Source of the DNA: Lycium barbarum
Taxonomy: Eukaryota > Streptophyta > Magnoliopsida > Solanales > Solanaceae
DNA length: 64,000 bases
Direction: 5' to 3'
NCBI RefSeq assembly: GCF_019175385.1
Contig: NC_083338.1
Location: 95,997,777-96,061,776 of the forward strand
Positions 1 through 64,000 of this stretch are shown here, one piece after another. The notes beneath the pieces are model-generated. The model was given only the letters and a program-made list of their open reading frames with translations. It had not been told where the DNA came from and searched no databases. The position numbers were made by a program, and so were the translations under genes. How positions within the stretch are numbered: position 1 is the first letter of the stretch; each line of letters opens with the position of its first letter.

Positions 1-1138
1 CAAATTAACTTATTATAAACTGTTAAAGGTGTCTGATAACTGAGGAGGGCTTAGCTTTTTATGAAGGCTTGGATGCTTTTAAGGGCTCCAATTAAAAAGA
101 ATAATTAATTAATTCAAATTTGGGCTCTTAGCCACTCCAAGTTCGACACGTACATTCCAGAAAGCGAGTCTTATGCTTCTTTGTCACTTCAGTGATTATT
201 AGTGCCATTCCATGTTCAGTTTTTTTTTTTTATTGTTCCATTTACCTTGATGAACTTTCAGATTAGATTTTTGAATTTTTGTATGTGGGAAAAAAAAAAA
301 AACTGGTCCAAATCAATGTCTCACAGTGAATGTGAACAAATATTTCATTTTCTATAAAAGAAAATAGAAAATTATTGCTACGTGAGATTTTCTTGTAAGC
401 TAAGAGCAGGGCGGCTTCATTTTCTTAATTTTGTGACATTTCTTTCTATATTATTTGTATTTCTAATTTTGTCCTTGTGGAAATCTTTTATAAAGAGTAT
501 TTTCATTGTTTTGCAACAACATAAAGAGATTAGGATATGAATCATTAAAAAAAACAAGACAGGACGTCAATCGCAAAAAAGGACATACATTAGGGGTGCA
601 AAACGCAACGGACTCCCAAATTAAGGATGGAATTACCAATGTCTCACATTGAATGTGAACAAATATTTCAATGTCTACACGAGAAAATAGAAAATTATTG
701 CAATGTGAGATGTTTTTTAGTGAATAAACATTACCGGATCAAAATTCAAAAAGAAGAAGTATGTATTATATGGCCTATTATATTTGACATTGCGCATTAG
801 GTGCGATCAAAGAGAGTTAATTTCCGTTTACGAACTTATAGCGTGTACAATAGTAGGAGGGAAAAAAGGACAATTTTTTTTACTGAGTTATTCTGAAGAA
901 ATTAATCTCTTTTTCTTCCTACGAAGACTGGAAAATCAATATGAAAAAACAAGAAATTTTGATTGAGAAAGAAGAAAGAGACAAGGAAGCTGTGATTGTG
1001 AATCTTAAAAGAGTTGATGCATTTGTCTGTCCTGAGACCATCAATACAAGTACCTCAAAGTTTTAGAGTATATATGAAATATCATTGTAATATGTACTTA
1101 TTTTATGACGGTAAGGAGTAGTTTGGTACGAAGGATAA
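1..1138. other. AT-rich intergenic DNA, no gene recognised
   Basis: Low-complexity AT-rich sequence with A and T runs. A short open frame at 784-966 opens on TTG, has no recognisable domain and is rich in Phe/Leu/Lys, as expected by chance here. The only structure I can support is a pair of ~77-bp direct repeats, listed separately. Confidence 0.6.
314..712. repeat. Pair of ~77-bp direct repeats (314-390, 636-712)
   Basis: Both copies open with CAATGTCTCACA/T, run through GAATGTGAACAAATATTTCA, and close with ATTATTG followed by GTGAGAT. The opening TGTCTCACATT and closing AATGTGAGA are inverted relative to each other inside each copy, so each repeat could be a tiny foldback element. About 245 bp of unrelated AT-rich DNA lies between them. 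No target duplication could be fixed. Confidence 0.6.
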
Positions 1139-1560
1139 GGAAAAATAGTCGCTCGATTATGGCTAGTTTACAGTCACTCAACTTTATTTTTTAACCAGAA
1201 AATTACTCAATTATTGGTGTTTCACTTGTAAAGTCACCCAACCTATTTAAGTGACTTTTTAATTAAATTTTATTGACATAAAATTTTAGCCAAATTTGTA
1301 AGAAATAAAAATAAAAAAAAACTCGTGCTAACCATTTTATTGACCCGACCTACTAAAAATATATTGCCCAAAACCTTTTATTTTACCATCATTCCCTCTT
1401 AAATCATCCTAGATTAGCCTTTAAAGTGAGATTGAAATGCACAATAAAGTATTGTGATCATTCTTGCACCACCCGGAGAATGGATTCCTTTGTTTAATTG
1501 GCAATCCTCTATGTCGAGTCCAACTGTAAAATAAGTACTATTGGGTTATTGTTGTAAAAC

Positions 1561-2120
1561 CTTCGGCGGTTGTTTGGTGCATGGTATAAACTGGGATATT
1601 CCAGCACTAATTTTTTGTATCATGTTTGGTAGAAGGTATAAATTTATCCTGAAATAAATTTGTACCTTGTACCAAACAAGGTTTAAAATGCATCCCAACT
1701 TAAAAGATGGGATATCCCTTCCTATCCCACTTATCCTGGGATTATTTTATACCATCTTTGGGATAAATTAGTCCCGGCATGATAATCTCGGGACTAATTG
1801 ATCCCATCTATTGGGATTATTTTATACCATCTAAAAGATGGTATAAAATAATCCCAGTATAAGTGGGATAAGAAGGTATAAGCTGGGATAGCCCAGCACT
1901 AATTTTTGTACCATGTTTGGTACAAGGTATAAATTTATCCCAGGATAAATTTATACCTTGTACCAAACATGGTATAAAAATTAGTGCTGGGATATCCCAG
2001 CTTATACCTTCTACCAAATGACCCCTAAGTGCAGGATAAATTTATACCTTGTACCAAACATGGTATAAAAATTAGTGCTGGGATATCCCAGCTTATACCT
2101 TCTACCAAACGACCCCTAAG
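1561..2120. mobile_element. Foldback MITE nested inside the outer MITE
   Basis: The left end (GGTTGTTTGGT, then GGTATAAACTGGGATATTCCAGCACTAAT) is the reverse complement of the right end (ATTAGTGCTGGGATATCCCAGCTTATACC, then ACCAAACGACCCC). Internal palindromes are dense, for example around 1935-1950 and 1835-1850. It has the look of hAT- or Harbinger-like foldback MITEs, but no target duplication could be read. It is non-coding; short frames across it are palindrome artefacts. Confidence 0.65.
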
Positions 2121-2123
2121 TGC
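1942..2123. repeat. 91-bp tandem duplication of the MITE right end
   Basis: 1942-2032 and 2033-2123 are two head-to-tail copies differing at essentially one visible base (ACCAAATGACC versus ACCAAACGACC). Each contains half of the terminal inverted repeat, so the element has two consecutive right ends. Confidence 0.85.
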
Positions 2124-2520
2124 ATACATATTTGTCCGCAATGAAGAGATCCAGAAGACCCAAAATAGTATTGAATGGAAGAAACATCCAAATTCCTCGA
2201 CTTCTCATCACGTCCCAAGAGTACAGATCTAAGTTATTGGTACGGTGTTAATGAAGGTAACATAAAAGGTCTTGGTCAATATCAAGTGGGTCGGGTTAAT
2301 AAAATGGTTAAATGAATATTTTTTTATTTCTTACAATTTTGGCTTTAAATGATTTTTTCATGTCAATAAAATTTAATTAAAAAATCACTTAAATAGGTTG
2401 GATGGCTTGGCAAGTGAAACACCAATAGTTGAGCGACTTTTTGACTGAATTAGCTATAAGTTGAGTGACTTTCTAGGTGATTTAGCCATAGTTGAGTGAC
2501 CATCTGAGATATTATCTAAT

Positions 2521-2820
2521 TAAAAATAGTATCAGGATAAGTTATCCCCGACAGAGAGTGAAATAACAATTCTGGGATAAGTTATCCCAGATAAAATAAT
2601 GAAAATGAGAAAAATAGCCCTGAGGTCCCTCAAACCTCTTTTCTATTAAATAAGGTGGAGGGTATTTTTGTAAACAAATAACTTTATTCTTATAAATTAT
2701 GCAATGCATGTTACTTTTAATACAACAAACCAAACAAGTAATAAAAAATAGTACCAGAATAAATAATTCTACATAATTAATCCCAGTATAACTAATCCAA
2801 CATAATTAATAGAGCTTTTG
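2521..2820. mobile_element. Degenerate MITE remnant
   Basis: Contains repeated GGATAAGTTATCCC, including a near-perfect palindrome at 2572-2590 (CTGGGATAA-G-TTATCCCAG), plus later AATTAATCCCAGTATAACTAATCC. This is the same style as the foldback element at 1.56-2.12 kb but too decayed to delimit. No coding capacity. Confidence 0.4.
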
Positions 2821-3086
2821 ATGCTTTGTTGAAAATTGGATTTGGATCACCCAGGTAAGTCAACCAAGATCCATAACCAAATAAATTGATATATATGTGC
2901 AATAAATTAATAAGAAAGAAAAAGGAGAAAGGACACAACTACTGTGAAAAAACTCCCTGAATAGTTGTCACTTCGGGAAAATAAAAAGAAGTCCTAAACG
3001 TAGGACCTTTAATTCTTCCAACTTCTGCATTTTCATTCTCTTGACAACAAAAAAGAAAAACATCTCTCAAAGAAAATGCTATCTTC
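2821..3086. other. AT-rich stretch before the copia element
   Basis: Nothing recognisable. It ends in the TCTTC copy that forms the left target duplication of the element beginning at 3087. Confidence 0.5.
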
Positions 3087-3413
3087 TGTTACGGAATGGA
3101 AAAAAAAAAAAAACGAGAGAGAAAATTGAAGAGAGAATAAACTATAACTCTTTGTATTGATTCATGAATTGTTTCTTGCATTGAAAAATAAAAGACTACA
3201 TCTCTATTATAGAGAAATAAAGATAATAAAATGAAAAGAAAATATATTATTTTCCTTATAGATACTAAACTAAAAGAAAACTAAATAGTCTATAATTAAT
3301 GTAGTAACTAGACTTAAAAGGAAACTAAATGTTCTAGAATATTCCTATTAAAAAAGGAAGTAAATATCTACCACTAATTAAATCATAAAGCGGAAGGAAA
3401 GTAAATTTTAACA
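3087..3413 (-). repeat. Copia LTR, 3' copy (minus orientation)
   Basis: 327 bp, matching 4562-4880 with scattered substitutions and small indels. It begins TGTTACGG on the plus strand and ends TTTTAACA. It includes a long A-run after position 3100. Confidence 0.9.
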
Positions 3414-3564
3414 TTCCCCCTCAAACTCAAGTTGGTGTATCCAATTTGAGTTTGAAGACTTGATTGTTCTAGAAAAACGTACTCTTCCTTGGCAATCTAA
3501 AAGAGTGATCCTCCTCATCTTCTATTTCTACCAATAATGCTTGTGAATTGTCTTGAGTGTCTTT

Positions 3565-4400
3565 GAACTTGCACAATTTTGTAACATGACCTGCTTGTTT
3601 GCAATTTCCACATATTGCATCTGATCTCCACCAACAAAAAATTTCTAAGTGTGTTTTCTTTTTGCAATATTACAAGGAGGATAGTTGACTTTTCCTTTTT
3701 GGTGTTTTACATAAAAAAATACCTTCGACAAATTTATCTGGTCTGAAAGCTCATCTTTACTCTTGTGCTTGAAAAACACTTATTAATTCCGCAAGAGAGA
3801 TATTAGAGAGATCTTTAGACTCTTCTAAAGCGGAGATTTTAGACTCAAATCTCTCAAGAATAGTCACATGGATTTTTTCAACGATTCTGTTATATTTAAA
3901 ATTCTCGCCAAGCAACCTGTTTCTATTGACAATCATAGATATCGTGTCAGAATATTGAGTGATTGTCTCAGAATATTGAGCGATTGTCTCACCCTCTTGC
4001 ATTCTAAGAGATTCAAAATCTCTTTTCAAATTCAAAATCTGATTTTGTCTGCCTCGTTCACTTCCTTGATATTCCTTTTCAAGTTCCCAAGCTTCTTTTG
4101 TTGTTTCACATAAAATAATTTTAGAAAAAAAATTGAATCAAGAACAGAATTTTGAATCACAATTTTAGCTTTGTACTTTTTGATTTTCTCTTCTGAGTAA
4201 GCTTTGATTTGGGCAGGAGTAGAATTTTCGGGGAGTGGCTCTATGAGTTTATCTTTCTTTACAACCTCCCACAAATCATAAGCTTCAAGATAAGACTCTA
4301 TCTTAACTGTCCAAATTTGATAGTTTTCACCGGTGAAGGTTTGTGGGGCATTGAAAGGGAGATTGCTACTTGCAATGATTTGAAATACAGTTAAAAATAG
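3565..4400 (-). pseudogene. Copia gag (UBN2/Retrotran_gag_2-like), frameshifted
   Basis: Reading leftward from about 4400, the translation shows the DUF4219-like start (NAPQTFTGENYQIW around 4330), then EAYDLWEVV. The gag core follows in another frame, 4035-3757: NLKRDFESLRMQEGE, RLLGE, RVVEKI-like IVEKI, ERFESKISALEESKDL and LAELISVFQAQE. A CCHC knuckle (CGNCKQAGHVTKLC) lies at about 3580-3625. Gag packages the element RNA. The frame changes near 4032, no ATG is seen at the expected N-terminus, and nothing of pol follows before the downstream LTR. It is a decayed copy of a gag whose element had already lost pol. Confidence 0.8.
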
Positions 4401-4544
4401 TATGAATTAAAAATGAGTTGAAACTGGTTTAAAGTAGCTCTGAGTTAAAAATAAAAACAAGGGCTAAAAATAGGTATGAGTTAAAAGTGGTTGAAAATAG
4501 TTCTTCTTCTTCAATGAAATCACAGATTCATTGAGATGGATGAA

Positions 4545-4560
4545 CCTGGCTCTGATACCA
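4545..4560 (-). other. Primer-binding site, initiator tRNA-Met type
   Basis: On the minus strand this reads TGGTATCAGAGCCAGG, one base after the LTR end. It is the standard plant copia/gypsy primer site. Confidence 0.85.
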
Positions 4561-4561
4561 C

Positions 4562-4880
4562 TGTTATGGATGGAAAAAAACAAGAGAGAAAATTGAAGAG
4601 AGAATAAACTATAACTTTTTGTATTGATTCATGAATTGTTTCTTGCATTGAAAATAAAAGACCATTTCTATTTATAGAGAAATCAAGAGAATAAAATAAA
4701 AAATATATATATTATTTTCCTTATAGATACTAAGCTAAAAATATACTAAGAATTCTATAATTTATGTAGTAACTAGACTTAAAAGGAAACTAAATGTTCT
4801 AGAATATTCCTAGCAAAAAAGGAAGTAAATATTTCTACCACTAATTAAATCATAAAGCGGAAGGAAAGTAAATTTTAACA
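4562..4880 (-). repeat. Copia LTR, 5' copy (minus orientation)
   Basis: 319 bp, starting TGTTATGG and ending TTTTAACA on the plus strand, and followed by the TCTTC target duplication. Confidence 0.9.
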
Positions 4881-5096
4881 TCTTCTTCTCCGTGAAGAAC
4901 TTTTGTGGAAGATTCCTAATTGTTCATTGGAGCATTCTTCTTCTCTATAATTTAGGTACGATTTTAGACTGTGACTATGTATGGTGTAGTTCGTATTCTT
5001 GACATGTAATTACACTATCGACTAATAAAACAAATATTGGAGAATTTTGGGAGAACTGTGTGTTCTCGGTGGATTGTGTGTTTTCTTCATGTTTGT
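4881..5096. other. Unassigned spacer between two insertions
   Basis: T/C-rich sequence without ORF or clear repeat. It ends in TTTGT, the left target duplication of the next element. Confidence 0.5.
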
Positions 5097-6002
5097 TGTC
5101 AAGACCCAAGCCGATGAGTCATGACGAGTGCCTGACCCCTAATGACCAGACACCCTACACTTGCATAACTATCACATAATAACAGGGTGACCCATATCTG
5201 ACTCATATCCAACGGTGTATATATATATATATATATAAAATACCGAAGTAACAGTGCAAGCCGACTAGGCTGCTACATATATACTGTACGCAAAAGAATG
5301 AAAGCCGACAAGGTTACATCATGTACCAACTACATACAACTGTCTACAGACCTCTAATGGAACAGAAAGCTGTAGAAAGGATGGGACAGGGCTCTGCCAT
5401 ACCCATATATGAACATAACAAAATAGCATACCAAAAGAGAGCGAACTGCAGCTCCGAACCAAGTGGAGCGCACTGACTACTGCTGAGGAGAAGTCCTACT
5501 AAGCTGGACCGCCTGTCTGTCTATCGGTACCTGCGGGCATAGACGCAACCCCCTGAACAATATGGGAGTCAGTACGGATAATGTACCGAGTATGTAAGGC
5601 ACAATAATTACGAGTACATATGAATCATGAAAACCAGACTCAATATTTGAATGCATCTGTGGCTAACATCTGAGAATATATGCGTAACTCTGTATGACTA
5701 AAGATGATTCTGTGGCGTATGATATGCATAGGGTATAATATTACTAACAGTGTTGTCGAACGTACAACCCGATCCATATATAAAATAATAGTGCCGAGGA
5801 ACGTACGGCCCGATCCATATATCATCTAATCCAGCGTCCGGGCATTCCGCGTCCGGGACGATAATCATCTCATGCCGCCCACTAGGGGTGCTTCCTGGCT
5901 ATATAGACACGGTGTACTCATACATCATCATCCATATGCCGCCAACCATAATGGTGCTGCCCGACCATATAGGCACGGTGTGAGAAAATAGTTGTGTATA
6001 TA

Positions 6003-6039
<37 letters not shown>

Positions 6040-7452
6040 CATGAAAGACTCATGAAAGACATACTAAAGATTGCTCTAGATACGAAGATCTCTAGAAGTC
6101 ATGAACATGGATATAAGGAATCAAGGGTGCGATGAATCCTGTACCATCTAAGAGTAGAGTCTTTGGAACTCGCTCGCCTACTTGTTCGTTCAAATAATAA
6201 GGATCATGTCAAAAGAATAAAAGGGACAGCCTTAACATACCTTGGAGTCTACCTAATGTCCGATGCGTACTTCCCAAGCTTGTAACACTACAACCAAGAT
6301 AACACGAATTACAATTAGGCCATATACATCCCTTACTACCCATTCCAAGTACGTATGAAACTTAACGAAATTCGAGCAGCATTTCCCCTATAATTATTAC
6401 TCCTATCCAACCCCCAAACGTTGCACAACATACAAAACATCATAAAAAACAACAGTAACAATACACAACAACATAAACAAGTAGAAATCTCTCAAAAATT
6501 CCAAGCGAAATAGCCTTCAAGGCAACCACATCAACAAGCTAGTTTAGGTCCTTCATATTATGTTTTCCTTTACGTTAAACTAAGGAATTCCTTCACATAC
6601 AACATATTTCAATACTTTCATATCCAAATATAATCAAATCCAAGCCAAAACATCTCCCAAAATAGCCCCTAATCTTAGTTTGACTCAATTAACTCACTGC
6701 TTCCATAACTATATTTCCTTCACTTTAAATCACTAAAAATCTTGGTAATCAACTTAATAGAAAATATAAGAATAGTATACATACCTTAAAGGGGCTGGAA
6801 TTCCAAGAACCAAACTCCAAATCCAACTCCTAAGCTCAACAACTTCAATAAAAACCCTAGGAACAACGTTTCCTTCACTAGCTCGGGTTTTCGGGCTCGG
6901 ATCCTACTTGGATGATAAAGAAAGGTTGGGAGAGGGTTGATGAGTATTAAGGAGAGTTTAGGTTCTGTTGATGTGGGTTAAAATGAAAAAAATCACGAAT
7001 TAGATGCATATATACATTAGCTGCACCGCCTGAAAATCGATGGGTCGTCGATGTGCATCGACGGATCGTCGACACTTCGACAGCCATATCTTCCAGCGTC
7101 AATGCGCGAATTCAGATGTTCTAGTTGCGTTGGAAAGTAGACTCGCTGAACTTATGAATGCATAGGTTATGGGTTCCGTAACTCCTTGTATTCTAGGATA
7201 TATGCCTCCCCAAAGTTGACCCAAATTTCTGTCCGGAATTCTGCCGAATTTTTCCAAAATTTCAACAAACTTAATTTCTTCGATGCGCTTAACATCCAAC
7301 CTTCCCGATACTTACTAAACATGATACCAAGCTCTCATGTATGAAGAATGAGCATAAATAATTCCTTATGACCTTGATGACAACCTCGCCTTTTAAGTCT
7401 TTGTCAACTTACTCACGACAAAACTTTACATATAAAAGTACGGGGTATAACA
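5097..7452 (-). repeat. LTR, 3' copy of the minus-strand gypsy element
   Basis: 2356 bp. Contains (TA)n tracts near 5217-5237 and 6003-6034, the shared CAGTAC hairpin at 5569-5589, the GGGACAGGG block near 5383, and a perfect-stem palindrome CGTCGATG-TG-CATCGACG at 7046-7063. Confidence 0.9.
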
Positions 7453-10400
7453 TCCTCACCCCCCCCCCCTTTGGAACATTCGTCCTCGAATGTTAAACTA
7501 GTCTTGCATTCTCAATACTTCCTTAAGCATTCTGTTATTGAATCATGCCCTGCATATACCTTCCTCTCAACAGGTCATATCTAATCATACCATCATTCTC
7601 CTTACTTGACATATCTTCATTGCTTCTCTTCTCATTTTTCCTTTCACACGTACTCTTATCATTTCCTTGACCTATTTCTACTCACGCCTTGTATTGAACT
7701 TGCTAATATCACACGCCTTATGATCTTATTCTAGAGCTGCAAACGAGACACCAAACGGTCATTATTTTCCCTTGTTCTTTCCTAGCTGGACCATTTAATA
7801 CCTGGGAGCCCTAAGTCGAAGAGTGCATTTTTGAGTATTTAAAGCTCTGTTTTATCACTCTTTCTTTATCCCTATCACGAGCCTTGAAACTCTCTTCTTT
7901 TATATTTCCAAGTTACCAGTTTCTTGCCTTCATCTCGCGTTATATCTCTGAAATTTTCTTCCTGGTTTGTCCTTCGCGTAACATGACCCATTGGTTTGAA
8001 TGCTTTACTGGAGATACCTTATTATCTTATCGTTTACTGAATCATCATTTGATGCCAGTAGCCCTTCCTAATTTTTTTTATACTCTTGTCAACTTAGAGT
8101 TGTCACTGTTGTGCTCGATATGCTTCCACGTTCTTCTCACTTCTATCTCTACGGTGATAGGACCGTTTTACACCCTTTACTAGACATTGTCTCTTCCGCC
8201 TTTTAGTTTCCCTATCCTACCGTTCATCTCAAATCATTTTCCTTAAACTCCTTATAAATTAAGCTTAGTCACAGGTTATTTCTTATAAATCCTCTATGTG
8301 CTTTGCCTTTCACAATGGTATTCTGGGAGTTGTCATATGCTTCATCCTCAATACCACTCTAGTTAATTGACGTTCTACAAGTTCCTTTAATCATTTTCTG
8401 ACAACAATATACTTAGGGGAAACTCTAATCTCCTTATTGCAACTTGAAACTCAACTTTAGGATTAACACGCTCGAATGATAACTGATTATAGGCATATCT
8501 AATAGCCCTAAATACAGTGTACATGTAAACTCCATAGCTCATATGGGGGAGCATTAAGGATATGTCGCGCCATATTGGTGAATCTTAGAGTAGCCTCACA
8601 GGTTTCGTTGACTAAGTTTTATTTATTCGTTCAATCCTTTCTTACATTTGAATTCTCCGTCGTCATTCTCCCAATCATCTACCATGTTACTCACGGAAGT
8701 CATCCTTAATTCCTTTCTAAGCATAATTTATCTTATCCAAAATAACTCATGATCATCCTACTCTTTTTATCGATTGTGACTTATAAACATTCTATCTTAA
8801 TATTGGCTATTGCACTCAAATTTATTCTTTCCCCCTTTACAGCTTCATCTTATCGTAATAGAACATCACAAACAACTTACCTATATCCTTCATCCCCGAC
8901 GTTTATTCATAACAACCTCTTGAATCCTCAAAATAATCCAATAACATAGCCTTAATGCTTCGTCCTTTCTGTGCCTTGTCTCGTCTTTTTTTTCTTTAGC
9001 CAGTAAAACACATACTAGGTTAACCTTGGGCATTACCAAGAATGTCTTAAACTTCACCTTTGGCAACAACTTTCATTTGAATTAAACTGCGTCCTTTTTG
9101 GAATTTCCCTAAATTAATCTGCAATGCCATAACAGGTAATCCTTTGTTACTCTGAGGGATCACTGGTATGTGTGATTGCCGAGTGCACTTAGGAAGGCAA
9201 GAAATCCATTCTTAACTGATATTTGGAAAACTAAAGTATGCACTAATTATAACGCCTCGTTTTCAATTATAGTAGAATCACGTAACATATATCCTTGGCA
9301 GCTTATCTTACTCTCAATCGTCTTAAAGTGCTAATTTCTCTCCTAGTACAGAAGTACCTGCGGGGAGCGTATCTTCCTCATACCATACTTATCGTAGCCA
9401 TTATAGCGGGTAGGCGTTTAATTATATGCCTCCTTCCTAAACCCTTCCTTTCATTTAATCACGAATACTTCATACTGTCACTGCTCAACCTCCACTCATC
9501 TTTTAACTTGCTGTCCTTGTCATCTTGCTCTTAGTTATCGACTCATTGTCCTATTCTTTCCTTACTCATCATTTCCTCCATGTTAATTACAACGACCTCT
9601 TCTTCATACAATCATTCTCTTAACTTATCCTCAATCCTATATAACATTTTTCCTTATTCATTACCTTATGTCGTTATTATAAGCCTATAGGATTTGGTCT
9701 ATCAAATATATGAACTTTAGTTATCAACAATGAATCTATCTCTGATCCGCTAACCTGTACTCATACTATACATATATTTACATACAAATTCGCATTGTAC
9801 CTTAATAAAGCATAGGGGTCAATATATAATATCTCAAAAGCTCAACCAGTGCCTCAACTTTGCTGGTGGCGTCAACACTGTTGACAACCGTCAACTTGCA
9901 GGCGTCAAGTTGCAGCAGCCTCTTATCCTCAGGGTTGATTGACGATGCAAGGTTGACGGACCGTCGACCATGTTGATGGCTTGTCAATCTGCCTGTCAAG
10001 TTGCACAGTTCTCGACATTCTTTCGACGTCGATTCGTTTAACCTCTAATCCTTTGATACTTCGAAGTCATGAGCTCATACCTTGGTACATATAATAACAT
10101 ACTCAACACCTCAAAATCTCGGAGATAAATCTTAGTACTCGAGACTAATGCGACTCATATAAGTCAGAAAACTGCCTTCAAAACAATTTGTCTCTCTTGA
10201 CCTTCCCTAAACATTTGGGTCCTCTTTTAATTTCTCCTCGTAGGAAACATCTTAATTCTTTCTTGTACTTCTATATCCTCTTCCTCACTTACGCATAACG
10301 CCATCTTACTATTTTCTCTCCTCACATAGGGTCATTGTTAATTCCTCCTTCAATCACCCATTACTAAACTCCTTTGATCTACGATGACATCTTACCCTTG

Positions 10401-10935
10401 CAGCACACATATACTCAAATAGCTTAGATTTCGAGAAATTTTGATAGAGTTTCCTTTGTAATTCTTGCTATCCCAAACCTGCACACAACCCACAAAATAC
10501 ATCCAATACCTCATAGGCTACCCATAAAACCCATAAAAATACATATGATACACAACTCTGCCACACATGGCTATTGGTATAAAAGGGGATATAAGACAAT
10601 AAAGCTCACTTCATATGCCATATCTGGGCATCCTTCTTGCAAAACATCAAATTTATTTCCTAAACCCTTCGTTAATCAATCCTCTTAAATACAAGTTCAT
10701 ATACTAATAAGATGTTCTTTCTGCATATGCTCCTTTACTCCCTTCTGTAATTAATCAATAAAATTTGCATTTCATTATCACTATCAACATTAGTTATAGC
10801 TAGATCACCAACTAGCATAGACACCTCAAGCAGTTTAATCGATTTAGGCTTTATCCCAAACTTACCAGCAACAAATGGAGTAACATGTAACACGTAAACT
10901 CCAGATCAATCAATACATATACATAATAAAAGAAT
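7453..10935 (-). other. Internal region of the gypsy element with no pol
   Basis: About 3.5 kb, pyrimidine-rich on the plus strand, with only short frames and no retroelement enzyme motif. At the left edge lie an 11-base C-run (polypurine tract on the minus strand) and the AACATTCG-TCCT-CGAATGTT hairpin (7475-7494). Around 9790-10180 there is a patch rich in GTCAAC/GTTGAC and in phrases that resemble the 5' end of these LTRs, possibly an old LTR fragment. Origin unknown: it may be a captured sequence or pol decayed beyond recognition. Confidence 0.5.
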
Positions 10936-10939
10936 GCTG

Positions 10940-11530
10940 ATATTATACCTGTGATAAACACCTAAACCCAATCGGTACGGTCCTGAGTGTAATCTACCAC
11001 ACTGGGCACAGGTGGCCTCGTCTGACTGGAACCACTCCTAATCTGAGAACTGGAACTCTGGAACTCTTAGCTGGGCTAAAATAAGCGGATCTATCAAACC
11101 TGGGTCCAGGATACCGTGGAGGCGCACTAGCTGCTGAATAAGCTAAGTGTCTAGAGAACTACCGCCTTGGGCCACTTCCGAACTCACTTTCAAACCCTGA
11201 GAACCTGGACCTCTTGCTCTGACCCCTACTACCATGGCCCACACCCTGTCGTCGAGGTTGAGCGACTACTAACTGGTTCAGGAAAAGGATGGCCTCTCTC
11301 ATCTCTTAGCCTGAGGCATTTGGTGGAGGAAGTGAGGGTGTTGGAGTTGGAGCTGAGGATCCTCTTCGCTCCTCTGAAGGGGGTGGAGTATGCAAAACCC
11401 GGGATAGGGTTTCACTTTGGGACTCGCCCTGAGCCCTGGTAATCCGCTGAGTACGGCTAGTAGTCTTACCAGCCACTCCCTTGCCCTTCTGGGCAGCTAC
11501 ATTTTGCTTTCGGGGCATCGCTGAAATCAA
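10940..11530 (-). pseudogene. gypsy gag fragment (N-terminus joined to knuckle linker)
   Basis: Minus strand from 11530: an ATG-led peptide with MPRKQNVAAQKGKG, then RTQRITRAQGESQSET and a proline/serine linker, matching the N-termini of gag at 25.25 and 44.68 kb (AAQKGK core). After NASG the reading changes frame, passes a QSKRSRFSGF-like linker, and reaches CAQCGRLHSGPYRLG near 10990. That corresponds to the segment just before the CCHC knuckle in the 26.3 kb copy. The conserved gag core (HWY...FLP...YNLEF) is missing between, and the knuckle itself is cut off. The fragment is therefore internally deleted and cannot encode a working gag. Confidence 0.7.
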
Positions 11531-11704
11531 AAAAAGTCATTAGAAAGGGAATTCTTATCTTATGTCTCTATCGCACGATCTAGAATAGAAAGAATGACAA
11601 CATCCTAAATGTCCTGTAGCCTCCTACTTATAAGTGTGGTGCACAACACACCCATAAACAAGACTCTACTAGACACGGTCTGTAGACAATCCTAGGAAGG
11701 AATT

Positions 11705-11716
11705 GCTCTAATACCA
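11705..11716 (-). other. Primer-binding site (TGGTATTAGAGC)
   Basis: Minus-strand reading; it starts four bases after the LTR end at 11721. It has one mismatch to the usual initiator tRNA-Met site, the same variant seen at 25060. Confidence 0.8.
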
Positions 11717-11720
11717 CTTC

Positions 11721-12631
11721 TGTCACGACCCAAGCCGATGAGTCATGACGAGTGCCTGACCCCTGATGACCAGACACCCCTATACTTGCTTAACTATCAC
11801 ATAACAATAGAGTGGCCCAGATCTGACTCATATCCAACGGTGTGTGTATATATATATATATACACACACACACACAAAATACCGAAGTAACAGTGCAAGC
11901 CGACTAGGCTGCTACATATATACTGTACGCAAAAAAATAGGAGCCGACAAGGCTACATCATGTACCAACTACATACAACTGTCTATAAACCTCTAATGGA
12001 ACAGAAAGCTGTAGAAAGGACGGGACAGGGCCCCGCTATACCCATATATGAACATAACCAAATAGCATACAAAAAGAGAGTGAACTGCAGCTCTGAACCA
12101 AGTGGAGCGCACCGACTATCGCTGAGGGGAAGTCCTACTAAGCTGGACCGCCTGTTTGTCTATCGGGATCTGCGGGCATGAACGTAGCCCCCCGAACAAT
12201 AGAGGAGTCAGTACAGATAATGTACTGAGTATGTAAGGCACAAGAATAACAAGTACATATGAATCATGAAAACCAGACTCAATATTTGAATGCATCTGTG
12301 GCTAACATCTGAGAATATCTTCATAACTCTGTATGACTAAAGCTGACTCTGTGGCGTATGATATGCATAGGGTATAATATAACTAATAGTTCTGTGGAAC
12401 ATACAACCCGATCCATATATAAAATAATAGTGCCAAGGAACGTACGACCCGATTCATATATCATCTAATCCCGCGTCTGGGCATCTCGCGTCTGGGACGA
12501 TAATCATCTCATGCCGCCCACTAGTGGTGTTGCCCGTCCATATAGGCATGGTGTACTCATACATCATCATCCATATGCCGCCCACTGTAGTGGTGCTGCC
12601 CAACCATATAGTCACGGTATGAGAAAATAGT

Positions 12632-12682
<51 letters not shown>

Positions 12683-14109
12683 ATACATATAGCATGAAAG
12701 ACTCATGAAAGACATACTGAAGATTACTCTAGATACGAAGATCTCTAGAAGTCATGAACATGGATATAAGGAATCAAGGGTACGATGAACCCTGTACCAT
12801 CTAAGAGTAGAGTCTTTGGAACTCGCTCGCCTACTTGTTCGTTCAAATAATAAGGATCATGCCAAAAGAATAAAAGGGACAGCCTTAACATACCTTGGGG
12901 TCTACCTAATGTCTGATGCGTACTTCCCGAGCTTGTAACACTACAACCAAGATAACACGAATTACAATTAGGCCATATACATCCTTTACTACCCATTCCA
13001 AGTACGTATGAAACTTAACGAAATTCGGGCAGCATTTCTCTTATAATTCTTACTCCTATCCAACCCCCAAACATTGCACAACACACAAAACATCATAAAA
13101 AATAACAGTAACAATACACAGCAACATAAACAAGTAGAAATCTCTCCAAAATTCCAATCGAAACAGCCTTCAAGCCAACCACATCAACAAGCTAGTTTAG
13201 GTCCTTCATATCATGTTTTCCTTTACTTTAAACTAAGGAATTCCTTCACATTTAACATATCTCAATACTTTCATATCCAAATATAATCAAATCCAAGCCA
13301 AAACATCTCCCAAAACAACCCCTAATCTTAGTTTGACTCAATTAACTCACCGCTTCCATAGCTATATTTCCTTCACTTTAAATCACTAAAACTCTTGGTA
13401 ATCAACTTAATAGCAAAGATAAGAATAGTATACATACCTTAAAGGGGCTGGAATTCCAAGAACCAAACTCCAAATCCAACTCCTAAGCTTAAAAACTTCA
13501 ATAAAAACCTTAGGAACAACTTTCCCTTCACTAGCTCGGGTTTTCGGGCTCGGATCCTACTTGGATGATAAAGAAAGGTTGGGAGAGGGTTGATGAGTAT
13601 TAGGGAGAGTTTAGGGTCTGTTGATGTGGGTTAAAATGAAAAAAAAATCACGAATTAGATGCATATATACATCAGCTGCACCGCCTGAAAATCGACGTGT
13701 CGTCAATGTGCATCGACGGATCATCGACACTTCGACGGCCCATATCTTCCAGTGTCGATGTGCGAATTCAGATATTCTAATTGCGTAGGAAAGTAGACTC
13801 GCTGAACTTATGTATGCATAGGTTATGGGTTCCGTAACTCCTTGTATTCGAGGAGATATGCCTCCCCAAAATTGACCCAAAATTTATGTCCGGAATTCTA
13901 CCGAATTTTCTTAAAATTTCAACAAACTTAATTTCTTCGATGCGCTTAACATCCAACCTTCCCGATACTTACTAAACATGATACCAAGCTCTCATGTATG
14001 ATGAATGAGCATTAATAATTCCTTATGACCTTGATGACAACCTCGCCTTTTAAGTCTTCGTCAACTAACTCATGACGAAACTTTACATATAAAAGTATGG
14101 GGTGTAACA
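11721..14109 (-). repeat. LTR, 5' copy of the minus-strand gypsy element
   Basis: 2389 bp and homologous throughout to 5097-7452. It contains a longer (TA)n at about 12638-12672, the CAGTAC hairpin at 12208-12228 and the CGGGACAGGGCCCCG block at 12021-12035. It ends with GGGTGTAACA next to the TTTGT duplication. The isoleucine/tyrosine-repeat frame near 12.45-12.68 kb is only the microsatellite. Confidence 0.9.
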
Positions 14110-14276
14110 TTTGTCACTTATGATTTTAAAGGTTGATCCCCAACACATTTTGACCAAGCATTCGTTTTTTTCCCTTCTCTTTTATCATCAAATAAGAAAT
14201 TGATTCATAATTAGTTGAATTAAAATTTACATATTCAGCATGAACAAGGAGTACTTTATGTTATAATATTTTATAG

Positions 14277-14428
14277 AGATAATGGGAAAAAACACACCAC
14301 AAGTATATATTTTTGTGAGTTTCCTACTGAACTGTTAGGGGTTTGTGTTTCCTACCTAAACTATTACCAACTATTTATCAAAACACATCTCAACTAGTAT
14401 CTGATGGTACGTGATGTACATTGTCTCC

Positions 14429-14462
<34 letters not shown>

Positions 14463-14786
14463 TGTGTTTAGAAATAGTGCCAAATGGCACTCCACTCCGA
14501 TAATTGAAGGAATTAATTGGAAAATTAAAAAAAATCAAGAGATAATGATTAAAAACACATCTGAAGTATCATTTTTTTGTGAGTTTTCAGCAACATCAGA
14601 TACTGGTCAATATGTGTTTTGATAAATAGTTGGTGATTGTTTAGTTAGGAAATGCAAACACTTGATAGTTCAGGGGTGTTTTGATAAGTAGTTGGTGATA
14701 GTTCAGGTAGAAAACGCAACCACCTGATAGTTTAGGTAGGAAACTCATAAAAAAAGATACTTAAAGTGTGTTTTTTATCCTTATCT
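14277..14786. mobile_element. MITE with long inverted ends and a T/GT microsatellite
   Basis: The left end (AGATAATGGGAAAAAACACACC, then GTGAGTTTCCTAC, ACTGTTAGGGG, CCAACTATTTATCAAAACACA) is repeated inverted on the right (TGTGTTTTGATAAATAGTTGG, GTTCAGGGGTG, GTAGGAAACTCA, GTGTGTTTTTTATCC). The right arm has an internal duplication of the TGTTTTGATAARTAGTTGGTGAT unit. A T-run followed by (GT)n occupies about 14429-14467. No coding potential. Confidence 0.7.
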
Positions 14787-15862
14787 TCTCTATTTAATAC
14801 TAAAACATTTAAAATAAGAACAATACTAAAACGGGAAGAAATCATATGATATTCTCTAACATAAACTAATGTGTAGTGCACGTATAGCAGGACAGACAGA
14901 GTAATGTACAATCTAGATTTTATGTAAGTATTTAAATTCTATTGCAACTACGTTATAATGTGTATAGCTTTACTACATTGAGAAAAACAAAAGCAAAGAT
15001 GAACTTATTTCAGAAATACGTGTTGTGGAGCATTTGGAAAAGTTTTATTTATGATATATCAGAAACACCTTTATGAAAATTTGGTCAAAATTAATTAATT
15101 GCATTCAAGATCAAGCCTTGAACGTCCTAATGTTATACATGGCGAGTATCTAAGAGTTCTATTGAGCATTACTGAAGCATCTATCATTGGAGCAGACTGC
15201 GGAGCCTATCCCGTATATAAAGTACACGTTTATAGTTGTTCAACTATACATATAGACAGTTTGCAACAACGACCATTAGATATATGCGCTTCTGCATATA
15301 GTTTCAAAGTCATCCGACAAATATAATGAAATTAAAAATATAAAGAATCTGAGAACTGAAGAGATATAAAAAAACTTGGATGGCAAATTAAGCACATGCC
15401 AAGTGTGTGATGGATTCCCTTGATGTACAATTTAAATGCAAGTTCAACAAGTGTAAGACAAAACAACAAATTTGGCCACACCTTTGTTTCTCCCCCTACA
15501 TTTTCACATTTGTAACTTGTACTTGATAACTTATAAGCTCAAAAAAACAATCTTCTTTTAAAAATTTAGTTCTTGTGTTTTTCAAAAATATGATCCAGAA
15601 ATCTTTTTACAAAGTTAACCCTTTTTTCCTTACAAAAACAACAGGAACAATTTTTTTTTTTTTTGCAAAAACGCAAAAACTGAATCTATTGATTCAATTT
15701 TTGAAAACTTCGAACAAACATCACCTGAGATATTTGATTTGACATTTTAGTCTCCATTTACTTTGAAAGAGCTTTTATAAATCAAATTACCATATTTTTT
15801 TCATCGAGAGGAACTTTATTAAAATATTGAACAAATTTTTATATGAAAAAAAAAAACAAAAA
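14787..15862. other. Unassigned AT-rich DNA
   Basis: No gene or repeat recognised. A 75-codon frame at 15099-15326 shows no domain, and I do not call it. The stretch ends in an A-run at the solo-LTR boundary. Confidence 0.5.
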
Positions 15863-16793
15863 TGTCACGACCCACTTTAGCCTAGGTCATGCGGGCACCT
15901 ACCTTTCCCACCTCGGTAGGCGAACCCTTAGCTCAATATTCACAATAATAGAAAATAGCGGAAGAAAGTAAAATAACGTAAGTCTCACGATATAATATAA
16001 TGTTAACAAGTGTGGAAGTAAATGAAATCCACCCCAGTATCTGGTCTGGTCATACAAGAGCATCTAAATCCGAATACTAAAGTCTAAATAATAATACATA
16101 AGCAGTCTCAAATCATGACTCTGAATGGAAGGCAAGACATAAGTAATAGAAGAGTCTTCGAGGTCAGCGGACGCCATGCTCACCCTGGAAAACTCAAGTG
16201 GAAGCTGAAGAGTCGATCAGCCACGAGTCAGAGAAGTAGATCCGACCTGATACTCTGCATTCATAAAAGAATGTAGCAAGTGCAGGTCAGTACAAACAAC
16301 AGTACTGGTAGGCATCATCGGCCGACTAAGCATAGTTCACACAATTTAGAAAATAAAGCAGATAAGCAAAGAATCAATCAAGCATGAGACAATATAATCG
16401 CAATCGAATATCCGTAATCACCTATGTAAGCATCTAAACGCCAATATGATAAGTCCGAGTATACCCGATCCAATCTGATCACCACAATAGAATCGACACA
16501 ATCCAATCATCACAACGGAAACATCACAATCCAATCTTCACCACACTCGATCAAGTAATAATGCAATGTAGTGCAATAATTGTATGAATGCGATGCCGTG
16601 CCATGCAAATGAGGTGTACACATGTACTCCGGACGGAAATATCGACGTCTCAGTAGCACAACCCAGCGTGACTCGCGAAGCCTAAGTGTCACGCGTCCTG
16701 GATCTTTGCCCAATAGACATACGACTAATTGCTCACAGGGGGAGTCTTACCAGCACCACCCTGAGGGACCCGCAGAGTCAATGCACTAACAAC

Positions 16794-17102
16794 GATTCCG
16801 GGATAACATCGGAATCGGCCATGCAACAACGATGCTCGAATATAACCATCGGACACCGGCCTCCTCACAGTCACTTAAAAGAGTTTATTAAATATCAATT
16901 TCACAAATCAACGATTCCAGAATTGAACCTCGGACATCGGCCTTCTCATAATCACTTAAGTAAAGAGTTTATCAAATATCAGTTTCATATAACGATTCCG
17001 GAATGGACCTTCGGACATCGGCCTTTTCACAATCACTCAAGTAAAGGAGTTTATCAAATATCAGTTTTGCTCAATCAATGATACCGGATCATCATCGGTA
17101 TC
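16794..17102. repeat. ~82-bp tandem repeat (3 units) between two hairpins
   Basis: Units start near 16827, 16909 and 16990 (periods 82 and 81, last unit about 86). Each holds a form of CATCGGCCTTCTCA, AATCACTTAAG and GAGTTTATCAAATATCA. The array is bracketed by two hairpins with different but matched stems (16794-16816 and 17080-17102). A peptide-like repeat read from it is an artefact of the array. Confidence 0.8.
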
Positions 17103-17164
17103 GGCCATGCATGAATATGAGAGAATGCGTGTAATGCATATGTCAACAATCAAGTTTAACATCA

Positions 17165-17340
17165 CAAGTACCATAACGAGGTACGCCAACAACACATCAC
17201 ATCACAATACCAACAATGGGCATGCTAACATATATCAAGTCAAGTACCGACAGTGGGTACGCCAACATGTATCAATAACTCAGGTACCAACAGTGGGTAC
17301 GCCACATATATCAAGCACCAGTACTAACAACGGTATGTCA
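17165..17340. repeat. Minisatellite with GTACC...GGTAC units
   Basis: About five degenerate ~40-50-bp units of the type AAGTACCGACAGTGGGTACG followed by CCAACATRTATCAA. Each unit carries a short GTACC/GGTAC inverted pair. It lies within the solo LTR. Confidence 0.7.
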
Positions 17341-17786
17341 TTAATATCCAAATCAGGACGACAAAACAGAACTCGATATCTACCAACTACACATGGCATC
17401 AACTATCAAAATAGATCAATCAAGCACACATAACAGGGTGGCTAGTGTCGACCGAGTCAACCCCCGATGCCCTAATTCCAATCTCCCATCCTATGTCCCG
17501 AAATGCATCCGAATGCATTGGGAACCGAACCAAATACACGTACAGGTTCTAAACGACCATCCAGACCTTTCGGAATTGGTGAAACTTCGAAAAAGGTCTG
17601 TTTGCCCAAAAGTCAACTTCAGGTCAAACCTTTTCACTTAAAGCCTATATTTTTACCAAAGTTGTCCGAATCCAGTCTAACCCGGGAAGCATAATAGCGG
17701 TCCCCTCGATTCAAAAGCAAGCTAATCAATGCTCGGGAATGGGCGAAAACGCCTAGAGAACTATAACGACTAAACGAGTCGTTACA

Positions 17787-18793
17787 AAAAAAGACAAAAA
17801 GTATCGGGTTTCATGAAAATTAGCACAAAGTTCATACAAAAACCTAATTCAAAAATAATTCATGCACACAACTTCTCCCCTGTTGACATCCAATTTTGAC
17901 TATTCATATATTAAGTTAATTTGTTTAATCTTTTTGAATTTTAAACAGAGTGATTTATTTATTTATTATTATTATAAATTTAAAATCATTTCTATTATTT
18001 CTGGCACTGTATTGTCATTTCATGTGGCAAAATACTCTAATATATTATGTATATTCTTATAATTTAAATATTAATTTTGTCTAATCTAATTAATTACTAT
18101 AGTTTATCTCCTAAAGTACAATATGTATTTGGTATTTTGACAATTACAAATCATTTAAAAAATAAGTCTAATTATATTGTATAAATATTTAAATTGCTAA
18201 ATTATAACTATTTACAACATAATGTTAAATATTTAGTCTATTTTTTTGTTGTAGTCCAAGGAGCTTAATTAATTGATTTAAGACACAATTTAATCTCAGT
18301 TGATTTCAATTTGGTCGAAATTTGTCTAAAATTGAAACCCCAATTGTCTGGCCCAATTCATTAGCTTATTTGGAAATTTAAAATTTTACAGCCGACCAAT
18401 TTGCATGTGCCACATAAACATCATGCAGATCGTGTGCTTCTCCCGTTAAATTCCAACCGCTGATCATTTGATCAACAATTGTGATTTCCCCCCTTCATTT
18501 TATTTAATCCCAATCGTCTTTCGCGGGCTCAGCCCGCGTTCATCCGTTTCGGACAACAGATCATCCTTATATGCTCCTTTACCTGAAATCCATCAAAATA
18601 AGTTAGTTTATAGTTATTAAATCGTTCTTAAAGGAGCGTTAAGTACAAAAAAAAAAGTGCAAATAAGCTAGTGATTTACCAACTTATCAATTGTAACTAA
18701 ATCCTTAGGAAAAATAAGCACGTCAATGCGATGTGAACAATTGGATGCCTTCTTGTAAAAAAGCTCGTTAACCTTATCAACCAACTAAGCTTT
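17787..18793. other. Unassigned AT-rich DNA
   Basis: No gene seen. One perfect 8-bp-stem hairpin, CGCGGGCT-C-AGCCCGCG, stands out at 18522-18538 as the only GC-rich spot in the stretch. Confidence 0.5.
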
Positions 18794-19661
18794 TATCACG
18801 ACCCAAACCAGAGGGCCATGAGGGACACCCGGGCCTTACTTGTCGAGCACCACTAATCATAGTTTCGTATCATAATCATAAACAAGAGTGAACCTCAAGG
18901 GTTGTTAGATAAAAATCTGCAAGATCATAAGAGAAATATGCTGAAAAAGGGATGAGCCCGAATAGACATACTTTATGACTATGCTGGACAAAAACTGTGC
19001 AACTCGACAAGGCCATCATGAAATACTATACAACAAAAATATAGGCCGAAGGGGCCATACAATGTCTAACTAACCCATGACTATCTACAAGCCTCTACTG
19101 AAGTATATGACATAATAAGATCGGGACAAGGCCCCACCGTACCCATATGCACACAAAAGTATAACGTACCAAAAACACAACAGCAACTCCAGAACAATAG
19201 GAGTGCCCCAATATCAGCCGAACAACAGCCTACAGTGGCAGATCGTCAACTTGTCTACCTGAACTTGCGGGCATGAAATGCAGCGCCCCCAGAAAGAAGG
19301 GACATCAGTACGGAAAATGTACTGAGTATGTAAGGCATGAAGTAACACGAAGAAACATAAAGTACATAGGATAAAATGAATGCAACCTGTACGTCTGAAC
19401 TGCCTCCGTAGGCCAACGATATGCATAAATATTGTGCATGCATGTGTAAGGGTCATATATATAACACGCATATATATGTGTGTGTGTATATAACGCCTGT
19501 CAAGCCTCTGTGGGCATCATCATTATGTGACCGGCTGATCACGTGGCAGTGCATATATAATTCTGCCACCTTCCCCATACCCCATAAATATAATACATAA
19601 TATACGCGTATATAACGCCTGAGGGGTCATAGGTATGTACATGTGTGTGTGTGTGTATGTG

Positions 19662-19704
<43 letters not shown>

Positions 19705-19735
19705 CGCAAAGCATGAATATTATTACAGTTCATTT
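18794..19735 (-). mobile_element. Truncated gypsy LTR fragment, minus strand
   Basis: It begins TATCACGACCCAAACCAGAGG, a mutated version of the LTR 3' end found at 25.02-25.05 kb in reverse. It then keeps, in order, the GGGACAAGGCCCC block (19122-19134), GCGGGCATGAAATGCAG, the CAGTAC hairpin (19305-19325) and GTACTGAGTATGTAAGGC. It stops in microsatellites, (GT)n near 19480-19490 and (GT)n(AT)n at about 19640-19703, so the 5' half of the LTR is missing. A repeated phrase TATATAACGCCTG flanks the first microsatellite. Confidence 0.75.
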
Positions 19736-19792
19736 TTATGCGGGTGCATAAAAGCTACTAAGAACTTGTGGACTTTATTTGGATTTTATGTT

Positions 19793-19805
19793 GTTAGAGT
19801 CGCCA
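19793..19805 (-). other. Possible tRNA-Arg-type primer site of an Ogre/Tat element
   Basis: On the minus strand this reads TGGCGACTCTAAC, the motif usual for Ogre/Tat primer sites. It lies directly beyond the end of the long LTR-like sequence that starts at 19806. Without the opposite LTR this stays tentative. Confidence 0.45.
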
Positions 19806-22713
19806 CCTAATTTTATAACGAAAATTAGGAAAACCAAGTAAAAAAGGTTTGTCAAACAAGAGAGAAATCCTTTTAAACTAGAGTTCGAGGTGAGGGTTCT
19901 GGTGATCACCCTAGTATTAAGGATCCGTAGAATACGGTTGACCTATGAGCTTCAATGTGTCATTAATATGATTATTTGCTAAAATGTTTCTTTCTTGCCA
20001 AAACTTCTCATGCTAATCATAAATTTCACTCTTTGGAAAAATGTCCTTTGGAAAAAGATTTAGTTTTAAAATATTTATAAGGGATTCAAACCACTTCATT
20101 TCCGGACCAAAACACACTTAAGATTTCTCCCAATTAGAGTTGCTTCTAACTTGGTCCCAATGATATGATTTTAGTCCTTATAAGTTTTATTATATACAAC
20201 AACAACATACTCAGTGAATAAGTTTTATTATATATAAAAAATAAATGGAGTATATCTCCTTTATAATAATGGTATAGATTTTGATAGACATAAGTGAAAA
20301 AAAGGGTTTGTTATTTTTATTTCTTAGTCCATTGAAGATCAAATACTCAACCATATCATACTCCAAAGGCAACTTAAACCCAAATTAAGGTTCAAGTATA
20401 TTTCTCTTTGTTTTATTGCCTTAAGGTTTGAGCTTTTGGCCCAATTTTTTGAAAATTCCTTAAGTAAAAAACGAGCTGAGAAAGTGTCCAATTTATACTT
20501 ATTCAAAATCTATTTTTATCTCAAATTGCACCAAAATTAGTCCAAGTCCTTTACAAAACTTAACAATGTTTTCAGTCCAAATCATTTAAAAACCCGAAGG
20601 GGAAAGTGGCCCGTTTTCGGATTCTTTTTAATGGGTTTGTGGCCCAAAACAATTTAATTCTCAATCTCAAAAGTCCATTTGATTTGCACAAGTTTGTAAA
20701 TTTCCAATTTTTTTATATTTAGATGATTTATAAAATTCAAAGTTTACCAGTTTCATGCTTGTAGTAAAGATGCCCAATTTTGAAAATTGTTTAATGACTA
20801 CACGCGTTTTCCTAAGTTCTAATCACATTTGGGTTTCAACATTTACAAGTATCTTTACATATACATACAAATACAAAGGAACGAAAGAAGACAGTTAGGC
20901 TGGTGGGGTTACCTAAGCCACCAATTGTCGTTTTCACCCATGATTGGGCCTTTAAATATTTCATCTTCAAACGGACTTGATGGAAATGAAGTGGTTGGGC
21001 CTATGGCCCAATAGGGGTTCAATAAGAAATGGCCTAAATAGCTCGTACAAATTCCCATGCAAACAAAGAAGGGGAAACGGGAGAGTATGGTTAGAAGGTA
21101 TCTGTACTTAGTTATTAAACTAAAAAGGACTTAAGTAATTATACACATATGATTCATACATACGATCAGGCAGGCCCAAATACATTTAGCATGATTAAGT
21201 GAACAAAAGAAAAGAAGAAGGAAGAGAGGAGGCCCAGATAGCAGATAATGCAGACAAGGCCCAAGAAGGCCAAAATAATTCAATGAAGCAAAGTCTATTT
21301 TATCAGTGATGTTGATCATTCAAACAAAGACTCGCCAAATCAAGGAGAGAACAATACAAAGCACAACATATGAGGAAAAAGGCCCAATAAGGAAACAAGT
21401 AAGGAAACGAGGCCCAAATCATTATCGTTACAGTGCATAGGATTGAAGTTTTGAGTCCAAGTGAGTGATATACTAGAATTATACCTGATATACAAGTCTA
21501 TATATACCAGAAATATATAGAGACTGTATATATCTGGTATATCTAAGTATATCCTCTATATACAACAACTTAATCAAGACATAAATCAAAGTTCAATCTT
21601 TAGAAAATGCTACATCCTGTTCTATTTTGAATTTTAATACACATATTTTTTACTAAAACACTTAATATACTCAGACACTATTAAGAGAGCACAGAACAGG
21701 TTTTAGTTCAGAAAAATACAAATATATTATGTCACTATGCTTCTAGTCCTTCAAACGGAAAACATGGAGCATTTGAAGGCAACCACAACAGGGTAGGCAA
21801 GGCAAACATGCCACTCACGTATGCAGAGATGATCCATTAACCATCATATATGCTTTTTGCACTAATTCCTAGTATTACCAGACCATTTTATGACAGATAA
21901 GACACACTTCAATTTTTTCAGATAATATGCAAATGCCAAAGAAAGAATACATGTCTTTTCATATGCTTAATATGGACAAATACACAGAAATGCCTCTCAG
22001 ATGTGCATATGAACTTCAAATTACCCTTGACATGCATTTCCACACATAATCTAACTTATTTTTAGTCTTTAAAGGGTTTAGAGGGTTCCATAATATCGTG
22101 AAGGCATGAGGAGAACCAACAACAACCTAGGATTGGTTGTACTAGGCTTAGTGGGTGCACTCAAAGCCTTTCCACTCCTTCCCTGACCCTAGGTAAATCA
22201 CTTCCTTGGACTACACTCACACTAAGTGACAACCACTCAACTTAAACAACACACACATCCATATAGGGTCTTATACTTAGTCAAGCTAGCTACAATCATG
22301 CTTAAAGGGGACAGACAGACACCAGTACAATAGTCAAGTTAGAACAGAGAAGGAGCATTATAACAAGTGTTCAATCATGGGGGCATAAACACTTAGTGTA
22401 GTTATTGAATGTATACAAGCAGAAAAGGGGACACTCTTTTAGGTTCTTTTAGCAAATGTACAAACAAACTAAGTGAATTATTCTTAACTAAAGTCTTGGA
22501 ATGTTCATGGAAATACAAAGTAGGCATGATTCTCATATAAGGAACTAGCAGACAAGTTGAATATCATGTTTGCTAAATTTAGGCTAAGCTTCAAAAGAAA
22601 AATAGTGCATTACAAGTTCATGTAGAATATCCGAAGAAACATACAAATGAATCAAAGGAAGAAACATGAACAAAGACAGGGAGAGGGCAATATTAGACAT
22701 ACAAGATGACTAC
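19806..22713 (-). mobile_element. Ogre/Tat-like LTR, distal part (split by insertion)
   Basis: Together with 32576-35433 this forms an inferred ~5.76 kb LTR on the minus strand. Its start at 35433 reads TGACACCTAATTTTTGACC on the minus strand and its end abuts the TGGCGACTC motif. The text is rich in GGCCCAA/TTGGGCC phrases and carries no ORF. The split point has the target duplication ACTAC on both sides of the gypsy element. Because the second LTR is not in the window, identity as a single LTR is an inference. Confidence 0.5.
20180..20234 (-). mobile_element. 21-bp SINE 3'-end stub between 17-bp target repeats
   Basis: ATAAGTTTTATTATATA occurs at 20180-20196 and again at 20218-20234, perfectly. 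Between them lie 21 bp that read, on the minus strand, TCACTGAGTATG followed by (TTG)n. TTG tails are known for Solanaceae TS-type SINEs, so this looks like an extremely 5'-truncated SINE insertion. Confidence 0.6.
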
Positions 22714-25055
22714 TGTTACACCTTGGAAAATTTCGCGTTGTTTGTATTATGAGTAAACTAACGTAAGCTCAAAATGGACATGAAGATCTTAAAAATTTAA
22801 GGGGGGTATCAAATAATTCTAAGTATGTACCTTAAGTTTTGGAGTCAAATGAATCGGCGGAAGTAAGTTCGTTGAAGGATTGGAATTTGAGTCATGTTTT
22901 GGGAAGATTTAGTAACATTTATGTTATGCATTGCTTAGTATTACCTTGAGAGGGAGTTATAGGGCTCCTTAGATGGTTAATGAAGTTTTATACAAGTTCC
23001 AAGAAGGTTCCATAAGGATTGGAGGTCAAACAAATAGAAAAGAACACATTTTTGCGAAAATCAGAGTTTGTGGACTAGTTTGCGGCCGCAAACTGAGTTT
23101 GTTGTGCAGCAAACTGGCCGCAAACTTCCCAAATTGGCTGGGCTCACTGCCCAACATCATCCCCAAGGAGAGGAGGGGAGATGCGGCTGCACACTCAATA
23201 TGCTGAGCCGCATCTCCACCGCAAATTAAAGCGGGAGGGCATTTTTAAAACCTTTTTAAGTCCCAAAAGATCCCATTTCAATATCCACCTCTCACAGTTA
23301 TTCCCCCACATTATAAGAGAGTTCTTGAAGGTTATACAACATTCCACAACTTTCCACACTATCAAAAGATAAGATCAAACACTAAAACAATAAGATAATC
23401 CATGGAAGATGATTGTTCTTGCTTCTCTTCAATTTTGTGATCAACTTGGTCTTGGAAGGAGTTGAGTAAGGTCAAGATATTCTATTATAAGGTATGTTCT
23501 CCATATTATTTACATGATTTAGTTGATTTAGAGGTTTAGTAAGTATAGGGAAGGAAAGAATCATAGTAGAGAAGTCATAAAGTGTTGAATTGAAGTTGAT
23601 GACTATGAGGTGATTTTGAAAGGAGATGTTGGATTGATTTAAGATTAATTTGAATATAATTACTTGACTATGGTATTTTTGATGTTATTATTGTTGTTTG
23701 GGAGTTGTTTTGGAATTTGGTGAAAGTCAATAAAAGAGGGAAGAGCTGCCCAAATTCCGCTAGCTCGTTAATTACACTAGTTTGAACTTAAGAGTGTTTT
23801 CAAGACTTAGCCTTAGTATGAATCCTCTTGAATGTAGATTTTCGAGCTTCGATGAAGAAATGTTAAGTAGTTAAGAAGACGTAAAGGTATGTTAAAGCTA
23901 ATCCTTTCTTTCTTAAGGCATGATCCCATTGTCGCGAACTTATACATGATATTCATAATGTCTTCCATGATGACTCCATTCCTAGAAGTACAAAAGCTTA
24001 TAGTTCTGGATGGTCTTATGATATTATTGATATTGTTCCTCGTTGTTGATATCATCTTATGATAGTTGACTCTAATGAGAAGATATAGTGATAATGATGA
24101 TTCCATAATGGTAATCGAAGGTTCACCGACTTTGTGGCACTCCGATGGAGTTCTAATGTTTCATTTGGACTGTCATTCATGCTTTATATATATGAATGTA
24201 TTTTCTCACACCAAGATGCGCTATAGTCGGCCGGGTATGACACCTATTGTTCACACCACTGCAGTTGGGTACGGATAACACCAAGACTTATTATGGCCGA
24301 GTACAGATAACATTGAGCCTTATTATGGACTGGTACGGATGACACCGAGCCTTGTTATGGTCGGGTACGGGTGACACCGAGCCTATATAGCCGGGTATGG
24401 TATCATTATATATATAGGTATGGAATGTTTTCTTTAGAGTAAAGGTTAAGTATGCATGACAGTCACCTTAAGAGGTATTATGAGGTATAAATTGATCTCT
24501 TTATCTCATGTTCTCTTTATATTCTCATTATATTGTTATTCATGCCTTACATACTCAATACATTATTCGTACTGACGTTCTTTTATTTTTGGATGCTGCG
24601 TTCATGCCCGCAGGTAGACAGGGAGACAGACCAGATCCCTAGGCTGCTTCTTCAGTGATTGTATAGGAGCGCTCCATTTGTTTCGGAGCTGCAAATTGGA
24701 TGGTACTGTTCTTTTGTGTACATATATGGGTATTGCGGGGTCCTGTCCTATCTTTATGATGTTATGCACTTCTTGTAATGGCTCGTAGAAGATGTATATA
24801 GTTAGATGTTTTAGAACCTCATCGGTACATGTTTTCTATATCATTTTGGTAGCGACTTCGGCTTGTACATATGGGCATAGATTATGGTGTTTTACACAGA
24901 CGTGCATATATCTATTGAAATGGGGTCTCTTTCAGATTATGATCTTCACGAGTTATTCTTGTGGCCCATCTAGATGTGACTATAAGATGCAGTAGAGAGG
25001 TGCTCGGTAGGTTAACTCCGGGTGCCCGTCATGGCCCTCTGGTTGGGTCATGACA
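22714..25055 (+). repeat. 5' LTR of the decayed gypsy element
   Basis: 2342 bp. It carries a 16-bp palindrome GTTTGCGGCCGCAAAC at 23078-23093, a second hairpin with GATGCGGCT/AGCCGCATC arms at about 23179-23214, a ~33-bp minisatellite with four units near 24255-24400, the CAGTAC hairpin (one mismatch) at 24555-24575, and GCGGGGTCCTGTCC at 24735-24748. Confidence 0.95.
24255..24400 (+). repeat. ~33-bp LTR minisatellite, four units
   Basis: Units of the form GGTACGGATGACACCGAGCC followed by TTGTTATGGTC. The 3' LTR has only three units at the equivalent place (about 31823-31925), which accounts for most of the 37-bp length difference between the LTRs. Confidence 0.8.
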
Positions 25056-25059
25056 AAAG

Positions 25060-25070
25060 TGGTATTAGAG
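25060..25070 (+). other. Primer-binding site (TGGTATTAGAG)
   Basis: It starts four bases after the LTR end and is an initiator tRNA-Met-type site with one C-to-T change. Confidence 0.8.
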
Positions 25071-25252
25071 TAGTTCATCCTAGGGTGTGTCTACGAGCCG
25101 TGTCTGGTGGAGTCTTGTTTATAGGTGTGAAGCGTGCCACACTTATAAATCGGAGGCTGCAGAGCGTTTAGGAATGATTGACCTTTCTTTCTCATATTTG
25201 ATCGTACGATAGAGCCATGTTGTAAGGACTCTCTATTTTCTGATAGTGTGTT

Positions 25253-26922
25253 ATGATTTCAGTGATGCTTGTGAAGAGAAAAGCTACAGCGGCCCAGAAG
25301 GGCAAATCAATGGCAGGTAGGAGGACTGAACGGGTACCGCCTACAGAGGTAGAGGATGGCGAGTCTCAGAATGAGGTTCCATCTCAGTCCTCTCACACTC
25401 CGCCCCCTCCAAAGGAGCAAATAGGAGCCTCAACTCTAGCTCTAGCACCTCCAATTCCTCCATTAGATGCCTCAGGCCAAGAGATGAGAGTGGAAATTTA
25501 GTTGTTGACCCAGTTAAAAGCCACCCAGTCCTAGCGGCAGGGTGCGGGTCATAGTGATAGGGCTGTCAGTGCCAGAGTCCATGATTTCACCAATTTGGAC
25601 CCTCCAAAATTCTTAAGGTTAAAACCAGATGAGGACCCGCAGAATTTCATAGATGAGATGTTGAGACATTATGGGTAATGCATGCTTCAGATGTTGAGTC
25701 AGTAGAGTTAGCCTATTATAGATTGAGGGATGTTGTTGTTCGTTGGTATACTATCTAGATGTCTTGTAGAGGGGTTAACGCGCCTCCACCTGTATAACAA
25801 AAGTTTGTGGATGCTTTTCTTCGACATTATTTTCTACCAGAGGTTCGACGAGCCAGAGTAGATCGGTTCCTGAACCTCAGATAGGGGAACCTGAGTGCTC
25901 GAGAGTATAACCTTCATTTTAATTCTTTGGCTAGGTATGCTCCTGCTATGGTAGCTAATATGGGAGATCGAGTTCACCATTTCGTGAATGATTTGGGGCC
26001 ACATTTGATTGATGATTGCTTGACGGCCTCACTTCAGGAAGGTATGGATATTTCTCGCATTCAGGCCTATGCCCAGGATTTGGAAGAACGACAGCAACAG
26101 CGGAGGAGTGAGGGTGATTATGATAGGGGCTATAGTAAGAGGGTCAGATACTCAGGTGTTATTAGTGAGTTCAAAGGGGGTCAAAGGCAGCAGTATTCTA
26201 GGCACTCGGGCTAATCAGCAGGTAGTGCACCTCCTCGATATGCAGGCAAGAGATTTGATCGCCCTATTTATTCCAGACCAGGCTAGAGTTCTAGAGCTTC
26301 GGGTTCTCAGTATAGGGGTGATTCAGGCCAGATGAGGCCACCTTTACCACGATGTACTCAGTGTGGTAAGATACATAGGGGACATTACCGATTAGGTTCA
26401 GATGTTTGTTATGCATGTGGTCAGCCTGGCAATATTATGCGTGACTATCCATCGAGAGGTGGTAGAGGTGTAGTCCAACCTACAGGATCAACAGCTGGTT
26501 CTTCATCATCAGTACGCCCTTTGTGGCAGAGTTCACAGACACCAGCAGGCCGTGGTAGAGGCAGAATGGGAGCATCTAGTTTAAGCAGTCCTCAGAATCG
26601 CATCTATCCACTGGCGGGGCGACATGATCTTGAGTCTTCACCTGACGTAGTTAAAGGTATATTATCAGTATCTTCTCATGATGTATATGCATTGATTGAT
26701 CCAGGTTCTACATTGTCGTATATTACTCCTTATATTGCCGGTCGGTTTGGGGTAAAACCTGAATCAATTAAACCTTTTGAAGTATCTACACCCGTTGGTG
26801 ATCCAGTAATAGCTAGACGGGTGTACAGAAATTGTGTGGTTATAGTCTGTGATCGTCATACTATGGTAGACTTAATTGAGTTATATATGGTAGACTTTGA
26901 TGTTATTATGGGTATGGATTGA
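25253..26922 (+). pseudogene. gag and protease of the decayed gypsy element
   Basis: The N-terminus (25253) reads KRKATAAQKGK, as in the young copy. The gag core between 25560 and 25930 is broken by several stops and frame changes (DPPKF...KPDEDPQNF still legible). From 25927 the core end (RYAPAMVANM...ISRIQAYAQDLE) is clean. The zinc-knuckle region follows at about 26350-26450 (CTQCGKIHRG, then CYACGQPGN), but the knuckle histidine and last cysteine have become Asn and Tyr. Protease has the DPGSTLSYI active-site motif near 26698. The frame ends at TGA 26920-26922, where the young copy has Trp. Confidence 0.85.
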
Positions 26923-28616
26923 ATGTCTTCTTGTTATGCCAATATTGATTGTAGAACGAAAATGGTTAGTTTTCAGTTTCCGGGAGATCCAATTTTAGAA
27001 TGGAAAGGTAAAATAGCGTCTCCGAGAGGTAGGTTTATTTCCTATCTCAAGGCAAGGAAGATGATTTCTAAAAGTTGTATTTATGATTTAGTCCGGGTCC
27101 AGGATACAGAAGCAAAGTTGTCGACTATTCAGTCTGTCCCAGTAGTGAATGAGTTTCCAGATGTATTCTCGGACGAGCTTCTAGGCCTTCCGCCAAAGAG
27201 AGAGATTGATTTCTCCATTGATGTGTTGCCAGACACTAAGTCAATATCTATCCCTCCTTATAGAATGACTCCTGCAGAATTGAAGGAGTTAAAGGAGCAG
27301 TTGAAGGATTTGCTCGAGAAAGGCTTTATCAGGCCTAGTTCGTCGTCATGGGGAGCACCTGTGTTGTTTGTAAGAAAGAAAGATGGTTCCTTAAGAATGT
27401 GTACCGATTACAAACAGCTGAATAAAGTGACGATAAAGAACAAATATCATTTCCAAGGATTCATAATCTATTTGATCAGTTGGAAGATGCCAAATGGTTC
27501 TCAAAGATAGACTTAAGATCCGGGTATCACCAGGTAAGAGTTAGAGAGAAGGATATTCCAACGACGACCTTCAGAACTAGATACGGTCATTTCGAATTTC
27601 GGGTAATGTCATTCGGGTTGACTAATGTGCCGGCGGTATTCATGGATTTGATGAATAATGTGTTCAGGCCTTTTCTAGATTCATTTGTGATTGTGTTTAT
27701 CGACGATATCTTGGTATATTCTCAATCTGAGGCAGAGCATGCAGATCATTTACGTGTTGTCCTTAGAGTTCTTCAGGCTTGGGAGCTTTATGCAAAATTC
27801 TTAAAATGTGAGTTCTGATTGAATTCTGTGATTTTTTTGGGGCACATTATTTCAGCTGATGGTATTCGGGTAGATAGCCAAAAGATTGAAGCTGTGAAGA
27901 CTTGGCCGAGACCTACAACACTTACTGAAGTTCGTAGTTTTCTGGGTTTGGCAGGTTATTACAGAAGATTTGTAGAAGTGTTTTCTTCTAATTCTACACC
28001 ACTGACAAAGCTGACTCAGAAATCAGCTAAATTTGAATGGACGGATGCTTATGAGCGCTGTTTTCAGGAGTTGAAGAATAAATTGACTTTAGCCCCGGTT
28101 CTAACACTTCCTGAAGGATCGGAGGGCTATGTTATTTATTGTGATGCCTTTGGTATTGGGTTAGGTTGTGTGTTGATGCAGCACGATAAAGTTATTGCCT
28201 ATGCTTCAAGGCAGTTACGGAAACACGAGAAAAACTACCCGACTCATGATCTAGAGTTGGCTACTGTGATTCATGCATTGAAGATGTGGAGGCATTATTT
28301 GTATGGTGTTCATGTCGATATTTATACATACCACAAGAGTCTTTAGTATATTTTCAAGCAGAAAGAGTTGAATTTACGGCAAAGACGATGGTTGGAGCTA
28401 TTGAAGGATTATGACGTTAGCATCCTATATCATCCAGGGAAAACGAACGTCGTAGCCGATACTCTTAGCCGTAGATCCATGGGTAGCTTATGTGATGTTC
28501 AACCAGAGAAGAGAGAGTTAGCTCGTGAGCTTCAACAAATAGCTAGGCTAGGAGTTCGATTAATGGACTTAGGCAAGATGGGAGTTACTATTCATAATTC
28601 AGCCGTTCATCATTAG
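26923..28616 (+). pseudogene. RT and RNase H of the decayed gypsy element
   Basis: RT begins with the conserved [15 protein letters not shown] region (about 27150), then [28 protein letters not shown]. The frame changes near 27450. The next segment holds [12 protein letters not shown] and the catalytic [13 protein letters not shown] (about 27685). TGA at 27816-27818 interrupts the CEFW motif. RNase H follows with [10 protein letters not shown] (about 28135, Asp retained), [13 protein letters not shown] and the [15 protein letters not shown] end. TAG at 28344-28346 replaces a Gln. These enzymes would copy element RNA into DNA; with these breaks none can be made whole from this copy. Confidence 0.9.
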
Positions 28617-28651
28617 TAGTTGAGGTGAAAGAACGCTAGTAAGAGGATCCC

Positions 28652-30062
28652 ATGCTAGTTCATTACAAAAATACATCACCTCAAAAGAAAAAGTCACCAT
28701 TTGAGATTTCTACAGACGGAGTTCTCAGATATCGAGGCAGATTATGTGTTTCTGATATTGCAGGGTTACGTCGTCAGATTTTGGGGGAAATCCATTGTTC
28801 CTATTGTTGTATTCATCCGGAAGCGACGAAGATGTATCATGATGTTAAGTTAATTTATTGGTGGGATGAAATGAAGAAAGATATAGCAGAGTTCGTGGCT
28901 CAGTGTCCTAATTGTTAACAGGTAAAGATCGAGCATCATAAGCCCGGTAGATTATTACAAGCTATTGAAATTCCGACTTGGAAATGGGAAATAATTAATA
29001 TGGATTTCATTACAGGCTTGCCTCGTTCTCAGCATAAGTATGATTCCATATGGGTAATTGTGGATAGACTTACGAAATTAGCTCATTTTCTACCAGTCAG
29101 AACTACGTACTCAGCTGAAGAATAGGCAAAGCTTTATATCAAAGAGATGGTATGACTCCATGGTGTTCCAGTATCCATTATCTCTGATAGAAGAGCACAA
29201 TTTACAACAAATTTCTGGAAGTCTTACCAAAATGGTTTGGGGACTCAGGCGAGTCTTAGTACAACATTCCATCCCCACACTGATGGACAAGCCGAGCGTA
29301 CCATTCAGACTCTCGAAGATATGCTACAGGCATGTGTGTTAGATTTCAGAGGTAGTTGGGATGATCACTTGCCACTCATTGAATTTGCACATAAAAATAG
29401 TTATCATTCTAGTATCCAGATGGCTCCCTATGAGGCTCTATATAGGCACAAGTGTAGATCACTAATTGGGTGGTTCGAAGTGGGAGAGAATAAATTAATA
29501 CAGCTGGATTTGATACAGCAAGCAGTGGAAAAGGTCATGCTTATTCGGGATCGATTATTGGCAACTCAGTGTCGTCAGAAGTCTTATGCAGATAATCGCC
29601 GACGAGACTTAGAATTCTAGGTTAATGATTGGGTATTTTTAAAGGTATCACCTATGAAGGGAGTCATGTGATTTGGAAGAAAGGGTAAGCTTAGTCCTCA
29701 GTATATTAGACCTTACAGGATTGTACGCAAAGTGGGCCAGGTTGCTTATGAGTTAGATTTACCTTCTGACTTGGAGTCAGTTCATCCGGTTTTTCATGTG
29801 TCAATGCTTCGCAAGTGCATTGGAGATCTTTCCAAAATTGTACTCGTGGATCATGTCCAGGTCACCAAGCAATTTTCTTACGAAGAAGTTCCCATTGCAA
29901 TCCTAGATAGACAAGTTCGAAGACTAAGAACTAAAGATGTAACTTCAGTTAAAGTTCTATAGAGAAACAATAATAGAGAAAAAATGACTTGGGAAGCTAA
30001 GAGACATATGAAGTCTAGGTATCCACATTTGTTTCCACTCCTAGAGGAGGTTCAGACATAGA
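28652..30062 (+). pseudogene. Integrase and chromodomain of the decayed gypsy element
   Basis: HHCC zinc domain (HPEATKMYHDVKLIYWWDEM...CPNC) up to TAA 28916-28918. The catalytic core follows with MDFITGLP, ISDRRAQFT and TDGQAERTIQ. The usual Gly after the second Asp-Arg is changed to Arg (DRRAQF). The C-terminal domain (VSPMKGVM, HPVFHVSMLRKC) leads into a chromodomain-like tail ending MTWEAKRHMKSRYPHLF. Further stops lie at 29123, 29153, 29618, 29669 and 29960. The frame differs from RT, so a frameshift lies between 28616 and 28652. Confidence 0.9.
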
Positions 30063-30234
30063 CACCATTGTCTTCAAGTGCGTAATGCTTTCTTGGTCGT
30101 GTGGGGACATTATTATTATCGTTGTTGTTGTAGCCCTGTGAGGCATTGCATACTTTGGGTTGTTGTGATAGGATGGTAGTGATATAGTTACAGGGGAAAC
30201 TCTGGCGAAATTTTTGTAGAATCCCTAAAAGTCT

Positions 30235-30270
30235 AACATTCGAGGACGAATGTTCTTAAGGGGGGAAGAA
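30235..30270 (+). other. PPT-adjacent hairpin and polypurine tract
   Basis: AACATTCG-AGGA-CGAATGTT (30235-30254), then CTT and AAGGGGGGAAGAA ending at 30270, immediately before the 3' LTR. The same arrangement occurs at 49619-49654 and, reversed, at 7453-7494. Confidence 0.85.
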
Positions 30271-32575
30271 TGTTACACCTTGGAAAATTCTGCATTGTTT
30301 GTATTATGAGTAAACTAACATAAGATCAAAGTGGACATGAAGTCCTTACAAGTTTAAGGAGGGTATAAAATAATTCTAAGTTTGTACCTTAAGTTTTTGG
30401 AGTCAAATGAATCGGTTGAAGTAAGTTCGTTGAAGGATTGGAATTTGAGTCATGTTTTGGGAAGAATTCATAACATTTACATTATACATTTCTTAGTATT
30501 ACCTTGATAGGGATTTATAGGGCTCTTTATATGGTTAATGAAGTTTTATACAAGTGACAAGAAGGTTCCATAAGGATTGGAGGTTAAACGAATCGAAAAG
30601 AACGCATTTTCGCGAAAATCGGAGTTTGTGGACCAGTTTGCGGCCGCAAACTGGGTTTGCTGTGCAGAAAACTGGCTGCAAACTTCCCAAATTGGCTGGA
30701 ATCACTTCCCAACATCCTCCCTAAGGATAGGAGGGGATATGCGGCCGCATACTCAGTATGCTGAGCCGCATCTCCACCGCAAATTAAAGCGGGGGGCATT
30801 TTTAAAACCTTTTTAAGTCCCAAGAGATCCCATTTCCATATCCACCTCCCAAATTATTCCCCCACATTATAAGAGAGTTCTTGAAGGTTCTACAACATTT
30901 CACAACTTTCCACACCATCAAAAGAGAAGATCAAACACTAAAACCTCAAGATAATCCATGAAAGATGATTGTTCTTGCTTCTCTTCAAAGTTGTGATTTA
31001 CTTAGTCTTGGAAGGAGTTCAGTAAGGAGAATATCTTCTATTATAAGGTATGTTATCCATATTATTTACATGATTGATTTGATTTAGAGGTTTAGCAAGT
31101 CTTGGAGAGGAAAGAATCATAGTAAAGAAGTCATAAAGTGTTGAATTGAAGTTGATAACTATGAGGTGATTTTGAAAGGAGATGTTGGATTGATTTAAGA
31201 TTAATTTGAATATAATTCCTTGACTATGGTATTGTTGATATTATTATTGTTGTTTGGGAGTTGTTTTGGAATTTGGTGAAAGTCGATAAAATAGGGGAAG
31301 TGCTTCCCAAATTCCGCTAGCTCGTTAATTACACTAGTTTGAACTTAAGAGTGTTTTCAAGACTTAACCTTAGTATGAATCCTCTTGAATGTAAATTTGC
31401 GAGCTTGGAAGGAGAAAAATTAAGTAGTTAAGGAGACGTAAAGGTATGCTAAGGCTAACCCTTTCTTTCTTAAGGCATGATCCCAGTGTCGCGAACTTAT
31501 ACATGATATTCATAATGTCTTCCATGATGACTCCATTCCTAGAAGTACTAAAGCTTATAGTTCTGGATGCTCTTATGATATTATTGATCTTGTTCCTCAT
31601 ATTTGATATCATCTTATGATAGTTGACCTTAATGAGAAGATATACTGATAATGATGACTCCATAATGGTAATCGGAGGTTCACCGACTTCGTGTCACTCC
31701 AATGGAGTTGTAATGTTTCCTTTGGATTCTCATTCATGCTTTATATATATAAATGTATTTTCTCACACAGAGTCGCGCTATAGTCGGCCGGGTATGACAC
31801 CTATTGTGCACACCACTGCAGTTGGGTACGGATAACACCAAACCTTATTATGGTCGGGTATGGATAACACTGAGCCTTGTTATGGTCGGGTACGGGTGAC
31901 ACCGAGCCTATATTGGCTGGGTATAGTATCATTATATATGTAGGTATGGATTGTTTTCTTTGGAGAAAGGTTAGGTATGCATGACAGTCGCCTTAAGAGG
32001 TATTATGAGGTATAAATTGATCTCTTTATCTCATGTTATCTTCATATTCTCATTATGCTGTTATTCATGCCTTACATACTCAGTACATTATTCGTACTGA
32101 CGTCTTTTTGTTTTTGGATGCTGCGTTCATGCCGGCCGATAGACAGGGAGACGAACCAGATCCCTAGGCTGCTTCTTCAGTGATTGTACAGGAGCGCTCC
32201 ATTTGTTTCGGAGCTGCAGATTGGGTGGTACTGTTCTTTTGTTTACATAAATGGGCATGGCGGGGTCAGGTCCCGTCTTTATGGTGTTATGCACTTCTTG
32301 TAGAGGCTCGTAGACAGATGTTTAGATTTTTTGTAACCTCATCGGTTCATGTTTTGTATATCATTTTAGCAGCCTTGTCGACTTGTACATATGGGCATAG
32401 GTTATGGTGTTTTACATAGACATGCATATATCAATTGAAATGGGGTCTATTTCAGATTATGGTATTCATGAGTTATTCTTGTGGCCCATCTAGATGTGAC
32501 TATGAGATGTAGTAGAGAAGTGCTCGGTAGGTTAACTCCGGGTGCCCGTCATGGCCCTCCGGTTGGGTCGTGAAA
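30271..32575 (+). repeat. 3' LTR of the decayed gypsy element
   Basis: 2305 bp. It has an intact CAGTAC hairpin at 32080-32100, a three-unit minisatellite near 31823-31925, and one palindrome arm mutated relative to the 5' LTR. The final CA is changed to AA. Confidence 0.95.
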
Positions 32576-35433
32576 ACTACTTAGTTCTGTAACCAACATA
32601 GGACCTTAGAACAAATATGCCAAACTTTGAATACTATTTCTAACCCTTTACACATGCAGGGTTCCTTCAGCTAGTTGAAAAAGACACAGAGTGAACAACC
32701 ATGGTTAAGTTAAGAGATCTCGTGCCATAAGGAGGATGAAACTGTTAACTAGTTGGCAGGTCTTATGGTAAATGCATATTAACACAGATCCAGAATGGTA
32801 TCAGATAGGCAAAGAAACATACAAACAACTTATAAATCATGTCACTTAAGTGTTTTAGAGGTCAAATAGGCAAGTTTCGGGATCAAATCCCTCTATGCAG
32901 ATCCGTACTTCATTACCATTTCTCATATATATAAGCCTATGATGCTATTAACACATGAAAAATGCCATTAAGAGTAATAGAGCATACTTACAGACTTAAA
33001 GTAGACTCAAACAAAGCAGTGATATTGAGCATCCTTTCAACAATAGAGGTATTTAACAGGTTTAAAAAGGTTATAGTCACAGCCCAACCTAAAGAACCAA
33101 CTTAATATATCATACTTAGCACCGTTTTTCATGTATATTAAGTTCTAATGTCGACAAACTCAAAATCCAAACTTAGAACACTCTTATTTGACCAACTGAT
33201 AACCCCCTTAAGCATTTTTAACACATAAGAGCATTTAACATGACTTTCAATTAAGTCTAGACTGCCTAGATGTCATTTTAAACTAACACCTGAGCATACA
33301 TAATCTTAACATAGCTAAAAACATGCTCATATATTGCCTTCCATGATTAATAGACCGACAGTGTGTCAATCATGCAAACAACGGGCAAACAAGTATAACT
33401 AATCTACTCCAAATTAATACATATATCTAACAACAAGATAAACATGCTTTACTCATTTACCAACTGACAAAACTTTAAGCCTAATCTCAAACCGAACAAG
33501 GATTTCTCTTAAAACTAAACTGAACAGGGCTAAATAATACATTATGCTTAAAAGATCGCCAAGATTAACTAGATGGTTTTCTTAACTAATTAAGGCGGAC
33601 CTACACTACAGCTAAACAGGTATTAACATGCTTTAGTAGTTAAAAGTCAGTCTAAGCTAAACATATATTAACTTAAGATAGACTAAAACTAGACAGTATC
33701 AGTACACAAATCATAATGTAAACTCATAAACCAACTAACATTTATACTAAGCATGATTAAGCTAAATCAAACACATAGAGCACAATTAAGCAATTAAAGA
33801 CCTAAACTAATACATAACTAACCAAAACAAACTAGAACAGACCACATAAACACTTAAATAATTGCTAAAAAATAACAAAAGGAAAGTAAATTACCTTTTT
33901 TGTGTGCAGCCAAATGTCGAGAATGAATTTTGAAGATCCTTTTTCTTCTCCACCTAGAGCTCAGCCACAAACACAAACAGAAAAGAAAATTTTAAAACTT
34001 AACTCTCTCAAATAGTTAAGGATTTCAGCTATTTGCTAAACCCTAAGTAATTCGAGTGTTTTTTAATATGTATGATATATTCGGTGTCTGTTAAATTGTG
34101 AATTGAAGGTTCTTTGTATAGAACCCCAAAATCTCAAAACCCTAATCGAAATTCGATGTGGGACTTGGCAAATTCTGGGAATTGTTCTTTCAAAACCACA
34201 TTCAACGACTAGGATTCAGATAGATAAACATATTAAGGGTCAGATTTGATCCAAAATTGATCAATCCATTCGGTTCTTTATGAACCAATGGGCTTTGAGT
34301 ATTCAAAATCACATACAACCAAAATAATTAAAGGTTTTCAGTCATTTGATCGTTGATTTTGCAGAAAAGTAGAAGAGAGAGGGTGGTCTTATAGTGTTTG
34401 GTCGCACCACGGTGGAGAGAAGGAGCTTTAATTCATGTTTTGCCTAAATTGACCATACAAGGCTTGTAATATAGCAAAGCGCGTGAAAACCCTTCCATTC
34501 TCGGCGTTGTGACGAGGAGATAGAGATGGAGCAGTGAGACATCATTAGGCTTTCTCAACCCTTTTGCCAAAAATGGCAAAATGAAGACTTAGGGGTCTGT
34601 TTGGTGGCTTTTAAGCCGATGGGCCGGGTCTGTCCTTAATGCACTGGGCTCAGCCAGAATTAAAAGAAAAAGAAAGGGGGGCCTTTTGTATATACACACA
34701 TATACACAATATACATGTATATATGTGTATATGGAAAGGGCACAATGTTGTTTTAATAAATGGCCAAATTTAAGAAAGTGAATTGATTTAGACCCCTCAA
34801 TTATGGCCAACACAATTAATTAACCATTTAATCAAATTAATTGACATGGATAATTATGTAAAGAAGTTAAACTCTCAATCAAGACCTCAATTGATTTTAA
34901 ATCATGAAATTGGTTATTTCAATTATAGCCATATTTGACTAAAAATTGATTATTTCAATTGTAGCCGCAATTAATCACATAATAAGCAATTTTATAAATG
35001 TAACCACAATTAAATATTTAATTAATTATGATTAATCTAAAAATTGCACAAATGCCAATTGATTACACAGAGATTAAAACATGAGAGGTAAAATAATTAT
35101 TTATTTAATTAATCAAGTTTCTTGAATTGAACGGAGTAAAATACTTGCTCATTGAATCTTCAATAATTTTCACAATTAATTGGATAATTGTTTTAAATTG
35201 TTTTCTGATTTAATTTGGCAAATGATTTGTATAAATAGTAAAAATATGTAAATTATTCTCAAATGACTTATGACACGCTTTTGAAACTATTTTGCCCAAT
35301 GAAATTGCAAAATATTATCATAATAATTTTGCGAAGTCAATTTGATTTATAAAAATATATGTTTCACTTCGTTTTAGATTCAAGAACCCTGGGTAATTAA
35401 AATAAATTACTGGAGGTCAAAAATTAGGTGTCA
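32576..35433 (-). mobile_element. Ogre/Tat-like LTR, proximal part
   Basis: Continuation of 19806-22713. The plus-strand end at 35433 (GGTCAAAAATTAGGTGTCA) is the reverse of the TGACACC start typical of this LTR type. No gene is seen. Mixed AC/AT microsatellite sequence lies at about 34690-34735. Confidence 0.5.
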
Positions 35434-36502
35434 ATAAATATTTTAAGAGTACATCCTGAATCTGTCGGAGTGACGTAAGGTCGTTATACCTCCGAACATC
35501 GTTATGAGATAGCATTTTCATCAACAATTGACTCTATGAATCCTACTGCATCTGAAAAAGGACTTACTGAAAACAACATTCTAGATTATGAATCAACATG
35601 GAACATCCCTAGCTTCTATGAATAGAATCATTTATATAGTAGCATTACGTTTACGTTTCGTTCAAAAGGATCATGTCAAAAGAAGAAAAGTTAGCCTTAA
35701 CATACCTCAAGTGGTCCAAGCAATCCAACAACGAGCTTATCACAACTAGAGCACCAATCCTATAACAAAGGAATGCATATAAAACTTAGATGGCGCTAGT
35801 ATTTCACGTATATCAATGATAACTCGATTCTAAAGTGAAACGGGCAGTATTTCCCCTATTTCTTAATCAAAACCTTCTCAACATTAACTATTGTCCCCAA
35901 AACAAAATTTTTACACAAAACACGCTAATAATCATGGTTGAAGTTAGATTGCAACTCAAAATAACATCAAGATCATGTTTGAACCTTTCCTCCAATTTCT
36001 TTCTCTCCAACCCTAGCATAACTATCACATAAACTCATAAACATGGAAATAAGATGAAATCTTACCTCAAGAGCTTAAGAACACTTCAATTCCAAGATTA
36101 ATTCACCTTAAAGTATCCTGTAAAGCTTCTACAAGAAGGAGAAACAAGCTTCAACAATACTTTGAAAACCTTTAGCACCTGATTCTCACTTTGATCTTTG
36201 ATTTTTACTTGGGTAGTTAGTGAATATTACGGGAGAGGGTTTCTAGGGCTTATATGAGCTTAGGTTTGAGTTAAAATGACTTAAAAATGAGGAGAGGTTG
36301 TAATATAAACAAACAGCAAAGTCCACTGCCAAGGAAATACGATCCGTATATACTGGCCTATAAAATATACGGCCCATATACTGGCTGTATAATTTTATAC
36401 GGACCGTTTATATGGTCCGTATTTCTCAACCTCAAAAGTAACCTTCTATGTTCAATTATAACTTCTTAAATACGGTCAGTATCTCAAGATACAGTTCGTA
36501 TC
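35434..36502 (-). mobile_element. Gypsy LTR remnant, part 1 (minus strand)
   Basis: Shares with the 5.1 kb LTR family the phrases GTTCAAAAGGATCATGTCAAAAG and TTAGCCTTAACATACCT, and a GGGCAGTATTTCCCCTA region. It contains a cluster of ATACGG/CCGTAT palindromes, including a 9-bp stem ATACGGACC...GGTCCGTAT at 36397-36422. It is cut at its 3' half by the Ogre-like boundary, and by a solo LTR at 36503. Confidence 0.65.
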
Positions 36503-39500
36503 TGTCACGACCCAACCCCGTGGGCCGCGACCAGTGCCCGAGCTGGGCACCTATACGTACCCGATACCCCAAATTAGCATATTAACTACAGAATAATAAT
36601 ATAATAATAATATTAGTGGTCGCTACAGAATTTAGCAGAAAAGCAGACTTGGCACACATAGGCCGATAAGGCCATCACAGAACAGAATATCCCAAACATA
36701 TGTACAGAACCCACACAGATGTATCCACAGACCTCTACAGAACATATCATAATCATAAGACGGGACAGGGCCCCGTCATACCCTGAACAAAGTACATATC
36801 CAGATAGCAGTGACAGACTGTACCAAAAGATGGGCTCTGTAGAAGAGAGCGCCCCAAAATAGCAGAAATGGGATCCTAAACGTGCGGATCAGCAAACCTG
36901 TCGTCCGTACCTGCGCGGCATGAAAACCCAGCCCCCGAAGAAAGGGGTTCAGTACGAAATATGTACTGAATATGTAAAGCGGAATCACAGAAGTCAAATC
37001 ATAATGGTTACAGAAAATGAGTACAGAATCCAGAGTGTCAAATGCATATTTCCAAAATAGACAGAATGCGTACAGAAACATATGTCATATCATATCATAT
37101 CCGGTCCCTTCCACGAGACTCGGCAGACAGAATGTGGCCACCCTCCCGACGCTGGTGCCACTATACAGAGGAATCAGAAAAGGGGGCGTGGCCCCGTATC
37201 ATAAAATGTCATATCAAAATGGCCATAACAGATCAGAACAGAATAGGCGGACATGGCACATCATACTCCACAGACCCATGTACGCGTATACCTGCCCCCT
37301 CACATCGGGACGCGGCGAACAATGCAGAGAATTACGCTTGACAACATATCCTGGCCCGGGCTCAGTGTGGGAAACATTGGGACATCCACAAATGGAGTAG
37401 TGAGAGACTAATGCAATTTAAAAATATAATAAATGTTTTCAAAGACTCGATGAAGCGTATCAAAGACAAACAAATTCAATGGGGTCGGACGGAATCATAA
37501 TAAATGTATTTCGGATATCATAATAAATTACAGAAGTATAACTTTCCCGAAGTCATTCCGAGTGTCAAAATAATTTATAATATTTAACAGAATATTTAAA
37601 ATAATATTCGTTAAGCGATTAGTAGGGTAATTAAAACATTTCTTTCAAAAATCGCTTAAAAAGGAAGCTTTAACACATTAGGGGCAAAAACGTAAATAGT
37701 GGGCCCGCCTCAGAACAAATAAGGCGGCGGGCTCAAATTGTGCCCTCTAAACATATAATATCATCTACGAAGGTTATACAGACATCCTATGACTTTCTGA
37801 GTAATTTAGAGCACAATTGCATAATTTCAGAAAAAACGTATCAAAATGGTTCAATTCTACTGAAGGAAAAACTGAAATTTTGTCTTGCGGATTCCGAGGG
37901 CCAAGAGGTCCTTCGAGGCCCGGATCCGACCCTAACACACTAAGGGCATGCCAAGGGAAGAATTGGGGTTGCTTTACATACCTTTCACGCTCCTTAAGCC
38001 TTTCCAAACTCACTTCCCGTTTCGTCGAAAAACTGCAATTGGTCAAGTTTACCAATTGTAAGCTATGAATACCAAAGTTTCCATTTAATGCATATTTGGC
38101 TACCGAAATTTCGGCAGCACTTACCCTATATATATGGCACCCCGAGAATTCAACTCGGCTAGAAATCATCAACAACAACCCAAACGACAACATTAACATC
38201 AACAAAGAACATTAAGAACACAAATATCCTTCAACTAGACATTTTTCTCACAAGTTGACATAACCTTCATTTCAACCCAAACTTTCAACTAATATCAATA
38301 ATTCCACATTCATCAACAATCAAGATCATCACCATATAGTTCTAGAAACATTTCATATCGTTTGCCTTAAGATATACACTCGATATACATGATATACATG
38401 TAACCTTCCGCCAAAATCATAACCTATGCAAAACATCAAATCTTTGGCATACAACTTCATAACATGTTTCCAACTTCCAAATTCATCAATGATCATCATA
38501 ATTCTCAACCAAACAACTTCATTTCCTTAATGTCGGAAAAATCATACTAAAACGACATAAGTTTCTACATTCCAATTCAATACAAACTTATATCATTCTA
38601 ACTTCATTTACATATCAAGCATCACAATAACACAACTAACACATTAAACAAACTTGATCCATTCCATTCCAAATCCAATATACCACACGGCCATAAGCCT
38701 CTTTTAAGAACTTCAACTAAATCATTCAACTTTCAATCCCAATATTCATTTCATCACAATCACAACTAGAATATAACATGAATTCAATACATTTTGGCTA
38801 TACAACATAGACACACTCACGGCTACACACCTACAACACACACCCACTTTGCAAACTTCCATTTCTTCATACAATCAACACATTTCTACATACTACAACA
38901 CAAACAAAACTCAACAACACAATAAAAAGGTAGAAATTCTTACCTTTTCTTCAAGTCTTCTTCACTTGGAGGTATGATTACTTTGGTGATTCTAATGCTC
39001 CCCACTCCAATCCAACTACACCAAGTTACAAAAGAACCTTGACTTAGTAGGGAATCAACAAGAAATAAATTTTTGGAGCAATATTTTTGGTACCTAATTT
39101 TCTAGGCCAAACCCGAGAGCCTCCTTGCTCTTTCTCTTGTTCTTGATTTTTTTGATCTAGCTTCTAAAGTCTTGAACCTTCTAATCATATATTAAGAAGA
39201 CTTGGTCACATGACCAAGCACATGACCAACTAATAAAATGGGCTTGGATCAAGGTCTTATGTTAATTAATTCACATGGAAATTTAATACAAATTTTGGGC
39301 TTGGGCCACACCATGGCCGGCCACTCCAATGCATTGGGCCTTAAATTCCATTCCATTATTTTTGGCCCAATGACTTATAGCCCATGTTTTGTAATTCCCG
39401 AAACTAATTTCCAAAATTTCAAAATTGCCCTTAGCCTCGTCCCACACTTTCATGATTCTATTCTTTCATGCATAACTCCTATGTTCAACAAAATATCAAA

Positions 39501-39572
39501 TTTGACCTCATATCTCAAGAATCCATTATTTGTCGATTTTTTTCCAAACGTGTGAAAACACGGGTTATAACA
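36503..39572 (-). mobile_element. Solo LTR related to the young chromovirus LTR, minus strand
   Basis: 3070 bp with perfect GTATC duplications (36498-36502 and 39573-39577). The plus-strand start TGTCACGACCCAACCCCGTG is the reverse of the 41.58 kb LTR end, and the right end (AAAACACGGGTTATAACA) matches its start with differences. It keeps the CGGGACAGGGCCCCG block (36761-36775), the CAGTAC hairpin (36949-36969) and a CTTGGTCA-CA-TGACCAAG palindrome (39201-39218). Frames of 80-143 codons inside it are not genes. Confidence 0.9.
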
Positions 39573-39807
39573 GTATCCCTTAATATGGTCCGTATAAAAC
39601 AATTTCAGAATGAAACTTTGTTGAAACATATTCTCTTCGATTCACTTAGTCTCTAATCCTTCCATAACTTGCCAGACATGAACTTAAACCCTTATAAACA
39701 AAAGATGGAAATATCAAACCTCGTATAACCTCGGAGACAGCACGGTGTTCAGGACTAGGGCAACTACATACAACGAATCTCAACGTTTAAAACTACGAGG
39801 TGTAACT
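39573..39807 (-). mobile_element. Gypsy LTR remnant, part 2
   Basis: Continues 35434-36502 after the solo LTR: GTATCCCTTAATATGGTCCGTAT resumes the palindrome cluster, and the fragment ends in CGAGGTGTAAC, the reverse of a TGTTACACC-type LTR start. Confidence 0.65.
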
Positions 39808-41038
39808 ACTTTCCCGTAAGCTGGAGTTTTAGATATAAGGAGCATTGAACTCCAGTGAACATACAAGGAGTTTTATGTCCGTCCTATACTCTGTTGGAGT
39901 TTTACATTTAAAAGTTTGAATATAACTTTGTATTGGAGATTCATCTACAATAAGTTTTCGACCTTCAGCACACCAATACATGTGCTAGAGTTTCACTTAT
40001 AAAAACTTCGAATTCCTTCATAATTTATTGTAGTTTTTCATTTTTTAACAAGAGGTATTTTATTCAAATTTTAGTCTGAATAAACTTATCATTTTGCAAT
40101 AACATTTCAAGCAATGGCTAAACATTAAAAAATAGCTCAATAACTAATCATCCCACACAATTTTCTCTCAGTGGGCCCTAAATAATAAGGCCCAATGAAT
40201 GCTCCAATTTACTCCTAATAGAATGGAATAAGTACATAGGGTAGCCGAATTTGGAGCAAAAGTTATGCCCTATGTTTATAAAATTTTACAAGTCTATGCA
40301 CTTCAAAATAATTTCAGACATACGAGATTTAAAGTATAAAAGTTCATGTCCTAAGTTGGCAGGTCACATACATGAGTGAAGTTCAAACATTTATGTCTAA
40401 TGTTAGTAAATGTTTTCCCCTAAATAAATTGTTCTTCGATTTTCAACAATTCAACACGTGATTGATTCAATGCCCAAATCTGTTCTGAATGAGCTCATAT
40501 TTGAAACGAAAGTTCCATATATCATCAAGAATGAACCAATATTGAATTCTCTCTTTTTTATTAGTATTATTTTCGACCGATCCAGTATCCGCATTCATGA
40601 TCGACTAAATTCATATTTGGCCCTGAAAAGTCTCACATTAGGAGGTATAACGCTAACAAAAGCGACTCCATATCCAGAGCTTGAACTTGAGACCTCGAGT
40701 TAAGGATGAAGGAGTACTTATCGCTTCACCACAAATCCTTCTTGGTCATTAAATTCTCAAAACAACAACAAATCTAACAGAACCCCTTTTGCAACAGTGT
40801 TGATCTGTCAACATTTTCAAGCGTTTCCTATAACACCCACTTCATTTGAGCACTTTTCATAGTTGAAATTCAAAACCACTTCTTCAAAGCATTAAACTTA
40901 ATTACGATAGATACGAAAAACACTATTGTACAACAACTAAGAGTATAGGAGTTCACTTATACCCACTTTCATATTGAAATTGAAGACCACTTGCCTTCCA
41001 AGTATTATAATTAATTTATATTGATTTGAAAAATATTA
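39808..41038. other. Unassigned intergenic DNA
   Basis: No gene recognised. Repeated GGAGTTTTA phrases occur at 39830-39910. Two ~60-bp imperfect direct repeats around TTGAAATTSAARACCACTT lie near 40862 and 40980. The 81-codon frame at 40458-40703 has no known domain. Confidence 0.5.
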
Positions 41039-41270
41039 CTCCCTCCGTCCCAATTTACGTGATCTAGTTTGATTAGGAGCGGAGTTTAAGAAAGAAAAGA
41101 AGACTTTTGAAACTTGTGATCTAAAACAAGTCATAGATATTTGTGTGGCTATAAATCATTTTATTAAGGTTAAAAGGGGAAGTTTAAAGTTAAATTATTT
41201 CTAAATATATAAATGTATCATTCTTTATGGGACAGCCTAAAAAGAAAAGTGTATCACATAAATGTTTTAT
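41039..41270. mobile_element. Stowaway-type MITE, one end lost
   Basis: Starts CTCCCTCCGTCCCAATTTA right after TA, the Stowaway (Tc1/mariner-type) inverted end and target. The body (AAAACAAGTCATAGATATTTGTGTGGCTATAAATC, then TTTATGGGACAGCCTAAAAAG and TATCACATAAATG) fits the family, but the expected closing GGGACGGAGGGAG is missing. Confidence 0.8.
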
Positions 41271-41527
41271 CTTAACAATGCCTTTATACTTTTGAATAAT
41301 GAATAGCTGGAATAGCTAATCATTTGAGGAGGTAGTTTTTAGATATTTTTTTTTCATATTTCAGTTCTTCTCATGAATGTTTATAAAATTTTATTTATAC
41401 TAAAGTTTCATCAAGGAAAAAAAGATGAAAGTTGGCTAATTGAAAAGATAATAGAATTGGAGAAACGTATTTTCGTAAGCAAAATAAGCATAAAAAGTTA
41501 CGAAAATAATGTAAGCAGGAAATGCAC

Positions 41528-41579
41528 TGCCCTCGTTGAGAGTTGAACTCAAGAGCTCCCACTTACTAAACGGGTGCTC
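41528..41579 (-). tRNA. tRNA-Thr(AGT), 3' part (gene split by retrotransposon)
   Basis: Joined with 52562-52583 on the minus strand this gives a 74-nt tRNA. This part holds the end of the D-stem, the anticodon arm with loop TTAGTAA (anticodon AGT, Thr), the variable loop, the T arm (stem TTGAG/CTCAA, loop TTCAACT), the 3' acceptor strand CGAGGGC and discriminator A. The acceptor pairs 7 of 7 (two G-U). U8, A14, G18-G19, A21, U33, purine 26, G53-C61 and T54-T55-C56 are all present. A TTTT on the minus strand (41503-41506) about 22 nt downstream could be the Pol III terminator. The break lies inside the A-box, so transcription as a tRNA should be abolished. Confidence 0.9.
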
Positions 41580-41852
41580 TGTTAGGCCCCGTGTTTTCGT
41601 ACAATTGGAAATCGAGAAATAATTATGACTAGGGTGTTAGAAGGATATAAATTAATTTGTGAGAATATGACTATGTGGGTTATGGAATCTTTTATGCTAA
41701 GACCTCGGGGAAGGCCGAGGATAAATTTGGAATTTCGGAAATTAGTTTCGGGAGTTATAAAACGGGACTTTTTAAGCATTGGGCCAAGAAACCAAAATTT
41801 TAATTTGCAAGCCCAAAGGAAGAGAGGGGGCCGGCCAAGCCCAATTTTAAAA

Positions 41853-41877
41853 GGGTCATGTGCTATGCACATGACCC
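41853..41877 (+). promoter_or_regulatory. Perfect palindrome in LTR (11-bp stem, 3-nt loop)
   Basis: Stem GGGTCATGTGC with its exact reverse complement around TAT; repeated at 49928-49952. The diverged solo LTR at 36503-39572 keeps a related palindrome at the equivalent place, so structure seems maintained. Role unknown. Confidence 0.7.
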
Positions 41878-43921
41878 CAAAAGGATATATACTAGAAAGA
41901 CTTATCAATTATAGATCAAAAATTCATAAATCAAGAACACAAAGAAAAGAGAGGTTCGGCCGTGACTTGAGAGGAGAAGAGAGAAAAAATTTCCAAGCTT
42001 GTGTGTGATCCAAAAATCTTGGTTTCTACATATTTGTGAAGTACTCAAGACGCTCTCCGACGTGGTATAATTTGTTTGGCACGGGGACGACGTTTTCGAC
42101 AAGTCGGGGTTTCAAGAAAAGGTGAGAATTCTTACCCTTTTATGTTATAGAATTGATGTGAATGTGTTAAGCATTGGAAGTAGATGGAGATCCCGTAATT
42201 TTAATGTAAATAGAAAGTCGTGGGTGTGTGTTTGTAGTGGGTTTGGCCGAGAGCCATAGAAGGAAAAATTGGTGTGAATTGATCTTGGTTAAGTTGGTCT
42301 AATGTGTTGTTGTGATCCTTATATCATAAATGATCGATTGTTGAATTAAATTGGCGGTGGAAAACGAATTTGGATGTTATCGGAAAGTGTATATCCTTGG
42401 TATCTTTATGTATATCAATGTATATTTTGGGTACTAGAGACTTTAGATATGACTTTTTAATGATATGGGTGAATTTGGAATGAAACGACGTTAGTTAGAA
42501 TGTTCGTCGTGAAATTTGGATATTTTGAAGAACTATGGAAATTTATTGATTTTGATGCAATTTCGTGTATGGCTTAGATTGAATTTGGAATGTGTTTGAC
42601 TAGTGTCGGATGGGTAAATGAATACAATTATGTGAATATAGAATTGGGATTTTGAAAGTTTGAATGGAAGTTGCCAACTTTAGAAATCATGTAGAACTTT
42701 AAAGCTAGAATGGTTTGATTGTTGTTTGGTTTGGTTGTTGATGTGTGGGCTGTTGTTGTTGTTGTATTTTGAGCCGAGCTAAGTCTCGGGGATGTTAGAT
42801 TTATAGGGGAAGTGCTGCCGAAATTTCGGTAGGCAAAAATTGGAGTTAAAGGCATTTTTAAGCCTAAGAATCTCAATTGGTAACTTTGACCATTTGCAGA
42901 TTTTTGACGAAACGGGACTGGACTTTTGGAAGGGCTTACGACGTCTGTGAGGTATGTAAAGCTTCCCAATTCTTTATTTGGCATATCTTAGTGTGTTAGT
43001 TGAATATGAGACCTTCCGGAGCAGTTCTGCTCCTCGAAACCCGATCCACAGGAAAGTTACTATTCATTCAATTCGATTGAAGCCTAAAGGCTCCCTTTTG
43101 GCTAGAATGCCATTATTCGTCCGAAACCTATCGAAATGTGGTCGGGTAACCTAGAAATGATTATGTATGACCCTTGGCATATAACTGCTCATAAAAATAT
43201 GTTCGCCACCTCACTTCGACTCGAGGTGGGTCCGCTACCCCCAAAATGCCCGAATTGCCCTTCGGGCCACTTTGAGAACAGAGTTGAACGTACCCCTTCT
43301 GATCTTTGGAACATCCTTCCACGGGGTATGTTTGGACTATTCGATGCACTAATCCATGTCTTGAACTATATAGACCATTTTGGAATCGTTTTGCAAAATG
43401 AAACCTTATGTCGACTAAGTATTCGACTATTTTGTAATAGGATATGATTTATGAGTTTACTTTGTTTTGAAACACTATTTTGAAATACGATTTGCATTTG
43501 TTTGCTCACGACTCCGCTCGTGCCTTATTATGACTCCGTTCACCGGTTCCCGGGCCGGTTTTGATTGGTGCGCTGTATGATAAATTCGGCTGTATGCTGT
43601 GTTACGGTTCCCGAGGCTTCGCCATAGGGCCCGGTTCCGTTTGGAGTTATGCTGTGATATGGCTCGGGATGCGATACGCTCACCGATGATTATGATTATG
43701 TTCGGGGATGTACGGAGATTTGAAACCTTCTGGTGTTATGCTGTGTGTGGCGTCAGCGTTGGAGTGGCGACCACGTTCCTAAGCGTTTGCATGATTTCAC
43801 TTGCATAGTATATACGTACATGATTTCGATACAGATTTTGACATACCAGTTTGTACCCCACTTTGACATTTGATTTGCTTTCGGTTTTGATCTATAATTC
43901 TGTACTCCGTGCTTTACATAC

Positions 43922-43942
43922 TCAGTACATATTTCGTACTGA
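43922..43942 (+). promoter_or_regulatory. Conserved LTR hairpin TCAGTAC-N7-GTACTGA
   Basis: Found in all ten LTR copies that retain this region. It is followed here by a second GGGG-rich block and TTATGCCCGCAGGT. It lies ~540 nt before the LTR end. I suggest a role at the R/U5 side (RNA 3' end or packaging), by position only. Confidence 0.65.
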
Positions 43943-44484
43943 CCCCCTTTCTTCGGGGGCTGCGTTTTATGCCCGCAGGTGCAGATATCGGTGATCCTCC
44001 GCAGTAGGCTTCACTTCTTGCTATTCCGGAGTACTCTTATCCGATCTGGAGTCCACTTTTGGTACAGACTCTTTTGTTTTGTATATATTTGGTATGTCTG
44101 ACTATTTGGGTACGGCGGGGCCCTGTCTCGCCACATGTCTTTGTTTTGAGTTCGTAGAGGCCTGTAGTCATATATGTGGGGCGAGGGTCCTATGTGTTTA
44201 TTGTCTGATTTTGCTTTCGGGTCTTAAAGCGGTCTGTTTGATATGATGGCCCCAAATGGCCCTTTTGTATATATTTGTATTTTGACCGGCGATGTCTATT
44301 CCGCCGCTTTGTTTGAGTTTGATTTGATATGACCGCTTAAGACATATTTTCGATATAAATTATGTTTGATATAACTTCTTGAAAATTCTGAAATGAGTTT
44401 GGATTCGGAAATAAATATGCGATTTGGTCTGGGTACCCAGGTAGGGTGCCAGTCGCGGCCCACGGGGCTGGGTCGTGACAAAAG

Positions 44485-44496
44485 TGGTATCAGAGC
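44485..44496 (+). other. Primer-binding site (TGGTATCAGAGC)
   Basis: Starts four bases after the 5' LTR. It is complementary to the 3' end of initiator tRNA-Met, the primer for minus-strand DNA synthesis. Confidence 0.95.
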
Positions 44497-44683
44497 AGTC
44501 TGTCCTCGGAATGTCTACAGGCCGTGTCTCGTAGAGCCTTGTTTATCGATGTGTTGTGCACCACATCTATAAACGGGAAGCTACAGGGCATTTAGGATGT
44601 CACTTTCTTTGGAATCTTAGATCGTGCGATAGAGCTGTGCTATTAGGGTGATTTTGACCTGACTCGCCTTTGTGTTTGCAGTG

Positions 44684-45136
44684 ATGCCTCCGAAGAAGGC
44701 AACGGCGGCCCAGAAGGGCAAGGCGAGGATTGGAGAGACTAGCCAGGCACAGCGAGCTACCCGGGCTCGTGTATATGATTTGCCTGAGGATGTGCCACAG
44801 TCTGAGGGGTCTGCTACACCCCCACTAGTACAGCCTGGAGTAGGACCTTCAGCAGCTCCAGAGGTCCGTGTACCCGCACCTGAGACTCCAGCTCCTCAGC
44901 CAGGGGCGGAGGATAGGACCCTGAGGGAGGCTGTACAGCTGTTGACTACACTGGTAGCAGGACAGGCTCGCAGGCGCGGGCGGAGGGACGACGATGATGA
45001 TGACAGGCGGGACAGCCTGAGAGTTCGGGAGTTTTGTTATGTGGCCCTCCTGAGTTCTTCGGGTCTAAGCCCGACGAGGACCCCCACGACTTTATTCGGG
45101 GGATGCGACGCTCACTGGACTTGGTCAGGGCTTTAG
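44684..45136 (+). pseudogene. gag N-terminus of the young chromovirus, ends in frameshift
   Basis: ATG at 44684 opens MPPKKATAAQKGKAR; an upstream GTG-led reading adds four residues without support. A proline-rich linker, then LREAVQLLTTLVAGQ and an arginine/aspartate stretch ([11 protein letters not shown]) lead to RVREF at about 45030. There the sequence GTTTTG changes the reading: the downstream gag continues in the next frame from 45034. The last ~35 codons of this frame to 45136 are therefore out of register. The same N-terminus (AAQKGK) is recognisable at 25.25 kb and, in reverse, at 11.53 kb. A one-base loss in a T-run, or a sequencing error there, explains the break. Confidence 0.85.
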
Positions 45137-48000
45137 AGACCGAGTCAGTTGAGCTGGCTTCGCACCGGCTTCGAGATGTGGCTACCCACTGGTACGAGAC
45201 TTGGGAGCTGTCTAGAGGAGAGGGTGCCCCTCCAGCCACTTGGGATCAGTTTGTGACAGCATTCACCCGCCACTTTTTGCCCCCAGAGTTACGGCGGGCA
45301 CGGGCTGATCGATTCTTACGTCTGCAGCAGAGGGGTCGGAGTGTTCGCGAGTATAACCTTGAGTTTGATTCTCTGGCCCGATATGCACCGGCCGTGGTAG
45401 CAGATATGTCCGATCGGATGCACAGATATGTTATGGGATTGGACCGGTATTTGGTTGATAGTTGTATGGCAGTGTCATTGCAGGCAGACATGGACATTTC
45501 CCGGCTTCAGGCCTATGCGATGGGTATGGAGGACCGTCGCAGATCTGATCCTGCTAGCAGAGATCGAGACAGGAGGCCGCCCAAGAGGGCTAGATCCGTG
45601 GGTTATTCAGGGGATTCTCGAGGCGGACAGCCTCAGCAGCAGCAGCAGTCTGACAGATATTTTCCTCCCTCCGGCCGGGGTACTCAGTCAGGTAGCCGGA
45701 GATTCGATAGTACAGGACCGTCTGGGGCCGGTCAGAGCTCCAGAGTGGCAGGTTCACAGGTACCCAGGGGTCCCATCCAGGCCAGACCACCCAGGCCCCG
45801 GTGTCCTCATTGCGGGAAGTCACATCCCGAGGAGTGTTACCGAGCGACGAGAGCTTGTTTTTCTTGTGGCGGTCAGGGCCACTTTATGAGAGATTGTCCA
45901 TTGGCTAGCGGTTCTGGTAGTGCTGCTCAGCAGACAGGGTCAGCCGCCGGTTCTTCTTCTGCTCCATCAGTTGCACGCCCTGGAGGGCGAGGTATTTCAG
46001 CACCGGCAGGACGCGGTCGAGGCCGCGGTGGCACTTCAGGTTCTAGCGGTCCCTCGAACCGCATATATGCTTTGGCCAGCCGCCAAGATCAGGAGGCTTC
46101 GCCAAACGTTGTCACAGGTACATTGCTGGTTTTCTCCAGATCTGTATATGCATTGATTGACCCTGGTTCTACTTTATCGTATATTTCCCCGCTCGTTGCT
46201 AGTAAAATTGGGATAGTGTCTGAGCCTATAGAACCGTTTGAGGTAGCTACGCCAATTGGGGATTTTATTGTAGCAAGACAGATTTATAAGGATTGTTCTG
46301 TGACCATTTATGATCGTAGCACTAAGGCTGACTTGATAGAGTTAGACATGCTGGAGTTTGACGTCATTATGGGCATGGACTGGTTGTCTTCCTGTTATGC
46401 TAATGTCGACTGCCAGAAAAAGGTAGTCCGTTTTCAGTTTCCAGGAGAACCAGTCATAGAGTGGTTCGGATCTACAGCATCGCCGAGGGGTAAGTTTATT
46501 TCATACCTCAAGGCTAAGAAGATGATCCAGAAGGGTTATATCTATCATTTGGTTCGTGTGCACGATACTGCCGCGGAGGTACCTACCCTTCAGTCTGTTC
46601 CGGTCGTCAGCGAGTTTCCAGATGTTTTTCCTGACGAGCTTCCTGGCCTTCCGCCTGAGCGGGAGATTGATTTTTCTATTGAGTTGATGCCGGATACACA
46701 GCCTATATCTATTCCTCCGTACAGGATGGCACCAGCTGAGTTGAAGGAGTTGAAGGAGCAGCTGAAAGATTTGCTGGATAAGGGTTTTATCAGGCCCAGT
46801 ACATCACCCTGGGGGGCGCCGGTATTGTTTGTCAGGAAGAAAGATGGGTCATTGCGGATGTGTATCGACTACCGGCAGCTGAATAAGGTGACTATTAAGA
46901 ACAAATATCCCCTCCCCCGGATTGATGATTTGTTTGACCAGCTGCAGGGTGCTAGACATTTTTCAAAGATAGATCTGCGTTCTGGTTACCATCAGGTGCG
47001 AGTACGGGAGTCAGATATCCCGAAGACTGCTTTCAGGACTCGGTACGGGCATTATGAGTTCAGAGTTATGTCTTTCGGGCTGACTAATGCTCCAGCAGTA
47101 TTTATGGATCTGATGAACCGGGTATTTCGGCCTTTCCTGGATATGTTTGTTATTGTGTTTATTGACGATATTCTGGTTTACTCGCGATCAGTCGAGGAGC
47201 ATTCAGATCATTTGAGGACGGTACTTGGCATCCTCCGTCAGCAGAAGTTATATGCTAAATTCTCTAAGTGTGAGTTCTGGTTGACTTCTGTGGCATTCTT
47301 GGGCCATATTGTCGGCGCAGATGGTATTCGGGTTGACACGCAGAAGATTGAGGTTGTGCAGAATTGGCCCAGGCCTACTACACCGACAGAGGTGCGTAGT
47401 TTTCTTGGATTGGCTGGGTATTACCGCAGGTTCGTGGAGGATTTCTCTTCTATTTCAGCACCACTGACGAGGCTTACCCAGAAAGCAGCAAAATTCCAGT
47501 GGACAGATGCTTGCGAGCGCAGCTTTCAGATGCTGAAGGAGAGATTGATTACAGCACCAGTTTTGGCTCTTCCAGAGGGATCTGACGGGTATGTTGTCTA
47601 TTGTGACGCCTCTGGTATTGGGATAGGATGTGTATTGATGCAGCACGGTCGAGTCATAGCCTATGCTTCCCGACAGCTCAGACCGCATGAGAAGAACTAT
47701 CCCACTCATGATCTTGAGTTGGCCGCGGTGATTCATGCTTTGAAGATTTGGCGGCATTATTTATATGGGGTCCATGTTGATATCTATACGGACCATAAGA
47801 GTCTCCAGTATATTTTTAGGCAGAAGGAACTAAATTTGCGGCAGCGGAGATGGCTTGAGTTACTAAATGATTACGATGTTGATATTTTGTACCATCCGGG
47901 GAAAGCCAATGTGGTAGCTGATGCGCTTAGCCGCAAGTCCGTGGGCAGTCTGGCTGATGTTCCATCTGATAAGAGAGATTTGGTTCGTGATATTCATTAG
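45034..48000 (+). CDS. gag-protease-RT-RNase H polyprotein of the young chromovirus
   Basis: 988 codons after the frameshift. Gag core at residues ~40-140 ([33 protein letters not shown]). CCHC knuckle C275/C278/H283/C288, with a CPHCGKSH motif just before it. Aspartic protease DPGS with catalytic D376. RT from ~560 with FVIVFIDD (D711, D712). RNase H with YCDAS (D858). The frame has no start codon of its own (it opens on TTG) and depends on the frame upstream. It stops at TAG 47998-48000, which lies at the RNase H/integrase junction where the 22.7 kb copy has a glutamine codon. All catalytic motifs are intact. The product would form particles and make cDNA but lacks integrase. Confidence 0.95.
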
Positions 48001-49518
48001 CTGGCCAGCCTCGGAGTTCGTTTGGTGGATTCTGGAGATTCTGGGATTTCTGTTCGTCCAGTTGCTGAGTCATCTATTATTCAGGAGGTAAAGCAGCGCC
48101 AGTTTGAGGATCCTCTTTTGATTCAGTACAAAGATGTGGCCCTTAGTAAATCAAAGACTCAGTTTGAGATCTCGCCTGACGGAGTATTATTATATGACGG
48201 CAGATTCTGTGTACCGGACGTTGCGGGCTTACGGCGGCAGATTATGGGCGAGGCCCATAATGCACGATATTCTGTCCATCCTGGTTCCACTAAAATGTAC
48301 CGGGACCTCAGGTGTTTGTATTGGTGGGACGGCATGAAGAAAGATATTGCTGAGTTTGTTAGTCAGTGCCCGAACTGCCAGCAAGTTAAGATCGAGCATC
48401 AGAAGCCCGGTGGATTATTGCAGGAGATGGAAATTCCAGCCTGGAAATGGGAGATGATTAATATGGATTTCGTTGTTGGATTACCGCGCACTCCACGCAG
48501 GTACGACTCTATCTGGGTTGTTGTTGACAGGCTGACGAAATCAGCCCATTTCCTTCCGGTTCGGACTATTTATTCGGCTGAAGACTATGCCAGATTGTAT
48601 ATCAGAGAGATAGTCAGACTTCACGGAGTCCCTATATCTATTATTACTGACCGAGGTACCCAGTTTACAGCAAATTTCTGGAGGTCATTTCAGGAGGGAT
48701 TAGGGACTCAGGTGAGTCTCAGTACAGCTTTTCACCCCCAGTCCGACGGGCAGGCCGAGCGCACTATTCAGACGCTCGAAGATATGTTGCGGGCCTGCGT
48801 TATTGATTTCAGGGGCAGCTGGGATGATCATTTGCCGCTTATTGAGTTTGCCTATAATAACAGTTATCACTCCAGCATTCAGATGGCTCCGTACGAGGCC
48901 CTTTATGGCAGGAGATGCAGGTCTCCTATTGGCTGGTTTGACGTGGGCGAGACTAAGTTGATTGGCCCAGACGTGATCCAGGAGGCTGTAGATAAGGTAA
49001 AGCTTATTCGAGAACGATTATTGGCTGCTCAGAGTCGACAGAAAGCTTATGCAGATAGACGCCGTCGACCGTTAGAGTTCCGGATTGGCGACTGGGTATT
49101 CCTGAAGGTGTCGCCCATGAAGGGTGTCATGAGATTCGGTAAAAAGGGTAAGTTGAGCCCCCGGTACATTGGACCGTATCAGATCGTGCGAAAGATAGGC
49201 GAGGTCGCCTACGAGCTAGACTTGCCATCCGATTTGGAGTCCGTGCACCCGGTGTTTCATGTGTCTATGTTGCGGAAATGTATTGGTGACCCTTCCAGGA
49301 TATTCCCAGTAGATGATCTCCAGGTGACGGAGCAGTTATCTTATGACGAGCAGCCGGTATCTATTCTGGATCGTCAGGTGAGGAGATTGCGCACTAAGGA
49401 AGTGCCTTCGGTTAAGGTTCTATGGCGAAATAACAACCGGGAAGAGATGACTTGGGAGGCGGAGGATGAGATGAAGAAGAGATTCCCCCATTTATTCCCT
49501 ACGCCTCCTGTAATCTAG
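48001..49518 (+). CDS. Integrase plus chromodomain-like tail of the young chromovirus
   Basis: Continues in the same frame directly after TAG 48000; the first ATG is at 48022 (numbering from it, 498 aa). Zinc domain H79/H86...C116/C119. Catalytic D149, D210 and E246 with the canonical 35-residue D-E gap. GPY/F-like C-terminal region (KGKLSPRYIGPYQI). A chromodomain-like segment at ~438-490 (SILDRQVRRLRTKEVPSVKVLW, then EEMTWEAEDEMKKRFPHLF). Chromodomains steer chromovirus integration to marked chromatin; the aromatic cage here is not canonical, as in the Tekay/Del group. No initiation signal is seen, so expression separate from gag-pol is doubtful. Confidence 0.92.
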   Translation: MASLGVRLVDSGDSGISVRPVAESSIIQEVKQRQFEDPLLIQYKDVALSKSKTQFEISPDGVLLYDGRFCVPDVAGLRRQIMGEAHNARYSVHPGSTKMYRDLRCLYWWDGMKKDIAEFVSQCPNCQQVKIEHQKPGGLLQEMEIPAWKWEMINMDFVVGLPRTPRRYDSIWVVVDRLTKSAHFLPVRTIYSAEDYARLYIREIVRLHGVPISIITDRGTQFTANFWRSFQEGLGTQVSLSTAFHPQSDGQAERTIQTLEDMLRACVIDFRGSWDDHLPLIEFAYNNSYHSSIQMAPYEALYGRRCRSPIGWFDVGETKLIGPDVIQEAVDKVKLIRERLLAAQSRQKAYADRRRRPLEFRIGDWVFLKVSPMKGVMRFGKKGKLSPRYIGPYQIVRKIGEVAYELDLPSDLESVHPVFHVSMLRKCIGDPSRIFPVDDLQVTEQLSYDEQPVSILDRQVRRLRTKEVPSVKVLWRNNNREEMTWEAEDEMKKRFPHLFPTPPVI

Positions 49519-49618
49519 ACTTTTGTATTTGTTGTACCAATGAACGGACGGACCATGTGTGTCATTTATATAAAAATGGTTTTCCCGTTATGCTTGTGAG
49601 CCTTCATAAGATTTGTTT

Positions 49619-49654
49619 AACATTCGGGGACGAATGTTCTTAAGGGGGGGAGAA
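49619..49654 (+). other. PPT-adjacent hairpin and polypurine tract
   Basis: AACATTCG-GGGA-CGAATGTT (49619-49638) followed by CTT and AAGGGGGGGAGAA up to the 3' LTR. The tract primes plus-strand DNA synthesis. The hairpin is shared with two other subfamilies in the window. Confidence 0.85.
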
Positions 49655-52556
49655 TGTTAGGCCCCGTGTTTTCGTACAATTGGAAATCGAGAAATAATTA
49701 TGACTAGGGTGTTAGAAGGATATAAATTAATTTGTGAGAATATGACTATGTGGGTTATGGAATCTTTTATGCTAAGACCTCGGGGAAGGCCGAGGATAAA
49801 TTTGGAATTTCGGAAATTAGTTTCGGGAGTTATAAAACGGGACTTTTTAAGCATTGGGCCAAGAAACCAAAATTTTAATTTGCAAGCCCAAAGGAAGAGA
49901 GGGGGCCGGCCAAGCCCAATTTTAAAAGGGTCATGTGCTATGCACATGACCCCAAAAGGATATATACTAGAAAGACTTATCAATTATAGATCAAAAATTC
50001 ATAAATCAAGAACACAAAGAAAAGAGAGGTTCGGCCGTGACTTGAGAGGAGAAGAGAGAAAAAATTTCCAAGCTTGTGTGTGATCCAAAAATCTTGGTTT
50101 CTACATATTTGTGAAGTACTCAAGACGCTCTCCGACGTGGTATAATTTGTTTGGCACGGGGACGACGTTTTCGACAAGTCGGGGTTTCAAGAAAAGGTGA
50201 GAATTCTTACCCTTTTATGTTATAGAATTGATGTGAATGTGTTAAGCATTGGAAGTAGATGGAGATCCCGTAATTTTAATGTAAATAGAAAGTCGTGGGT
50301 GTGTGTTTGTAGTGGGTTTGGCCGAGAGCCATAGAAGGAAAAATTGGTGTGAATTGATCTTGGTTAAGTTGGTCTAATGTGTTGTTGTGATCCTTATATC
50401 ATAAATGATCGATTGTTGAATTAAATTGGCGGTGGAAAACGAATTTGGATGTTATCGGAAAGTGTATATCCTTGGTATCTTTATGTATATCAATGTATAT
50501 TTTGGGTACTAGAGACTTTAGATATGACTTTTTAATGATATGGGTGAATTTGGAATGAAACGACGTTAGTTAGAATGTTCGTCGTGAAATTTGGATATTT
50601 TGAAGAACTATGGAAATTTATTGATTTTGATGCAATTTCGTGTATGGCTTAGATTGAATTTGGAATGTGTTTGACTAGTGTCGGATGGGTAAATGAATAC
50701 AATTATGTGAATATAGAATTGGGATTTTGAAAGTTTGAATGGAAGTTGCCAACTTTAGAAATCATGTAGAACTTTAAAGCTAGAATGGTTTGATTGTTGT
50801 TTGGTTTGGTTGTTGATGTGTGGGCTGTTGTTGTTGTTGTATTTTGAGCCGAGCTAAGTCTCGGGGATGTTAGATTTATAGGGGAAGTGCTGCCGAAATT
50901 TCGGTAGGCAAAAATTGGAGTTAAAGGCATTTTTAAGCCTAAGAATCTCAATTGGTAACTTTGACCATTTGCAGATTTTTGACGAAACGGGACTGGACTT
51001 TTGGAAGGGCTTACGACGTCTGTGAGGTATGTAAAGCTTCCCAATTCTTTATTTGGCATATCTTAGTGTGTTAGTTGAATATGAGACCTTCCGGAGCAGT
51101 TCTGCTCCTCGAAACCCGATCCACAGGAAAGTTACTATTCATTCAATTCGATTGAAGCCTAAAGGCTCCCTTTTGGCTAGAATGCCATTATTCGTCCGAA
51201 ACCTATCGAAATGTGGTCGGGTAACCTAGAAATGATTATGTATGACCCTTGGCATATAACTGCTCATAAAAATATGTTCGCCACCTCACTTCGACTCGAG
51301 GTGGGTCCGCTACCCCCAAAATGCCCGAATTGCCCTTCGGGTCATCTTTGAGAACAGAGTTGAACGTACCCCTTCTGATCTTTGGAACATCCTTCCACGG
51401 GGTATGTTTGGACTATTCGATGCACTAATCCATGTCTTGAACTATATAGACCATTTTGGAATCGTTTTGCAAAATGAAACCTTATGTCGACTAAGTATTC
51501 GACTATTTTGTAATAGGATATGATTTATGAGTTTACTTTGTTTTGAAACACTATTTTGAAATACGATTTGCATTTGTTTGCTCACGACTCCGCTCGTGCC
51601 TTATTATGACTCCGTTCACCGGTTCCCGGGCCGGTTTTGATTGGTGCGCTGTATGATAAATTCGGCTGTATGCTGTGTTACGGTTCCCGAGGCTTCGCCA
51701 TAGGGCCCGGTTCCGTTTGGAGTTATGCTGTGATATGGCTCGGGATGCGATACGCTCACCGATGATTATGATTATGTTCGGGGATGTACGGAGATTTGAA
51801 ACCTTCTGGTGTTATGCTGTGTGTGGCGTCAGCGTTGGAGTGGCGACCACGTTCCTAAGCGTTTGCATGATTTCACTTGCATAGTATATACGTACATGAT
51901 TTCGATACAGATTTTGACATACCAGTTTGTACCCCACTTTGACATTTGATTTGCTTTCGGTTTTGATCTATAATTCTGTACTCCGTGCTTTACATACTCA
52001 GTACATATTTCATACTGACCCCCTTTCTTCGGGGGCTGCGTTTTATGCCCGCAGGTGCAGATATCGGTGATCCTCCGCAGTAGGCTTCACTTCTTGCTAT
52101 TCCGGAGTACTCTTATCCGATCTGGAGTCCACTTTTGGTACAGACTCTTTTGTTTTGTATATATTTGGTATGTCTGACTATTTGGGTACGGCGGGGCCCT
52201 GTCTCGCCACATGTCTTTGTTTTGAGTTCGTAGAGGCCTGTAGTCATATATGTGGGGCGAGGGTCCTATGTGTTTATTGTCTGATTTTGCTTTCGGGTCT
52301 TAAAGCGGTCTGTTTGATATGATGGCCCCAAATGGCCCTTTTGTATATATTTGTATTTTGACCGGCGATGTCTATTCCGCCGCTTTGTTTGAGTTTGATT
52401 TGATATGACCGCTTAAGACATATTTTCGATATAAATTATGTTTGATATAACTTCTTGAAAATTCTGAAATGAGTTTGGATTCGGAAATAAATATGCGATT
52501 TGGTCTGGGTACCCAGGTAGGGTGCCAGTCGCGGCCCACGGGGCTGGGTCGTGACA
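49655..52556 (+). repeat. 3' LTR of the young chromovirus
   Basis: 2902 bp and nearly identical to the 5' LTR. The G-to-A change at 52012 falls in the stem of the CAGTAC hairpin (51998-52018). Confidence 0.97.
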
Positions 52557-52583
52557 TGCTCTAACCAACTAAGCTACAAGAGC
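52557..52583 (-). tRNA. tRNA-Thr(AGT), 5' part (with target duplication)
   Basis: Minus strand from 52583: acceptor GCTCTTG, T8-A9, D-arm GCTTAGTTGGTTA..., then the element. TGCTC at 52557-52561 is the duplicated target and belongs to the A-box/D-stem (GAGCA on the minus strand). With 41528-41579 it completes the cloverleaf. Upstream flank (52584 onward) shows no other gene. Confidence 0.9.
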
Positions 52584-52734
52584 TTGATGTATACTTAGCT
52601 GGTCTCTATCTATACAACTTAACAACATAGAATGATGATAAAGCAGTAAGTCGCTCACATGTTTTGCACATAAATTTAAATCAATCACTTTTACAGGTCG
52701 ATGTCTTCTTTTTTCCTTTTCGCCAGTTGCCTAA

Positions 52735-55700
52735 GTAGGCATTTGGCCATGAAAACCAAATATTTTTCACATTATGTAACGACCCATTTGGTCGTTATTG
52801 CATTTTATCCTTTTTGCCCACGTTGACTCGTCCCTAAGCTTTGTTAGTACTATTTTGATCTACGGGGACCGGTGGTACAGTTCCCTCGGCATAATTTTGG
52901 GTTTTGGAATGACTTTTAGAAAATTTGGTCTTAAAGCGAAAACCGTTTGACTCGAAGTTGACTTTTGGGTAAATGTGTCCGTAATCGAATTCCGACAGTT
53001 CCATTAGGTCTAGAGGGTGATTTATAACTTAGTGGTATCATTGGTTTGGTTCCCTAAGGGTTCGGGTGTGATTTGGGTCATTGGTTGAGAAACTGGTTAA
53101 GTTAGAATTGGAGTTGACTACGGCCAACATCGGGTCAAGATGAACCCGTGTCAATGTTTTGAAAGTTCCAATAAGTTTGTATGACTATTTTGGACATGTC
53201 CACAAATTTTGGTAAGATTCCGATTAGTTTTGGATAAGTTTGGGTTGTACGGTGATTGTTTTCGATTTCGACATCGATTTGAGCATAAAGGGTACCATAT
53301 TGAGCAAACGGCCTTTGATTCGTGTTTCGACTAAACCATTATATCCGTATCGTAATTTTGGAGCCATAGCAACTGAAATCATCAAGTTTCAACTTTGTAT
53401 GAGGGAATTATAGTCATTTTACAAAGAATTGGGTTGCCAGATTTTTCAAATTAATTACGAAATTGCCACTGAATTCGTATTTAAAAATCTGCACTTTTCC
53501 AAATATTAAAACCAACATACATTACAAGGTCAAATGGAGTGATTCAAAAGCCTAACTTGACTGGAATTTTCCAAGGAATCCATTGGATGCATCAAAATTT
53601 GGGATCGTTTGGCACTAGAAACGAGGCAGAACAGCTGGGCATTTTTGGCTATTAATGTTGTTGGAGTTTCTGTCATCTTGAAAGTTTGAGTTTGGAGAAT
53701 TCAAGGATGTTCTTCAAGTTTCTTCCATGGGGTAAGGTCTAAATCATAATCAAAGTATTTTCCTTTGATTCATTCCCTTGGTTTAAGCTTTAATCCATGA
53801 TTTCTAAAGTAGGAAATTGGAATTTTTCACGAAAGAAGGTTTAATGGGTCTTTCTTGAGAAGTTCATAAAATTGGTTAGACTTCCTAAGTTACTTTGAGT
53901 AACGAAATTTATTGGGTTTATGCTAGATTATGATGTATCTAAGGTTGTTAATCATAGACCCTCCATTATTAGTGTTGAATTCTTGAATTTAAGAGTTAGG
54001 GTTTATATCCAAAATTGAGGATTTTGCTTGGATTTCGAAATTGGATGAATCCTTGAGTTAATTTAGCAATTATTTGATGGGTTTTGATCACTTAGTGTTT
54101 AATTGGATAATTTACCCCCGAATTTCCCGTTTTGCCCTTGTGGGCCCCGTTTCCCCAAATTCTAGGGTTGGTTTTTGACCCAATTTGAATCATAGCAATA
54201 TAGGTATCGATCTTCATGATTTTTAATCTAGATTTAGAATATGACTAGACTTTATTGATCTTGAGGCTCAAAGGAAATAAAAAGGCTATGGTGTGATTGT
54301 TGATGATATTTGTTGTTCGGCCTTCCAGGCCTATGGAGAGACTTCGTTTAGCGAAACATATATTTAGACGATATTGTTGGAGAAAGCATGTAAACCTTCG
54401 GGTATGAAGTTGGGTTGGATATTGTCTTAGGTTGGGTCCTGTTGTGTGATTGGGGCTAGCCATTCCGTTATGTTGTGACTTGATTTGTTCTATTGTTGTT
54501 GGCTTGATTCCACATGGTGATATAGATATTGGAGACTATTGACATATTTTTTTCATGATATTGTAGTATCTTACTTGTTGATGTTTGATACGAGGATAGT
54601 ATTCTATATGGCTTGTGTAGCCTTTTCATGATATTATTTGTGTGCCCTGTGTGGTACTGTTGGGATTGAATTGGTTGTTGATATTGCATTGAATCGTATT
54701 CATACTCATTTCTATGATACATTGATATTGCATGGTTATGGTACTGATGATGATAAATGAGAGAGTGTAGCCTCCGTGGTCTTTGCCGGAGGGCGCGAAA
54801 GAGAGATGAAATTCTGTGATCTGAGGTCATGTATCGGAGCAAAATGAGTGTTGATAAGATATCTTGTTGTTGTCATCTGCATACTTGAATCATTCATTGA
54901 ACACTATGTTGTTTGACAGGGGGTGACGATGTGGCTGTTGTTTTTGAAATACTTGAGAGGTTTTATACTAATTGCACGACCATTCTATGCTATGTGATAC
55001 GGGATGGTCGGTCGGCATGAAGGGTGGAAAGGTCATCTCTAGGCTATGTGCTACGGAGCGACATAATACATGGACTTCGCGGGTCCCCCATGGGTTGTGC
55101 TACCGAAACGTCGATACTTCCGTCCGGAGTACATGTGTACAACATTGCATTGCATTTGCATTCATACATCATTGCATTGCATTGTATTATAGTTTATATT
55201 ATGATGATCTGGTGATTTAATTGTGTTGTTTGGTTTCGGATTGGATAAATTGAGACTTGGCACACTTGGGATTAGATGTTTCAACCTGGGTGATAACGTG
55301 TACATGGTTCTGACTTGTGTTTGACTCATACTTGTTAATTTATCTGCTTATCTTACTTTATTGTCTGAATTATGTTAGCTATACTTAGTCGGCCGATGAT
55401 ACCTACTAGTACTGTGGTTTGTACTGGCCTGAACTTGCTGCATTCTTTTATGAATGCAGAATTCTAGGTTGGATCTACTTCTGTTTCTCGTGGTTGATAG
55501 TCGCTCTGAGATTTGCTTAGAGTCCATAGGGTGAGCACGAGACGTCCGCCGCCTTGAAGACTCTTCTTTATTTATGTCTTATTTTCTATTCCGAGACATA
55601 CTCAGACTTGATGTATTATTGATATTCCAGACTTGTAGATTCTAGTTAGAAGCTCTTGTATGGATTAGATCGGACTCTGGGGTGTAGTTCCTTATTTCCG

Positions 55701-56115
55701 TACTTTTGCTATATTATAATCATCAGACTTACGTGATTTATTCTCTTCCGCTTATATAATTATTTATTTATGTTTTTACTATCATTGAGTTGAGGGTTCG
55801 CTTACCAAAGTAGGAAAGGTAAGTGCCCGCACGACTTAGCTAAATTGGATCGTGACACTTTATTTGGTATTTTGGAGTTGGAGTTGGACTTGAAGATGGA
55901 GTTGTGTTTGGTTATACTGTTTGCAAAGAATATTTGATTTTTTGAATGTATTGAAAGTGAAAAAAGTGAAAACAAGTTTTTTGGTGTTTTTCAAATTCCA
56001 AATACAACTTCAAATTGTATTTGAAATTTCCATGGCCAAACGTTGATGTCCAAATAAAGCGAAAACGTTTTCCGAAAAAAAGTAAAAATATTTCATGGCC
56101 AACGGGCCTTAAAAG
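52735..56115. mobile_element. MITE (hAT-like style) split by a solo LTR
   Basis: The left end (GGCATTTGGCCATGAAAA, AAATATTTTT) is the reverse of the right end (AAAAATATTTCATGGCCAACGGGCC). Between them lie 52775-55857 (solo LTR) and ~250 bp of MITE body with more CATGGCCAAACG and TGGTTATACTG phrases. No target duplication could be read and no coding content is visible. Confidence 0.6.
52775..55857 (+). mobile_element. Solo LTR, plus strand
   Basis: 3083 bp, TGTAACGACCC...GGATCGTGACA, flanked by CATTA (52770-52774) and CTTTA (55858-55862), a target duplication with one mismatch. It is of the same family as 15863-17786 (shared ends, GGTAAGTGCCCGCACGAC block, hairpin at 55406-55426 with one G-U pair), but more than 1 kb longer. 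No internal domain is present. Local hairpins include CTCCG...CGGAG near 54770-54790. Confidence 0.85.
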
Positions 56116-56864
56116 TCCATAGTTTGGAGTCAATATCACAACAATAAGCTCTTTAAAGAATATCAATTTACTGCTTAAAATAATGTAGTACGAGTATATA
56201 ATATTAAATTAATAAGTTACGAATCTCAAATTTAATTTTTTTATTCTACATACTTACACAACACCGTTTAGTTAAATATTTACATTTAACATGTTGGCTT
56301 GAGTCAGTATTTTAGAATTTGAACCAAATTACTCAAATCTTCAGATTACTAAATAAAGTTTTTACAACAACATCCAAGGTAATCTGTATAATCTTAGATT
56401 CATAAGTTTCGAATCTCAAATTTAATTTTTTATTCTACATACTTACGCAACACCATTTAGTTAAATATTTACATTCAACATTTTGGCTTGAGTCAGTATT
56501 TTAGAACCAAATTACTCAAATCTTCAGATTACTAAATAAAGTTTTTCCAACAAAATCCAAGGTAATATGTTTTTAACACATGGCTAACATCTTATTAACT
56601 TGAACTAATCCTCATTGTTGTAAATATTAATGTTACTATGTGAAGTAATAGACAACAAATATGAAAAAAAATAAAATGACAGAACTAATTTTCTGATGTA
56701 TGTGAATATATTAAAGGCCCAAGATTAAAATTCAGTTTTAGGCCACTTATTTTTGAAAAAACATATAAGACATATATAAACTTACATATAAGACATATAT
56801 AAACTTAAATATAATACAATTAAAAGATTTGATAAGGAATCATCAGTACTACCGTATGATGTTG
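56116..56864. repeat. AT-rich DNA with a 190-bp tandem duplication
   Basis: Units begin near 56211 and 56401 (CGAATCTCAAATTTAA, CTACATACTTAC, GGCTTGAGTCAGTATTTTAGAA) and run to ~56575, with a small deletion in the second. A shorter ~23-bp tandem (CATATAAGACATATATAAACTT) lies near 56763-56808. No gene seen. Confidence 0.7.
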
Positions 56865-57548
56865 TGTTGAGAATGAAGTAAAAGGAGTTACTTAGCCTAA
56901 GGGCATTTATGTCATTTCTTACTAGTCTAATTAGTTACTAACCACCTATCAGTTAGTTAGTTATAGGAAATTAGTGAGTAATCAGTGTAGCCAACTGATC
57001 ACTACGTATGTATATATAGATTGTATCCTCACTTCTTCGCTCATTGAATTGGGTACAAGTTTCATTCATTCATTATTTACAAAGCTTAATCTCTCTTCTT
57101 CCTTATCTCTTCTTCTTCTTCATTTGATTCATGCAAGAACTGTATTCACTTTTTTTTTATTAAGAGCATGTTAAAGCATGCCGTATACCAAGCCTCCGAT
57201 CCTGTGTGTTGAGAATGAAGTAAAAGGAGTTACTTAGCCTAAGGGCATTTATGTCATTTCTTACTAGTCTAATTAGTTACTAACCACCTATCAGTTAGTT
57301 AGTTATAGGAAATTAGTGAGTAATCAGGGTAGCTAACTGATCACTACATATGTATATATAGATTGTATCCTCACTACATCACTAATTGAATTGAGTACAA
57401 GTTTCATTCATTCATTCTTTACAAAGCTTAATCTCTCTTCTCCCTCATCTCTTCTTCTTCTTCTTCATTTGATTCATGTAAGAACTGTATTCACTTTTTT
57501 TTATTAAGAGCATGTTAAAGCATGCCGTGTACCAAGCCTCCGATCCTG
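56865..57548 (+). repeat. 342-bp tandem duplication, LTR-like
   Basis: Copies 56865-57206 and 57207-57548 begin TGTTGAGAATGAAG and end CCTCCGATCCTG, with few differences. Each has TATATATAG followed by TTGTATCCTCACT (promoter-like), CATTCATTCAT, and near its end TTATTAAGAGCATG, reminiscent of a decayed TATCAGAGC primer site. It could be a copia-type LTR plus adjoining leader repeated head to tail, but no coding part links them. It sits just before the LINE. Confidence 0.7.
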
Positions 57549-57606
57549 AAAGACAACATCAAGTTATTCAACTGCCTTCATAATTTCATTCAGAATAGAC
57601 AATGCA

Positions 57607-59383
57607 GTGTTAACTCATTCTAAGTTCAGTGTGGAAAAGGAAACTTCAATTGCTATGGCTTGGATTTCGTTTCCAAACCTTCTTCCTACCTTTTTTGTCA
57701 AGGAATCTTTGTTTACATTGGCTTCTGCTATGGGCAAGCCAATCCAGCTAGATGCTGCTACTATCAATAAGACCAGGCCAAACTGTACAAGAGTGAAAGT
57801 GCAGGTAGATTTGCTTGCAGATTTTCCTAAGTCTGTGTGGATGGGGATCGAAGATGATGTTACAAAGGAAATCAAGTCGATTAAAGTTAATATTCAATAT
57901 GATTACTTACCAAAGTATTGCACAATGTGCTTTTTACAAAGTCATTCCAATGATGAATGTTGGGTGCTTCATCCAGAACTGTTGGAAAATGAGGTGGCAG
58001 ATAATGGAGAAGGGTCTCAGAACAAAAGAAAGGTTGCAGTTGTAGTAGCTGAGCCTGGAACAAGTAAACAAGGGCAGATCCAACAAGGAAGATATAGAAG
58101 AAATAGGGGGTGGAAAAAACCAGTGTAACAATATTTACCAAAGGTATTATCCAGTGGTACTGTGGTAACTTACCCTGGAAAAAAAGGGCAGTACAAGAAC
58201 AAAGTGATTCCAGCTTGGAGGGATGATGGAAACAAAGAAGTTATGGTATCAAACAAATTTGAGGTATTGAACCAAGGAGTAGAGGATGTTGATGTTAGTA
58301 GGCTCAGTAATAGTCATGAGGAGCATGTCACTGAAGAGGATGTGTCTATAGAACAAGGGGTTGCAGCCGACTGTATAGATGGCAAGAAGGAGCATAATAA
58401 GGTGCATGCTGGTATGGATGCTGCAAACTTGTTTCTGTACAAACATCAGTCTACAAATGGAACCAAGTCTCTGGAAGAAGGTGAAGTTTATGAGAATGAA
58501 ACTGCTAAGGTGCACAATAGTGAAGCTGCTAATCACAGTGTAGTAGCTATTGCCCAAATACAGCAGCCTAATGATGATCCTGTTCAAAAAGACATTAATA
58601 GTCCACAGCTGGATGGTAAAGCAGAATCTCAGGAGGTTAAAGAGGATGACTGTCAAGAACATGAGAATACTGAATTATCTGAAGATGTTCAAGAGTTTGA
58701 AATGGTACAAGAAAGAGTGGATGAAGATGTTCAGCAACTAGGAGTTGAAAATAGGGGTGGTAGGGATGCAGATGAAGAGGCTCTTCAAAGGCTTGATATT
58801 AATAGGATTCATGATGGGAAGGAGGCCTCTGAAAGTTCTTTGGAAAATCAGATGTCTAAATGTACTCAAGCAGGTGATTTGTATTGGAATGATGGTTCTG
58901 TTGAGAAGATGCAAGATATGATTGGTTTCCATGGATCAGGAGGAGTTTGCTCAGGTATTAATTCTGAAGGATATTTCTGATGAGGAGGTACATAGCTCTA
59001 ATTGTAACTTGCAGTTGGTTGGCTATTATCCTGAGAAAGTTGCTGATGCAGAACAAAGGAATTTAGCTTTGGCCATTTTTCCTGATATTAGAGATATGCA
59101 GCCTCTGAATGTTGCTGTAAGGGTATCACCTAACAAAGTTTTACATGATGTAGTCTCTCACAAGTTACAGGAGGAACATGATAAGTTGATTTTGGTCAAC
59201 AATAAGAAGGAAGATGCTGATGGTGATGCTATTGATATGAAACTTCAGCATATGTGTGTAGAGGCAGGATTATCTCCAAAATCACAAAGCAAAGGGCCAA
59301 GAAAAGGAAGAAAGCAAAATTCTGATGTTCTACAAACAGTGAGGTATTCAACAAGGATTAACCTTAAGAAATCTGTTAAATGA
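57607..59383 (+). pseudogene. LINE ORF1 (DUF4283/zf-CCHC_4-like)
   Basis: Starts inside the DUF4283-type domain ([49 protein letters not shown]), followed by the plant LINE knuckle ([21 protein letters not shown]). TAA at 58126-58128 interrupts; the frame resumes to 58980 as a long acidic, low-complexity region. A frame change between 58922 and 58980 leads to the C-terminal part, which ends in basic residues (GPRKGRKQ, STRINLKKSVK). ORF1 proteins bind element RNA. The terminal TGA overlaps the ORF2 ATG. The upstream part of the domain is absent. Confidence 0.85.
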
Positions 59384-60507
59384 TTGTTAAATCTTTATTC
59401 TGGAACATAAGATCAGTGAAGTCCCAACAAGTATTTCATAGAGTTCAAATGTTAAATAAGCATCACAAGTTCTTTTTGGTAGCTTTGATGGAACCTTTTC
59501 AGCATCAGAGACAAATTCAGAAATATAAAAGGAGACTTGGAATGCCTTATGCTAATTCCAACTGTAATGGAAAAATCTGGTTCTTTGTGCAACACAATGT
59601 TGATGTTGAGGTTCTGTTGGATACTGAGCAATCTATTACTGTAAAGCTGCAGTTTCAAGATTTCAATAAAGATATGATGGTTACAATGGTGTATGCTAAA
59701 TGTTCAGAAGTGGAGAGAATGCAGTTGTGGGATAGTTTATACCTATTGGCTAGTAATATGACATCTCCTTGGTTGGTTGGTGGAGATTTCAATGTTATAC
59801 TGAATAAAGAATAAAAAATAGGAGGCTTACCAGTTTTGCCACAAGAATATGATGATTTTGCTTTTTGTCTGAATTCCTGTGAATTGCATGAGATGCCTTT
59901 CAAAGGGAGTCCTTTCACCTAGTGGAATGGTAGGGCTGCTAATGACTGCATTTTTAAGAGATTGGATAGGATTGTACATAATGATACATTTCAGAATTGG
60001 TTTGGACACCTAGAAGTGGAACATTTGTCAAGGACTGGTTCTGATCATGCACTATTACTTGTATCATGTGGAGATCAAGTGGAAAAGTTTATCCAACCAT
60101 TCAGATTTCTCAAATTCTGGGTGGAACATGATACGCTTCTTTATTTTGTTAAGCAGCAATGGGAAACAGTCTTAACTGATGATGTATTTCTGTCATTTAA
60201 GCTCAAGATGAAGAAACTGAAAACTGCTTTAAGTACATGGAGTAATACTACTTTTGGGGACATTTTAAAACAACTTGTAATCAGAGAGGAAATAGTTAAG
60301 ATTAAAGAGCAGTTGTTTGAGGAAAATCCATCTGAAGAAAATAGAATGGTCATGCAAAGGGCACAAGCAGAACTTAAGCTGTATCTTCACTATGAGGAGG
60401 AATTCTGGAGGCAAAGAGCCAGGATGGACTGTTTCTCTGAAGGTGATAAGAATACAAGATATTTCCATAGTCTGGTAAAAGGAAGAAGAAAAAAAAATCC
60501 AGATTAG
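59380..60507 (+). pseudogene. LINE ORF2, endonuclease part
   Basis: ATG 59380 overlaps the ORF1 stop (ATGA). Endonuclease/exonuclease/phosphatase motifs in order: FWNIRS, ALMEP, VGGDFNV (about 59778) and GSDHALL (about 60030), the residues expected for target nicking. In-frame TAA at 59812-59814 and TAG at 59920-59922 break it (the latter where Trp is usual, in PFT-WNGR). The frame ends at 60507 just after an A9 run, where the reading shifts. Confidence 0.9.
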
Positions 60508-61910
60508 GAGGATTAAAGATGATGCTGGTAATTGGCTAGAGGATGCTGACAGTGTTGCTGCTGAAGCTGTCAACTTTTTCCATAAGCAATTTACTCATAA
60601 GGAGGTTAGTGAAGATTCTCCAATTTTTAATCATATTCCAGAGCTGATCAGAGAAGAGGATAATATACTACTTGTTGAACAACCTACTATGGAGGAAGTA
60701 CAGAAGGCTGTATTTGAATTAAATGGGGACAGTGCCTGTGGCCCTGATGGATTTTCTGGTATATTTTATCAGAAGTGTTGGCAGGTGATCAAGGCTGATG
60801 TATATAGTGTTGTTAAAGCTTTCTTTGAAGGACAGACTCTTCCCAAGTCAATCACTCACACTAATCTAGTTTTGCTGCCAAAGAAGAATGTTGTTGAGGC
60901 ATTTTCTGATATGAGACCTATAAGTCTTAGCAACTTTATCAATAAGGTCATATCAAGAGTAGTTCATGACAGACTAGACAAGCTACTCACAAGGGTGATC
61001 TCTCCAAATCAATCTGGTTTTGTTAAGGGCAGGAATATAATTGAGAATATGTTGTTGACACAAGAAATTGTAACTGATATAAGGAAGAGAGGAAAACCAA
61101 CAAATGTTGTGATTAAGTTGGATATGGCAAAAGCATATGATAGAGTCTCATGGTTGTACCTTTGTAAAGTGATGGGAAAGATAGGATTCTCCTCAATTTT
61201 CATTGACCTTATATGGAGGCTGTTGGCAAATAATTGGTATTCTGTTCTCCTAAAATGGCCAGGCACATGGATTCTTTCATTCTACAAGGGGTGTCAAGCA
61301 AGGGGATCCACTCTCTCCTGCTCTTTTCATTATAGCTGCAGAAGTTCTTTCAAGGGCACTTAATTCTTTGTTTGATCAGCCTAGTTTTATTGGATATGGG
61401 ATGCCAAAGTGGAGTGCTGAGTTGAATCATCTGGCATATGTAGATGATACAATCATGTTTTCTGCAGCAGATAACCAATCTTTACAGATGATCATAGATA
61501 CTTTTCAGGAATATGATAAAATATATGGACAGTTGATAAACAAGAGGAAAAGTTGTTTTTATATGTTCAGCAAAGTATCACATGAGTTAAGTCAGCAGGT
61601 TGCAACAGTAACAGGATTTGTGAGAGGACAATTTCCTTTTACATATCTTGGAGTACCAATTACTCATGCCAGGAAAAGGAAAGTGAATTATACTGAATTA
61701 TTGAAGAAAGTCAAAGACAGGTTACAAACTTGGAAAGGCAAGTTATTGTCTTATGGAGGAAAAGCAGTGTTGACTACAAATGTCCTTCAAAGTATCCCAA
61801 TTCATGTTTTATCTGCTATAAGGCCTCTTAAATGTGTTATAAAGGAACTACACAGGATCTTTGCCAGGTTCTTTTGGAATAATAAGGAGGAAGGAAGATG
61901 CAGACACTGA
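60508..61910 (+). pseudogene. LINE ORF2, reverse transcriptase part
   Basis: From 60689: EVQKAVFELNGDSACGPDGF, TLVLLPK-like NLVLLPKKN, MRPISLSNFINKVISRV, NQSGFVKGRNIIENMLLTQE and KLDMAKAYDRVSW. A one-base change in CCTAAAATGG (about 61255) shifts the frame. The next frame has QGDPLSP-like sequence, then LAYVDDTIMFSA, the YVDD catalytic motif near 61435. The FTYLGVPI and WKGKLLSYGGKAVL motifs follow. TGA at 61908-61910 ends it, where Trp is expected. Confidence 0.92.
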
Positions 61911-63546
61911 GCAGCTTAGCTTAACATGTGCATTCCCAAACATGAAGGAGGTTTGGGTTTCAAGTCTATCTATGACATATCTAAAGCTTTATGTGATAAA
62001 CTCTAGTGGAAGTTTAGAACCACTAGTTCTATCTGGGATAATTTCATGTGGAATAAATACTGTAAAAAAAAACAAATTCCTCAGGTGGTTCAATGGAAGG
62101 GAGGGTCACAAGTCTGGAAGATGATGTTGGAAGCAAGGGAAAGTGTACAACAGGAAATCTGGTGGGAGCCAAAGATTGGAAGTTCAAACATTTGGTTTGA
62201 CAATTGGACTAAGCTAGGTGCTCTTAGCTATGTGGTTCCCCAGTCCTGGCAAATCAATGAGGATGCTGAAGATGTTTCTGAACTTATGTCAGATGGAGGA
62301 TGGAATATCAGCAAACTCATGCAGTTGTTTCCTGAAGATATTGTGCAGCATATAATACAGGAAATTAACATTATATATGCATCAAATGAATGGGATAGAC
62401 TTGGTGGATGATGACAAGTACAGGCAGATTTACAGTAAGCAGTGCATGGCAGTTACTGAGACAAAAAGCTAATGTAATAGTGCCATTTCAGAATATGTGG
62501 ATCAAAGGTGTGCCTTTTAAAATTTCATTCTTCATGTGGATATTGTGGAAGTTTAAAGTCCCAATTGATGAAGTGGTGGCAAGTATTGGCATTCCATTAG
62601 TTTCAAAGTGTTGCTGCTGTCATACTGCTCAGATGGAGACTATAAACCATCTGTTTTTGTGTGGAGATTTGGCTACAAAGGTATGGAGATACTTTAATAT
62701 GGGGGATGGATTGAGCATGAATTGTGTTCAGGTCAAACATGCCATAAGAAGTTGGTGGGAAGCAAAATGCCATTTCAAAATGAAGACCATATACAAAGCA
62801 GTGCCTGCTTTTATTGTGTGGCAAATATGGAAGTGGAGAAACAATAGGCTTCATGGTGGTACTATGAATCTGAATAGAGTGCTGTATGACATAAATATGA
62901 ACATTCATATGCTATGTAAAGTTCAGTTTCCTGGGCTGAATATTCCAACTATATGGCTTCAGATTGTTCAGTTCTTTGAAGGATATAAGCCTACTGTTAT
63001 ATGCAGAATTATTAAATGGAGGAGACCTGTATCTGGAGTTTACAAGTGTAATACTGATGGAGCTGCTTAATGAAATCCAGGACCAAGTTCTGCTGCTTTT
63101 TGTATCAAACATGAAGAGGGAGATTTGGTGTATGCAGCTGCTAAAACTTTGACAGATGGAACAAATATTGTGGCTGAGGCTGAGGCTATTAGAATGGGAC
63201 TGAGGTACTGTGTGGAAAAGCAGCTTTTTCCATTGATTATAGAGACTGATTCCATGACCATGAAGAAGATTTTAAATGCTGAATCGAAGATCCCTTGGAG
63301 CATTTCAATGTTGTTGGATGATATCAAGAGGATGATGGATGATCAAAGAGTATCTGTGGAGCATATACATAGAGAAGGAAATGGGCTTGCAGATTTTTTA
63401 ACTAACTTGGTTTTTGTTTTTACAGGTTCAGTTCAGTTTCATAATTTTCAGGAATTGCCAAATCAAGCTAAGAGAATTCTGAATATGGAGAAGAGAGGAA
63501 TTCCAAACTTGATAATAAGAACCCTTCAAGATAAAGCACCAGATTA
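61911..63546 (+). pseudogene. LINE ORF2, zf-RVT and RNase H part
   Basis: Legible pieces: IPKHEGGLGFKS with two stops before 62046; WNKYCKKKQ...IWWEPKIGSSNIWFDNW; a frame change near 62405; FTVSSAWQLLRQ; the zinc-binding segment FFMWILWKFKVP...CCCCHTAQMETINHLFLCGD; and a plant RVT_3-type RNase H. That domain starts at KWRRPVSGVYKCNTDGAA, continues after TAA/TGA near 63068-63073 with AEAEAIRMGL and IETDSM, and ends with GNGLADFL. All four acidic RNase H positions seem present. Confidence 0.88.
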
Positions 63547-64000
63547 GTCCTTGACAACAGAACTGTAACTTTGCTGAGTACAGTTTACCAACTGATTGTG
63601 AGTATTTGCAGCATCTATATTAGGGTGGTATCGGTGTGCTTGGCATGCTCATTCCTTAGTATAAATAGTGTGATTCTCATGATCTAAGTAGCAGACTGTG
63701 CTAATTATGGATCAAGTATCATAGAGACCTGGTTTTCATGCAAAGGATTAAGCTAGGGATAGTTTGAACATTGAAAGAAAAGTACAGCTTTTGAAAGATG
63801 ACCAGGCTAATGAGCAAGATATGTAGAAGAGTCATATTCAAATGTTGTATGAACTAGCATGGACAGATATAATAACCATATTAAGGTGTCATTTCTTGAT
63901 ATGGAAGCTATACAGGTCCAGGCTAGGATTCATGTTCTTTTGACAATGGTACAAAGTTGAGAGTGGTTTTTGCTTCCATACAGATGTTGGTTTGTACAGA
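63547..64000. other. Possible LINE 3' UTR or flank, nothing assigned
   Basis: No ORF, poly-A or target duplication seen. The boundary of the LINE cannot be set from this window. Confidence 0.4.

What the first reader, a model, noticed from the sequence alone, without database searches (positions are those of the whole stretch)
41528..52583. A canonical tRNA-Thr(AGT) gene interrupted in its A-box by a very young 11-kb chromovirus
Seen: removing the element and one copy of TGCTC gives a 74-nt minus-strand cloverleaf with all pairing stems, anticodon AGT and the conserved tRNA positions; a TTTT terminator follows. The insertion cuts the D-arm/A-box. Known: tRNA-gene targeting is a Ty1/Ty3 habit in yeast (upstream of the gene), not an expected chromovirus choice, and hits inside the gene body are unusual. 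Inference: one copy of a multicopy tRNA gene was inactivated recently, so an empty allele may still exist in the species.
Basis: partly seen in the sequence, partly recalled or inferred. Interest (0 to 1): 0.75.

Follow-up and report, generated by a model that had tools for sequence, protein, structure and literature searches.

The report
Young retrotransposon splits diverged tRNA-Thr gene
A very young 11-kb plant retrotransposon landed, apparently by chance, inside one already diverged copy of a threonine tRNA gene that has many other copies in the same genome: a clean but ordinary insertion.

Summary
The split gene is real. Window 41580-52556 is a Tekay-like chromovirus with a 5-bp duplication (TGCTC); its LTRs differ by 2 transitions and one 1-nt indel. 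Joining the flanks gives a 74-nt minus-strand tRNA-Thr(AGT) by ARAGORN, with TATA, CAA, A-box, B-box and T4 signals. Three points of the finding need correcting. (1) The A box is not cut: it survives whole on the right side; the break lies in the D-stem 3' strand and puts the B box 11 kb away. (2) The gene is not canonical: it differs at 6 of 74 positions from the form that 7 of 18 genomic relatives share exactly, and scores 114.3 against 121.3. At the LTR divergence only about 0.03 mutations are expected in 74 nt since insertion, so those changes are almost certainly older. (3) No sign of tRNA targeting: of 25 other young family copies examined (19 with both flanks and a TSD), none has a tRNA gene at the site or in the roughly 1-1.5 kb of flank held (default ARAGORN). 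A few such hits per genome are expected by chance if all retrotransposons are counted. No empty allele is in this assembly; other plants could not be searched.

The parts
41528..41579 (-). 3' part of the split tRNA-Thr(AGT) gene (nt 23-74, with anticodon, B box and one TSD copy)
   Evidence: ARAGORN on joined flanks; 100% match of query nt 22-74 at this place in the genome search
41540..41548 (-). B box GTTCAACTC (nt 54-62)
   Evidence: pattern GWTCRANNC in joined site; consensus recalled
41503..41506 (-). T4 run, possible Pol III terminator, starting 22 nt past the tRNA 3' end
41575..41579 (.). left TSD copy TGCTC
41580..44480 (+). 5' LTR, 2901 nt
44485..44496 (+). primer-binding-site sequence TGGTATCAGAGC, 5 nt inside the 5' LTR; the iMet tRNA primer is recalled
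   Evidence: sequence
44684..45136 (+). 150-aa ORF before gag, in another frame than the next ORF; no Pfam match
45103..48000 (+). 965-aa ORF: gag, CCHC zinc knuckle, protease, reverse transcriptase, RNase H; ends at a stop before the integrase
48244..49518 (+). 424-aa ORF: integrase (zinc-binding domain, core just under the Pfam cut-off) and chromodomain (just over the cut-off)
49642..49654 (+). polypurine tract next to the 3' LTR
   Evidence: sequence
49655..52556 (+). 3' LTR, 2902 nt, 99.9% identical to the 5' LTR
52557..52561 (.). right TSD copy TGCTC
52562..52583 (-). 5' part of the split tRNA gene (nt 1-22; with the TSD copy nt 1-27)
52565..52576 (-). A box TAGCTTAGTTGG (nt 8-19), intact
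52584..52586 (-). CAA motif at -3
52611..52614 (-). TATA at -31

Best explanation
A Tekay-like chromovirus inserted recently, without target choice for tRNA genes, into one member of a nuclear tRNA-Thr(AGT) gene family. Shown: complete LTR element, 5-bp TSD, a tRNA restored only when the flanks are joined, and A and B boxes now separated by 11,016 bp instead of 34. Shown by comparison: the hit copy is a diverged member (6 differences from the 7-copy form). Inferred: with the boxes apart TFIIIC cannot bind both and the 3' part has no promoter, so the copy no longer makes a tRNA; the loss is tolerated because at least 16 other places encode full tRNA-Thr(AGT) by ARAGORN. The element's own reading frame is broken at two places, so its proteins may have come from other copies, or the breaks arose during or after insertion.
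For: TSD, LTR pair and ORFs. tRNA only in the joined site. Plant tDNA signals in place: TATA -31, CAA -3, T4 +22. 18 relatives in the genome, 17 scored as tRNA-Thr(AGT). Left flank of 300 nt and first ~200 nt of the right flank match in full only here among the candidates scored (40 of 78, and 40 of 1288). 25 other young family units, 19 with both flanks and perfect 5-bp TSDs: no tRNA, TSDs without a common motif. Three other retrotransposon-like repeats or LTR pairs crowd the same window.
Against: Only 40 of 1740 first-look places were scored and they are the best-matching, youngest ones; 0 of 19 leaves an upper 95% limit of about 18% for the share landing in tRNA genes. Counted on this family alone, 1000 insertions would give only 0.02-0.07 hits in tRNA genes, so the hit is mildly lucky unless all families are counted. 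Expression of the tRNA copy before or after insertion was not testable.
Confidence: 0.9

Rival explanations
1. Targeted integration: the integrase or chromodomain of this family is drawn to Pol III chromatin, and the hit inside the gene is one of many near tRNA genes.
For: A chromovirus group (Skipper-2 of dictyostelids) does target the region downstream of tRNA genes. On this family's numbers alone the hit is improbable at a level of a few per cent.
Against: 0 of 25 other young units with a tRNA at the site or in the flanks at default ARAGORN; the family-wide tRNA-Thr sequence matches only this site among the flanks. The known targeters land beside the gene, not inside it.
Confidence: 0.04
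2. The target was already a tRNA pseudogene, so that nothing functional was lost.
For: 6 differences from the 7-copy form, 4 of them shared with none of the 18 relatives (nt 13, 41, 47, 71); 3 of 6 at CpG sites; no compensatory partner changes, unlike the second type (nt 4/70 and 7/67) in L094-L096 and L098; nt 47 G lost; lowest ARAGORN score of the 18 detected copies (114.3; next 114.5 and 114.7). About 0.03 changes are expected after insertion.
Against: All four stem changes keep a G-U pair (about 1 in 16 if transitions fell at random); anticodon, A box, B box, TATA, CAA and T4 are in place; ARAGORN does not flag it as a pseudogene.
Confidence: 0.45
3. The tRNA-like sequence is the head of a tRNA-derived SINE or a chance cloverleaf.
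For: tRNA-derived SINEs are common in plants (recalled; also PMC11700998 passage).
Against: Outside the 74 nt the 90 nt on each side have no match to the flanks of any of the 18 relatives; the relatives lie at scattered places with differing flanks; 0 of 3000 random joins give a tRNA; 3' end without tail repeats and with a terminator.
Confidence: 0.02

Closest known systems
Tekay (Del) clade chromoviruses, e.g. Bongo1-3 of Beta vulgaris (PMC3605345, passages)
   Same: Ty3/gypsy order gag-PR-RT-RH-INT-chromodomain; LTRs of about 2.6-3.0 kb and about 10-11.6 kb in length; 5-bp TSD; young members (Bongo3 LTR divergence 0.08 in the table's unit)
   Different: this copy sits inside a tRNA gene and has a reading frame broken at two places; no tree was built
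Skipper-2 chromoviruses of dictyostelids (PMC5006619, abstract and passages)
   Same: chromodomain Ty3/gypsy elements associated with tRNA genes
   Different: they cluster about 26-100 bp downstream of tRNA genes as a family habit; here it is a single hit inside the gene and 0 of 25 sister copies repeat it
Ty3, Tj1, DGLT-A (PMC4600332, PMC5006619, passages; Ty3 partly recalled)
   Same: LTR retrotransposons found at tRNA genes
   Different: they land a few to about 33 bp upstream of the gene and leave it working
Dada DNA transposons (PMC3706591, passages)
   Same: insertions inside tRNA genes
   Different: DNA transposons with a fixed target site and 6-7 bp TSD repeated in many copies

Membership tests
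Tekay/Del chromovirus | gag, protease, RT, RNase H, integrase in gypsy order | tested here: met
   Pfam matches in order; integrase core 31.6 bits, just under its cut-off of 32.6, other integrase domains above theirs
Tekay/Del chromovirus | chromodomain at the integrase C terminus | tested here: met
   PF00385 at 25.5 bits, cut-off 25.1
Tekay/Del chromovirus | long LTRs (about 2.6-3 kb) and 5-bp TSD | tested here: met
   2901/2902 nt, TGCTC; ranges from passages of PMC3605345
Tekay/Del chromovirus | place in an RT/INT tree with Tekay | not tested
   no tree built; nearest proteins are plant gypsy integrases up to 89% identical, those named from Solanum and Nicotiana lower (best 120 of 7972 listed)
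nuclear tRNA-Thr(AGT) gene | cloverleaf with anticodon AGT, A and B boxes | tested here: met
   ARAGORN on joined flanks, patterns
nuclear tRNA-Thr(AGT) gene | membership of a gene family in the same genome | tested here: met
   18 other places, 86-94% identical, 17 detected by ARAGORN
nuclear tRNA-Thr(AGT) gene | functional (transcribed, charged) copy before insertion | not testable with these tools
   no RNA data; 6 differences from the common form
tRNA-gene-targeting retrotransposon | repeated insertion at or near tRNA genes | tested here: not met
   0 of 25 other units, 19 with both flanks

The most novel reading that the evidence does not exclude
The seed-plant chromodomain of this Tekay family has a weak attraction to Pol III chromatin, as in Skipper-2, that sends a small share of new copies into or beside tRNA genes, too small to show in 25 sites.
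Probability: 0.03. Interest if true: 0.6.

Novelty: new member of a known kind. Interest (0 to 1): 0.15.

Why it matters
It gives a clean, recent, datable knock-out of one tRNA gene copy in a plant and a possible presence/absence marker. It does not change what is known of where plant chromoviruses land, and it shows that one striking site should be checked against sister copies before targeting is proposed.

Tried and rejected
Rejected: targeting (25 sister units without tRNA); SINE head (no shared flanks); A-box disruption (A box intact); a cloverleaf by chance (0 of 3000 joins). ARAGORN in a lax mode (90% threshold, introns allowed) gave 17 further rows in the flank set (three joins, several flanks) with long supposed introns or low scores; one without intron, tRNA-Lys, lies in element-internal sequence; I treat them as noise, as such rows are usual in that mode, but did not test each.

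Led nowhere: Rfam on 40000-54000 gave only a sub-threshold tRNA match on the left half running into the LTR (19.6 bits, gathering 29), and other sub-threshold matches that look like chance. A count of all tRNA genes in this genome (Rfam RF00005) was asked for six times and never answered. The LTR 3' end search did not complete. Literature searches for retrotransposon insertions inside plant tRNA genes (listings only unless a paper is cited) showed no direct case; that is not proof of absence.
Full report
The observation. The element runs from 41580 to 52556 with LTRs at 41580-44480 and 49655-52556 and TGCTC on both sides. Aligned, the LTRs differ by two transitions and one indel column in 2902. 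With rates recalled from the literature, K = 2/2901 gives about 27 thousand years at 1.3e-8 per site and year, or 49 thousand at 7e-9; the Poisson range is about 3 to 96 and 6 to 178 thousand years. ARAGORN finds no tRNA in the window or in either half alone, and finds tRNA-Thr(AGT), 74 nt, in the joined site. None of 3000 random joins gave one. The coordinates of the finding (41528-52583) are exactly the outer ends of the tRNA.

Where the insertion lies. The A-box match TAGCTTAGTTGG is nt 8-19 and lies wholly in the right part, 52576-52565. The B box is nt 54-62, at 41548-41540. The break is after nt 22 to 27 (the TSD is nt 23-27), in the 3' strand of the D stem. So the A box is not cut; the two boxes, 34 nt apart in the joined gene, are now 11,016 nt apart. 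No B-box pattern was found in the first stretch of LTR that follows the A-box half.

What the tRNA was. The 74-nt joined sequence matches 18 other places in the 1.67-Gb genome (19 of 19 candidates scored, the 19th being the 3' part of this gene itself). No other place has the whole joined sequence at 100%, so no empty allele is in this assembly. ARAGORN calls tRNA-Thr(AGT) in 17 of the 18. Seven (L082-L088) are identical to each other and score 121.3. The window copy scores 114.3, the lowest of the 18 detected, with L098 (114.5) and L093 (114.7) close by. It differs from the seven-copy form at nt 6, 13, 41, 47, 58 and 71. Changes 13, 41, 47 and 71 are in none of the 18; nt 6 is shared with L089 and L092, which carry a partner change at nt 68 that this copy lacks; nt 58 is shared with L081 and L094 (L097 also reads A near there but aligns with a gap). 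The four stem changes (nt 6, 13, 41, 71) all turn a Watson-Crick pair into G-U. Position 47, which I place at position 46 of the standard numbering (recalled), is G in the 18 others and C here. At the LTR divergence about 0.03 changes (upper limit about 0.09) are expected in 74 nt since insertion, so the copy had almost certainly diverged before it was hit. Against a pseudogene stand the plant-type signals: TATA at -31, CAA at -3, T4 at +22. A survey of flowering plants reports TATA motifs for 22-32% and CAA motifs for 78-82% of tRNA genes (PMC11700998, passages). Flanks are not shared with any relative, so it is not part of a repeat. I leave open whether it was still in use.

The element. The internal part has a 150-aa ORF without Pfam match, a 965-aa ORF with gag, zinc knuckle, protease, RT and RNase H in another frame, a stop at 47998, and a 424-aa ORF with integrase and chromodomain. 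It is thus broken at two places although its LTRs are nearly identical. The nearest proteins are unnamed (89%); the named ones near the top include Solanum verrucosum and Nicotiana tomentosiformis (best 120 of 7972 shown). With 12 large contigs of 106 to 172 Mb seen or implied, a plant of the nightshade family is likely; the species is not given by any search.

Targeting. The first 120 nt of the LTR have 1740 first-look candidates, of which 40 were scored, 28 of them at 100%. Besides this element's two LTRs these 38 places form 25 units: 13 pairs and 12 single places. Nineteen units have both genomic flanks and a perfect 5-bp TSD (12 pairs, 7 apparent solo LTRs); six have one genomic flank only. 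With default ARAGORN none of the 25 has a tRNA in the joined site or in the 1.0-1.5 kb of left and about 1.2-1.3 kb of right sequence held, and this site has. The common tRNA-Thr form matches none of those flanks but this one. The TSDs share no motif. Nine of the 13 other pairs were compared over 1.4-1.6 kb of LTR and are 99.6-100% identical, so these are young sites. The 95% upper limit for the share landing in tRNA genes is 18% from 0 of 19.

Chance. Published counts for two Lycium species are 1255 and 1602 tRNAs (PMC8175696, passages). With 500 to 1600 genes of 74 nt in 1.67 Gb, 1000 insertions give 0.02-0.07 hits and 100,000 insertions 2-7. The number of insertions of all families is my assumption. 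So the hit is unlikely for this one family and expected for the genome as a whole.

Compared with what is known. tRNA-targeting LTR retrotransposons land beside the gene: Tj1 5-11 bp upstream, DGLT-A 13-33 bp upstream, and the chromovirus Skipper-2 about 26-100 bp downstream. Insertion inside tRNA genes as a habit is described for Dada DNA transposons. This case shows no habit.

Verdict: a real, young, clean insertion of a known kind, into a diverged copy of a redundant gene; low interest.

Noticed in passing
window 5097-7453 with 11721-14110; 22714-25056 with 30271-32576: Two further pairs of long direct repeats (92% and 90% identical), LTR-like; the second encloses sequence 72% identical to the pol region of the young element, an older relative.
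   Followed up: partly
window about 41030-41263: Repeat ending 36 nt into the searched left flank, with many copies in the genome and a start like a Stowaway MITE (name recalled).
   Followed up: partly
window about 52762 onward: A high-copy repeat begins about 180 nt upstream of the tRNA 5' end (1288 first-look candidates, 40 scored), possibly another LTR starting near 52775; a 36-nt piece of 52734-52769 also lies downstream of the relative tRNA gene L094.
   Followed up: partly
window 44663-49518: The element's coding frame is interrupted twice although its LTRs are 99.9% identical, so young copies of this family may depend on sister copies.
   Followed up: partly
L031/L032, C6 near 61.83 Mb: A family pair whose second LTR is followed by element-internal sequence again, which looks like a tandem LTR-internal-LTR-internal arrangement.
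   Followed up: no
protein P0013: A close relative of the integrase ORF (85%) is filed under a Corynebacterium genome, probably plant contamination.
   Followed up: no
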